Source: Sabellastarte sp. h YS-2021 (Eukaryota > Annelida > Polychaeta > Sabellida > Sabellidae). Taken from it: 64,000 nucleotides of DNA. A program made the translations under genes and the position numbers. The stretch spans positions 5,943,454 to 6,007,453 of the forward strand of contig OZ024938.1 of NCBI GenBank assembly GCA_964017235.1, read 5' to 3'. The notes beneath the pieces were generated by a model, which saw only the letters and a program-made list of their open reading frames with translations, was not told where the DNA came from and made no database searches. Shown here piece by piece: positions 1 to 64,000 of this stretch (its first letter is position 1; each line of letters starts with the position of its first letter).

Positions 1-954
1 GGCTGCTAGGGCTGATGACCAAGTTCTTCTGCTTTGCTTTGTATGTTGCTAAGGAGCTTGACAGCCTCGTTTCTAAATGTTTGATAGTCTTTTGCCTCTA
101 ATCCCTCCGCGTCCGATGCCAGGTAGTTGCAGAGGGCTGTATGTGTTGTTGGCCCCTGCTTTTATCCGAGGAATGAGGACAGCATACTTCTCATCTGTGT
201 GAACTTGTCCATGACCTGTTGGTCAACTGAAGAGTGCCTTGAAGCTGCGGTGGGGCTCATGACTTGTAGAGGCTGTAACACGATGTCTGTTGACCGCATG
301 TTGATCTCTATACTGTCTGTGTCAGTCAAAACTCTGGAGACGTTGTGTGCTGTTGTAGTTGAATCACTCACTCCTCGGGCCAGTGATGTGAAGGCTGACA
401 ACTTGCTGAGCCCCTTACTTTTGATGTGTGACCTCAGGAATCCCGACTTGTCCTGTGTCCAAGCCGGGCTTTCTGTCATCTCCTGTCCAGACTTGTGTCT
501 TTCATACCTTTGCAGAAAGTTTGCAAATCTTGGCGAACTTCTCCCAGAGAAACACCTTGCTTTGTCCTTGAAATGTTTACTAGCCTTGTCATACAACTCA
601 TTGTGGTCATTCACAAAGTCCACAATGGCCTCCTCATCAGAATCAGTGGGATAGATGTTGGTCACATGCCCTTCTTGTATCGTGACTGGGATGGTCCCCC
701 CTGTCCTCCAGCAGCCTCTGATTCAGTGGCACTTCTTTCTGTCCTGGGGGTTTTTTCTGCAACTTCCTCCTCTTGTGAGTGTGATTCCTCCATTCTAACC
801 TCCTCCCTCCTTGACTCCTTCTCCCTCCGTTGCTGTGCCTCTTCCCTCTCTAAGGCCTCCCTCCTCCACTGGATATCTTCCGCTGTGTCCTCCAGCTCAA
901 ATTCAGGAACACTGTCAGTGGGAACTTTCATCTTCTGCCTTTCTTAGGACCCAT
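1..954 (-). pseudogene. Harbinger-type MADF/BESS accessory protein, degenerate copy 1 (runs off the window start)
   Basis: The minus strand encodes a broken relative of the protein at 6384-7918. In order there is an acidic N-terminus (VPTDSVPEFELEDTAEDI), a Glu/Arg-rich coiled stretch, a MADF-like start (TDSDEEAIVDFVNDHNELYD), a Ser/Thr-rich linker, and a BESS-like motif (MDKFTQMRSMLSSFLG) that continues past position 160 into residues resembling CNYLASDAEG and FRNEAVKLLS. The probable ATG at 954 is followed almost at once by a stop, and at least two further frame changes are needed (near 662 and 162). In PIF/Harbinger transposons a Myb/MADF-like protein partners the transposase for DNA binding and nuclear import. 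Assignment to this role rests on the similarity to the second copy, which sits beside a HARBI1 remnant. Confidence 0.75.
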
Positions 955-2417
955 TGTCAAATAATAAGCAGCAGCGACTTTGGAAAAAAACAACATCCTA
1001 AAATATTAAGTCAGCCAACTGCAACTCAAAGTTGCCCTAGATAGTTGTAAAAAACAAAAAATCCTATTCTTGAAACCAGATTCCAAATGATGCACTGCGA
1101 AAGCCAACTCGCCTCATATAGACAGAGATTGCATCAGTAGACAAGCTGTGGGTCGTAAAAATGAAGCCGGCTTGTGCTACACAGTTCCAAGCTTTTCTGT
1201 TGTGTATCCAGCTTTTTGATTATGGGTTTAGGTTTGTCTGTATGTTTTCCAGTCTTGTCTTACTGAAATGTTACCCACTCTATGGCTAAAGACTAGGACA
1301 GTTCCCGTCTTGACTGGAAGTGTCCAAGTCATGTCGGTTATGTTTACGACAGGCCGGTTTGCTTTCAAGTATGGTTGGTTATTGATCACGGACTGTCTGG
1401 AGGTGGATTCCTGGTCATGAAGCAGGACAGGACGGCAACTTTATCAAGACAAGACAGAAAAATACCTAGTTACCTACAGGTCAGATTCAGTGAAACACCC
1501 TCATAAAATTATTTTTCTCAGAGAATTTTTAGTGTGACTGTTGTATGCAGTAAACTGGCTCTTGCTACAAATGTGTCTGCTATTGGCCATAATATTACTT
1601 TCATAAGTATATTAGTATTATGCAACAGATGTGAAACTGAGAAATTGAAATATTACATAAATGAAAGCAAATATTAATATACTACACTGACATGCATTAC
1701 ATGTTCTAGATGCAATAATGTGTCTTGTCAAAAAAACTGTATTGCGATGTGAGATGAGAGATCTATCATCCTCTACAAAGCTTTACTTAACTTAATAATA
1801 TATACTGTTTTATACATGATACAAGGATATATCTTTAAATAATTCTAGTTTATGTGTATTTAACATTGTGTGGTCTTTGCTCTGGGTCAGTTCTTCTCAA
1901 ATAACGTTGCCACCTGCATTAGAACATCTGTAACTGTATTCACTGCAGCCACCACCGCTGAGAGATTTTTACAATTAACACTCTCAACAGAAAAGTAGAC
2001 CAGCTAGATTTACCAAATTTGCAATATATCTTCATTGGGAGTTAACCTTGTGTGGGACTGAAATTAGCCTCATTCTGAAAAACAAGATGCTCCCCCCATG
2101 AAATTATATACGTTTTTTCTGTTGGCTTGTTCTCATAACTAGAAGGTTGAATCTCTTCATAGATGATATGTATAACAAATATACATGTCCTCTACAAGCA
2201 TGCAGACATTTCACGATGAAGCTCTTCATTCAAGGTCATCCAAGGAGTCCCAAAGCACCTCATGTAGCAAACTTTAAAAGGGCCAAGATCTCCCTTATTA
2301 TTGGTCCTTGAGGTTTGGCATATGAAGCCAACCTATAGAAAATCATAGGGTGGAAATTTTCTGATGTGGTCAGATTCGACCCTTGGCCCGTCCTTCAAGG
2401 TCAAACGAGGATAGTCT
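955..2417. other. Non-coding stretch with Harbinger subterminal-like sequence
   Basis: No coding signal is visible. 1130-1460 contains several short motifs of the kind GGCTTGTNNT / GACAGGCCGG that also occur at both ends of the Harbinger copy at 3785-8180, so this is probably the subterminal region of copy 1. 1460-2417 is plain AT-rich sequence in which I recognise nothing. Confidence 0.4.
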
Positions 2418-2868
2418 AACTTAAAAGCTATGTCTGGGACATACATAAATTGCATAAAGGGTGAATTTTACCTGTGTGCAAGCCACAGAGCTTTTCAGTG
2501 TCATGTGACCTCTATATTTCTATTCAACCTATACAATTGGTGATATATATCCTTTGTTCGACACATTTGATCTTAGGAAAAATGCTGTTAATGCAAAAAT
2601 ATCAAAATGAAAACCTTGTACCCAAATAAAAACTTTTGAAGTCTTCTTTTGGGAGGTGTTCTATATATTTATACTTTATTTACAGTCACTTAAATGTGGA
2701 GATAAATTTATTGTGACTATATTTAAGTTTTTTAAAAAAAATATAAGCCCACTCTCAGGTGCGATTAAGTATAAGCCCAACATTTATGCAAACCTGGAGT
2801 GGGCTTCTTTGAGAAATATGCTCAGTCTAAGACTAAGTCCCTTGGTTAAACTAGCTCCTGGAATGCAA
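2418..2868. mobile_element. MITE of the TTAAGTCC / GATTTCAC family, decayed copy
   Basis: The interior (GTGTCATGTGACC near 2500, GGGAGGTGTTCTATATATTT near 2650, AAGCCCACTC near 2745) is collinear with the better-preserved copy at 46840-47308. The right end carries AAGTCCCTTGGTTAAAC instead of the intact terminal repeat. The left terminus is not clear. It is non-coding. Confidence 0.6.
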
Positions 2869-3153
2869 AAAAACACAAGATAGATTTTATTTGGCTTTGA
2901 AATTTGGCTGAGGTTTAAATTAAAATAAAGAATGAATTTTAACTTGGTTAACCAGAATAACTGATGCAGAAACCGTGATTTACAAACTGCATCTCTTGAC
3001 TGGTCAAAAGTCAATATAAGGTTCTGGTTAATGTAGAAACTGTTTTATCATCAACTTATAGGAAATCGTGGGCTAGGAATCTTCTGATGTAGTCGGGTTT
3101 GACCTTGACCTTCGATGTCATTAACATTAAAATAAAAAATAATACCTGCATGT

Positions 3154-3680
3154 TCACCAATCACCATATTGAGAAGAGTGGTTTATAGTGAAAACAGTCA
3201 GGTCCAAAACAGAACCTTTTGGAATTCCAAACAACAGTTCAGACAAATTGCAACCAATTTTTATAGACGGATAATGCTCAGTTAAATAGGAAGTGAACGA
3301 TTTGAGAACAGAACCAGTAACTGTAAACCATTTTGAAGACAACTGGGAAGAGTGGAATGATCAATAGAGTCAAAGGCAGTAGATTGGTCAAGCAATACTA
3401 AGACAGTAGGTACACTTGACCTCTTCACAAGAATAAGTGAACTTCATTTTTTACTGGAATGAAGAGCTGTCTCAATAGAACGGTTTTGCAGGCAGTCTGC
3501 TATGAGCTCGAGTTGTTGTCTAAATCACGGATGTGGATTGGTTCTAATAACTGTTTAGCAACCGCACATTCAACTAGCTTTGATCTGAAACTAAGGCCAG
3601 ATACAGGATGGTAGTCAGCCACAGTGAACTGTTAACCAACTTTGTGAATAATGGTGGTTTAATTTTACTGCATTCTATGA
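3154..3680 (-). pseudogene. Non-LTR retrotransposon reverse transcriptase fragment (CR1/L2-like)
   Basis: Reading the minus strand across several stops and frameshifts gives recognisable RT pieces: a counterpart of the YRPVSGLSF...SKLVEC block (around 3560-3610), NEVHLFL (near 3440), and a WFT..GSVLKSFTSYLTEHYPSIKI...LLFGIPKGSVL segment (3154-3342). The same blocks are better preserved at 54451-54890, so both belong to one LINE family. There is no intact ORF, endonuclease domain or 3' end here. The clade assignment is from motif resemblance only. Confidence 0.75.
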
Positions 3681-3794
3681 AGAACGGTTGGCAATGGTTC
3701 TAGCAAACAGGATTTTGTTGAAGAGTCTCCATCTTCGGTAAAGGCAGTAATTTTGGGGGTTGGAGAGAGGATAAATATTACTTTTAAGGGGCCG

Positions 3795-3870
3795 TTCCAC
3801 TTGAGCCGACGCTACAACCGACCCTACGACTCTAGGGTCGGTTGCAAAAGTCGTAGGGTCATGGGAAAAA
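3795..3870. repeat. Inverted CCGACCCTACGAC palindromes at the Harbinger left edge
   Basis: CGACCCTACGACTCTAGGGTCG is followed by TCGTAGGGTC, forming overlapping inverted repeats next to GGGGCCGTTCC. They may belong to the left terminus of the Harbinger copy, or be a separate small palindromic repeat, because no partner is seen on the right side. Confidence 0.4.
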
Positions 3871-4207
3871 CGGCGCAAAAATGCTGAGTCGGTTTAAAAT
3901 TTCCCGACAGGACAGTATAGTTACAAACAGGCTGTGATGACCTAAATGACAAGATGTAGGGTCGGGGACGTTTTTTACATGACCAGTCGTGGAACTACTA
4001 TGACAAGCCTTAAACCCATAACCAACAAGCTGCAAAACAAACAGACAAGCCGTAAAGACAGACAGGCCGGGAGCATGTTCCCGACCCATGCCGACAGGGC
4101 TTATTGTTTTTCAGGGTTCGGTAACCAAAGTCAGATCCAGAATCATTATTTCTGCAACACTTTATAAACCCCTGTAACCAGGAAACTGTCACTCATTTCA
4201 CGCTTCA

Positions 4208-5250
4208 GTGATGACAGGGACACATCAAGAGGAACTCTTTGAGAAGATTAGGTTACTTTGGTTTTTTATTGAGCTGAAAATGTTGTTATTTTTCAGCATT
4301 TCAAGACACAGAAGACAGCAGAACCCAGCCCTGCCGATCCAGAACCACCACCACGACCACAGCCAGAACCACACAGAAGGAGGAGGAAGCCACAGAATCC
4401 AGGGGGTTATGCCCTGGCTACTGCAGAGGGAGGACAGGGGATGCTACAGAACACTCTTGGACGAGCTAATCACAACTGACATACCAGGCTACAGGAATTT
4501 CACCCGGATGGAACCAGCCTTTGATTTGATAGAGGAAAGAATTAACCCCCACCTCAGGAAGTCAGAAACAAACTTCAGGAAGCCATTACCGGTGGGACTA
4601 AAACTAGCTGTTACACTAAGACATTTATCCACAGGAGAAAGCTACACTTCACTGCAGTACAAATGGAGGGTTGGAAGAACCACCATCATCAAATTTGTAC
4701 CCCAGGTCTGCATGATCTTACATGAATTCCAGAAAATACCTGATTTGTCCAACAGTGCCAGAAGACAGGAAGTCAATAGAAGAGAAGTTCAGAAATAGAT
4801 TGAATGTCCCCCATGCAGTTGGTGCATTAGATGGCAAGCACATAACTATCGAGAAGCCATGGAAGTCAGGCAGTGAATATTTCAACTACAAGGGTTACTT
4901 CTCCCTGGTACTGTTAGCCTTGGTGGACGCTGAATACAAATTTCTGTGGGTCAATGTGGGGGCCAGTGGTTCTTCATCGGATGCTCAGATCTTCAACTGC
5001 AGCAAACTGAAAAGAAGAATTGAGAATGGCACCTTGGGACTTCCACCACCCGAACCACTGGGACCTGGAGGGCCAGGTCTACACTACTTCCGGTTGGGGG
5101 ACAACGCCTTTGCCCTCATGCCATGGTTGGTCAAGCCATACAGTAGAAGACAACCATGGAGCAGAGGACAAAGGTGGTTAGAGACATTGTGTTAACATGT
5201 GTGTGGTTTTACATAACATGTTGAGAAGCCATCAGGGAGGAGCAGAATGA
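4208..5250 (+). pseudogene. HARBI1-like DDE transposase/nuclease, frameshifted and internally deleted
   Basis: The first part (4208-4798) carries the typical N-terminal block of HARBI1-like transposases (PWLLQRED, TLLDEL, YRNFTRM, KLAVTLRHLSTGESYTSL). A frame change near 4730-4760 leads into the second part (4722-5195) with NVPHAVGALDGKHI, the NYKGYFSLVLLALVDAEYKF block that contains the catalytic D, and GDNAFALMPWLVKPYSRR. After that the sequence jumps directly to a C-terminal block (VVRDIVLTCVVLHNML, in a shifted frame at 5170-5225), so the region expected to hold the last catalytic acidic residue is deleted. It cannot encode an active DDE enzyme. The upstream Pro/Arg/His-rich stretch (4300-4400) is compatible with the basic N-terminus of the family. 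Confidence 0.88.
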
Positions 5251-5259
5251 CCAGGGGGA

Positions 5260-6240
5260 GCAGGGACAAGATGAAAATGTCAGAAATTCATCGAGGGAGG
5301 CAAAACGTCAAAATAATCTACTCAAACACTATTTTAACAACCTTGGGGCACTGGTTGGGCAGGGGGACCGATTTTTTTTTAATAACTGAGGGAGAAGAAG
5401 TTGTCACCACTAAACAATCAGTCCTTTTTAGGATTACCCAAAAGTTCCAAGAACTTTTGCTGAAAAAGTGTTGCCAAAATTAAGATTCAAACTCAAGTCC
5501 TCCAAAATCTAAGTCTGACATGTAAATGTACACAATAAAGAAATATTCCCCACACAAAAACATTTCAGAGATAAAATAAGAAAGAAAAAAGTATTAAAAG
5601 AAAAACTACCCCCCCCCCCCAAAAAAAAAAAATATTGAAAAATAAAAGCAAAAGAAAAATTAGAAAACCAAAAAAATATATAAAAAAAAATAAAAATATA
5701 TACCCCCAAAAAATAACTTACAAAATAGTAGAAAAAAACAACAGTTTCCAAATAAATTTTAGCCCCCAAATACCTAAAAGAGAAACAACTTTGAGGAAAT
5801 ATTTTATCCCAAGAATTAAAAAAAGAAATGTAATGAAATTTGCAAGACAAAATTATACAGGTTTGCAGTCCAAGTTTAATATTTTTTTTAATTCAGTTTG
5901 TCAGTCTGTTAGTCACTCCATTGCCACTCATATATTTGAATATTTTGTTAGGCCTCACATATGTTTGTCTGTAAGTCCCTCGACACATAGAAAACATGTT
6001 ACTTGTGTGGATGTTGCATTTTTTGCAAGTTAGATTTTGGGTGGGAGGGCCGTGGGTTTGAGTCTGGATCTTTGTTTTGGGGGTGGGGGAAGTGTATTTT
6101 TCAAATTTAGTTTTGTTGAGGGTTTGGGGAGGTTTTACTTTGAATTCTTAGGGGATCATTTTTATTAAGGGGATTTTTTTATTATTTTTTTCTCTGTTTT
6201 ATGTTGGAAGTTTAATAATATTTGTTTAACATTCACTCAT
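5260..6240. other. Low-complexity A/T-rich intergenic part of the Harbinger element
   Basis: The stretch is dominated by poly(A)/poly(C)/poly(T) runs (for example C10 then A11 at 5609-5630). Apparent ORFs here are Lys- or Phe-rich translations of homopolymers. I see no gene. Confidence 0.6.
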
Positions 6241-6383
6241 TCATTCACACAATTTTTTTTCGTGAATTTGGGGGAAGTGTTGGACAGTGTGCTTTTTTTT
6301 GTTTTGGGGAAACAACAGCTGAATAATTTTTTTTAAGATTTGGGTGGCCCTTAAAAGGGCCGGGTTGGTGCGACTTGTGCTGG

Positions 6384-7918
6384 CTAATCCACTGATTTGG
6401 GCTGACTCTGCTCACTGGACTGGCTGGGAGGTCTTGACTGTTTATGATGAGTGGAAGATGGCACTGGTGACAGTGCTGGTTGAAGTTGAGAGGGTGAAAA
6501 TGGTTGTGGTGTGTCCATCTGCTGATACTGTAGAACACTTGGGATGGCACCAAAGAGGCTGGATAATCCTGAAGTGTTATGTTGATTGTCTTCCTGTTGT
6601 CCTGATCCAATGGAAGGCGGGTTAGCTGGCTTTGCCAGACTCAGAGTGAACATGAGCTGTCTGAAAGTCCCAGGCTGTTGGTCATCCACAACTAAGAAAG
6701 ATGCTGGTTGTGCTGATGCTGATGCTGGAAGTGGTGTGCTGTACTTTGGCAATCACTGTAGCAGGCTGCGTTGTGGCTATCTGAGAAGGCTGCACAATTG
6801 GTATGGAGACTGGTTGAGTATCCGGTATGGTGAGTATGTATTCTCGTCCTGCGGTGGCATGTGTTGCTTCTGGAACTTGAAATGTGGTGACCTGTTGACT
6901 CATAGTGACCTGTCTCTTGCGTTTTTCAGCCTTGTACTGTATTTCACTCAGAAACTTCACTGTCTCATTCCTGAAGTTAAGAAAGTCTCTATCTTCAAGG
7001 AGTTCAATCTCGGAGTGGAGATAATTGCAGAACGACTGTCTTTCACTTGGAGTGGGGTCTTGACGTGCACCGAGAAAAGTTGACATCATGGACCTCATCT
7101 GTTGGAACTGGTCTAACACTGGATCCTGAGGAGTTGACGTGGCAACTGTAGCTGGTTGACGCAAAGGGCTGGTGCGTGACAGATGATGAGTAACATTTGA
7201 TGCCATGCTGATTTTTATTTCAGATTCAGTCTCTCTTGAAGTATCAGAAACTGAAGCTATGGCTGCTGAAGGTCGCAGTGGTGATTTGAATCCAGAAGAC
7301 TTGGACACTCCCTTCCTTCTGATGTGACCTCATAGAAAGCTGAAACCGTCCTTCAACCGGGTCCGTCTCTCGGTGTTCTTGGCTGCAGCTTGGCATGACT
7401 TGATCTGTGTGAGCTTGCCATATCTGGTGCATTGAGTCTCGAACCACTCCTTCACAGTACTGACAGGTAAAATCCTGGAAGCTGCAACAGTTTCCCAAAG
7501 TCTTTCTTTCCCCTGCTTGTCTTTGAACTTCTTATGAGTCTTGTCAAATAGCTCCTCATGCTGTTTCATGAAATCAACGATGGCTTCCTCATCTGAATCG
7601 CTGAGAAAGATCGATTTCATCTGTCCTTTCTTCTGTCTGGATTGTGTGCATTCTGGATCTGTATCTGTATCAGTCGTTGATCTCTTTTCTCCTCTATCCT
7701 GTGTCTCCTCTGTTTCTTCTGTCACCTCTATCGTCTCTGTTTCCAGTCTTTCTCTCTCTCTCTCCTCCATCTCTCTCCCCTCTCTCTCCTCCATCTCTCT
7801 CCTCTCCCTCCTCTCTCTTCCTTCTTCTTCTCTCTATATCCTCAGCTGTATCTCCTAACTCAAACTGTGGTTGAGTATCAGTAGGTACTTCAATCTTTCT
7901 CCTACTGCTCCTTGGCAT
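6384..7918 (-). pseudogene. Harbinger accessory MADF/BESS-domain protein, copy 2
   Basis: Start is the ATG at 7918 (MPRSSRRKIEVPTDTQPQFE). An Arg/Glu/Gly-rich low-complexity stretch (7700-7830) follows and contains a frame change. Then comes a MADF domain beginning SDSDEEAIVDFMKQHEELFD and ending near WFETQCTRYGKLTQ (7420-7600), a stop at about 7330, and then in the same frame a BESS-like motif (LDQFQQMRSMMSTFLG) with a FRNETVKFLSEIQ helix (about 6930-7130). The tail is Gln/Pro/Ser-rich (6384-6752, another frame). MADF and BESS pairs are known from DNA-binding adaptor proteins, and Harbinger elements use a Myb/MADF partner of the transposase. Two frame changes and one stop make it non-functional as read. 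Confidence 0.8.
7735..7835. repeat. CT-rich (TCTCTC) low-complexity tract inside the MADF gene
   Basis: CTCTC/CCTCC/TCTCTCC repeats encode the Glu/Arg-rich part on the minus strand. Slippage in this tract explains the frame change between the two ORFs that meet here. Confidence 0.7.
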
Positions 7919-8180
7919 GCTGATCAATTATATGTACAGCTTGTTAAAAAACAAACTTAAAACTCAAAAGTGAAACCTCATAGAACAGATTTCACTCCCA
8001 ACCAGTCCAGCCTTTTTATAGCCACCGATTTGGAAACTGACAGGCCATAAAGGGATAAAATATTGCAGGCCTGTCAGTTACAGTTCCCGGCTTGTCTGTT
8101 AGTATAACAGGCCTGTCGGTTATTGTTTGCGGCTTCTCTGTTTCACTTCCCAGCCTGTCAGTTGTACATTTTCCCGACTC

Positions 8181-11100
8181 TGGGACCCTGGTCAAATTAG
8201 TCCCAAAAACATAATACCCTGGTCAAATCAACCCCAATGCTTTTAAAATAGGTGTCTAGATGTTAAATCCATCTTTATATCGTATATAGATCTATTTTAT
8301 AGATACAAGAATAATCACTTATTTCCTAAACCGTTTCGGACAGTGTTAATAAACCTAGACTGAAGGGCAAATGTTTTAGGTTTGACAATCCATTGAAATT
8401 CCCAACGTATAGTCAAATCATCAGCACTAATTATTGAACCGCCTTTACAACACCATAAGCTAGATTTAAAAGTTTTATTTCTTGAAGAAATCATTCAGCT
8501 CCCGGAAGTAAAAAAACTTGTTTTAGACTCCATTTTTAGACTTTATTTTTAGTAATTGGAGCAATTTGTTAATTTCTTGTTAGTGACTTTTGGGCTGAGT
8601 TCACATAGGTTTAAGTTTAAGGTGGGCAAAGTGACGAGAACCAAGTTTATAGTCGGCCGATTTTCCAAGGGCCATTTTGATAAGGGGTCGATCTGTGCAT
8701 TTCCCTTTCAAATGATGTCAACCATTTTCCTGTTTTCTCCATACTATTGTCTAGTTCAATTTCACCTCTCTTTTCATCTTTTTCCCAATAGAACGTGAAA
8801 GCTTTTCACAGCAGTGTTGGCATTAAGTTTTAGTTATTGTCATTTTCTTTATCTAATATATACCACAGAGATTGGATTTCACTTCTTTCCTGATAACTGG
8901 GGCAGACCACACACAAACCAAGACAAGCCCAAGATTGCCAAAGTAGTTGTGACTCTATTAACAACAATAAATTCCCCAAATTGACTAAAACCGGTCCAAT
9001 CATCACAATGTAACGTAGCCAGCCACTTAGTGATAACATTCAACATGTAGTTTGTGCATCTCCACAGCTTCTGAAAATATCTCTCTGTATAAAGCCAACA
9101 CTGAACGCATCAAATATTCAGCAGTTTCCTATTATGATCCCAGACTGTAGAAAAGGTGGATTTAAATACCAAGCTATATAGAAAGTATCTTTTGACTCAT
9201 CTCTTTAAACAAAGTCACCCCTACACTTACCGCCTTTGATTATTTACCTAGAATGTAGCACCACAATGACTTTTTCTCATCATTGTGTTAGTTTGGCATC
9301 TACCCACTTTTCCCTGTGTGGAAGACATTGGGCCTGAAAAGCAGCAGATTTTACTGCGAATTAAAGCAACTTTTCTGTACATGATTGGAAAACTAGGATT
9401 AGCAACTTCGAATCTGAGGCCATCTTGGACAAGAGGAAGGAAACATGTCTGATGAAATCTGGAAAAGTGATGAAATTGACAATGACCATCAGTGACTGGG
9501 GACGTTGGTGCAGTGGAAACAAGCATTTAAAGTGGTTTGAGTAGATCATTGTTCATCTAGTACCGTATTTAATCTTAATACAAGGAAATGAAGACCATGT
9601 CATTCTTCTGTCCAGCAAATACGGGACCTTTTCTTTGGAAGTGAAAACAAACTTTCTTTGTGACATAGTAACCACGAAGTTACAAAAATTAATTTATGGG
9701 CGTACCGTATATTAAGAAATGTATATTGTAAGAATTATTTCTGTAAATCGAGGATTAAATTTGGGAACAAACTAATTAGTTTTGTTTTACCTTACCTATG
9801 TAAGTAGGTCACTTATGACGTGTTACCGGACAGAAAAATACATTAGTCTGTATTCCCCTAATTCTTTTCAATTCTTGAATATGGAGTTGTTTATTTGTTA
9901 TTAAAATTAAATTTTGGTGGAAGAATGTAAAGTAACCCTTTTGGAGCGTACCTATAAATTTGAACACTCAAAAACATACATAAGACACACTCTAGTAAAT
10001 TTCTTAAAATGTGTTCAGATAAATGTCCAACAGATATACATCCACATACATGTTCTCTGTATCTTGTTTATGTGGATGTGTTGACATCTAATAAGTTAAA
10101 TTTTAAATATTTCACGGTGTTATATTGAAATAACTTGATCCTATTTTTGGAGGGGGGGGGGGGTGACGAAAGGATATAGATGATGGAAGCTTAACATGAA
10201 CATAGTGTTAATAAAACCTTATTATAGATGCAGTAAAAAAACTCTCTTTCAAACAAATGAATCACATGATTCATGCGTTTTGCATCCCTACAAAATGGCA
10301 CAGAAAAAAAATTACCTCTTTATGGTGCAGTCACACTGCTATGGGAAAGTGGCTAAAATAGGGCATCTCCAGTTAAATGGAGCACCCAAATACGGTGGGA
10401 CACTGGGCAAAATGAAATAAACCAATCTACCACTTTCTTAATCTTAAGATCATGTAATATCACACATATATTATCAGAAGAGCCCGTCAGATTGAGGCAT
10501 TCTAAAATACTGCATAAATATAGATTTTCACTTGACATTGATTTTAGCTAATTTAGCTGATCAGTTTGGATAGTGAAAGTTAATTTCTAGTTCGGAAGAC
10601 ATTTTTTCTGAGAATAGAAAGTACTATTTATCTTTTGATCAATAAAAGAATGACATAATTACAGTTCTAATATGATATAATGTACCATTGAAAATAAATA
10701 AACTGGACCCTCATTGGACCAAAGACATGAACAATTAAATCATTATAACACAATCAATGATTTGATTATGTAATTTATGCTACTTAATATGTATAATGTA
10801 GAGTGCCACACAAAACAGGCATTTTCAGCACTTAAGCTGACTCTTGGGTAGTGCTAAAACAAAACCCATAAAATTCATCCTGCACAGTTGCTTCCTTGGA
10901 CAAGTAGTTGTTGCTGTGAGCACTATCTTATCTTCTCATTTCTATCCCCCCCCCACCCCCTTAGTTCCTTATCTTCTGTATATAGCCGTCTGTGCTGTCA
11001 CCTTTTGTGTACAAAAAGTAGAGAATATTATTAAGTATGAAAACCATTTCTGGAGAGTTGATCGGACCCAAATCACGAATGAAGAGGTTTGAACCTCAGG

Positions 11101-12569
11101 TAGGCTCCACCTGTTTGAAAAATTATGAACCAGATCCAAGGTAGAGGTATGCACATCGACAGACAGACAAGCAGACCTAATAACAATATCTCACCCTTCC
11201 TCTTTGGGGAGTGCATTAAATAAATATGGTAAAAAATAGTTGATAGTTGATTATCATTGGCAACACTGGTGCATTATCCAGAACGGACCAAACATTCAAA
11301 AGCTTCCCTTACATCCCATTGTATGTGTATATACACTTAAGTCTGATACAAATATTGTTGAAAAATATGAAAATAGCCTGGTAGTGGGGTAGTAGAGATT
11401 TGCATGTGCAAAGAAGGTGTATTCTCCCAACAAGAGTGTCACTACTTGAATATCAAAGAACAGTCTGCGACTAGCTACAGGCCCCACAGTGGTTTAATAT
11501 ACATGCAAGGTACACATGAGTGTATTATACTGCACATGAATGGGGAGCACTTGCAACACTAGCAAGAAAAATGCACATGCCCAAGCCTCTCATATATTTC
11601 CCTTGAGACAAGGATGCATTTGTAGCCTTACTGCGTACACACACAGAACAATGTGTATGCCAATTTTCATTACGGGGTCTGTGCAACCTTGACATTCTGT
11701 TATAATATCGCATGTGTAGCTTTAGTGTCCCTTGCAAATTAGCAGACTTTCTCTGTAACTAGGACGTACGTGCATGTGCGACAGGATGTAAGAGAGGCTT
11801 AAGGTGGAGGTGCCAGCAGCCCAAGTTTGTACCAATTTTGGTACAAAATTGGAAATTATATTAACATATCTTAAAATCACTGTAAAAGGTTTACCTTTTT
11901 ATGGGTAAAGTAAATTTAAAACTTTTGTTTGTATCCATGCATATTTGGATCATAACTAAATTAAATTACACCTAAAACAAACACAAATAATGATAAATGT
12001 ACAAGTTATGAAACGCCATGATGGCCAGTATTGAAACAGAGGCTTCAATTGAGACAAAAAAAAACAATTGTGTATCCATCACAAGTGGATACTTTGTGGC
12101 ACCTTCTTTGAGAAACTTTGAAAATTTGTTGTCACCAAATTCAACAGAAGTAAATCATAAATTTATGTTAATCTTGTATGTCTCCTCTGTCACAAAATAT
12201 AAAAGAAAATATCTCTCCTTTTGAAACAGTTTTATTTCAATCTTTGGCCAGATAAATAACAGAATGTTTCAAAATGCAAACAGAGGAAACCCTTTAGATA
12301 ACATCTGAAACTGAAAGGTTTTTTTTCTGCTAGACACAGGTAAAACTGCCTATTATGGAAAATCAATATGAAGTCTGAGGCATCAAGACCTATGCTACAG
12401 TCACAAGACAGAGACTTCTAAATTGGCAGACAGTGTTAGAAAGCTAGAAGTGAGGAACATACTAACCTTACGAGAAGCATTGAGGCTTGTTTTCAAAAGG
12501 GCATCAACAGGTTTACAAGGAAGTGTTATGCAAATTTGCATTCTAAGGAGTGGCTTGCTATATTAAAAT
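8181..12569. other. Long non-coding stretch upstream of the gene
   Basis: I find no convincing gene. Short features are a G10 run at 10152-10161 and a C9 run near 10946. A weak LINE-tail-like phrase lies at 9150-9215 (LLTHLFKQSH on the plus strand). The ORFs of 60-90 codons here have no domain-like composition. Confidence 0.45.
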
Positions 12570-12590
12570 CTAGATCTACATAAATAGATC

Positions 12591-12624
<34 letters not shown>

Positions 12625-12625
12625 T
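12570..12625. repeat. (AT)n microsatellite
   Basis: AGATCTATATATAT followed by about 20 ATs, some 130 bp upstream of the first coding exon. Confidence 0.9.
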
Positions 12626-12752
12626 ACAAGAAAGGATTGTGGAAAGACTTCCTGGGTGTCTTAAAACGTTGGAGAAATAAAATTTGAATTTTTGTTTGAA
12701 AGAGGTGTAGTTTTTTGGGGGATAAAGTTGATTTACAGAAAGGTTGTTGAAG

Positions 12753-12785
12753 ATGAAGCAGGGAACATTAATTGCTGTTGCTTTG
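12753..12785 (+). CDS. Exon 1: first half of signal peptide
   Basis: ATG at 12753 in the context GAAG-ATG-A, encoding MKQGTLIAVAL and followed directly by a consensus donor GTAAGT. It ends in phase 0. Its residues join smoothly to exon 2 (VALMQYASAAD) to make one signal peptide, which is the main argument for linking it to exons 37 kb downstream. A TTTACAG just upstream (12731-12737) could end a 5' UTR intron. Confidence 0.7.
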
Positions 12786-15700
12786 GTAAGTAACTGTATC
12801 TTATGCTTTATGCTGAAAACATTAACTACTACAACCCCCTTCACACTGTCTCAATGTCATGATATGTGTCACGTTTCCAAATGTACTTTTAAAGTCTGAG
12901 AGTTACTCAGTTCCCTTGTGGTTAGTAACTTTGACATCTGATCACAGGCTGTCACTGAAGTGTGGGTTTGACTCCCACAAGTGGCAATGCTGGAGGTCTG
13001 ACGCAATATGACGCTGGCTGTTGAACAGGAAACAATACCCTGTCTTGTATTAATGTCTGTATTATAATATCTGACACAATATCTCATTATTTTATAAAAT
13101 GTTAGATAAGCTCATGTTCAAATACATAACAAATGTGGCCCTAAATATTTGAAACTGCTTATAAGAATTTTCGAATAAGGTTTAAATGTGGCCTGTGTGA
13201 TACATTATTTATGTTAGAACAATTATAATACCAATTTCTGTTTTAAACTCTTTAGAAAAATGTAGATGCTATTCATATTAATGGGATGTTAGACTGGACA
13301 GGTGAGAATCCAGATATATCTGTAGTTATCATGGTAATGCTCACATTGAAGTTTTCTGTTTTCTTAGTAAAAAGTAAATTGTACATTCTTAACAACTCTA
13401 GGGCAAAGTGTAAAAAATACGAACAGGTCTTAATAAAACCAAGGCAAAGTTATTGTAAAAAGTTTTGCGACAAGTGTTTATAACTCTATTGGAAAGTTAT
13501 TGTAAATAGTATTTATAAATCTGAGGGAAAGTTATTGTAATATGTACCTCTAAAATTATTACATTAAATCCTAATGACTTCAAAACCAAATTGTTGTAAC
13601 AAGCCTTTAATATTTTACGTCATCCCTTTGGTTATTCATGACCATATTTGGTCAATATTTATGTTATAGAAGGTGGTGTACCTATTACTTTTGTTAGCAA
13701 CTGCCCAAAGCACAGATGAGAAATTGTGTAGAACATACACTGAAGGTTTGCTATATATTTACCTAAAGGCTATACATATCATATATATTTGGTTTTATGC
13801 TTTAAATAATATAAGAATGGAAAAATACCTAAACAAATGGACAAGCAAAAGTAATAGTTTCTGGTCTGAAATCACTATATTTGTTCTACTGCAACAATAT
13901 AAGCTTCATGTTTTAAGCAACAATGCATCTCTATCAAAATTCACACTAACATACACAAATACAAATCACAATGATAAATTTATCTGTTGGGAAAATTTGT
14001 AAAGGTGTAGCTTCAATGTATATTGAGTTTTGTATTCATTTGACAGAAAATTGTTTGAGACCTTTAAAAAGTCCCGTCTGTTACAAATACAATTCAATAC
14101 CTGTGCAGCTGGTCACATCTGTGTGATATTGATTCAAATCGGAGTGACTCAGCCCTCTCTATTGATCTGCTATTTCAACTCCACTACAAAATGTTTCATA
14201 ATTTCATTTGCAATATTATATCAGCTAGCTTTCTATTGGAAAAAAGTTAAATTAATTTCCCAAGCTTTTCTTCAATAAATTGTCCACTGTTTATTCATTT
14301 TACCGTAAATGTTTACCAAATATTTTCTTTTATCATCTGCATGAACTGGCACAAAATGGAAAAAAAAGTTTGTTTGGTCAAATAGTTGTCAACACTCCTT
14401 GTAGTATGAAATAAGGCATTGACTCATTTTGACCTAAAATACCTGTAGTGGTGCACATGGATGAGTCTCCAGTCTGTTTGCCATTATCTCCTGTGGTAAC
14501 TGATGAAGAACATCCAGTGATGTTCCTGAGTCCTTTACTGAGCAAAAGTGAGAGCAACTCCCAAACCCAAAGAGAAAAATTTCAGCTATAAATTGGACAT
14601 TGGAGAACTGCATTACTTCCTTCTGGGTTATCACTTTATTCTGGCAGATCACAATTCACTTATACCCATCCTACATAAACAGAAGGGAATACCTGTGATG
14701 ATTGAACAACACTACCGAATCATGCTTTTTTGTCTAAAATAAACAAAACAATAGAGTGAATACCATTGCTAGAGCATTCAGATTGTGATCGATCGTCCCA
14801 TCTCCAGCTAGAGAATGATCATGAAATCAAGCCATATGGTGCTACAATGTATGAACTACACTAAAATAACACCATCCCAACAGACAATAAGAAGCTGAGA
14901 TTACATATACACAGGGGGACCCACTTCTAAGTAAAGTTCAACAATATCTGCATAGTGATGTTAGGCATATCAATGATGACAACAGTGACACCCATTGATT
15001 ATTATATGGAGAACTAAGCAATAATATATTGCTTTGGCTGCGCCAATAGGCTCAATAACACAGGTAAAAGTCAGCTACATCCATAGAGCTACCCTACAAC
15101 AGCTTGGGAAATCGCCTATCTCGCCTACAATGGACCATTGCAAGCAATATGTGATGCTAGTAAGTGACCAGAAGTGGAAACAATGAATTCAACATCATCA
15201 TCTGCTACAATCTTGGTTTTAAAGATTTTTATTACCTTTAGAAATCGTTTCTCACAATGGTCCTAAGCTCAGCATTGAAATAGTCCAAGATTTTGCCAAA
15301 CCAAGTCCCCTAAGTCACCTTAATGGCATCCATCTAGTAATGGTCATGCTGGATGCTTAATCCAGTCTTTGAAAGCTTCATAAAAGGGTCAGGAAGCTGA
15401 AACACCTAATGCAAGCCAACAACTGGACAAATTTTATACAAGTACAGAAATTCAATTCTCTTCACTACAAATGGGAGCCCAGCACTGATGTTATTAGGAC
15501 ATTTACTGAAATCAAAATTGGATTCATTGAAACCGGTTTAAGACAGACAGTGGAACACAACACAAAACAATTAATCATGAGTATGTGACAAGTTGCATAC
15601 TTCTAACTTTTGAGAAGATGTGTTAAATAAAAATATTGCAGGGATATTGACAACAACAGCCAACCAAGCAATCGATAAAGAAACTGTCGACACTGATGTT

Positions 15701-18700
15701 CCCAATAGTCTTCAGCAAACAAGTGTATCCTCCTGTGTAAGCTGCACTAATCACAACCTCGAGGAGGACAGCTGGAGGCCACCCATCTGATAGATATGAC
15801 CAACAAAGAAAACCTGACTGACTGTTTTATAATAAGTAACTGATAAATGTTAGATAACTGGACTGTATCATGTTAAACAATAATGACTAATGACAGAATG
15901 GTGAAAACTGTAATTTCAGAAGACTGCCTCAGTTTTATTTAAAAATATAATTTCATAATGCTCAACACCGGATCCTTCCTGTAGAATTTAAATTAAATGT
16001 TTCTTAATGATGGTGGGTTTCTTAGTGATGTATTACAAATGCCCACATCTATTTCACATATCCGTTAAGTAATTAAACTGTTCCATCTCTGGGCTTGACA
16101 AAATGCTGAATACTCAAACAGGAAACAGGTTTTAAAACTTATCTGCAGTGTATATTATATAGAATATAGTGGTGTTTGTTCACACATGAAAGATACAACA
16201 AAACTTTCAATAGCTTATACCTGGACATACTCTCACTTAAACTGACATCATGCTATACACGGGGATCGAACAGGACCACAGGGTCAAGAGCCAACTGAAT
16301 ACATTCACATTAACTGAACACTTGTTAAGGAATATGTAGGCAAGGCAGTAAATTAGATTCTTCTAGCCATGTTAGTTTCTTTCGGGAAATGTTTAATGAA
16401 TTACAGTTTAGGTCACATGACTCATTTCGGCCTTAAAAAATCACTGAATCATTTCTGCTTCTATTTGAGAACTAACATCAAATAGAGGCAAAGATTACAT
16501 AAGATTACAGCCTGTCTCTTGTTTGCGAGAATAAACAGATTAAATTGCTTTCATTTGTATCCTATTCTATTGTAGACCTTTAATAGTGCCAACTCTAGAA
16601 CTAATGCAGTAATAATTATTCAGCGAACATAATTCTATAGGCTGGCTAATTTAGCTCGCAAGAAGTAAATAAACATGCTGCAACCAATCAAGATAGCTGA
16701 TGCAAAAAAAACATTAAGCATTGTAAGCTCGATTCTAATTGGAAGTGCATATATTTAGAACTGAAGTGTCTTCTAAAAGCTCAGCCAATCAGGGCAAATG
16801 ACAAAATAATAACATTTTAATAATTTGCATCATTGTCCAACAAAAAGTTTTCTGAAATTAGTTTCTCGGCATTTCTTGTATCAAGTTCTTTTATAAGCCA
16901 AACCTGATTGATATGTCAATCAAACATCCATTCTATTGATTACCTATGAGAAAGGATTTCTGCATCCTCAGATACTGTCTCTTTGGTACATTTAGTAACT
17001 TACAAACATTCATAGTTTTGAAATCTTGAGAAATTATTTGCCAGGCTTGAGCAGTGTATGGAAGTCATCAGTGTCCTAGTTGGTCAGCAAGTTTGTCATC
17101 TAATCACAGGCTGCCACTGCTTTGTTTGTTTGACTTCCACAAGTGACAATGCTGAGGACCTGTCCCAATGTGACCCGGACGTAAAACCTTTACCTTGACT
17201 CTTTTCAGTGGTTGGATATGGCATAATTTCTGATATTATCTGTTTTCTGGAATCCAGGTTAGATGTATACCCATGTTGATATTTTGGTTACAAATAATAA
17301 AATAATAGAAGCACCGTCAGATTTAAAAGGGAAAATCCAGACCTTTCCCTTTTAGACCTTAAATTTCGCAATATGCAGGGTTTTGGTGCAAATATGGAAA
17401 TTTCTTTCATGAAATATGGCAGTTTCATGCAAAAATTTGCACCATTTGAGACATTTGTCAAAATCACGTAAGTGAAAAAACTCAATAAGCCATCAGAAAA
17501 ACAGCAAATATCCACCTGGAAAAAGGGTGCACCCTAAACACGAAAATGGCCAATTTAATCTTTTTGTAAATAGGGTGTGCCCTAATCACAAAAACTGCAA
17601 ATTTCATCTTTTTATAAATAGGGTGCACCCTAAACACGGAAACTGCAAATTTCCTCTTTTTGTAAATAGGGTGTGCCCTATTCACGAAAACTGCAAATTT
17701 CCTCTTTTTGTAAATAGGGTGCACCCTAAACACAGAAACTGCAAATTTCACCTTTTTGCAAATAGGGTGTGCCCTAAACACGGAAACTGCAATTTTCATC
17801 TTTTTGTAAATAGGGTGTGCCCTAAACACAAAAATGGCAAATTTAATCTTTTTGTAAATAGGGTGCACCCTAAACACGGAAACTGTGAATTTCCTCTTTT
17901 TGTAAATAGGGTATGCCCTAAACACAGAAACTGCAAATTTACTCTTTTTGTAAATAGGGTATGCCCTAAACACAGAAACTGCAAATTTACTCTTTTTGTA
18001 AATAGGGTGCACCCTAAACACGAAAAGAGCAAATTTCACCTTTTTGTAAATAGTGTGTGCCCTAGACACAGATACTGCAAATTTACTCTTTTTGTAAATA
18101 GGGTGCACCCTAAACACGAAAACAGCAAATTTCACCTTTTTGTAAATAGGGTGTGCCCTAGACACAGAAACTGCAAATTTCCTCTTTTTGTAAATAGGGT
18201 GTGCCCTAAACACAGATACTGCAAATTTACTCTTTTTGCAAATAGGGTGTGCCCTAGACACAGAAACTGCAAATTTCCACTTTTTGTAAATACCGTAGGT
18301 TGTGCCCTAAACACAGATACTGCAAATTTACTCTTTTTGTAAATAGGGTGCACCCTAAACACAGAAACTGTGAATTTCCTGTTTTTGTAAATAGGGTGTG
18401 CCCTAAATGCAGAAACTGTAAATTTCCTGTTTTAAGGCGGGTTGTGTGTAACCACCCCGCCTATCAGATGGATGTGTCCGACATCTGTCCACATTTTTTG
18501 TTTCTGGACTCTTACTCGAAAACGGTTTGTCCAATCGAATTCAAACTTGACAGGGACAGAGATCACCATCACAGCTAGGTTTCTTTCGAAATTGGTGTAA
18601 TTCCGTCTGTTTGTTTGTCCGTTTGTCTGTCCGTCCACATTTTCGTTTTCGGACTCTAACTCGAAAACGGTTTGTCCAATCGAATTCAAACTTGACAGGG

Positions 18701-21700
18701 ACATAGATCACCATCATAGCTAGATTCCTTTCAAAATTGGTATATTTCCATCTGTTTGTTTGTTTGTTTGTCTGTTTTTTGACTGTCCATCAAAATTTCC
18801 GTTTCCGGACTCTAACTCGAAAATGGTTTGTCCAATGGAATTCAAACTTGACATAGATAGATCACCATCATAGCTAGGTTCCTTTCAAAATTAGTGTAAT
18901 TCTGTCTGTTCGTTTGTCCATTTTTACCCCACAGCCCTTAAGGGCTGTTGGGGTATTGTTTTCACCCATGGTGTCCGGATGGGCGGGCGGGCGGGGGGGC
19001 GTCCGGGCGGGCGGCGGGAAAAGAGTTTGTCCGGGCTGTATCTCAGAAACCGTAAGGTGTAGGAAGTTGATACTTGGTAGGGACATTGGTTAGGGGGTGT
19101 AGGTGTGCAACGTCATGGTCTGACCTTGATTTGACCTTGCCGTAGTGACCTTGAGTTTGAAAATCTTGTCCGGGCTATATCTCGGAAACCATAAGGTGTA
19201 GGAAGTTGATACTTGGTAGGGATATTGGTTAGGGGGTGTAGGTGTGCAACGTCATGGTGTGACCTTGATTTGACCTTTGACCTTGCCGTAGTGACCTTGA
19301 CCTATAAAATCTTGTCCGGGCTATATCTCAGAAACCGTAAGGTGTAGGAAGTTAATATTTGGTAGGGACATTGGTTAGGGGGTGTAGGTGTGCAACATCA
19401 CGGTCTGACCTTGATTTGACGTTTGACCTTGCTGTAGTGACCTTGACTTATAAAATCTTGTCCGGGCTATATCTCGGAAACCGTAAGGTGTAGAAAGTTG
19501 ATACTTGGTAGGAATATTGGTTAGGGGGTGTAGGTGTGCAGCGTCATGGTCTGACCTTGATTTGACCTTTGACCTTGCCGTAGTGACCTTGACCTATAAA
19601 ATCTTGTCCGGGCTATATCTCAGAAACTGTAAGGTGTAGGAAGTTGATACTTGGTAGGGATATTGGTTAGGGTGTATAGGTGTGCAATGTCATGGTCTGA
19701 CCTTGATTTGTCCTTTGACCTTGCCGTAGTGACCTTGACCTATAAAATCTTGTCCGGGCTATATCTCAGAAACCGTAAGGTGTAGGAAGTTGATACTTGG
19801 TAGGGATATTGGTTAGGGGGTGTAGGTGTGCAATGTCATGGTCTGACAAGGATTTGACCTTTGACCTTGCCGTAGTGACCTTGAGTTCGAAAATCTTGTC
19901 CGGGCTATATCTCGGAAACCGCAAGGTGTAGGAAGTTGATACTTGGTAGGGACATTGGTTAGGGGGTGTAGTTGTGCAACGTCATGATCTGTCCTTGATT
20001 TGACCTTTGACCTTGCTGTAGTGACCTTGACCTATAAAATCTTGTTGCACCTTTGAGTCTGTTTTTTTGATGCAGATTTAGCACTGTTAAAGTCATATTA
20101 GAATTTATTAAGAATTTTACTTTCATAACTTCCCATTGTAAGAGATAGAATTTCATCAAGTGAGCCACAGATTTTGCTCCAACACCACACATAAGCATTC
20201 ATTAAATGTATTACCACTTCTGTATGCATGATAATATTCAAACCATCTAAACCATAATTGGGCCATGCAGGTGTAGATAAAGAGTGTTGAATTTTAGTTT
20301 GCTGATTAATGCTGTTATCTTGTTATTGAATTATCTTGTTTTACTACTTCATCTTTATATGCATTATCTTTCTTTTAAACATTATTTCTCCATTTAAACA
20401 TTGTTTGGACCTTTATATAACTGACAGTGCTCTGAAAGTATCTTGAAGTTTGTACTGGTACAGTACTTCTGTATCTCATGGTGTTGAAAATATTTCCCTA
20501 GGCTGTGGGGTACGAGCATCTCTGATGCTATTTTTTGTCTGTCTGTCAGTCAAAATTTCCATTGCCGGACTCTAACTTGAAAACGGTTTGTCCAATCAAA
20601 TTCAAACTTATCAGGGAGATACATCACCACCATAGCTAGGTTACTTTCGAAATTGGTGTAATTCTGTCCATTCGTTTGTCTGTTTTTTGTCCATTTATTT
20701 GTTCATCAACATTTTCTATTTCCAGACTGTAACTCGAAAACAATGTGTCCAATCAAATGCAAACTTGATAGGGAGATAGATCACCATCATAGCTAGGTTC
20801 CTTTATGAAATTGGTGTAATATTGTCTGTTTGTTTGTTCATCAATGAATTCTGTGCCTTCATTTGTCTGATTTTTGTCCATTTATCTGTTCGTCAACATT
20901 TCTGTTTCCGGACTCTAACTCGAAAATGCTGTGTCCAATCATATTCAAACTTGACAGTTAGATAGATCACCATCATAGCTAGGTTTCCTTTGAAATTGGT
21001 GTAATTTTTTCCATTCGTTTGTTCGTCAACATTTCCGTTTCTGGACTCTAACTCTAAAATGGTTTGTCTTTACATACATTTTCTTTTTCTTAGATGTTTT
21101 TTTCTCTACTTAAACATTATTTGGAGGTTTATGTAACTGACACTGCTCTGAAAGTATCCAGATTTTTGCACTGTATTATTACTCCTGTATCTCATGGTGT
21201 TGAAAACTATTTCCCCAGGCTATGGGGTACAGGCATCTCTGATACTATTTTTTTATTTACAAAGAAAAGGCTTTTAAGAATTACACTCAGCATTATAATA
21301 TAAGCTTTAAAAATCAATTCTTAGCCCGAAATATTAAGAATTTGTAGGAAAAGTTAACTTTTTGATAAACTCCACTCAACAAGGAAAATATACATGCTGA
21401 TCAAAATAAGGGCTCATGGAAAAACATAATAAAGGATATGAAAATGTATGAAAAATGTATATGAAAAATCAGCTATCCTCTGGTTTATGCTGTATCTTTT
21501 CACACTTTTATGTAATCAGTGTAAATACACATACAACACTTTGAACAATCTCAGTCACTTTTTTATGTTTAGTTTGTACCAAAAAGTTAAAGATTTAACA
21601 TCTTAATATTGGAAATTGATCTTAACAGCAGTACATGTATTTTACAGTAAATAGGTTAAACCAGTAAATTTGCATATTTACTAAGATTTTGAGTAAAGGG

Positions 21701-24700
21701 ATGCATTCGCTGAATTGATTAGCAAATATGCATATTTTTTTTTAAAAAAAATCAATATTTTCTTAGTTAAATCTAAAATGCTTTCGCTTATTTTATTTTT
21801 ACTTATTTTATATTTTGATCTGCAAGATTTAATAAACCAAACCTAGCTGGACATTTTAGTATTTTACTTCATAAAATACACCAAATTTGTTTCAAATGAA
21901 ATGTAAACTATCTTAATATTTTCTACAAATGATTACATAAAACCCTGTAAATAAATCTTATTTTCATAAATCTTGGTTTGTTGTTTGAAGGCTTTATGTC
22001 CTCAACTTGATCTGATATTTCATTTGAAGTCACATTTACCTGATGGCCACTGACTTTTAAGCACTAATCCATTATAGTAGTCTAATTTTTCAGAGCTTCC
22101 GTAATAAAAATATATTTAAATTATTTCCAAAAAATGTGAGCAAAACACACAAAACACCTTGAACACTCAACTGTATCAAAACATATGACTTCTAATCCAC
22201 CACACTTCACTACTCCTTCTTGTACAATGTAAACCCATTATCTGACTTTCAGTCTTATCTTAATTGAGGTCACAGTGGGGGAAGAGACTGACCTGTCTTG
22301 CCACTGAGAAAAACAAATGTATGTTACTTGTTGTGTAATTTGAGTGTGTGTCCCTTAATTTATCTAGGCTCTCTCTTGTAGGTGTGTACAACATCTCAGT
22401 GGGGTTTATCAGTCCAGCATGTATCTCTGACATTATAAAGACCCCTGTACCCCACTGCACACACTTGATTTACACCGTCTAGGAAAAATCTATGAGAATG
22501 GTGGTAGTTGAGTAAACATACAGGTACAAAATGAACACACACCCAAGTGAAATTTCTGTAAAGCCTGAATCCTGATTTTTTCTTACTTAAAATAAGCGAC
22601 TCCAGTCCAATTTGAGACTTTTTTAGAAGTCTCAAATTTTAAAGAGTTTTGTAAAGTTTACAATTTTAGGTACAAATTGGACACATTTTCTGATGTCATG
22701 AGAAAAGGGTAAACTAAGTGAGAAAAAAAAATGTCTTCATAAGTTACAAGTCATGCACTTTCCTTCAGTTGTTTTACTTAATGTATACTTTTAGTGCTTA
22801 CTCTTGTTGGAGTATTAAATTTTGTATTACTCTTTGTATATTTAAGTTTGTATATCTGGAAATAGAACATATTTGTAAAATGTATTCAGTCCCACTCTAA
22901 TGTAAAATTCTTGCCATTCAAACACACCACTAATTTGGTTTTCTCAGCCTCATCTTAATTATCTGAAAGACTGGGATGAGATTTATCTCTAGGAGAGGAC
23001 ACAGTCCTAGGAATTATACCATCCCAACCCCTCAAACTTGAGGGAGGGCTTATCTGCTCCCCCACTGCAAGTGTTTATGCTACCTGAAGACCAGGTAATT
23101 AATAGCCCATCATCTGCATGTGTCTTGTGGCTGTAAGTGACTACTCTCTCATTTAAAATGTGTTGCCAGTACTGGAAGAAAGCAAGTATACTTATCAAAC
23201 CCAAACCACATTTACCTGTTGAATATATGCTTGTAAAAAGAAGCATGTGTATACTGTTTCTATGTTTTTCCTTCACTGTAATTTAATGAAAGAGTCATAT
23301 TTTATTAGTACTCGCATTTATTATCTCCACCAAGAGGTATTGTTGTCATAACCGTTTGTCTATCTGTTTGTCAGAAGGGTTACATAATTACTACTGCTTG
23401 GGTCACTTAGATCTTATTTCTTAATCTTAGATCCTATTAAATTTTGACTGATCTGGATCACTGTCTGGATACAAAATAATAATAATAAATAATAATAATC
23501 CAGAAACATGTTGTTACTTTTAAAAGATACCTTATCTAGCAAGGATGATTAATTCTTCAAGGCATGCAGATTTGTCTGTTCGTCTGTTCTCCAGAGCCGC
23601 TAGATAAGAGGTACTCCCATGAAAAGTGTGAAAATTTCACCTGTTTATCACAATTTTCTCAATGACCATTGAAGGGATTTCTCCCTATCTTAGATATACA
23701 TGTATGTACTATGACACAAGTAGATTCCCTTATGTGAGTATCAGGCCAGGATATTTTTAAATTAATTTGTGTAAATTTTTAGCTTAAAGTATCTGATCTT
23801 TGTCGAAACGTCCATTTAATAAAATATTGTCAGGAATAAGATTAGCGAACTGGTTTATTTTGTAAATATACTGTAAAACAATTTGGAAGAAAACTTCCTC
23901 CAAAATAAGAAACGGATTGACAGAAAAATGAACTCACGTCATAACTTCTAGGACATGCAAAAGCGCCTTCGAGTGGTTGAAAGTAGAACTACGGAGTTTG
24001 AATATTTTCATTGTCGATTCTGATTGGCTGAACGACAAATGTATAGTACTACCGTGACGTCACTTCATTCATTAATTTCTTTCCGGTTTATTATCTCCCG
24101 CCGGGCTTTAGCCCGGGAGGGAGATTATGAAATGATGTCTGTGTGTGCATGCATGCGTGCGTGCGTGCGTGTGTGCGTGCGTTAGTTAGTCATGCAGATT
24201 TCTCCAAAACTACTACAGCTACAGATATTTTGTAAATTAATTGTCCCAATGAATTTTCATGCCCTTGAAAATTTTTTTGGTTTTATTGACTTAGGCCTAA
24301 AGATAAGTGAGTAATAGCAATCTTAGCTATTTTGAGTAAAGGGCTCATAACTCAAAAACTATTGCAGTAACAACTTTTTCTTCAAATATGTTGTTTAGCT
24401 ACTTTGTCCTTAGCTATAAGATGGTACATAGTTTGGGGTCCCATTGCATGCCATAAGTGAGTAATAGCTATTTTCTCATTTGTAGCTAAATAACAGAAGA
24501 AGTAAATGTCAAATATCTTCAAAAGTATTGAAGTTAGGGAAATCTTTTCAAATATGTTGTCCATCTTCTTTTTGGTAAGATATCACATACTAAAGTTTCA
24601 GACCTGTTGCACCTTGGATAGCTGAGTAATAGCTACTTTGAAATTCTGACTGGTGAGTAAAGCGATTGTAACTCCAAAACTATTGCAGTTAGAGTATTTT

Positions 24701-27700
24701 CCTAAAATATGTTGTTCAGCTACTTTGTCCTTAGCTATAAGATGGTACATAGTTTGGGGTTCTAATGCATGCCATAAGTGAGTAATAGCTATTTTCTCAT
24801 TTGTAGCTAAATAACAGAAGAAGTAAATGTCAAATATCTTCAAAAGTATTAAAGTTGGGGAAATCTTTTCAAATATGTTGTCCATCTACTTTTTGGTAAG
24901 CTATGACATAGTAAAGTTTCAGACCTGTTGCACCTTGGATAGCTGAGTAATAGCTACTTTGAAATTCTGACTGTTGAGTAAAGCCATTGTAACTCCAAAA
25001 CTATTGCACTTAGAGTGTTTTCCTAAAATATGTTGTTCAGCTACTTTGTTCGTAGCTATAAGATGGTACATAGTTTGGGGTTCTGTTGCATGCCATAAGT
25101 GAGTAATAGCTATTTTCTCATTTGTAGCTAAATAACAGAAGAAGTAAATGTCAAATATCTTCAAAAGTATTAAAGTTAGGGAAATCTTTTCAAATATGTT
25201 GTCCATCTACTTTTTGGTAAGCTATGACATAGTAAAGTTTCAGACCTGTTGCACATTGGATAGCTGAGTAATAGCTACTTTGAAATTCTGACTGTTGAGT
25301 AAAGCCATTGTAACTCCAAAACTATTGCAGTTGGAGTATTTTCCTAAAATATGTTGTTCAGCTACTTTGTTCTTAGCTATAAGATGGTACATAGTTTGGG
25401 GTTCTATTGCATGCCATAAGTGAGTAATAGCTATTTTCTCATTTGTAGCTAAATAACAGAAGAAGTAAATGTCAAATATCTTCAAAAGTATTGAAGTTAG
25501 GGAAATCTTTTCAAATATGTTGTCCATCTACTTTTTGGTAAGCTATAACATAGTAAAGTTTCAGACCTGTTGCACCTTGGATAGCTGAGTTATAGCTACT
25601 TTGAAATTCTGACTGTTGAGTAAAGCCATTGTAACTCCAAAACTATTGCAGTTAGAGTATTTTCCTAAAATATGTTGTTCAGCTACTTTGTCCTTAGCTA
25701 TAAGATGGTACATAGTTTGGGGTTCTATTGCATGCCATAAGTGAGTAATAGCTATTTTGTTATTTGTAGCAAAATCATGACATAAGTAAATGTCAAATAT
25801 CTTCAAAAGTATTAAAGTTAGGGAATTATTTTCAAATATGTTATCCATCTACTTTTTCATAAGCTATCACATAGTAAAGTTTCAGATCTGTTGCACATTG
25901 GATAGCTGAGTAATAGCTACTTTGAAATTCTACAGTTGAGTAAATCCATTGTAACTCCAAAACTATTGCAGTTACAGCTTTTTCTTCAAATATGTTGTTC
26001 AGCTACTTTGTCCTTAGCTATAAGCTGGCATGTAGTTTGGGGTTCTATTGCATGCCACAAGTGAATAATAGCTATTTTCTTATTAGTAGCAAAATAATGA
26101 CATAAGTAAATGTCAAATATCTTCAGAAGTATTAAAGTTACGGAATTCTTTTCAAATATGTCATTCATCTACTTTTTTGTAAGCTATCACATAGTAAAGT
26201 TTCAGACCTGTTGCACATTGCATAGCTAAGTAATAGCTACTTTGAAATTGTGACTGTTGAGTAAATCCATTGTAACTCAAAAACTATTGCAGTTACAGCT
26301 TTTTCTTCAAATATGTTGTTCAGCTACTTTGTCCTTAACTATAAGATGGTATATATTTTGGGGTAGTATTGCATGCCATAAGTGAGTAATAGCTATTTTC
26401 TTATTTGTAGCAAAATAACAACATAAGTAAATGTCAGATATCTTCAAAAGTATTAAAGTTAGGGAAATATTTTCAAATATGTTATCTAGTTTTTGATAAC
26501 CTATCACATAGTAAAGTTTCAGACCTGTTGCACATTGGATAGCCGAGTAATACCTACTTTGAAATTGTGACTGTAGGGTAAATGCATATAATTTGGGGTT
26601 CTATTGCATGCCATAAGTGAGTAATAGCTATTTTCTTATTTGTGGCAAAATAATGACATAATTTTTCTCAAATAACTGCTTCATCTACTTTTGGGAGAGC
26701 TTTCACATGGTGAAGTTTCAGACCCGTAGCTAATTATTCACCTACTCAAAATGAGTAAATGATAATTATCTCTAAAAGTATTGCGGATATCCAATTTTTA
26801 TCAAATAACTCATTCATCTACTTTTGGAAGAGCTTTCACATGGTGAAGTTCCAGACCCGTAGCTAATTACTCACCTACTCAAAATGAGTAAATGTGAATT
26901 ATCCCTAAAAGTATTAGGGATATCCAATTTTTCTTAAATAACTCATTCACCTACTTTTGGAAGAGCTTTCACTTGGTGAAGTTTCAGACCCGTAGCTAAT
27001 TATTCACCTACTCAAAATGAGTAAATGCTAATTATCTCTAAAAGTATTGTGGATATCCAATTTTTATCAAATTACTCGTTCATCTACTTTTGGGAGAGCT
27101 TTCACATGGTGAAGTTCCAGACCCGTAGCTAATTACTCACCTACTCAAAATGAGTAAATGTGAATTATCTGTAAAAGTATTGCAGATATCCAATTTTTCT
27201 CAAATAACTCATTCACCTACTTTTGGGAGAGCTTTTACTTGGTGAGGTTTCAGACCCATAGCTAATTATTCACCTACTCAAAATGAGTGAATGTGAATTA
27301 TCTCTAAAAGTATTGCGGATATCCAATTTTTATCAAATAACTCATTCATCTACTTTTGGGAGAGCTTTCACATGGTGAAGTTCCAGACCCGTAGCTAATT
27401 ACTCACCTACTCAAAATGAGTAAATGTGAATTATCTCTAAAAGTATTGGGGATATCCAATTTTTCTTAAATAACTCATTCACCTACTTTTGGAAGAGCTT
27501 TCACTTGGTGAAGTTTCAGACCCGTAGCTAATTATTCACCTACTCAAAATGAGTAAATGCTAATTATCTCTAAAAGTATTGTGGATATCCAATTTTTATC
27601 AAATTACTTGTTCATCTACTTTTGGGAGAGCTTTCACATGGTGAAGTTCCAGACCCGTAGCTAATTACTCACCTACTCAAAATGAGTAAATGTGAATTAT

Positions 27701-30700
27701 CTGTAAAAGTATTGCAGATATCCAATTTTTCTCAAATAACTCATTCACCTACTTTTGGGAGAGCTTTTACTTGGTGAGGTTTCAGACCCGTAGCTAATTA
27801 TTCACCTACTCAAAATGAGTAAATGTGATTTATCTCTAAAAGTATTGCGGATATCCAATTTTTATCAAATAACTCATTCACCTACTTTTGGGAGGGCTTT
27901 CACATGGTGAAGTTCCAGACCCGTAGCTAATTACTCACCTACTGAAAATGAGTAAATGTGAATTATCTCTAAAAGTATTGCAGATAGCCAATTTTTATCA
28001 AATAACTCATTCACCTACTTTTGGGAGAGCTTTCACTTGGTGAATTTTCAGAGCCATAGCTAATTATTCACCTCCTCAAAATGAGTAAATGCTAATTATC
28101 TGTAAAAGTATTGCGGGTATCCAATTTTTATCAAATTACTCGTTCATCTACTTTTGGGAGAGCTTTCACATGGTGAAGTTTCAGACCCGTAGCTAATTAT
28201 TCACCTACTCAAAATGAGTAAATGATAATTATCTCTAAAAGTATTGCGGATATCCAATTTTTATCAAATAACTCATTCATCTACTTTTGGAAGAGCTTTC
28301 ACATGGTGAAGTTCCAGACCCGTAGCTAATTACTCACCTACTCAAAATGAGTAAATGTGAATTATCCCTAAAAGTATTAGGGATATCCAATTTTTCTTAA
28401 ATAACTCATTCACCTACTTTTGGAAGAGCTTTCACTTGGTGAAGTTTCAGACCCGTAGCTAATTATTCACCTACTCAAAATGAGTAAATGCTAATTATCT
28501 CTAAAAGTATTGTGGATATCCAATTTTTATCAAATTACTCGTTCATCTACTTTTGGGAGAGCTTTCACATGGTGAAGTTCCAGACCCGTAGCTAATTACT
28601 CACCTACTCAAAATGAGTAAATGTGAATTATCTGTAAAAGTATTGCAGATATCCAATTTTTCTCAAATAACTCATTCACCTACTTTTGGGAGAGCTTTTA
28701 CTTGGTGAGGTTTCAGACCCATAGCTAATTATTCACCTACTCAAAATGAGTGAATGTGAATTATCTCTAAAAGTATTGCGGATATCCAATTTTTATCAAA
28801 TAACTCATTCATCTACTTTTGGGAGAGCTTTCACATGGTGAAGTTCCAGACCCGTAGCTAATTACTCACCTACTCAAAATGAGTAAATGTGAATTATCTC
28901 TAAAAGTATTGGGGATATCCAATTTTTCTTAAATAACTCATTCACCTACTTTTGGAAGAGCTTTCACTTGGTGAAGTTTCAGACCCGTAGCTAATTATTC
29001 ACCTACTCAAAATGAGTAAATGCTAATTATCTCTAAAAGTATTGTGGATATCCAATTTTTATCAAATTACTTGTTCATCTACTTTTGGGAGAGCTTTCAC
29101 ATGGTGAAGTTCCAGACCCGTAGTTAATTACTCACCTACTCAAAATGAGTAAATGTGAATTATCTGTAAAAGTATTGCAGATATCCAATTTTTCTCAAAT
29201 AACTCATTCACCTACTTTTGGGAGAGCTTTTACTTGGTGAGGTTTCAGACCCGTAGCTAATTATTCACCTACTCAAAATGAGTAAATGTGATTTATCTCT
29301 AAAAGTATTGCGGATATCCAATTTTTATCAAATAACTCATTCACCTACTTTTGGGAGGGCTTTCACATGGTGAAGTTCCAGACCCGTAGCTAATTACTCA
29401 CCTACTGAAAATGAGTAAATGTGAATTATCTCTAAAAGTATTGCAGATAGCCAATTTTTATCAAATAACTCATTCACCTACTTTTGGGAGAGCTTTCACT
29501 TGGTGAATTTTCAGAGCCATAGCTAATTATTCACCTCCTCAAAATGAGTAAATGCTAATTATCTGTAAAAGTATTGCGGGTATCCAATTTTTATCAAATT
29601 ACTCGTTCATCTACTTTTGGGAGAGCTTTCACATGGTGAAGTTCCAGACCCGTAGCTAATTACTCACCTAATCAAAATGAGTAAATGTGAATTATCTGTA
29701 AAAGTATTGCAGATAGCCAATTTTTCTCAACTCATTCACCTACTTTTGGGAGAGCTTTCACTTGGTGAAGTTTCACACCCGTAGTTAACTACTCACCTAC
29801 TCAAAATGAGTAAATGCGAATTATCTCTACAAGTATTGCAGATAGCCAGTATTTCTGAAATAACTCATTCACATACATTTTGGAGAGCTTTCAATTAGTG
29901 AATTTTCAGATCCGTAGCTAATTACTCACCTACTCAAAATAAATAACTGCCTATTATCACTAAAAGTATTGCAGATAGCCAATATTTCTCAAATAACTCA
30001 TTCACCTACATTTTGGAGAGCTTTCACATGCTAAATTTTTTTAATGAATTTTTAAAATAATTTTTAATGCATTAAAATTCATGAAATCATGCACTAAATC
30101 AAATATAACTTGAAAAGTATTACATTTAGAGCACCTTGTTAAAATATGTTATCTTTAGTACATCTCATTTATATGGCGGGAGATAAATGCATGCGGCAGA
30201 ATGCTTGTTTGTTTGACAAATGAGTAATATGCTGTAGATGCGCAGACAACAATTTTATATTAACAGTGACTGCGTGATAAACCAGCAGACCAATAAATTA
30301 ATTGGGGTTTCCACGACTATAAACCAGCAGACGAAACCGTTAAAAAAGACTCGTTCGAGTAGACCATCACAAAAGCAAAAACAATAGTTTCTAGGACATC
30401 TGGGACTTTACAGAAAGCCAGACGTAGTGCTAGACATGCTTTTTACTTTATAAAATATAACTTAATAAAGGCATTAAAAATCTACAAAATGGCAGAGTGT
30501 ATAATATACACCTTAATGTACAGATATGTGAAGAAATATTATGCAGAATTTAATATTTAAGGGCTTAAACGGCCAATTTAAAATCTTGGCCGCAGCTCAG
30601 TACATAACTCGAATCAAAGATTCGACTAATAAAAAACTAGACCAAGGACGCCAGATGCAAGATGTATCTCCTTGTCTTACTCCACTTGTTGTTTGGAATA

Positions 30701-33700
30701 ATCAGTGGAATTCTGATTAAGTTTAACTTGGGCATTTATCTGTGTGTAGAAGTTTTTGATTGAGGAAAATATTTTCCCAGTGATACCATACTCTCAGATT
30801 GTTTAGCAATATTTCACAATTTACCCAATCAAAAGCTTTTTAGAAGTCAATAAAAAGCAACAAATGTAGTTTGTTCCATGCCTAGTCTATTTCTTACAAT
30901 GCTTGTTAATTTGTATATGTGATGTACGTGTTCTAGGGAAAAAGTGTAAAATTTCCCATTCCCCTTCTCATGACCCTCCCAGGTATCATACCCCACTGTG
31001 AGTTCTAGTGCTGTCAGTTGTCAGGTTGTGTTTTCTGTCATTTGATAACACATATATGTTAGTGTACTTGTAGTAAACTGTCTTTCCAATTATTTTAATG
31101 AGTTTTCAGTGTTGTGTGTACATACACTGGGAATAAGGAAAATATTCAATTTTGGCTTGTTTTTGATTGTAAAGGATTATTGGAAAAAAGAAACAAATTA
31201 AAAAAAAACCTGCATCAGTCAATATCCAGAGTATATTTTAGTAACCTTGAAGCTATTTCTCATTTTTGTGGTAGACCTCTAAATCATGTAACCCCTTTTA
31301 AGAATAAGCGAGTTACAAGTACTTTAAGGTTTCGCTATCCTTGTTTCACCCTAAAGTATAGGTATGAAGTGAAGCACTTCAAATGGTGTCACTTCCTATC
31401 TCTTTCCCCTTGTGTGTTTAACTAATAATATTCGATAAATATTTCAATAATGTGCTGTATTAACATATGAAAATAGGTCTAAAATAGTGATATGGAGAGT
31501 GGAGTAGTGGACAAATCCATACGGAAAAACACTTTTTCAGTACCATGGCCCCTCTCAAAATTGTGATTTTTACATCCCTTTCAAAAGCCAGGAGTCAGTT
31601 TTGGGAATTGAACCCACCCAGAGTTGTGACCAAGCAAAAAGGCACACTACTGTACATTTACCATGGTTTTTGTTGTAAATGTATTGGGAAGGGTTGGATG
31701 TAACTGAATATGTAGCTGATTTAATTGAATTTTGAAATGTTTTTTTTTTAAGTTTAAGGATAATTTTGTTTGAAAAGATTTAAATTTGCAACTGAAGGAA
31801 ATTGCATGACTTGTAACTTATCAAGACATTTTTTTCTCATGTAGTTTACCCTTTTCTCATGACATTAGAAAATATGTCCAATTAGTACATAAAATTGTAA
31901 ACTTTACAAAACTCTTTAAAATTTGATACTTCCAGAAAAGTCTCAAATTGGATTGGGGTCACTTATTTTAAGCAAAAAAATAAATAAATAAATAAAAGAA
32001 AATAAATAAAAGAAAATAGGATTCAGGCTTTACAGAAATATTTCACTTGGGTATGTGTTCATTTTTTACCTGTATGTTTACTCAACTACCACCATTCTCA
32101 AAGACTTTTTTCCATGACTGTGTAAATCAAGTGTGTGCAGTGGGGTAAAGGGGTCATTATAATGTCAGAGATACATGCTGGACTGATAAACCCCACTGAG
32201 ATGTTGTACACACCTACAAGAGAGAGCCTAGATAAATTAAGGGACACACTGAAATTACACAAGCAACATATATTTATCTTTCTCAGTGGCAAGATAGGTC
32301 AGACTCTTCCCCCACTGTGACCTCAATTAAGATAAGACTGAAAGTCAGATAATGGGTTTACATTATACAAGAAGGAGTAGTGAAGTGTGGTGGATTAGAA
32401 GTCATATGTTTTGATACAGTTGAGTGTTCAAGGTGTCTTGTGTGTTTTGCTCACATTTTTTGGAAATAATTTAAATATATTTTTATTACGGAAGCTCTGA
32501 AAAATTAGACTACTATAATGGATTAGTGCTTAAAAGTCAGTGGCCATCAGGTAATTGTGACTTCAAATGAAATATCAGATCAAGTTGAGGACATAAAGCC
32601 TTCAAACAACAAACCAAGATTTATGAAAATAAGATTTATTTACAGGGTTTTATGTAATCATTTGTAGAAAATATTAAGATAGTTTACATTTCATTTGAAA
32701 CAAATTTGGTGTATTTTATGAAGTAAAATACTAAAATGTCCAGCTAGGTTTGGTTTATTAAATCTTGCAGATCAAAATATAAAATAAGTAAAAATAAAAT
32801 AAGCGAAAGCATTTTAGATTTAACTAAGAAAATATTGATTTTTTTTTTAAAAAAATATGCATATTTGCTAATCAATTCAGCGAATGCATCCCTTTACTCA
32901 AAATCTTAGTAAATATGCAAATTTACTGGTTTCACCTATTTACTGTAAAATACATGTATTGCTGTTAAGATTAATTTCCAATATTAAGATGTTAAATCTT
33001 TAACTTTTTGGTACAAACTAAACATAAAAAAGTGACTGAGATTGTTCAAAGTGTTGTATGTGTATTTACACTGATTACATAAAAGTGTGAAAAGATACAG
33101 CATAAACCAGAGGATAGCTGATTTTTCATATACATTTTTCATACATTTTCATATCCTTTATTATGTTTTTCCATGAGCCCTTATTTTGATCAGCATGTAT
33201 ATTTTCCTTGTTGAGTGGAGTTTATCAAAAAGTTAACTTTTCCTACATATTCTTAATATTTAGGGCTAAGAATTGATTTTTAAAGCTTATATTATAATGC
33301 TGAGTGTAATTCTTAAAAGCCTTTTCTTTGTAAATAAAAAAATAGTATCAGAGATGCCTGTACCCCATAGCCTGGGGAAATAGTTTTCAACACCATGAGA
33401 TACAGGAGTAATAATACAGTGCAAAAATCTGGATACTTTCAGAGCAGTGTCAGTTACATAAACCTCCAAATAATGTTTAAGTAGAGAAAACAACATCTAA
33501 GAAAAAGAAAATGTATGTAAAGACAAACCGTTTTAGAGTTAGAGTCCGGAAACAAAAATGTTGACGAACAAACGAACGGACAAAATTACACCAATTTCAA
33601 AGGAAACCTAGTTATGATGGCGATCTATCTGTCAAGTTTGAATGTGATTGGACACAGCATTTTCGAGTTAGAGTCCGGAAACAGAAATGTTGACGAACAG

Positions 33701-36700
33701 ATAAATGGACAAAAATCAGACAAATGAAGGCACAGAATTCATTGACAAACAAACAAACGGACAAAATTACACCAATTTCAAAAAGGAACCTAGCTATGAT
33801 GGTGATCTATCTCCCTGTCAAGTTTGCATTTGATTGGACACAGTGTTTTCGAGTTAGAGTCTGGAAATAGAAAATGTTGATGAACAAATAAATGGACAAA
33901 AAACAGACAAACGAATGGACAGAATTACACCAATTTCGAAATTAACCTAGCTATGGTGGTGATGTATCTCCCTGATAAGTTTGAATTCGATTGGACAAAC
34001 CGTTTTCAAGTTAGAGTCCGGCAATGGAAATTTTGACTGACAGACAGACAAAAAATGGACAAACGAACAGACAGAATTACACTAATTTTGAAAGGAACCT
34101 AGCTATGATGGTGATCTATCTCAATGTCAAGTTTGAATTCCATTGGACAAACCATTTTCGAGTTAGAGTCCGGAAACGGAAATTTTGATGGACAGTCAAA
34201 AAACAGACAGACAAACAAACAAACAGATGGAAATACACCAATTTTGAAAGGAATCTAGCTATGATGGTGATCTATGTCCCTGTCAAGTTTGAATTCGATT
34301 GGACAAACCGTTTTCGAGTTAGAGTCCGAAAACGAAAATGTGGACAGACAGACAAATGGACAAACAAACAGACGGAATTACACCAATTTCGAAAGAAACC
34401 TAGCTATGATGGTGATCTCTGTCCCTGTCAAGTTTGAATTCGATTGGACAAAACGTTTTCGAGTAAGAGTCCAGAAACAAAAATTGTGGACAGATGTTGG
34501 ACACATCCATCTGATAGGCGGGGTGGTTACACACAACCCGCCTTAAAACAGGAAATTTACAGTTTCTGCATTTAGGGCACACCCTATTTACAAAAACAGG
34601 AAATTCACAGTTTCTGTGTTTAGGGTGCACCCTATTTACAAAAAGAGTAAATTTGCAGTATCTGTGTTTAGGGCACAACCTACGGTATTTACAAAAAGTG
34701 GAAATTTGCAGTTTCTGTGTCTAGGGCACACCCTATTTACAAAAAGGTGAAATTTGCTGTTTTCGTGTTTAGGGTGCACCCTATTTACAAAAAGAGTAAA
34801 TTTGCAGTATCTGTGTCTAGGGGACACACTATTTACAAAAAGGTGAAATTTGCTGTTTTCGTGTTTAGGGTGCACCCTATTTACAAAAAGAGTATATTTG
34901 CAGTATCTGTGTTTAGGGCACACCCTATTTACAAAAAGTGGAAATTTGCAGTTTCTGTGTCTAGGGCACACCCTATTTACAAAAAGGTGAAATTTGCTGT
35001 TTTCGTGTTTAGGGTGCACCCTATTTACAAAAAGAGTAAATTTGCAGTTTCTGTGTTTAGGGCACACCCTATTTACAAAAAGAGGAAATTCACAGTTTCC
35101 ATGTTTAGGGCACACCCTATTTACAAAAACTGGAAATTTGCAGTTTCTGTGTCTAGGGCACACCCTATTTACAAAAAGATGAAATTTGCTGTTTTCGTGT
35201 TTAGGGTGCACCCTATTTACAAAAAGAGTAAATTTGCAGTTTCTGTGTTTAGGGCACACCCTATTTACAAAAAGAGGAAATTCACAGTTTCCGTGTTTAG
35301 GGTGCACCCTATTTACAAAAAGATTAAATTTGCCATTTTTGTGTTTAGGGCACACCCTATTTACAAAAAGATGAAAATTGCAGTTTCCGTGTTTAGGGCA
35401 CACCCTATTTGCAAAAAGGTGAAATTTGCAGTTTCTGTGTTTAGGGTGCACCCTATTTACAAAAAGAGGAAATTTGCAGTTTTCGTGAATAGGGCACACC
35501 CTATTTACAAAAAGAGGAAATTTGCAGTTTCCGTGTTTAGGGTGCACCCTATTTACAAAAAGATGAAATTTGCAGTTTTCGTGATTAGGGCACACCCTAT
35601 TTACAAAAAGATTAAATTGGCCATTTTCGTGTTTAGGGTGCACCCTTTTTCCAGGTGGATATTTGCTGTTTTTCGAATGGCTTATTGAGTTTTTTCACTT
35701 ACGTGATTTTGACAAATGTCTCAAATGGTGCAAATTTTTGCATGAAACTGCCATATTTCATGAAAGAAATTTCCATATTTGCACCAAAACCCTGCATATT
35801 GCGAAATTTAAGGTCTAAAAGGGAAAGGTCTGGATTTTCCCTTTTAAATCTGACAGTGCTTAATAGGCAATATTATTAAAGTCATTGTTTTCATTAAATT
35901 AAGTTAATTATTGATATTTAGATGCTGTTATTTTCTCAGTGGAAATTCTGGTAACTACCCAAATGCTTTACTACAATGATTTACAAAAAAATGAACTCAC
36001 TTTTCCACCAATTTACAAGCAATCCCGAAGTTGTATTCATGAAAGGGATGAGTCATTGTTGAGTTTGGTCTGGATATGAGATTTAATTCTCAGCTTAGTT
36101 TTTCTACGCAAACTGTAGCTCTGACAGAAAATAGGCTGATATTTAATGTCGTTGATTTTGTGATAACCAGCTGTAAGAAGATATTAAAATAAATAAGTCA
36201 CCCTCCAATTAGTTTTAAATCCAGAGAATAAGTAAGACGGAGTCTCATACCAATCACGAATCTGTGAACTGAGAATATTAATTTAGTTATTTGGGTTTTA
36301 ACATCACTTTCGGCACTGTACAGGTCATATCACGATGGGTAGTTTTAAGGGCAGTGGAAACCAGTACATACAGTTGATCAAGGTTCTGTACAGTAAAGTG
36401 CCGGCCATTGGTAAGCAACCACCAACTTGCAACATAGGGTCCAGGATTTGAATCGCAGACCTCAGAGGTGGGAGGCGAGTGTGTTACCACTGGACCTTTG
36501 TGGCCCCTCACTAATTGAGAACAAGAAAAACCTCTCACAATATCTGGGGTTTGCCTCAGAATAATCAGCTTAGGTCCAAACTGTATTGTAAACATTGAAT
36601 CACCTTTTTCCCATCTCTGGGTTTTAAATTGCAATCTTTTTCTCTGTATCGACCTACAATCAGCCTTTCTAGTGGAGATTAAGCGCTATAAAAGCTGCTT

Positions 36701-39700
36701 GGGATCAGAAATCAAGCCGTTTTCTTGTGTTTTGTGTAAATATCTTATATAAATAAATGTAAAGGACTTTATAGTTGGGGTGGGAACTGATCGCTTGGCA
36801 ACAACTGGCCCTAAAATCCACCAAGGAAATGGGTTGGAGTGCTTCAAACACTCAGAGGTAATCTCTATCATTATTCAGCAAGTCTTGACAAGTCCTAACT
36901 GTGCTGTAGTTCAGGGGACTACCATACATAACTTTATTCTGTCCATCTTTTGCCACCCTGAGATACAGCATACTGCAGAAACAGCAAATAGAAATCCCAG
37001 GTACAGATATTCAGTTTGACAACAAATTACATCCAAGTTTATGTCATGTGTGGATTATTTTTTTACACAATGTTGTTGTCTTAGTGTGGTCATAAACGAT
37101 GGTCCGGATGTGAATCTGGATTGTAAATCTAGAATTGTTTTTTTGCCAATTTTTATTGGCAATATCCGCGGCTGAGGATTGTTTGATTACCAGAATTTTA
37201 TTTATTTATTTGGGGTTTTACGTCGCTTTCAACACTGTACAGTTCATATCACGACGGGTAGTTGGAAGGGCAGAGGAAACCAGTACATACAGTTCGTTAG
37301 GGTTCTGTACTGTAAACTGCCGAACCCCGACCTCAGAGGTGGGAGGCGAGAGTGTTACCACTCTGCCACCGTGGCCCCTGTTTGATTGCCAGAAACTGAT
37401 TCATATAAATGGAAGTTGTTATATTTTATGTTGGTGAAAATTTGTTTTATATTGTACGATTATTTATTGAGAATTCTAACAGATTCACTAATTTCTGAAA
37501 CATATACATTGAAAATAATATAATATAGTATACATTCAATAATTACACCATGAAATGTATATATTGAATGATCGAACCATGAAATGTATACATCCAATGA
37601 GAAAACTGTTGAATAAAGACATTCAAGGAGAAAAAACTATGTAATGTATACAAAACTTTATAGTATAAAAACTCCAGGATGTTTGAAAGACGTGAAAATA
37701 CTTTTATGATTATAGAAACTTCAGGATGTTTGAAAGACATGATTTAATGTATGATTTTTGGGGGGTTTCAATATCCACTCAAAGCTTCTTTTTGGAAAAT
37801 AAGGGTATTGCAGAGTGACACAGAGCAACATGCTTGAGTGTTTTGGGGAAATGGGCTTATAAAAATATTGAATAGAAAGTGGGTGTAGACTTATATACAT
37901 ACGTATATCATTTACGTCAAAAGGCGTCAAAAATTATAATTGCTTTATTAATTGTGAAGTGTCATTTTGTTGCTCAACATTTTCCTTTTCAATGAACAGT
38001 CACTCATTAAGCATATAGTTTTACAAAGTAGTCTAACATAATACACGCTTACTTAAGTTTAAAAGACTTTTCATGACTTTTTAATCAGATTTGATTTCTT
38101 CTCTACAATACATAGCTCAGTCTATGGAATCTGTATGTTTTTGTTGACAACATGTGTTTATATGAAGCATATCCAATGTATTTTTCTTGGGTTTTAAGGC
38201 TCTTTTATAAGAATGCTGATTTGTGAACCTGGACTATCTGTGTCTTGAGGTCTCTAGGCTGTGGATATTTTTTTACCATTTTAATGATATGGAAATAAAT
38301 AAAATAACACTATGTAATATATTGTAAGGGAATTCTTATTTCAAAATATAAGCAGAGTTAAAACTGGAGGGCACTCATAGTGCATAAAACCTCTATAATC
38401 TATATAATAGAGTTTTGAAAGCAACATTAAACCCCAAATAAATAAATAAATCCGCCAGGGGGCGTTTAAGAAAATTTGGTATAATTATAGCATCGGGAAT
38501 ATGATGTAGATTTTCACCCAAAATGTGATCGTACTTTACTACCCCCGACAAAAAAATTATCATAAATATCCACTCATGACATTTTGGTTCATTTCAATCA
38601 GAAAGATAAAGACACTGAAATTACATTGAAATGTAGATAAAATATATAAACAGACAGGCAGATAAACGTATCTAACAACGTAGCCTGGTGGAAGTAATTA
38701 TATTTTCTGGAAAAGACAGCCTTAGAAAGGCTTACATCAATGTGTACTTTCTGAAAGCACACAACACACTTCCTCCTCTACTGTCACCATGCCAACTGAA
38801 ATATGATCAACTTCAGGCCTATTTCTTTTTACTTTCACTTTTTTTTCTAAGTAATGGTCATAAAATACCCTCTGTTAGGTTTATGTGACAGCATAAAGAC
38901 ACAAATTGTACAGGCCTTATAGAACTGATAAGACCCCCCCCCCCCCTTATGTACATATATGCAAAATGCATCTTTATATTAAGGAAGCTACACGAGAAAA
39001 TATACAGACATACGTTTCTCAAATAAAATTTGTTTCATCTCTAGATATATGTCTTTGTCATCAAAGTTTTCACTGGTTTTGATTAGATTTGATTTATTTG
39101 TTGTTTTACGTCGCGTTCAACAGCCAGGGTCATATTGCGACGGGTAGTTTATGGGTGGAGGAACCAGTGTATACTGCACTGTAAACCACCGGGCATCGGC
39201 AAGTAACTACCAACTTTCCCACATGAAGCCCCCGGGCCGAGATTCGAACCGGCAACCTCAGAGGTTGAAGGCGGGCACTCTGACCACTACACCACCGACC
39301 CCCCTTCACATGTTTTGAAAATCAAAGTAACAAACCCATGATACTTTCCTTATTCTTTGATAATGTAACAGCTGCAAAGCTAATCAGTCTCTACAAAACT
39401 ATCAGTGGTAATTTTCCCAGAATAAGAAAAAACTTTAGAAAATTAAAAAAAATAATACAAAAAGTACGTTTTATTCAAATAATGGTGGCTTTTTTAGTTA
39501 TTTATTGAAAATTTTAATTAAGATAAAAGTTAAAATAAACAACTCTTGAATGAAAAGTAATTTTTTGTCGTCCCCTTCACTTTACTTTTCATTTCTGTTT
39601 CTTTCAAAGTCAATTAGCTTGTACTACGTTTCAAATTTAGACCAAAAACTTTTGAGTTTGTGGTTTGTAGACGAATTTCTTGTCATACCAGTGTTGATAC

Positions 39701-42700
39701 TTAAGAAAATAATAGTAACTATTAAAAACACAAATTTGGAGTGTATTTGTATATTACCACTGCGTCATAGTGGCCACTCATGTCTTGGTGGGATGCATTG
39801 GGTGGGATTTACATTTGGACAGGACACCTTTGCACTAGCGAATCCAGGGGGGGGGGGGGGGGGGGCTTCAGGGGGTTCGACCGCCCCCCCCCCCCCCCCC
39901 CCCCTTGAAAAATAATGAAAAGGGGTTTAACCCAAAGTACAAAATTATTTCTTGACAGTGGTGTTAAATTTACAGGAAATGCACTCTATTTTTACCAAAA
40001 ATTAATTTTTTTTCCAGGGGGGCATGCCCCCCGACCCCCTTAGTTATAATATGTCTGATGTGAACCCCCACCTTACTCAATGTGAACCCCCACCTTACAT
40101 AAAAGCTGGATCCGCCCCTGCTTTGGCACACGATTCTACACAAATTAGAAAAAATATATATTGCTTTCAGGACCTATGTTTTGAAAAGACTGAAATACTT
40201 CTTACGACCCTGCACAAGCTATAGCGTTGAAATAGGGGGGTGATATGTGATGGTTATATGGGGTAACTCGTTATCAACATAAACTAGCCAGATATAGGGA
40301 CCTCTTCTCAGATTCATAAGGAAGGGGCCTTCATGGTGAAATCAAATAAGTACAGACTCAGCTGTTGTGACCTTACCACAATATTTAACCTCTGACGTCA
40401 CAGTGACATTACTAAGCAACTGCCTTAATGTGTCATTAAAATGATAAAACATTATACAACCTATCTACTTATAGTACAGAAGAGTAGAAGGTCCAACATG
40501 ACAAATTTTTTATCTCGATTTATCAATCTAGTAACTCGATAAATCAACTTACGTAGCTCCATTTATTGACTTAGTATCTTGATAAATTGAGTTAGTTATC
40601 TTAATTTATTGACTTACTAAATCGATTCAGGTATCTCAATTTATTGAGTTACTAAGTCGATAAATTGAGTTAGTTATCTCAATTTATCGACTTACTTACT
40701 CCATAAATCGACTTATGTATCTCAATCTTTATCGAGTTAGTTATCTCGATTTATTGACTTAGTATCTCAGTAAATCAAGTTAGGTATCTTGATTTATCGA
40801 CTTAGTATCTAGATAAATCAAGTAAGTTATCTCCATTTATTGACTTACCAACTCGATAAAGTGATTTAGGTATCTTGATTTATCAAGATACTAAGTGGAA
40901 AAATCGAGATACCTAAATCGATTTATCAAGTTACTAAGTTAATTTAATAAATTAAATTATTTATTTCACTGTTTCATAGGTTTTCACCTTGAATGCCTTT
41001 ACTCAAGATAATGGGCTTTACAAAATGAACACCATTGATTTGGCCCCAACATAAAGTTCCCTAGTGAAATTGACCCCCCAAAATTACTGTACTCGCAAAG
41101 AGAATATGATAAACAAAGATCACAAAAGTTATACGCTAGTGAACAGAAGCCATGACTTTGACCTAAAATGTAATCTAGTAAAACCTTTATAGCACCTTAT
41201 CTCCGACAAGGCAATTGCCTTTTTATATGTAATCTAACCTGTTGCTAATTATCACTTAATAAGTAACCTAATACGAATAAGTATCTAAACAAGTGTTAGA
41301 GATCAATATAAGTTAATCAGTTTTATATATTATAAGAAACAAAAAGACTAAAATTAAAGAAAAAAAACATGTGGTATGTGCAATATCTTTAACTTGCCTA
41401 TTCATCACCATTATGTCTGGTCTCCACAGGTCACCCCCCTGCCCTCGACTAAACTTATCCCATCAAGATGTGTGGTGAAACATTTGATTTCAAAGCAACA
41501 AATTAATATTAAAGTCGTGGCAGACCTGTTTCCTATGGCACAAATGGATTGAGTTTGGCAACCATTTGTCACTAAAATCCACCCATGTACAAACAAGGGT
41601 TTTAGATTGACATTTTAGATCCAATGTTTGATCTCCAACTCATTTGTCTTGAGGTAAGCTCTCACTCTAAATTTCTGTAGTTTTTTCCTGTTTGTGTATT
41701 TTATACCAGCTAGGTTTTTTCATGATGCCCATTTGACCCTACAGGAAGTACGTCCCACATTAAGCAGTTTTTCTCAGCGAGAGAATTGCCCCCAGGTAGC
41801 CCCATTTCTTCCTAGTTGTTGACACTACAGGTGGAGGGCTATTGATTGGGCACGGTTCTTTAACCGTCAATAACAGTAGAATGACAGAACTACAAACATC
41901 GGTCACAGTGAAGCAACCTCCACTAACCTTCGGTAGCTGTCGGATGAAACGAATAATACCTTGACTCACCTTATGTCGCTGGATTACACCGAAAGACGAC
42001 CAAATCACAACCTTATGTACACTGTGGACCACATACTTTTGGTTCCCATAGTCAGAAATTCAAACGCACATGTGCAAAATCGTCTGCGCACACCCACTTT
42101 ACTAAAATCCTAGGCGGAAATTGTAAACAGTTTAAAACTTCCATAGGACTAGCAAGGTAATTGACAGTTCACTACTGACTCGCAAGGTCGCACACATATG
42201 TCCAAGGATAGGGACGTTTCCCAAAACGTGGTATACAGCAGATGATACTGCCTATAGTGTGAAAGGGGTATTAAATGCAATACTCAGTCTGATTTAAATA
42301 TTAAAATATAACACTTTTATTCAATAACAAACTTCCCTTGCAAAAAAGGGATTACATTTAAGAGTCTTGTCTTAGATTTCAGCAAGATTATAACAAATCC
42401 TGTCACATGAACTATGGTACACTTTTAGTCAGCATATGTTGTATGTTTTTGTGTATTGTTTTTATTCAAGAACTAGATGAGTCAGTGCTCTCATGTTGGC
42501 CATTTTGGAGAGCACATTTCCTCTTTGAAGTGTCCCGCGTCATGATTTGCAATCAATTCTCTGTAAAATGACATTTTTTTCTGAAGGAATGAAACAAGAT
42601 CTCATGTAAAGGTTCTATTGGCCAACCTTGGACGAATTTCATAACAAAATTTCTCAGCTTTGTCCCTAATTGTAAAACGTCCATCAAAAATTTATGTACA

Positions 42701-45700
42701 TATGAAAACAATACATTAAGAACAAGTAGTATTGGAAGGAGCAACAAATAACCTACACATGGAGGTTCGGGACCAGATATAGTATTCTGTAAAACAATTT
42801 CCAAGTCAGGGTGTTACAACCCATCATTGTACAAAAAAATACTGTTAACACAAAGTTGAGTGATGCTGCGTAAGACTTACTTTAAATACAAGATCACTCG
42901 GCAAGAAGATAAAAAAAAATCTGGAGAATATAGACCGAATGTTCTACACCTAAAAGTAAGGTAATAAGGTATTTGGGCTGAAAGGATCACATGGCAGGAG
43001 TAAAGAGGGGGGGGGGGGGTTCACTCAAAAAAAGATTTTCAATTGGAATCCTACTTTCCCCACTGTTGTACTCTAAGACTTTGTAAATGAAAAAAGGGTC
43101 ACATGACTGGCCAGATTCTGCTCCTTGTGAATGTTGAACAGATGGATAAGGAACGCGATATACAAATTTTGAACCCAGTCACATAAGACCCTGCCATTAA
43201 AGGCACACAGTGTTGCCCATATTTGGCAAGTACATACTGCAAATAGTTGTAATAAACATGAATCTCTAAATATGACCCACTATAATACCACAGCCACTCT
43301 CTGAAGCGCCCATGGGCAATGTGACCAAAATATTGGCAAAAGTTGGAGATGGGCTCTAACAACAACGAAAACCAGCCCGGCATTTCAAAATAATACCCCG
43401 GATTTGTTGAAACTGCACTTTAGCACACACCAACTGGAAGTAAAATATGTAACCTAAATACAAAAATGAGGACAATTTGCTAAAATGGATATGAAATAAT
43501 AAAATTAGACTGATTACTAGATTTTAGTGGAGAAAATTAATATCGAAACGATATATTAGCAAAGAAAGCATGGGCGATACAGTGTTCAGCACCAGTATAT
43601 CCTATACATATATGTGTGTAATGAAATCTTTAGAACACATATGTTAATCTTACTGATGAAGATTTTTGCAGTAGCTTTACATAATTAAGGTTGCACAGTA
43701 AAATAATTTGCATTAACTGTTATGTGGCCACATTACTTGTTAAACTTTAGTAGATGCTAGTGACTGTCATAATTAAGTCAAACTAGTGCTTTTACCTGCC
43801 TTTCAACACCAGACATGGTATCTGAACAGGCAGTGAGTGAAGTCTCACATTTTATGGATTGAACTAGAACCACCAACACCCACTGAGCCTAGTGTCTGGA
43901 GATAAAATGTCAAATTTATCATCTCTTATATATAAGTGCTACCCCATATTCCCTCCACGAAATTACATCACACAGGGGCAATAATTGCATAAATTACACA
44001 ATACTTTTTTTTTAATATGGAAACTGGTGGTGGTGAATCTGGTGGTGGTGGCGATATTTTCGGATGGCGCAATACATACATGTGGAAACAGACACTGACT
44101 CATCTCTACTGATGCTTTACCAGCATATGAGATTCTAAATGTCACATTTCTGGCTTGCTTTTATGACATATTTCTTTGATTTCTTATAAAAACAAAAGTG
44201 TTTTTTATGTTATTGCCCTGTATGAGTATTCTGTTTGTAAATCTAATTTCCACATCCCATGCAAATGACTCATTGGCCGTGCAGCCTAACACCCTACAAA
44301 ACACACAACCTAACACATAGCCATTCTCATCAGACAAGCCCTAGCTTTAGAGTGTCTGGTTCTTGTCAGAACCCCCTCAAAAATAATATCAACTAGAACT
44401 GGAGAATTTCTGTAATTTCGCCCATTGAATGGTTATTGCAATGTCGCAATTTTTTTTTCCTAAATGTCTGATCAAAACAATTTGAACACAAGAGGAATAT
44501 TTATACTTGATATGTGTATAATATTGCAAAGAAAACCCTTTGAATTAAATATGTATTGATACAATTTATTTTAGGCAACAACAAGAAAATTAGATATTTT
44601 CTGAGGTGATTATACAATAACATAAACTTGCAGCCCTAAATTTGCCTACAAGCCAATCAATGAAAGTAACGTTATTCATCATATTTTATTTCATATCAAC
44701 AAGGTACATAGTGTTTGTTCAAGCTAAACTCTTCCTGTTATAAATTGGCATAGGCCATAAATCAGCACAGATAAGGAGTAACTAATAAATTTATGTCCTA
44801 ACCTATTACGTGTGTTGATATAGGGCGCCCATTTTGTAAAGAAATTGAATTATCACACTAGGTGTGTTCTGATTGCTGTTTTCTGCATTTTGTTTCTTGT
44901 CACTTTCAAAAGGGGATTGACACTTATTTCCCGGAAAACAGGAAAACTTCACACGAATGACATACATCACAAAACTGTATCAGACAAGTCCGAAAGGGGT
45001 TTCAGTCTACTAGCATAGCTGCAAAGCCATCAAAGACACAAAAGTGCACTGAGGCGGTCACTCATCCAAGTAGTAACATAGTCCATTGCTGCTAAAACTT
45101 CAAAGATGAAGCAGATCCTCACTCTACGCCAGTATTCATGAAAGCTCTGACACAAATATAAAATAGACCAAAAAATGTGTAATCTCTAGAAGCGCAAGCC
45201 TCAGTAAAGCTCACGTTTAAAAATGAAGAAGACAATCTAATGCAGTTGCATAACTGAGTATTATGACTCATCTTCATAAGTATATTTATAGTTTTTTTTC
45301 TTGTATATATGTCTCCAAGGGGGATCTTTTACTTTTATTATCCATTTTTCTTTTTCATTCAATGATTCTCAAGCCAATTCCATAGAAACACACAACTATG
45401 GGGGGAGGGGGGGGGGGGCTGTCAGATATGAAAAAAAATATATATGTCAGAATCTGTATATGTTCCTGTTTCCAGAAGACAGAGCCTTGGGTGGACATTG
45501 AAAAAAACTGTAAAATAACTTTGTATTGGCAGATGTACTGAATTAGGGGAACAAGCTTTAAGGAAATAACATTAACAAATGTGGTTTAAACCGGTTTTGG
45601 AGAAGGCTTTAAATGATCTAGAATCGTGCAGGCAAAAATAAAATTAAAAGTTTGAAAAAAAAACATCATGTGATTCCATGCGTGTGTTTGTGGGTGCTGT

Positions 45701-48700
45701 ATAATTTGAATGTCATGTTATATATCTGATTGTCATACCAACTTATAAAAATACATTATTGAATCCATTGATACATGCTATATCAGTGAAATAATACGGC
45801 ATGTATCTGATAGAACATCTGTGGAAACTCTGTGTTTTATATTTCTGTTGATAGTTGATCTATTCATCAGTTAATGCTAACTTCACACTTTTCCGGACAA
45901 ACCTCCGATCTCTTGAAATCGTCTGTCATTGAACAAACAAGCCAATTTAAGCAGAGAATTTGCAGAAATTTTGTCCTAAATTGCAACATGACCAATTAAC
46001 ATACAGGTTTCATGTATCAAGGATTTTAATTAATTAGAGTGTCATTTTTTTGCTTATTTCATATTTATGCCAATTTAAAGTATGTGCCAAACTATGGAAT
46101 GGGCCAAAATACAGAAGTATTGTTCTAAATGAGTGATTCTAACCTAATTTCAAAGGAAACACTTGAAACGATTTTCATTGACACAAAAGACAACTGTCAG
46201 CTTCTCTAAATCGTAGCATTTTATTTACTCATAAAATTGATTTTTTTTTAAAGTTTTACATCCCGTTCAGCGGGTCATATTGGGACAAGATCATGGCCTG
46301 CCACTTGGGGGGATGGGGGGTCAAACCCACACAGAGGTGACAGCCTGTGATTAGATGCTAAACTTACTAACCACAATAGGCCACTGAGGACCTCTCAATG
46401 CATGTGGATTTATTTATTTATTTGGGGTTTTATGTTGCTTTCAACACTGTACAGGTCATATCACGACGGGTAGTTAGAAGGGCAGAGGAAACCAGTACAT
46501 AGAGTTTGTCAGGGTTCTGTACTGTAAACTGCCGACCAACGGCAAGCAACTACCAGCTTTCCCACTTGAGGCCGTGCCGGGATCAATGCATGTGGAATGT
46601 ACACACGTTGTAAAAGACAAACAACAGTTGATTGGTCACCCTTGCCTCTCATAGGGTAGGGATGCTGGTATTGTTGGGGTGTCTATGTGTGTGTCTGTTT
46701 GTGTGTTTAACACAAAAACTATATATAACGGATCTACCCCTGAACCGATTCTGTTAATGGTCCCGATCCAGATAACGAATCCAGAATTTTTTGTCCATAT
46801 TTTTCAGTATTCACTGCCATCAAAGATTTGTGTAGTCCTGGGGCCGATTTCACTAAAGGACTTAAACTAAGTCCCTTTATTGGCTAAGTGAGGGACTTAA
46901 ATCTAAGACTTTGGTCTTAGCTAGGTCTAGGACTTAAAATGGATTTCACAAAGGTGACTTAGCTAAGTCCAAGCTTATCAAATAACCACAGTGGTTTTCT
47001 GTGTCATGTGACCTTTTACATCTATTCCCAATAATATTGGTGCCATGTATCCTTCATTTGATGTATTTTCTCTAAGGATAAGGGCTGTTTTTAAATGTAA
47101 AACCCTGTTGCCACATATAAACTTTCCAAAGACTGCTTTAGTGAGGTGTTCTGTGTGATTATACTTTATTTACTGCCATTTCAAATTTGATGTGGAGAAA
47201 AGTTTGGCGGCCATATTTAAGTCCTCTTTACAAAATTTAAGCCCACTACCTCCCAGACTTAAAGTTAAGTCTAAATCTGGACTTAAGTCCCTTTGTGAAA
47301 TCGGCCCCTGGGCACACATTTTTATAATATTTTTATGTACTAGTTGATGTCCTATAATTGCCAAAACATGTACATTGCACAATCATGAAGATAATTTTTT
47401 TTCATTTACTTGGGGTTTTACGTCACTTTCAACACTGTACAGGTCATATCATGCCTGGTAGTTTATTTAATGACATTTGGTTGCCATCTGTTATCACGTG
47501 CACTTTGACATACCAAATAAGGAAATTGAAGTGACAAGAAAAAACTTTACCAATCTTCCGGAATTGCATGCAAAATTGGGGTGCTGATTTCTGGTACAAA
47601 TTATATTATTGTCCCTTAAAAACTATTGTAAAATGGTTTATTGTTTTGATTTTATGTCAGTAAATGGCATTTATAACTTGATCTTGTATCAATGCATCCT
47701 TTGAACAAAAGAAATCCTGACACGTACACTTCAAACTGATAAAAATAAGGTTTAAATGACCCACGTGTGTGCAGTTATAGTGGCGGAAGGGGGGGCTAAA
47801 TGTGTCCAATTACAATAAAGCAGTATATGTCAAAATTTCAATTGTATAATCCACTTAAATGTATTACAGTTATTGTCCTAATGGTCCAAGTATACTTATT
47901 TTTTGATATGCTGGAATGAGATTACAATGTTACGTGGTGTGGAGGTGTGAAATGGACCGAGGGCAGTAGACTTTTTGAGGGATATTGTTTTGTTGGTAAA
48001 TAATACTTAGAGACAGACTGGCGAGGACCTACTCATTACTCAGAACATAACACCTCGGCCACAATGATCTGTTTGAAGGAGTAGAAATATGGGGGAACAG
48101 GTTTTAACAAGTTAGATATAAGCACAAGCTAAACATTGTAAATTGTCACCAATTGGGACACAAAATAATTATTTGAGCTTGTTTTTGTTTGGTATAAAGA
48201 GCATTTCGTTTAAGCGAAAATATAAACATTGACAGAAGCTAAAGTAAGAAGTAGACTTTATGCACAAAACGTAATAATAAATAACAAGAAAATATTTTTA
48301 AAGTGTCAATGTACACATCCACTCAGGTTCCAAAGTAAAAAAAAAAATGGTCAGCCCAATTACCAAATAGGATCTGTCTACATGTGACTGTACCATAAGG
48401 GAGGAAATTGTGGGCTTGGATAGACTAGCATGAATATAAGCCTTTAATTGCCCTCTGAGTCTATGGACACAATCATAGGTTCTGACCCAATGTATTGGGA
48501 TATACTTTGACATTGGGACGTCCGGATCTTTATATCCAAAGTGTATTCACTGCTTTACACATAAGATATTTCAGAGAGAACTGCCATTACTGTTGGAGTT
48601 ATCATGAAGATAGGCAAGCGAACAAACTGACAGATAAAGGAACAATATGAAAACATAACCACCTGGTGAAGATTATAAGGGTACCAGTGGATCTGAAAAC

Positions 48701-51700
48701 TTCAGTGTTTTAACTTGAGATTGCTACACCATTTTTGCTACAAAAAACTCGGGAGAAATATAGTTGTATGCTATATATTATTGAAATATTTGGGAAAAAA
48801 TGGCATTTGTTTATAACGCTTTTTAAACCCTTATCCATAGTAAGAGCTGACGGGGCAATAAGGGAAATATTCCCCAGTCTTTATTCCCAAGTATATTTAG
48901 GCCAAATAAACCCCGCGGTGGATAACACAGGACATTTCTGTCTTATAAGATTTTAGGCAATATGATAATGTCCAAGAGTGGATGCAAAAAATATGTCAAC
49001 TCTCATAAATATATCAGCTTCAGCAAGATATGTGAGTATTAAAGCACTTTAAAATGTTCCTTTTATTGACAGAAAATAAGCCAACCACTGAGAATGGACC
49101 TGAAGCCAAGCATATAAACTATCATAAAGTGTCATTTTAAAATGTCACATGCAAATCAAAAGTATTTGAAATTCCTTGTTTGAAGAAGAAACCAGGATAT
49201 ATTTCAACAAAATTATGTGGAACAATGGTTGACAGTATGTTGCCTGGAGCGGTAAAGATATTTAGTCAGTGTTTCCATAGACCCAATCGGTGATGACTGA
49301 CAAATACATTTTAAATTTCTAATAATACTTTTATAGCGCTTAATCTCCGTCTGTTGACAGACTCTAACATGCAGAATGACAGAAATCTGAGATTGTAATC
49401 GTTAAATCAGAAACATTGCAGAGGTCGGTACCACAGAGAAAGACGGATACAAATTCAGAAAAACTAGGGTGGGTAAGCTTTTGCAAAGAGATAAGTTTTT
49501 GACTTCTTCCTGAATGAAGAGATTTGTCTGAGCGTATATCACAAAGCGTACATACTATATTGGCTCCGCATTTGCATTTTCTGTATAAGATATAAGTGTT
49601 GACAAAAGACAGGAAATGGTATCGGTGGTAAATAAAATTCAATGTATCTACTTGTAAAATCGAGGTATAATTTATAATATTTCACCCAGTAATTGTTTGA
49701 AGTTCTTTCCACTTTGAAAGGTTGAGCTAGACATATACATATTTATGGAAAGGATTATTTATTTTCACTACTTGCAGCTTGTAGTTTTAAAATTCTAACA
49801 GAAAATATGACGTCATCCGCTTGATTTACTTGTATTTTAAACTCTCTGATTAATCCAGAATATACTAAAGTCCAATTTTCAATGAATATTCAATAATTTT
49901 CACTAGGTATTCATTATTGCTCTACAAAGTAATGAAAGGATCTTTTTTTAATCTTTTATTAGGTAGTCCCTGACGAAAGGAAAACATTAGTTGATTATAA
50001 ACAAGGTCATTACTGCTCAATTATTGAATTATTCACTAATGATTAAACTTATCAATTACAGATTTATGTATACTGTCAGATATATTTATAACATCACAAT
50101 TACTGAACTATTAACTGCTACTTAAATGTGGCAATTACAATACAGTTACAATATATACCACAGTTGAATGAAACTTAACATCAACCCACAACAGAATCTA
50201 GTGAAATGAAAGATTTTGACTAAAATGGAATACACCTATAAACAATATAATTACAAACACCCTACTAAGAACTTAAAATGAGTTACTGCTAAAAGCCTAA
50301 AAGAGGAACTGGATGGGAGGGCAATTAAACATGTCCATATGTTTCATCTTCTTATTTTGGAACTAGTGCCCAGTAACTATGTTCTGTTTGACTGCCATAG
50401 ATTACTCTATTTATACTTATCATATTGTCATTTGTTTTCCTTTCAGGTTGCACTGATGCAGTATGCCTCAGCCGCAGATAGTAAGTAGAGGATTAATTAT
50501 TTCATACTAGAAATACAACATTAAACCCAGGTCTTAATTGTTTGTTTGGGCAGAATCATGAACAGACCCAAAATATAGATATATACCTTTATACTAGTCT
50601 GACAGTTATATGCTACCAAAGTACAGTTACTAGTGAAGAGACATTTCTTGGTGAAAATGTGTCAGTGTGACCGGGGCTTTAAGAGTGAATATATAACTTT
50701 CAACGAATATATAAAGTGTATGATACTAATACGTATGTTATATTCTAATGCATGGTTAGGTTACATATATCTACAAGTTAATAATTCATATGTACAGGTT
50801 ACTAACTGGTATGTACAAGTTACATTTATCTGCAAGTTGCCAACGCACCTCTACAAGTTAGTCACACATATCTATAAGCTAAAAATATATACCCACAAAT
50901 ATCTACAAGTTGCTAACACGTAAGCTACAAGTTATTAAGTGACACTTGGAAGTTATTGAATTATATCTACATATTGCATGTATTTATATAATTAGTTGAT
51001 CATTAGTAAATATTCTACCTTGTGAACTATACTGTTCTTTACCAAATGATGTTGCCTGTAAATAGATTTACTCGTGGGAATGTCTGCACAGGAGTGTAAT
51101 AAGTAAAATGGAAGTATGAAATCTTTTTTCCGACAGTTTTGGTTGCTACAATTTGGTTGCTACAGTTTTCCATGTATTCCATAACTCCCATATCTTCCTG
51201 GTATCTCAGTTCTGGTCATGCACCTACTTTAATATTGCCTGTATTTCAGGTTAGTTTATAGTTTACTGCTTTACTTTTCACAGTATTTCAGATCAGATTA
51301 TGTACCTACTTCAATATTTCCTGTATCTGAGTACAGTTCACATATCTGCTTTATTATTCCTTGTATTTCAGTTCAATTCATGTACCTAATTTAATACTCC
51401 CTGTATTTCAGTTCAGTTTATACAACTACTTGCTTTTCCTGTATTCCAGTTCATGTAACTTTCTTCTTTTTTCTATTTCCTGAGTTTTATAAAAGTTTGT
51501 GTGACTGCTATTTCTTTCCCTGTATGTCAGTTAAGTTCAGATCATTGCTTTATTATTGCCTGTGTGTCAGTTCAGTTCCGGTAACTGTTTCACTAATGTC
51601 CTGTGTTTCAGTTCTGAAGGGTATGCTGAAGTCTGGGGACGACAGCAAGTGTTTGGGTATTGATACTGACAACCCAGCCGTGAAGGATTCTACTACTGCA

Positions 51701-53111
51701 GCCAACTGTATCCTAGTTACCCTGATGGATGCTGCTAGTGGAGGTGTGTCCTCATTTGACGATTTTCTTATTTCTATGGCTCTAAAACAAGATTCTTCTC
51801 TGGATTCATTGTGCTGTTTTGTTTTTACTTTATTCAAGCAAAAGGTTCTAATTGTAATTGAGCTTTTAGAGTGCTTAATCTCGGTCACTAAGACAAACCC
51901 TAAGGTATATAATCAAAGGCATAATGGGCTGTGTCTAAGGACAGAGGACACAACCATGATCAAAGTATATTCTAATATAAGTATTTTATGTTAGAATGAT
52001 AAAATTCCATCTTTTTTTCTAAAGGAAAAGAAATGTGGTCAGGCAAAAAGCATCAGGTAAATCATTCCAAATCTTTTGGAGCATCATAAGACCTAATGCA
52101 TTGGCAGACTTCCATGTTGAACATACTATGGAACCGCATTCACAACAACATCTGCCTGACTTCAGTAATTATTATATGTACACCCTGTCTGGGTTTAAGT
52201 AAAGCTCCAAAATATTTTGGCTCACCAAGATGGAGGAATGCATACATCAGTGAAGGTTTAAAATAGAGCTTTTTCATCTTAGTCCACCAGTCCCCCTTGC
52301 ATCTCCATGGTTACTGACAAATAAGTGTGATACATTTGTACGAATTTTCTATAATGGTTGTGTTATGTGCTTTAGAATCTACTGATACAAAGGTCAATTT
52401 CAATAAAACTCTGAACATAAATTTTTAACTAATATTTCATTGTAGAAGTATTATTAGGTATGTTAAATATCAACAAAACTTGTTTTGGAGATAAACTCGG
52501 TTTTAAGTGGGTTAGCAGGTTTGGCATCTAATTACAGGCTGTCACCTCTGTGTGGGTTTGACTTTTACAAAGGACAATGCTGAGGATCTATCCCCATATG
52601 ACCCTTATTGTTAAACAGGGTCTAAAATTTAAACTTCGGTAAGAATTATATACCCAGGTGTAGATTATTTTGTTTTGAGAAATATTTACACTAAATAACA
52701 AGGTCTCTAATGATCAAATAATACATTGCAAATTAAGAAAATCCAACCATTTTGAAGACAGATTCAGCACCTGTTGTTTAATAAGTTACAAACTTCATGG
52801 GTCAGCTTTTGAGATTGCCCGATCTTTAAGTATGTGTTTAAATATGTTATTCTGTTAAAAGCTTGTCAAGGATTCATCCTTTTTTTGTTTGAACACCACT
52901 GTTCTAAATATGTTCTAAACTAAGTCAAATATCTGACTGTTAATTTTCTACTTTTCTTCTATCATGTCAGGTGGCTACATCATCTCTTATGCCGATGACA
53001 AAAAGCTTAATGTTGCGAAAACCAATGAAGCTGTGGCAACGTTTGGTGCAACCGGGACTGCATTCAAGTTGGTCGTTGGAAGCACAACCTTATCGGGTAA
53101 GGTGTGTGTGT

Positions 53112-53142
<31 letters not shown>

Positions 53143-56100
53143 TGTGGGCAGGGGTGCATGCGTGTGGTATTTGGTTCTGCTTATGACTCCTTTACACACT
53201 CCGACAATACATCACCTGTTGATACTGAGCCATTAAAACTGACTTAACATACAAACGCAGACTCTATTTTAACAATTTCTTCTTCTAGGAAGTCACCTCT
53301 GAGGCCGGGGTTCGATCCCCGTGACGGCCTTAAGTGGGAAAGCTGGTAGTTGCTTGCCGTTGGTCGGCAGTTTACAGTACACAACCCTAGCGAACTCTAT
53401 GTACTGGTTTCCTCTGCCCTTCCAACTACCCGTCGTGATATGACCTGTACAGTGTTGAAAACGACGTAAAACCCCAAATAAATAAACAAATAAATCTTCT
53501 AGGAAGTCTCTGGTATCTACTTGCAGATGATGCCTGAAGGAGTTTTGTTTGTGTTGTAATAGGGATCTATATATTTGCAATCCACCCACACCAAAATCCA
53601 ATGCAGTGTTACAATATAACAAGTTGGAGATTATAAGACTGGGAGGGTAACCCTAGATCTCTAAAAGGCAAGGGCATTAGTATTCAAATCACATCCATTT
53701 GTTCATCCAATCTTGGTCATATTCTCACGTAAGGTGGGCTCTACAAGAGGCTTGGTTCTCCTCAAATATGGTTTGTAAATATCGTAATTGTGATTTTTTC
53801 AGTAACATCAGCATGAAAAACTTTATAGCTGTTGGTCGATCAATGTGGAGTTGTAAGAGGGATGGAAAGCTCATGGCTTTCAAGGTATATTTGGATTGAT
53901 AATCTGGATAATAAAGAAACTCGCCCGGATTTCAGATGATTCTTTAACTGGGCTGCAAGGCCATTCAGTAGATGTAAAGCCGCCATAACCTGACATGCAA
54001 TATCTCAAATTGCATATCTCCATAATAAAATCCTATACAAAATTCTGAAAAGAAATAACCTGTTGCAAATAACTTTATGTGACCACATGGGTCGCCACAA
54101 GACAGGGGTGCTGTGTAAGAAAATGAAAACATGGCCACCACACAGGAGATAGTAATTTTAATTCTAATTGGACTTTTATAGGGCTTAATCTCCCCACACA
54201 AGAGGACTCTAAGGTGCAACAAAACCAAAAGCAGTCTACAAAATTTCAGTATCCAGGGACATAAGAGGGGTCAAGCACCACAGAGAACACCAGGGGAATG
54301 ATCCAGGATGAGTATGCTTTGGGGTACATGTAGGTTTTAAGCTGCTTTCTGAAGGAGGCCAGGGAGGGAGAGGCACGAATCTCATCTGGAAGAGCATTCC
54401 ACACAGTGGGGACATCAAAAGTAAAACTATTACCAGACTGTTTAACCGATTTATGAACAGTCGAATGATTTATAATGGTCTGATAGGTAGGATGTGAACC
54501 ATTTCAGAACAGAGCCACCAACTCCAAACCAAATTCGGAGGCAAATAAGAAGAGTGGAATGATCTATGGTATCGAAGGCGAACAATACTAAGGCAGTGGG
54601 TTCACCTCTTGACAATGATAAGTGAACTTCATTTTTTATGGAGAGAAGAGCTGTCTCAGTTGAGTGACCAGCCTTATATGCCAACTGGTACGGGTTGTCT
54701 AAGTTATGGACATGAATATGTTCTAACAGCTTCTTAGCAACCACACATTCTACCAGTTTTGATATAAAACTGAGGCCAGATACGGGGCGATAATTCTTCA
54801 GGTCATCTGAAAGAAGATTTGGCTTTTTTAATAAGAGGAGTGACCAAAGCAGTTTTGAAAGCATCAGGGACACGTCCTAATTAGTATTAAACATTAAAGC
54901 ACAGTCTCATACAGGCAACCAGTTAAAGTGCAGTCACATACAGGTTACTACCTCTCGCTCAACCAAGGAATGAGATCCAGTACACCTTAATGTCCGGTCA
55001 CACGACAGTTTGTGCCTTCTTAGATACTGCTTGTTAATTTTATGTATTAAAATTACACTACTGATAAGATGTGTTTGCAACTCATATCTTAACCCTTTAG
55101 ATAAAACAATAATGATACATTAAATGAATTGTGTTGCAGGTATATATCTATTCTATTTAGTATTAGTTTCTCAATTTTAAACTACATTATGAAAAAAATG
55201 TGTATATCCTATTTACTTGCTATATATATTCTAATAAAACAATCAGGCCAATAAATTAGGTCGAGTGACATCATATATTTCAATGTCTTGCAAAGAGGGT
55301 GTATTGACATTTTCAAAATATTTTTATTTTACTTTGTAACAAGATAAAAACTCCAGTGTAATATCAATAGAAGCCAACACTTCTGTCAAAAAGAAGACAT
55401 ATTTATAATTTACACAGTTTTGACAAAATAAAACTTCTATGAAAGTACAGCATGTTGTGTGATTTACAGGTTTCACAAGTGCAGATGTTTCTTCCCTCAC
55501 TAACAAAGATGCTGCTTTCCGTATATCTGACCAAACTGGTACCGACGGAAAAACCGAGTGTCTGAGCGATGAGTTGAAGTACATCAGTTCTGATACAACC
55601 ACGGCATGTGATGGCAAAACTTGGTACTTCAACCTGGGTACGTCTAATATGTCTTCCAAACTTACTGTGTCATCTCCCTCTGTAGAGTAAGATTTCCCCA
55701 TCTGCAGAGGCTATGGATGTAGTATAATTGCACTTTTAATAATTCTTACATAAACAAGTATGTAATGGATATAGGTTAAAAGGGATTAATTACATGATCC
55801 AATTATCTTTGATGTGTATCAATGACACCTAGCCAAAGTTCTCACTTTATACATAATTATAAAGATTTTAATTCATCACTATTTCAATTAAGGCATGTTG
55901 TTTCTGTTGAAAAGGACCCCTTATTTTTCTGTTTCAATAATCCTAAAGATATCTCTTTATCAACCCAGTCGAATGCTCTCTGCAGGTCTATAAATAAGTT
56001 TTAATTACAAAGGTTTTCAACTGGAGTATTCTGCAATACAAATGAGAGGATTTGTGACTAATTGAGACCATCCTGTGACATTATTATTAAACACAACTTT

Positions 56101-59100
56101 AAAGTACTTGTAAAAACCATGCTATATTTCTTTTGGTATCAATTTTGAGGAAATTAAGGACAATGAGGGAAAGAACTTCAAATGTAATGAGTACTTTTAT
56201 AGCTCTTAGTCTGTAACATATGACAGGCACTAAGGGCAACAGAGTAATAAGGGGAGCAGGGAAAACTCAGAATCCATAGATAAGGCAGCTAGATTTATTT
56301 ATTTGGGTTTTTACATCAGTTTCATCACTCTATGGGTCATATCATGACGGGTAGTTTTGTGTGCAGAGGAAACCAGTACATACAGTTGGTCAAGGTTCTG
56401 TACTGTAGATTGCCGACTACTGGTAAGTAACTACCAACTTTTCCACATAGGGTCTGGGGTTTGAACCGCCGACCTCAGACGTGGGAGGCGAGTGTGTTAC
56501 CCCTGTACTACCGTTGTCCCCATAGCAGCTTGACACCAGAGTTACCAGGGAGACATGAAAGCTATGGAGAGAAGGGTTTACTGAAGAGGCAAGTTTTCAA
56601 ATGGCATCTGAAAGATGACGGAGAAACTACTGTTTGGACGTCTTACACATAGCTTCATTCCACAAAGTTGGAGCATCAGAAAGAAAGATAATATTTTCAA
56701 AACTCTGGCTAAAGAGCTTTTAGTTTGTGCACAGAAAACAACTTAGCAATACACTCTATCCAGCATTTCCATGGTACAGAACTTGGCAATGGCTATGGAA
56801 AGATGATTTTTGAAATTGGATTTTGGTGTATCGCCTTAGACTCTGCCTGGCAGAGATTAAGCACCATAAAAGTACAGAACAGAATAAAATCTGGAACAGC
56901 ATTAAATTTTTATTCACAAATAGTTGATCTCATTTTGGTTCAACTTTTAGATTTTAATTTGTTCCAACCAGGATTGTGATTTAAAAACTTTGAATCAAAT
57001 ATGGTCAAATAATCAGCATTTAATCCAAAATAATTATCTTGACTTCTAGAATATGAAATTAAGTCAAGGATTTTCGGAGCCATTTTCTGAAACTTTATCT
57101 GATTTTTAGCTCAGATTCTTCTTTGTGAAAACTGTCTATTGTGACAAATTTCATCTTAACACTTTTAGCACTAAGGCTTCTTAACTTTCAAAATTCATGA
57201 GTAGTTAGAGTAAGAAATCTAAAATTGGCCACATATCTGAAATTCGCCACATGTGAAAATACTAATGAAATAAATGAATTGTGGTGAGATTTGTTGAATG
57301 TATAGTAAATTAAGGCTTTTTGAACTGAAAAATACCAATTTTTGGACAAAAACATCATTTTCGTCATAAAATTAACTAAGGTTTTAGAGGTGGCGAATTT
57401 TAGATTTCTTACTCTAATACAATAAAGAGCTTAAAATTATTTTTAAAGACTTAGTAGACCAACAGAAACGTATTTTTTAAACACCTTCTGTCCAGGAATA
57501 AGGGAGAAATCAAAATTTCAAAATATTAAGTGTGTTTTTTTATGCCCAACAAATAAAGTCCCAATAAGGTTACTTTTTCGAATCCAGATTTCAACAATTT
57601 TTTTATGTGTCATCGGAGAATGAAACATAAAATCATCAGAAGAAAGGTTTTTAAGTTTAAAAAATTAAAAGGATATGTGTCAGTTCTGTAATTTTGTTTC
57701 CTATTCCATTTTAGAGGATTGTACTGACTCCAACTGCAAGATGTGTAACCTTGGTAAAGCTATGTGTACTGGATGCAATGATATGTATGTACTGAAAGCT
57801 GACAAGACTTGTACAGGTGAGTTCAAAACATATTATCATATACAGCCAACACTACTGGAGGTTGTAGTCAGCAGGTGGAAAACTATGACCTCAGAGAAAA
57901 ACAGCCAACAACAAACCTCCAGCTCTGGGGCCGGTTGCACAGAGGCTCTTAGACTTAGTATGGACTTAGGCTAAGTCAGGGACTTAAATCTGAGACTTCT
58001 GTCTCAGGTAAGTCTGGGAACTTAAATATATTTTATAAAGCGTGACTTAGCTAGGTCTAAGCTTATGGAATAATCACAGCGGTTTTCTATATCGTGTGAC
58101 CCTTTATCTCTGGTCAAAAAGTTTATATTGTATATTTAGTGTCATGTATAGTTTGTTTTAACCCATTTCATCTTTGCTAAAGTGCTGTTTTTCAATGGAA
58201 AGTTTTATAACTAAGACTCATTTATAAAGGTGTCTTTCTTATTTAATCTTTATTTTTAGGTATTTCAAATTTTAAAGTAAGAGCAATTTATGGCGGCTAT
58301 ATCTAATTTTTTGCTGACAAAAAGTTAAGACCACCCCCAGATAGTTTCAGCAAAAACTTAAAACAGTCTTAAATAAGGGGTAACTCTTTTGGTCAAACCA
58401 GTTCCTAGTTCTGCTTCATAGGAGAAACCAAATTGGGGAGGACAATTTATCACAGAGACTGGATTTGTTAATATGTAATGCACTCAGTAAAGATAATATA
58501 GCATTAAACATAAGAACACTACGACAGCATACAACTGGACCTGATACATTGAAAGAGACAGAATAACACAGATGTGTAAAGAAAGGGGCAGAATTTTAGC
58601 GGAAGAGCTTCATAAATGATACAGCAACCAGTAGTTATGTTCATTGAACTGCACAAAGGCTATAATTGAACAAAAAATTTAGTTGCTTTAAATTCCTGCT
58701 TATTACTGAAGGGAATGGGATAGTGGAGAAGGAATAAGATGGTTCACGAAGGACAAGGGATGACTAACCCTAGGTTTGTGGTGAAGAGGCTAGCATCTCT
58801 ACTATTATCCAACCCTTCTAAGCTGTGGTCTAAGTAAAAGGATACCTAGGGTGGATTTCATGAAAGGTCTTAGCCCAGTCTCAGTCTCAAACTTGAGACT
58901 TTTGTCTCAAATTATTGGAACATTTGACTTGAGCACATGGGCTCAGCCTTTATGGAGTTCTCAAAAGGTCTCAGTCTCAGCTTTGGCTGAGCCACTGGCT
59001 CAAATGCTGAGACTGGTAGGTAGTGGGCTTAAGTTTTGTAAACAGAGTCTCAAATATGGCTACCACAGTTCATTCTCCACTTCAAAATTTCAAATGGCTA

Positions 59101-62100
59101 CAAGTACATGGTACAAGTATATAAAAAAACTACCTAAAGTTGTATTTGGGTGTTTCTACATGTTCACAAGGTTTTCCATAGTAAAATAGCATTTGGCCAG
59201 CGTATATTATCTGTCAAACAAAGAACATATATGTCATCAGTAGAATATTTTGACTACAAAAAAGAATCACATGACACAGACACCACTGTGGTTATTTGAT
59301 AACCTTGGTCTCAACTTTTTTCAGCAAAGACCTAGCTGAGCCAAAAGGCTCAGATTTGAGTCAATGACTCAGCCTGAAACTGGGCTTAATCTGAGACCTT
59401 TCATGAAATCCGCCCCTGGGTAAATTGCCTCCCAGTTCTGAAATTCTAGACCTGAGTACCCTTATCTAAGTATATCTACATGATAATAGTGCAATATAAA
59501 GAATCCAACCCTTTAAAGCCCGTTTTAATAAATTGTAGACATCCTAGTCCATACAAATGGAGTCATGTGACCTATCAGCAGAAGGTAAATTGCATTGGTC
59601 GAATGTACTTTCAGAATTATAAGTTTATTTATTTATGTGGTCATTAAAATAATCATATTGCTGCAAAAACGACAAACTACAGTGTCAATTAATTGTAGTT
59701 TCATCAGTTTATCAGTGCTTTCTATCATATGGAAACAGTCTACCAGGATGCACTCTCTCTTATACCAGTATATGTATATATTTAGGGAGAGGAGGCTAAA
59801 TAAAGGAGGCATCTTTTTGGGGGAGGCAAAATAGCATAGTGGATATGAAACTCACCTCTAAATTTTAAGTTCCTGGTTTAATTCTCACAGTCCTTCAGCT
59901 ACCAGTCTTGATAGCACTGATGCAATGTGTTGACTATGAAGTTAAACCCAGAAAACTCTATCATTCTACCCTAGATCTAAAACCTCAATATATGCAATGC
60001 GATGATATATTCAGATTTGCCTTCTTACCACCATATCTCTCTCTCCTTAAAATGGATGCTGTTTTTTGGATGATGACTTCTTCACTCTTAAGCTTTCCAT
60101 CCTTGGAAGATCAGACCTTAAGAAAATGTTCAAATTAACCTGTCACTGTATCAATTATGCACATCTAAGGAATGGCATGCCATTTGCAAGCACCTGATAA
60201 ATGTCCATATTTTTTTTTTTTTTGGTTTTAAGCTTGTACCGACGCCAATGCAAACTGCAACAAGTGCACGTACACGACAGCAGCTACCCCTGTGTTGGAG
60301 TGTACAGGATGCAAGGCTGACTATGAACTGAAAGAGAAGGCGTGTGGTAAGTGTATTGGTTATCCTTTTGTTTCCTTGTACATTGGGTTTCTTAGCAACA
60401 GTACAATGAAGTGCTTTGGCACCATAAAATCAAGTATTAAGAAAATATGACTTTTATAACATTACAGAATACAGTAAAATATAAGCCAGGATCATTTTGT
60501 TTTGTAAAGACCATTGGGACTTTAGTAAGGCTCTAAAAACTAGTTGTAACCAATTTTTAACTTTATACAAAAGTAATAAACGTAAGTTTTGTTTCTGTTT
60601 GGTGTGATTCATATACAGCAAGGAGTATGGGGGATATCATAAGTTAAACATTTCAAATAAGAGAAAAATATTTGCAAACAATACTAGATGAAAAAAGAAA
60701 TTAACTCAGGTTAATGCTCGCCACCCAGTAAGGCACAAGTTGCATTTTGCTAACCTATCTACAATTATTAAATCTTGTTAATTTGGCTACTTTTACATAA
60801 AGTCATTATATACAAGTTCCTTGGCTAAAATAAAGGAAGATCAGAATTAAAATTGAAATAAATTTTCAATCTTTAATCAACTATTTACTGAATGTATCAA
60901 CAATTTTATAGCAAGGATTGTTCATTGGAAAATAGAACAATGACAATTTGTGACAATCAAAAATAATTTTTTTTATTTTACCAGTTCAGTCATGTTGCAC
61001 CATTCTTGAATAAAATATACTGGCTCCATATTGAGTACTTTTATTTTATTTTATTTAGTGTTTGACATCACTCCTATTACCTTATCAGTTGTATTGTGAT
61101 GGGTAGTTTTGTGGGCAGAGGAAACCAGTTCATACAGTTTCTTCAAGGTTCTGTACTGTAAACTGCAGACCAACAGCAAGCAACTACTATCTTTCCCACT
61201 TGAGGTCAGCATGGGATTCAAACTTTGATTCCAGAGGTGGAAGGGTGTTACCACCGCAACCCCCCCCCCCCCCCCCATTCACTTTTTGATATTGTTTAAA
61301 TGCAACCTCCTTATATGAAAAGCAATAAATCTAAATCAACTTTAGTATGTTTCATCTTTCATCAAGTCCGGTCACACGGCAAGTGGCTTTCGCTTTCTTC
61401 AAACAAACCCAACAACTGTATGGGGATGCACAGTTTTGCAGTAGCTTCTCTTACTGAATGGAATAAGCTCCCTCAAGCCATCAGAACCGGAGATAGTCTC
61501 ACTAGGTTTAAGACAATAGTTAAAGTCTTATCTAATCAAACTTGTAGAGCACCCTCCTTAAGTTTCTCCTATATCAGACACGACCATGGACATAGACTCT
61601 ATCTGGTAATTTGACTATTCCTAGTGACGTGTTAGTATTGTTACCACAAATCAACCTCCCATTCTCTTTTACAATATGTGTTTGACCGGAGTTCAGATTG
61701 TACTCTTTTGAGAATGAGTGTTTGATGTTTGGCTACCCTAACCCTAACTTATGTCTCATGTAACACTTGCTGATTGGGTATTTTCAGTTGCACCACTTCT
61801 GTATGCAGCAGTTATTATGAAATCCATTTTAGTGAATAGTTTATCATGTAGTTAATCCACTAGTGGAGACCCCCATCAAAGTATAGTTCAAACTGTGATC
61901 ACAGCCTTTAAATAATGTCTCAGTCTCCACAAGCGGATTCGTAGATTGTTTTGAATCAGAGTCCCCACTGTGGCATAAACATATATATAAACTTTTGAAG
62001 AATTTGATCTTTTAAAAGGTTCATTGCATTGCTCTATGAAAAATAGAATGATTTTTAAATACATGTTTTCTTACAGAACCTATAGTAACATATTGGTAAA

Positions 62101-62776
62101 CTTAAACAGAAGATGTAGTTGTAAAGTTAATAATTTTTCAGAGAAACTGATATTTATATATCAATCATATGGAAAATCACTTTGGCCTGATACTGAATAG
62201 AGCTAACATAGTTCAAAAAATTACCAGAATTAAAACAGGCAGACTCAACAACACAAATGAACTATGGTGGCATCTAATTGTTTTCGATTGAAAGGTGTTG
62301 GATAAAGCATCTGAAACAGGGCAAGCGTGGATTTCTGCTGAAGGCGGTTTTGCACCTTGTATATACTTTTAACGTGTTTGTTTAATTGATTTGATTTCAC
62401 TTTGCTTTCAACACATGACATAGGGACATATTATGACAGGTTTTTTTGTGAGATGAAGGAATGCAAAGCATATCAGTTGGTCATGATTCTGCAATAAAAA
62501 GCCAACTATCTCACTCCTGCCTATCTCATGTCTTTCTGGGCATCAAACCGAGGGCAGGCCGGTGTACACATTTAGTTATGAACAACTGAATTGCCTTAAC
62601 CTTACTGAAAATGGTATATTGTAGTAACAATTTTGAAATAATCCAATACACATATATATATATTTTTTCTTTTAGTAAAGAAAGACGACAAAGATAACAG
62701 TGGATTTGTCTTGGTAGCATCTCCTCTGGTTGTCATGGTAACAGTACTGTTAGGTGTGTTACAGATCCGGAATTAA
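12753..62776 (+). CDS. Eight-exon gene for a secreted or membrane-anchored cysteine-rich protein (269 aa)
   Basis: I assembled this gene from splice signals. Exons are 12753-12785, 50447-50480, 51612-51743, 52971-53096, 55470-55637, 57715-57816, 60233-60346 and 62676-62776, totalling 810 nt with one stop. Every intron has GT...AG ends. Intron 1 is phase 0 and all later introns are phase 1. Residues 1 to about 21 form a signal peptide (hydrophobic core TLIAVALVAL, cleavage near ASAAD). Residues 23-164 are an ectodomain with four cysteines that I do not recognise. Residues 165-236 are two six-cysteine CxxC modules resembling furin-like/VSP repeats. Residues 237-269 are a Lys/Asp linker and a hydrophobic tail ending QIRN, which could be a GPI signal or a short-tailed transmembrane anchor. 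It probably acts at the cell surface; a function cannot be stated. Exon 1 is the least certain part, because it lies 37.7 kb away. Confidence 0.8.
12895..13035 (+). repeat. tRNA-derived SINE, family B
   Basis: Box A-like GTGGTTAGTAACTTTG and box B-like GGGTTTGACTCCC are about 45 bp apart, followed by the shared body ACAAGTGGCAATGCTGGAGG. Other copies are at 17055-17190, 52505-52620 and, inverted, at 46237-46393. Confidence 0.65.
13672..13714 (+). other. Possible decayed alternative signal-peptide exon
   Basis: After an AG dinucleotide the plus strand reads VVYLLLLLATAQST in the phase that would join exon 1, paralleling exon 2 (VALMQYASAAD). There is no good donor after it (ACAG is followed by ATGAG) and the polypyrimidine tract is poor. 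It is either a dead duplicate exon or chance. Confidence 0.2.
14440..15600 (+). pseudogene. Ty3/gypsy retrotransposon pol remnant (RNase H and integrase)
   Basis: Reading the plus strand through stops reveals LTR-retrotransposon pol. Around 14560-14740 there is an RNase H-like stretch: PKEKNFS, a YHFILADHNSLIPIL block equivalent to the usual TDHKPL motif, then KQKGIPVM. At 15240-15345 there is integrase core: EIVSHNGPKLS aligned with the typical VSDNGPQF motif, then VQDFAK, then PSSNGHAG aligned with the usual P-x-SNGHAE. The order RNase H then integrase is that of Ty3/gypsy. Catalytic Asp residues are replaced (His in SHNGP) and no long ORF remains. No LTRs were identified. Confidence 0.8.
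15600..17050. other. Intron sequence without recognised features
   Basis: 15600-15830 may be the eroded 3' part of the gypsy element. The rest is AT-rich, and I see no repeat family or exon in it. Confidence 0.4.
17055..17190 (+). repeat. tRNA-derived SINE, family B
   Basis: Matches 12895-13035 over the box A region (TTGGTCAGCAAGTTTGTC), ATCTAATCACAGGCTG and CACAAGTGACAATGCTGAGG. The box B region is altered (TTGTTTGACTTCC). It lies about 120 bp outside the left edge of the giant inverted-repeat element. Confidence 0.65.
17303..17309. repeat. Possible 7-bp target-site duplication, left (TAATAGA)
   Basis: TAATAGA abuts the left terminus, and TAATAGG at 35861-35867 abuts the right terminus, matching at 6 of 7 bases. 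The flanks are AT-rich, so chance cannot be excluded. Confidence 0.5.
17527..18435. repeat. 48-bp tandem array, 19 copies, with palindromic core
   Basis: The unit is AGGGTGCACCCTAAACACGG followed by a C/T-rich half ending TTTTTGTAAAT. Two versions are mixed: a perfect palindrome AGGGTGCACCCT and an imperfect AGGGTGTGCCCT. Because 48 is divisible by 3, long ORFs run through both strands; they are by-products of the repeat. One unit carries a 4-bp insertion (ACCGTAGG, near 18292), which is shared with the right arm. Confidence 0.92.
18440..18925. repeat. ~150-bp tandem units (AACTCGAAAACGGTTTGTCC), part 1
   Basis: Three units contain GGACTCTAACTCGAAAACGG, TTGTCCAATCGAATTCAAAC, ATCACCATCATAGCTAGGTT and a GTCTGTTTGTTTGTC run. 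The series continues at 20531-21075 after the insertion, and in inverse orientation at 33525-34510. A GGCGGGTTGTGTGTAACCAC...CCGCC hairpin separates it from the 48-bp array. Confidence 0.85.
18926..20530. mobile_element. Non-autonomous helentron-like element (HINE) with 146-bp core repeats
   Basis: The insertion is present only in the left arm; the right arm keeps the empty T6 site near 34050. The left end is ACCCCACAGCC (18926-18936) running into a perfect CAGCCCTTAAGGGCTG palindrome. The partner GGCTGTGGGGT lies at 20501-20511, followed by a hairpin AGCATC-TCT-GATGCT (20515-20529) at the extreme right end. Subterminal inverted repeats, a 3' terminal hairpin, insertion in oligo(T) and a tandem core are the known architecture of helentron-associated elements. 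It is non-coding. Confidence 0.8.
19024..20046. repeat. 146-bp tandem repeat, about 7 copies
   Basis: CTTGTCCGGGCTATATCTCR starts at 19165, 19311, 19457, 19603, 19749, 19895 and, truncated, at 20041, an exact 146-bp period. Units contain TTGGTAGGGAYATTGGTTAG and several TGACCTTG half-sites. Confidence 0.93.
20531..21075. repeat. ~150-bp tandem units (AACTCGAAAACGGTTTGTCC), part 2
   Basis: Continuation of the array at 18440-18925 beyond the helentron-like insertion, with units near 20570, 20725, 20915 and 21045. The last one is truncated. Confidence 0.8.
21075..21250. repeat. Older helentron-like 3' end shared by both arms
   Basis: Collinear with 20400-20530: TGACACTGCTCTGAAAGTAT, CTGTATCTCATGGTGTTGAA, AGGCTATGGGGTACAGGCAT, then a decayed hairpin and a T-run. 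The same stretch is inverted at 33350-33500 in the right arm, so it was there before the arms separated. Confidence 0.75.
23310..23600. repeat. Dispersed repeat beginning TTATTATCTCCACCAAGAGG
   Basis: The start, the following GTTTGTCTATCTGTTTGTCA and the ATTAAATTTTGACTGATCTG block look like a dispersed invertebrate repeat of the same general type as the helentron-like elements nearby. It includes an (AAT)n microsatellite at 23467-23500. The right limit is uncertain. Confidence 0.5.
24340..26690. repeat. 321-bp tandem repeat, about 7.3 copies
   Basis: Copies repeat every 321 bp (landmarks at 24564, 24885, 25206, 25527, 25848, 26168, about 26489). Each unit is a diverged dimer: both halves run from GAGTAATAGCTA through a TTGCAGTTAGAGTATTTTCC-like or TTAAAGTTAGGGAAATCTTT-like block to ATATGTTGTYCAKCTACTTT. 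The 95-codon minus-strand ORFs (MDNIFEKIS...) follow the period of the unit and are not evidence of a gene. Confidence 0.92.
26701..28163. repeat. Higher-order repeat, copy 1 (11 monomers, 1,463 bp)
   Basis: Variant bases that distinguish the 11 monomers recur in the same order exactly 1,463 bp downstream. Inside the block a four-monomer sub-period (532 bp) is also seen (26961 versus 27493). Confidence 0.88.
28164..29626. repeat. Higher-order repeat, copy 2
   Basis: Near-identical to 26701-28163, including private variants such as GACCCATAG with GAGTGAATG and TTACTTGTTC. One difference I noticed is GTAGTTAAT at about 29120 against GTAGCTAAT in copy 1. Confidence 0.88.
30630..30880 (-). pseudogene. 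Non-LTR retrotransposon reverse transcriptase remnant
   Basis: The minus strand reads FIDF, a stop, then KAFDWVNCEILLNNLRVW (around 30770-30860), and further on TTSGVRQGD (around 30660-30690). These correspond to RT motifs of LINEs (the IDxxKAFDxV catalytic block and the GVRQGD block). The spacing is much too short, so the sequence between them is deleted. Confidence 0.7.
31114..31425 (+). other. Unassigned 103-codon ORF
   Basis: An open frame between the LINE remnant and the right arm. It has no recognised motif and no splice or promoter context. Its composition (basic, aromatic) is what AT-rich DNA gives by chance. I do not consider it a gene. Confidence 0.15.
33525..34510. repeat. ~150-bp tandem units, right arm
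   Basis: Seven units, the inverted counterpart of 18440-18925 plus 20531-21075 in the left arm, here uninterrupted. Confidence 0.85.
34550..35652. repeat. 48-bp tandem array, 23 copies, right arm
   Basis: Same unit as 17527-18435 in inverse orientation. Outer units 1-9 match the left arm one for one. The extra units are an internal duplication (the pattern of units 8-11 recurs as 12-15). Confidence 0.92.
36282..36507 (-). repeat. tRNA-derived SINE, family A, full-length but diverged
   Basis: On the minus strand it starts with a tRNA-like head (box A around TAACACACTCGCCTCCC, box B GATTCAAATCC). The conserved body (GTACTGGTTTCC region) follows, and it ends in AAACCCAAATAACTAAA. Confidence 0.8.
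36640..36710. repeat. LINE 3'-end-like fragment (GGAGATTAAGCGCTATAAAA)
   Basis: Reverse complement of the TTTTATAGCGCTTAATCTCC motif found at 49325, 54175 and 56195, at the ends of LINE fragments. Confidence 0.5.
37196..37379 (-). repeat. SINE, family A, with internal deletion and clear target duplication
   Basis: GTTTGATTACCAGAA at 37181-37195 and GTTTGATTGCCAGAA at 37380-37394 flank the copy, a 15-bp duplication with one mismatch. About 50 bp between the body and the tRNA head are missing (CTGCCGAACCCCGACCTC junction). Confidence 0.88.
37395..39090. other. Intron sequence, nothing recognised apart from a SINE tail
   Basis: AT-rich. A plus-strand SINE-A tail fragment (ACCCCAAATAAATAAATAAA) lies at 38429-38450. 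Near 37550-37740 there are a few imperfect short repeats (CATGAAATGTATA, ACTTCAGGATGTTTGAAAGA). Confidence 0.5.
39092..39304 (-). repeat. SINE related to family A (divergent subfamily)
   Basis: Same plan (tRNA head with GGTTCGAATCTC on the minus strand, body with TACCCGTCGCAATATGACCC, AAATC tail) but a different central sequence (GGGCTTCATGTGGGAAAG). Confidence 0.75.
39835..40125. repeat. Dispersed repeat with long G- and C-homopolymers
   Basis: AGCGAATCCAG then a long G-run, GCTTCAGGGGGTTCGACCG, a long C-run, and later GGGGGGCATGCCCCCC and two copies of AATGTGAACCCCCACCTTAC. It closes with GCTGGATCCGCCCCTG, which pairs imperfectly with the start. The class is not known. Confidence 0.5.
40505..40960. 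repeat. Palindromic satellite (TCGATAAATCGA / TTAGTATCTCGA)
   Basis: About 450 bp of alternating TTATCGACTTAGTATCTCGA-like and GATAAATCGAGTTAGTTATC-like segments. Each segment is nearly the reverse complement of its neighbour, so the array is self-complementary at every scale. Confidence 0.88.
40961..46236. other. Long intron stretch without recognised genes
   Basis: There is a weak LINE-tail motif at 41185-41215 (CTTTATAGCACCTTATCTCC) and G-runs at 43009-43020 and 45400-45418. No exon, transposase or RNA gene is recognisable. Confidence 0.45.
46237..46393 (-). repeat. tRNA-derived SINE, family B
   Basis: Inverse copy: on the minus strand GGTCCTCAGTGGCC, GTGGTTAGTAAGTTTAGCAT, ACAGGCTGTCACCTCTGTGT, GGGTTTGACCCCCC, then the body down to AAAACTTTAAAAAAA. 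It is the most complete family-B copy and shows the tRNA head well. Confidence 0.75.
46409..46582 (-). repeat. SINE, family A, 5'-truncated, with target duplication
   Basis: TCAATGCATGTGGA at 46395-46408 and again at 46583-46596 gives a perfect 14-bp duplication. The copy begins within the head (GATCCCGGCACGGCC on the minus strand) and ends in an AAATAAATAAATAAA tail. It landed beside the family-B copy. Confidence 0.92.
46840..47308. mobile_element. MITE with terminal inverted repeats GGGGCCGATTTCAC
   Basis: Left GGGGCCGATTTCACTAAAGG and right (reverse complement) GGGGCCGATTTCACAAAGGG are followed by nested TTAAGTCC and GACTTAGCTAAGTC palindromes. It has no coding capacity. No unambiguous target duplication is seen (CCT/TGG flanks). 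Related copies are at 2418-2868, 57924-58412 and 58849-59415. Confidence 0.85.
47396..47466 (-). repeat. SINE family A, 3'-end fragment
   Basis: TTTACTTGGGGTTTTACGTC and CACTGTACAGGTCATATCAT match the family-A 3' part only. Confidence 0.75.
47467..50446. other. End of intron 1
   Basis: Mostly unique AT-rich sequence. A LINE 3'-end fragment is annotated separately at 49325-49530. No exon is recognised before the acceptor at 50446. Confidence 0.45.
49325..49530 (-). repeat. LINE 3'-end fragment
   Basis: CTTTTATAGCGCTTAATCTC is followed by GACTCTAACATGC and, further in, GATAAGTTTTTGACTTCTTC, parallel to 54170-54430 and 56195-56690 where the adjoining sequence is the C-terminus of a LINE ORF. 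Confidence 0.55.
50447..50480 (+). CDS. Exon 2: end of signal peptide
   Basis: Acceptor TTTTCCTTTCAG, 34 nt, donor GTAAGT. It encodes VALMQYASAAD and the first base of the next codon (phase 1). Cleavage is expected after ASA or SAA. Confidence 0.8.
50765..50935. repeat. ~29-bp tandem repeat (TATCTACAAGTTACTAACAC)
   Basis: Five to six imperfect copies of CTACAAGTTRC(T)AAC...CATATGTACAAG in intron 2. Confidence 0.7.
51160..51611 (+). repeat. 40-bp minisatellite of splice-acceptor-like units ending at exon 3
   Basis: CCTGTATTTCAGTTCAGTTC then ATGTACCTACTTTAATATTG makes a unit of about 40 bp. CAG occurs at 51209, 51249, 51301, 51371, 51411, 51449, 51530, 51570 and 51611 (last base), mostly 38-41 bp apart. 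The final one is the acceptor of exon 3 itself, so the array is a run of decoy 3' splice sites. Confidence 0.8.
51612..51743 (+). CDS. Exon 3: ectodomain part 1
   Basis: 132 nt, phase 1 on both sides, donor GTGTGT. It encodes residues 23-66, starting ILKGMLKSGDDSKCLGID and ending TLMDAASG, with two cysteines that may pair with each other. No family recognised. Confidence 0.85.
51855..52110 (-). repeat. LINE 3'-end fragment in intron 3
   Basis: AGCTTTTAGAGTGCTTAATC followed by CTAAGACAAACCCTAAGGTA resembles the other LINE ends. The inner side contains the reverse complement of a GAxxFHxxxLP-like sequence. Confidence 0.45.
52505..52620 (+). repeat. tRNA-derived SINE, family B
   Basis: GTGGGTTAGCAGGTTTGGCA, CAGGCTGTCACCTCTGTGTG, GGTTTGACTTTTAC and GGACAATGCTGAGGATC match the other copies. 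Confidence 0.7.
52971..53096 (+). CDS. Exon 4: ectodomain part 2
   Basis: 126 nt between TATCATGTCAG and GTAAGG, phase 1 on both sides. It encodes residues 67-108 (GGYIISYADDKKLNVAK at the start, FKLVVGSTTLS at the end), without cysteines and with alternating hydrophobic residues suggesting beta strands. Confidence 0.88.
53102..53145. repeat. (GT)n followed by a long G-run
   Basis: About ten GT units and then about 16 G, starting 6 bp after the exon 4 donor. Confidence 0.9.
53295..53494 (+). repeat. SINE, family A, 5'-truncated, with 14-bp target duplication
   Basis: TCTTCTAGGAAGTC occurs at 53281-53294 and 53495-53508. The copy starts inside the tRNA head (box B GGTTCGATCCCCG), has the best preserved body (GCTGGTAGTTGCTTGCCGTT) and an AAATAAATAAACAAATAAA tail. 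Confidence 0.93.
54170..54890 (-). pseudogene. Non-LTR retrotransposon (CR1/L2-like): RT fragment, ORF C-terminus and 3' end
   Basis: The minus strand encodes LLKKPNLLSDDLKNYRPVSG, SKLVECVVAKKLLEHIH, AYKAGHSTETALLSI, LVLFAFDTIDHSTL (the first catalytic Asp block of RT) and VLKWFTSYLSDHY (54451-54873). Further on is a C-terminal phrase like GMLFQMRFVPLP in a shifted frame (ALPDEIR in the neighbouring frame), and a 3' tail TTTTATAGGGCTTAATCTCC (54175 on, as seen on the plus strand). The middle of RT, including the YxDD box, is deleted. Confidence 0.82.
55470..55637 (+). CDS. Exon 5: ectodomain part 3
   Basis: 168 nt between GATTTACAG and GTACGT, phase 1 on both sides. It encodes residues 109-164 (GFTSADVSSLTNKDAAFR at the start, CDGKTWYFNL at the end) with two cysteines. 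No family recognised. Confidence 0.88.
55840..56010 (-). pseudogene. Non-LTR retrotransposon RT fragment
   Basis: The minus strand around 55940-56000 reads LFIDLQRAFDWVDKEIS, the first catalytic Asp motif of a LINE reverse transcriptase. It appears to be a different family from the copy at 54170-54890, since that one reads FDTIDH. Confidence 0.7.
56195..56690 (-). repeat. LINE 3'-end fragment split by a SINE
   Basis: TACTTTTATAGCTCTTAGTC at the left and AGAGGCAAGTTTTCAAATGG...ATAGCTTCATTCCACAAAGT at the right correspond to the LINE end at 54175-54430, interrupted by the SINE at 56293-56521. Confidence 0.6.
56293..56521 (-). repeat. SINE, family A, near full length
   Basis: TTTATTTATTTGGGTTTTTA at its 3' end (left) and, on the minus strand, the head with CACACTCGCCTCCCACGTCT and GGTTCAAACCCC. 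Flanking GCAGCT on both sides may be part of the target duplication. Confidence 0.82.
57715..57816 (+). CDS. Exon 6: cysteine-rich module 1
   Basis: 102 nt between CATTTTAG and GTGAGT, phase 1 on both sides. Residues 165-198 have the pattern C-x4-C-x2-C-x6-C-x2-C-x10-C (DCTDSNCKMC ... MCTGC ... TC). This spacing resembles furin-like or VSP-type CxxC repeats. It is encoded by a single exon, so it could be duplicated or skipped as a unit. Confidence 0.88.
57924..58412. mobile_element. MITE of the GGGGCC / AAGTC family
   Basis: Starts GGGGCCGGTTGCACAGAGGC with internal TTAGGCTAAGTC and GACTTAGCTAGGTCTAAGCT. Its interior is collinear with 46840-47308. The right end GGTCAAACCAGTTCCTAG is diverged. 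Confidence 0.7.
58849..59415. mobile_element. MITE of the same family, opposite orientation, CTCAG variant
   Basis: Terminal repeats GGTGGATTTCATGAAAGGTC and (reverse complement of right) GGCGGATTTCATGAAAGGTC. The interior is collinear with 46840-47308 only when reverse-complemented (AATAACCACAGTGG, GTGTCATGTGA, AAGCCCACTACC). The repeated subterminal word is TCTCAG/CTGAGA here, not AAGTC/GACTT. Confidence 0.85.
59823..59965 (+). repeat. Decayed tRNA-derived SINE (third type)
   Basis: ATAGCATAGTGGATATGAAA (box A-like) and TTCCTGGTTTAATTCTCACA (box B-like) are followed by TTGACTATGAAGTTAAACCC, similar to the 3' part of other tRNA SINEs. Confidence 0.45.
60233..60346 (+). CDS. Exon 7: cysteine-rich module 2
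   Basis: 114 nt between a long T-run plus GGTTTTAAG and GTAAGT, phase 1 on both sides. Residues 199-236 have C-x6-C-x2-C-x12-C-x2-C-x10-C (ACTDANANCNKC ... LECTGC ... AC), clearly a relative of exon 6. Confidence 0.88.
61040..61262 (-). repeat. SINE, family A, diverged
   Basis: ATGGGTAGTTTTGTGGGCAG, GGTTCTGTACTGTAAACTGC and CTTTCCCACTTGAGGTCAGC match the family. A C17 run (61260-61276) follows the head. Confidence 0.75.
61300..61620 (+). pseudogene. Non-LTR retrotransposon ORF2 C-terminus
   Basis: The plus strand reads MHSFAVASLTEWNKLPQAIR then LTRFKTIVKVLS, the typical C-terminal block of CR1/L2-like ORFs (WN-LP-IR ... FK--LK). Only this end is present, in intron 7. Confidence 0.72.
62385..62535 (-). 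repeat. Highly decayed SINE, family A-like
   Basis: TTTGCTTTCAACACATGACA, CATATTATGACAGGTTTTTT and CAGTTGGTCATGATTCTGCA follow the order of family A, with many changes. Confidence 0.45.
62676..62776 (+). CDS. Exon 8: C-terminal anchor and stop
   Basis: Acceptor TTTTTTCTTTTAG. Encodes residues 237-269: VKKDDKDNSG followed by a hydrophobic run (FVLVASPLVVMVTVLLGVL) and QIRN, then TAA. The short polar/small-residue stretch DNSG before the run is a plausible GPI attachment region. A single-pass anchor with a four-residue tail is the alternative. Confidence 0.88.
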
Positions 62777-62990
62777 TCTCCACACACCAAGCAGATAAGA
62801 AGCTCCATACAACATAATTAGCCAGGAGGTTATAATACTGATGAAAGGCTAACTATGTTGTCCTTTGAAACATGATATATATAAATATATATACATTTTT
62901 GGATCTTGATAAAGCTTTTAACATTGTTAATGTTGTATGGCATTTCTAATGTAAATTTGGTGTATTTAAATGCATGATTCTAAAAAGTAA

Positions 62991-63056
62991 AATAAATCAC
63001 TTAATGTTTGTTTTATATGTTTGGCAACCTTATGTCCATGATTTATGACCAATAAA
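62991..63056 (+). terminator. Candidate polyadenylation signals
   Basis: AATAAA at 62991-62996 and again at 63051-63056, 215 and 275 bp after the stop codon. Either could end the 3' UTR. Confidence 0.55.
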
Positions 63057-63059
63057 TTA

Positions 63060-64000
63060 TTAGAATAGGGGCCTAGTTGTTTAATAAATATTACAGAAAG
63101 AACAAAATTCATAAATCAGGTCCCTTTTTTGTGTAAGATAAAAAGGTGCATGCATGAATCACCTTTATTTTGAATGTAAGCAAGTAAACTAAAATCTTGA
63201 TGTAATCATGAAAGAAAATCATTCAAAAAAGTTTATAGCATCACTGCAAATTAATGGTTTCTATGGAACCATATAATGTTTTCTGCCATTTTAAATTATA
63301 GCCCTCAAAATATTGTTATATTTTTTGCAACAAAAGTTACATAAAAGTGTTTAAATCACTGATATGCGAAACCAGTGTGTTAACATTCCATATGTTTTGA
63401 AGTTACACTGACAAACAATAAACACAGGGACAGTTTAATGTATTGCAAACACTTAAAACCAGTTATCTGATATGCTTAGTTTTTACAATCCACTTGCCAC
63501 AAATGTCCATAACAATGGCAGTTGGTGTGTTTTTAGTGTCTGTGTTTTTGATGTACATTAAAAGCGCAATACTTTCTGCGCAATCGTTTTAGTGTTATAC
63601 TGTGTAAGATGTTCATGATTTCTGGCCGCGTATGGAAGTTGGACAATGATAAACAATAAAACACTCTCAAGGAATAAGTGTTAACCAAGTCTGGATCTTA
63701 AGACAAAAACGTACATGAGAAGTACAAAAAAAATTGCAAATTAGAAATGCTATTTATGTTTACAGTATTTCATTACCAAGGGATTTGATGTTATAGCTCA
63801 GTAAAGAGTTTCAAATGTATTTCACAAAAACGTAAATATTTATTTACATTTTGATCTTAAGTTATGTTATGATTTATGACAAATTCCAAGTTGCAGATCT
63901 AACTTCATTGAATATGCTGTTCTTAACATAAATCTGTAATTCCTGAAGACAGAAAGAAAATATTTTATTATTGTATTTTGGCATGTAATGAAAATGTAAG
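63060..64000. other. Downstream sequence, nothing recognised
   Basis: AT-rich DNA without a repeat family or coding pattern that I can identify. Confidence 0.4.

Follow-up and report, generated by a model that had tools for sequence, protein, structure and literature searches.

A Sabellastarte palindrome is probably one copy of a giant, non-autonomous Foldback-like transposon family

The large palindrome in the window, the whole 64,000-nucleotide stretch of Sabellastarte sp. h YS-2021 DNA analysed here, very probably (about 90%) belongs to a family of giant class II transposons that are Foldback-like, non-autonomous and recently active. Members of the family mostly measure about 14 to 30 kb, passengers included, and usually have a 4-bp target duplication. 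The family is new, and is set apart from Galileo and the Mutator relatives by the duplication lengths described for them. The facing pairs of ends, the target duplications, the empty sites and the insertions shared between copies point to a non-autonomous DNA transposon family that is moved in trans.

Structure of the window element

The features of the window copy, with their strand where one applies and the basis of each, are as follows.

17304..17308: left target duplication AATAG (flank comparison)
17309..35861: whole element, 18,553 bp, ends AAGCAC...GTGCTT (arm alignment, end comparison, copies)
17309..22771, + strand: left arm, with nested 1.6-kb insert (arm alignment)
17309..17519, + strand: outermost 211 bp, left (end comparison)
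17324..17354, + strand: subterminal hairpin, 11-bp stem and 9-nt loop, mirrored in the right arm (folding against shuffles)
17520..18433, + strand: 48-bp array, 19 units, each around the near-palindrome TAGGGTGYRCCCTA or a variant (repeat analysis)
18434..18924, + strand: 145-bp repeat block of the left arm, resuming at 20530-21060 (repeat analysis, arm alignment)
18926..20530, + strand: HINE2, nested HINE-like insert in a T run, without target duplication (folding, site comparison, arm alignment)
21061..22771, + strand: inner part of the left arm (arm alignment)
21067..21253, + strand: right flank of an older HINE, 82.4% identical to the right flank of HINE2 (sequence comparison)
22772..24092: left spacer of the loop (arm alignment, copies)
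24093..30204, + strand: HINE3, nested 6.1-kb HINE-like element with 321-bp x7 and 133-bp x25 arrays (repeats, folding, copies)
30205..31788: right spacer of the loop (copies)
31789..35861, - strand: right arm, 4,073 bp (arm alignment)
34545..35650, - strand: 48-bp array, 23 units (repeat analysis)
35651..35861, - strand: outermost 211 bp, right (arm alignment, copies)
35862..35866: right target duplication AATAG (flank comparison)

The two long inverted arms proposed in the earlier note are present. When the nested insert of about 1.6 kb at about 18926-20530 is set aside, the left arm is 3,858 bp long and is 97.5% identical to the right arm (95 mismatches in 3,842 aligned columns). The abrupt inner stop recorded before is equally clear, the next 29 columns past 22771 being only 31% identical, and the innermost 440 bp of the left arm are more diverged from the right arm than the remainder (27/436 versus 68/3404). 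The termini sit one base outside the ends given earlier, and the 7-bp duplication TAATAGA/TAATAGG reported there gives way to the 5-bp AATAG, a match with a chance of about 1% at this site. Among the 31 ends compared, the outermost 211 bp differ by a mean of 0.9%, and the AAGCAC terminus occurs in 30/30 ends, all fetched by similarity to the window end. The subterminal hairpin was equalled by 0/200 shuffles at either the left or the right end.

The 9-kb loop described in the earlier note exists, but two thirds of it is the Helentron-type (HINE-like) HINE3. The statement that no transposase is visible agrees with six-frame Pfam scans of the inner arm and spacers (21060-24090 and 30200-31789), in which no transposase, of the THAP or P type or any other, was found. 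On the minus strand of the right spacer, at about 30666-30875, there is a trace of a reverse transcriptase that stays below the threshold (E 0.075). A Pfam scan for a host gene in the three plus-strand frames of 50000-59992 gave no match.

The subterminal tandem arrays, also anticipated, consist of the 48-bp units listed above, and the right array is in register with the left one at both its outer and its inner end. Units within one array are 84-85% identical, whereas each left unit finds a best match of 96-100% identity in the opposite arm. Since the period is a multiple of 3, both strands of the arrays are open, and the frames of 288 and 352 residues are rejected as coding; protein searches with the array frames, one per strand, gave no relatives. 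DUF2553 and Fer4_20 pass the curated Pfam cut-offs in the right-arm array frame only by summing repeats. Because no single stretch passes the cut-off by itself, these matches are taken as artefacts.

The insertion site of HINE2 is uninterrupted in the right arm, and the right flank of the older HINE lies at the same place in both arms. HINE2 has tandem arrays, a T-run site without duplication and a subterminal repeat that was read by eye; its left hairpin was equalled by 0/200 shuffles and its 3' stem by 6/200. Both inserts have the features of HINEs, in HINE3 only the arrays and the left hairpin, its 3' palindrome, seen by eye, being no better than shuffles (26/200). These features match those described for Cg_HINE, a Helentron-type element of Crassostrea gigas with a subterminal inverted repeat, a 3'-end palindrome, central satellite-like arrays and T-rich insertion without duplication (PMC7492417). 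Cg_HINE resembles the passengers and not the foldback element itself, which has a target duplication and long TIRs, both absent from Helitrons and Helentrons.

Genome-wide distribution and target sites

The 23-bp terminus has 117 exact matches in the host genome, 57 forward and 60 reverse, while its reversed control has 0; because of this recurrence the window palindrome is not a lone inverted duplication. The inverted arms end in the shared fixed sequence AAGCACYGTCAGATTTAAAAGGG, and copies lie on at least 13 contigs. Matching by hand of 100 of the 117 exact ends gave 37 facing pairs, spaced 13.5-48.1 kb apart (median 21.1 kb) with none shorter, where independent placement would by simple arithmetic yield about 0.1 pair within 50 kb. 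Another 26 of the 100 listed ends are without a facing exact-match partner within 60 kb.

Target duplications were read in 33 pairs, with 7 of the 37 listed pairs left out. An exact 4-bp duplication flush with AAGCAC...GTGCTT is found in 22, compared with 24/1,056 in a mismatched-pair control (binomial P about 1e-28), and 10 have no exact flush duplication; the window copy, with its 5 bp, departs from the usual 4. No duplication is longer than 5 bp, so that 6-bp and 7-bp matches each stand at 0/33. The target consensus, TTTAC-ATAT-GTAAA, is AT-rich and weakly palindromic; the 22 sites lie in AT-rich DNA, and their profile is closer to its own reverse complement than shuffles are (score 0.80, p = 0.006), although the shuffles themselves already reach a mean of 0.63.

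When the flanks of nine copies are joined, two align cleanly to paralogous empty sites, one at C11:26.25M (390 bp ungapped, 98.2%, with a single ATAT) and one at C11:100.9M (395 bp, 90.4%, the single gap lying clear of the junction). Four of the other seven have no spanning match and three have only gapped matches; where the flanks of C3:20.7M are joined, about 6 additional bases are present. Both empty sites lie in paralogous repeats and not in alleles, and so do not demonstrate excision. The family combines the two marks of the Foldback structural class: its terminal arms are long, inverted and contain tandem repeats, and its copies are dispersed, with target duplications and with empty sites (clean in 2/9). 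The searches proposed in the earlier note, with the arm termini and for empty sites, have thus both returned matches. The outcomes that it held to be fatal, namely no other copy or an inverted segmental duplication that lacks any empty site, are contradicted by the 117 ends and the two clean paralogous sites, and the Foldback-like mobile element that it proposed is upheld by these together with the facing pairs and the target duplications.

Comparison of copies

Arms of this kind are also present in six copies from five other contigs (C1, C4, C5, C21 and two on C11; one copy was compared without its final 145 bp), so that the window palindrome is unlikely to be an artefact of assembly. The same nested elements occur at the same internal place in the copies, subfamily by subfamily, which shows that 18-25 kb, passengers included, travels as one unit. 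The spacer parts compared are 0.8-1.1% apart on average, and those of C5 and C1 are 0.10-0.16% apart. In a tree of the inner arms, which has some low supports and covers 11 of 14 arms (all but the right arm of copy C11a and the two left arms that an insert divides, those of C1 and C5), left arms cluster apart from right arms, except that the right arm of C21 falls among the left ones.

The insert in C21 is DIRS-like, with RVT_1 above the cut-off and a tyrosine-recombinase match below it. The loops of C4 and C11a contain ORFs; two of those in C11a have no Pfam match and by eye resemble a DIRS gag. In the 13.5-kb copy, the first half of 2 kb taken from the middle is HINE-like and the second half has no match among the sequences compared. 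Short copies with a coding core were considered and rejected, the longest open frame in these 2 kb being 68 residues. Locus L012 was also rejected as an autonomous copy: its second same-strand end is 20 kb away, what lies "inside" was read by eye as eIF2-gamma exons, and the locus is interpreted as a copy in which one end segment has been inverted. No transposase gene or autonomous partner was found among the copies and window parts examined.

Relationship to other elements

Galileo of Drosophila, a member of the P superfamily, is described with 7-bp duplications and a longest TIR of 1.26 kb (PMC3573991). It shares with the present family a Foldback-like build, TIRs that contain tandem repeats, differ from each other in repeat number and have grown by recruiting inner sequence, chimeric copies whose duplications do not match, and copies without transposase (PMC3573991). 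The present family differs in its 4-bp duplications, its arms of about 4 kb (window copy), its AAGCAC ends and the spacing of its pairs, 13.5-48 kb among the matches listed. Tetris of Drosophila virilis is likewise described as a non-coding foldback with tandem repeats in its TIRs and no autonomous copy found, but its duplications measure 8-10 bp and only three of its copies are structurally complete (PMC4079207). Tm1 of Meloidogyne (Mutator/Foldback) has composite TIRs made largely of tandem units, unequal in number between the ends, and nested insertions are noted; its duplications are mostly 9 bp and its elements 0.17-2.6 kb, far from the 4 bp and the 13.5-48 kb pairs found here (PMC3169594). 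The 8-10 bp duplications of Mutator, FB, Tetris and Tm1 have no counterpart among the 33 pairs. Because the duplication lengths differ, kinship to Mutator is not supported, nor is the kinship to P/Galileo that the earlier note had suggested. Searches of viral contigs and prokaryote genomes gave 0 matches, a search of papers for the exact motif gave none, and among the papers listed no title or abstract opening describes this element.

Taken by itself, the window, with its abrupt inner and outer ends, its closely similar arms and an AATAG match of about 1% chance, would fit an ordinary, immobile inverted segmental duplication of host DNA. The same ends at 117 places, exact 4-bp duplications in two thirds of the pairs read, two clean empty sites and different flanks at different copies render this explanation vanishingly improbable. 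A non-autonomous P-superfamily element, mobilised by a THAP transposase, would account for the Galileo-like traits listed above, namely long repetitive TIRs, their recruitment of inner sequence and copies without transposase; set against the 4-bp duplications, the lack of any 7-bp match and the scans for THAP and P transposases in the inner arm and spacers, it is very improbable. Only slightly better are the chances that the element derives from a Polinton/Maverick, with the 39-kb copy on C6 as its autonomous form. This copy, read without its left arm, carries the ends of the family between a 4-bp duplication (ATAT) and contains long open frames, among them those of a chromodomain integrase, an adenain-like protease and an ATPase-like protein. 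These genes, however, lie between TIRs of their own (L061:1533-1786 and L062:4709-4963; 255 columns, 98.8%), which begin AGTAGT, are flanked on both sides by an exact 6-bp ATTGCA and sit inside a HINE array; in the window and the other six copies, the set polB, integrase, ATPase and protease was not found between the foldback element's own TIRs. None of the 12 ORFs matches the window or the other six copies (tblastn, E 1e-3), and the 6-bp duplication typical of Polintons is absent from the family pairs. With its own TIRs and duplication the Polinton is a passenger, and is rejected as the autonomous partner.

A refinement that is compatible with the Foldback-like family, and whose odds are a little short of even, is that the mover is a Ginger-type integrase-like transposase or belongs to another 4-bp superfamily (Sola2, Academ, Chapaev). 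Academ and Chapaev make 4-bp duplications, and Ginger ends are TGT...ACA. The duplications of Ginger1 (4 bp) and Ginger2 (4-5 bp) fit those of the family (PMC10045372), as does the AT-rich 4-bp target described for Sola2 (PMC3627910). Against this, the family ends, AAG...CTT in 30/30, differ from the TGT...ACA of IS481EU, which is related to Ginger (PMC10045372); no Ginger, Sola2, Academ or Chapaev gene was linked to the family ends, and no integrase-like transposase was seen in the parts scanned.

Proposed mechanism

Since neither a transposase nor an autonomous partner was found, we infer the enzyme that moves the Foldback-like family. A DDE-type transposase, made elsewhere, would bind the outer 211 bp and probably also the near-palindromic 48-bp units, cut, and then join the ends, with a stagger of 4 bp, to AT-rich targets of weak palindromic symmetry. 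The shared insertions suggest that the long arms were lengthened by copying one side onto the other, through gap repair or conversion, once one of them had received the older HINE. From then on the left and the right arm would mostly have remained distinct lineages during transposition, apart from one or more subsequent conversions. A bolder proposal, which we regard as speculative and rather unlikely, is that an undescribed transposase, possibly of a new superfamily, recognises the AAGCAC ends together with the near-palindromic 48-bp arrays and carries 20-40 kb of DNA into AT-rich palindromic targets, integrating it with a 4-bp stagger. In that case the foldback would be a growing vehicle that collects and redistributes HINEs, DIRS-like retroelements and even a whole Polinton.

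Significance

Non-autonomous DNA transposons are mostly small. The efficiency of transposition is described as falling when the distance between the TIRs grows (PMC6431247). With facing pairs of 13.5-48 kb among the 100 ends listed, and with the compared spacer parts of the C1 and C5 copies only 0.1-0.16% apart, the mover of such long palindromes becomes testable, as does the question of whether the 48-bp arrays compensate for the size of the element. The family would also make it possible to test how passengers and palindromes, which are plausible inversion breakpoints, spread through an animal genome.

Structure of the element

The element in the window spans 17309-35861 (18,553 bp) and is a palindrome, whose inverted arms, as delimited by self-comparison of the window, occupy 17309-22771 and 31789-35861. 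The arms are 97.5% identical, with 95 mismatches over 3,842 aligned columns when a 1.6-kb left-arm insert is excluded (3,840 columns in a second alignment), and beyond 22771 the match breaks off, the next 29 columns being 31% identical; the ~4-kb arms with an abrupt inner stop described in the earlier note are thus real. The mismatches are clustered along the alignment, as patchy conversion between the arms would produce, and divergence is higher in the innermost 440 bp (27/436 columns versus 68/3,404 elsewhere; Fisher P = 3e-6). The outer ends are AAGCAC...GTGCTT, with AATAG directly before AAGCAC on the left and directly after GTGCTT on the right. The 7-bp flanks TAATAGA and TAATAGG reported previously arose from a start placed one base too far inward; the true flanks are the 5-bp AATAG. 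Since flanks at this locus would agree to this extent by chance with a probability of about 1%, the window by itself is unable to decide the question of duplication. From the outer ends inward, the element has the following parts.

Outermost segment, each arm: 211 bp, containing a subterminal hairpin
Array of 48-bp units, next inward, each arm: 19 units left and 23 right, around the near-palindrome TAGGGTGYRCCCTA
145-bp repeat block, each arm: inward of the 48-bp array
Right flank of an old HINE, inward of the 145-bp block: same place in both arms
Innermost arm part: ~1.5 kb, from the old HINE flank to the inner end
18926-20530: HINE2, a nested Helentron-type insert, left arm only, at a T-run site without duplication
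24093-30204: HINE3, a second such insert, two thirds of the loop

Perfect palindromes make up 14 of the 42 48-bp units. All 19 left units have a best cross-arm match of 96-100%, compared with 84-85% between units within one array, and the outer nine and inner four find theirs in register. These matches, and the old HINE common to both arms (its right flank is 82.4% identical to the matching part of HINE2), indicate copying between the two arms. This copying probably came later than the formation of the arrays and the landing of the old HINE, and the middles of the arrays were reshuffled thereafter. The right arm retains an uninterrupted HINE2 site. Subtraction of HINE2 and HINE3 leaves about 10.8 kb. 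The spacers and inner arm yielded no protein-family match, in keeping with the missing transposase first noticed; a sub-threshold reverse-transcriptase match (E 0.075) lies within the element at ~30666-30875 (-).

Several other features occur in the window.

4178-5195 (+): fragment of a Harbinger-type transposase in two overlapping frames, the second matching DDE_Tnp_4 at E 1.5e-15; a search of the protein collection found 837 relatives at E 1e-10
6322-6366 (-): histone 3' stem-loop (Rfam RF00032, 38 bits), downstream of the MADF-domain ORF; no histone seen by eye among window frames of at least 90 aa
7333-7833 (-): MADF-domain ORF, which may be a Harbinger accessory gene
54454-54876 (-): LINE reverse-transcriptase fragment (RVT_1, E 4e-7)
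36281-36495, 37197-37323, 46409-46565, 56293-56508, 61039-61205: short dispersed repeat, at least five in the window, direct matches 76-94%

Copies in the host genome

The host assembly (1,785,957,881 bp, 647 contigs) was searched with the arm termini, as had been proposed. A 221-bp left-end query gave 247 candidates, and all 40 that were scored matched at 98-100%. The exact 23-mer terminus AAGCACYGTCAGATTTAAAAGGG occurs 57 + 60 times, at 117 places, while its reversed control gives 0. Among the 100 places listed, 37 facing pairs within 60 kb were assigned by hand, from exact 23-mer ends with variant ends uncounted; their sizes are 13.5-48.1 kb (median 21.1 kb), with none smaller among the pairs listed, and 26 of the 100 ends have no exact-match facing partner within 60 kb. 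One rearranged copy (L012, C1:172131495-172134712) has its terminal 242 bp inverted, adjoining exons that by eye resemble eIF2-gamma.

Six copies on five contigs (C1, C4, C5, C11a, C11b and C21) were fetched around both ends. C11b (18.3 kb) and C21 (24.7 kb) reproduce the window copy in its entire structure, with HINE2 and a HINE3, aligning as two pieces, in place. HINE2 is likewise common to C5 and C1, which also share an element of HINE3 type (91.7%) and, in the left arm, one further HINE-like insert. C4 and C11a are without HINE2 and have other loop sequence common to both. Because the same insertions occupy one internal position on different contigs, the passengers travel with the element. 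These passengers resemble the HINEs of oysters, a hint of a molluscan host that falls short of proof. Spacers differ, in the parts compared, by 0.8-1.1% on average among copies and by 0.10-0.16% between C5 and C1, and transposition is therefore recent. A tree was built from 11 of 14 inner arms (the left arms of C5 and C1 and the right arm of C11a are missing). In it, left arms of different copies separate from right arms, except that the right arm of C21 falls among the left; the separating branch has a support of 0.95, several other supports being low. This grouping indicates that the palindrome is older than the spread of these copies, and that conversion between arms continues. The C21 left arm also carries a DIRS-like retroelement (L041:2353-6956), with a reverse-transcriptase match above and a tyrosine-recombinase match below cut-off.

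Within a 39-kb copy on C6 lie a chromodomain-bearing integrase, an adenain-like protease and an ATPase-like ORF, the last two scoring near Pfam cut-offs. Further ORFs resemble polB and capsid by eye; these gave no match in Pfam or, for the four tried, PHROGs, and the capsid-like ORF had no convincing match in the PDB. The long open frames lie between inverted repeats of ~255 bp (L061:1533 to L062:4963), which align over 255 columns, start with AGTAGT and are flanked by an exact 6-bp ATTGCA, the whole sitting within a HINE array. These separate inverted repeats and this duplication speak against the set being the family's genes; it is a Polinton nested in the copy. When 12 ORFs were compared by tblastn with the window and six copies, none matched. 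The right-hand inner arm is ~90-91% identical to other copies, and the C6 copy is an older member.

Target sites and classification

Both flanks were examined for the window, C20, C21 and 30 of the 37 listed pairs, 33 in all. In 22 of them an exact repeat of 4 bp directly abuts the ends; one, the window copy, has a 5-bp repeat, and 10 have neither; left flanks set against right flanks of other copies match over 4 bp in 24 of 1,056 comparisons. Centred on the duplication, the consensus of the 22 targets reads TTTAC-ATAT-GTAAA, and shuffled controls are less palindromic than these sites (p = 0.006). The empty sites sought were found for two of nine pairs whose joined flanks were compared with fetched genomic loci: those of C11:26.25M align to an uninterrupted repeat over 390 bp (98.2%, gapless) and those of C11:100.9M over 395 bp (90.4%, one gap). 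A spanning match was absent for four pairs and only gapped for three; one of the latter, C3:20.7M, which is without an exact duplication, has ~6 extra bases at the junction.

Of the proposed likeness to Foldback/Galileo (P superfamily), the Foldback-type build holds, whereas the 7-bp duplication of Galileo is replaced here by one of mostly 4 bp. The 8-10-bp duplications of Tetris and Tm1 are likewise absent, as is the 6-bp duplication of Polintons from the family's own flanks. Among the superfamilies compared, the 4-bp duplications given for Ginger (PMC10045372) and for Sola2 (PMC3627910) agree in length with those of the family, and both may be considered candidate relatives. Searches by topic and exact motif, with most subscription journals and repeat databases outside their scope, found no published description of an AAGCAC-ended family.

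Mechanism

The ends, duplications, empty sites and co-movement are shown by the data. The most likely agent is a DDE-type transposase supplied in trans, with cleavage at the AAGCAC ends and their joining across 4 bp; both this enzyme and its binding are inferred. The 48-bp units are plausible candidates for extra binding sites: the paper on Galileo (PMC3573991) treats multiple binding sites in long TIRs as convergent and possibly helpful to transposition. The same paper describes TIR growth by copying of one side onto the other, and the arms of the present family may likewise have originated through gap repair.
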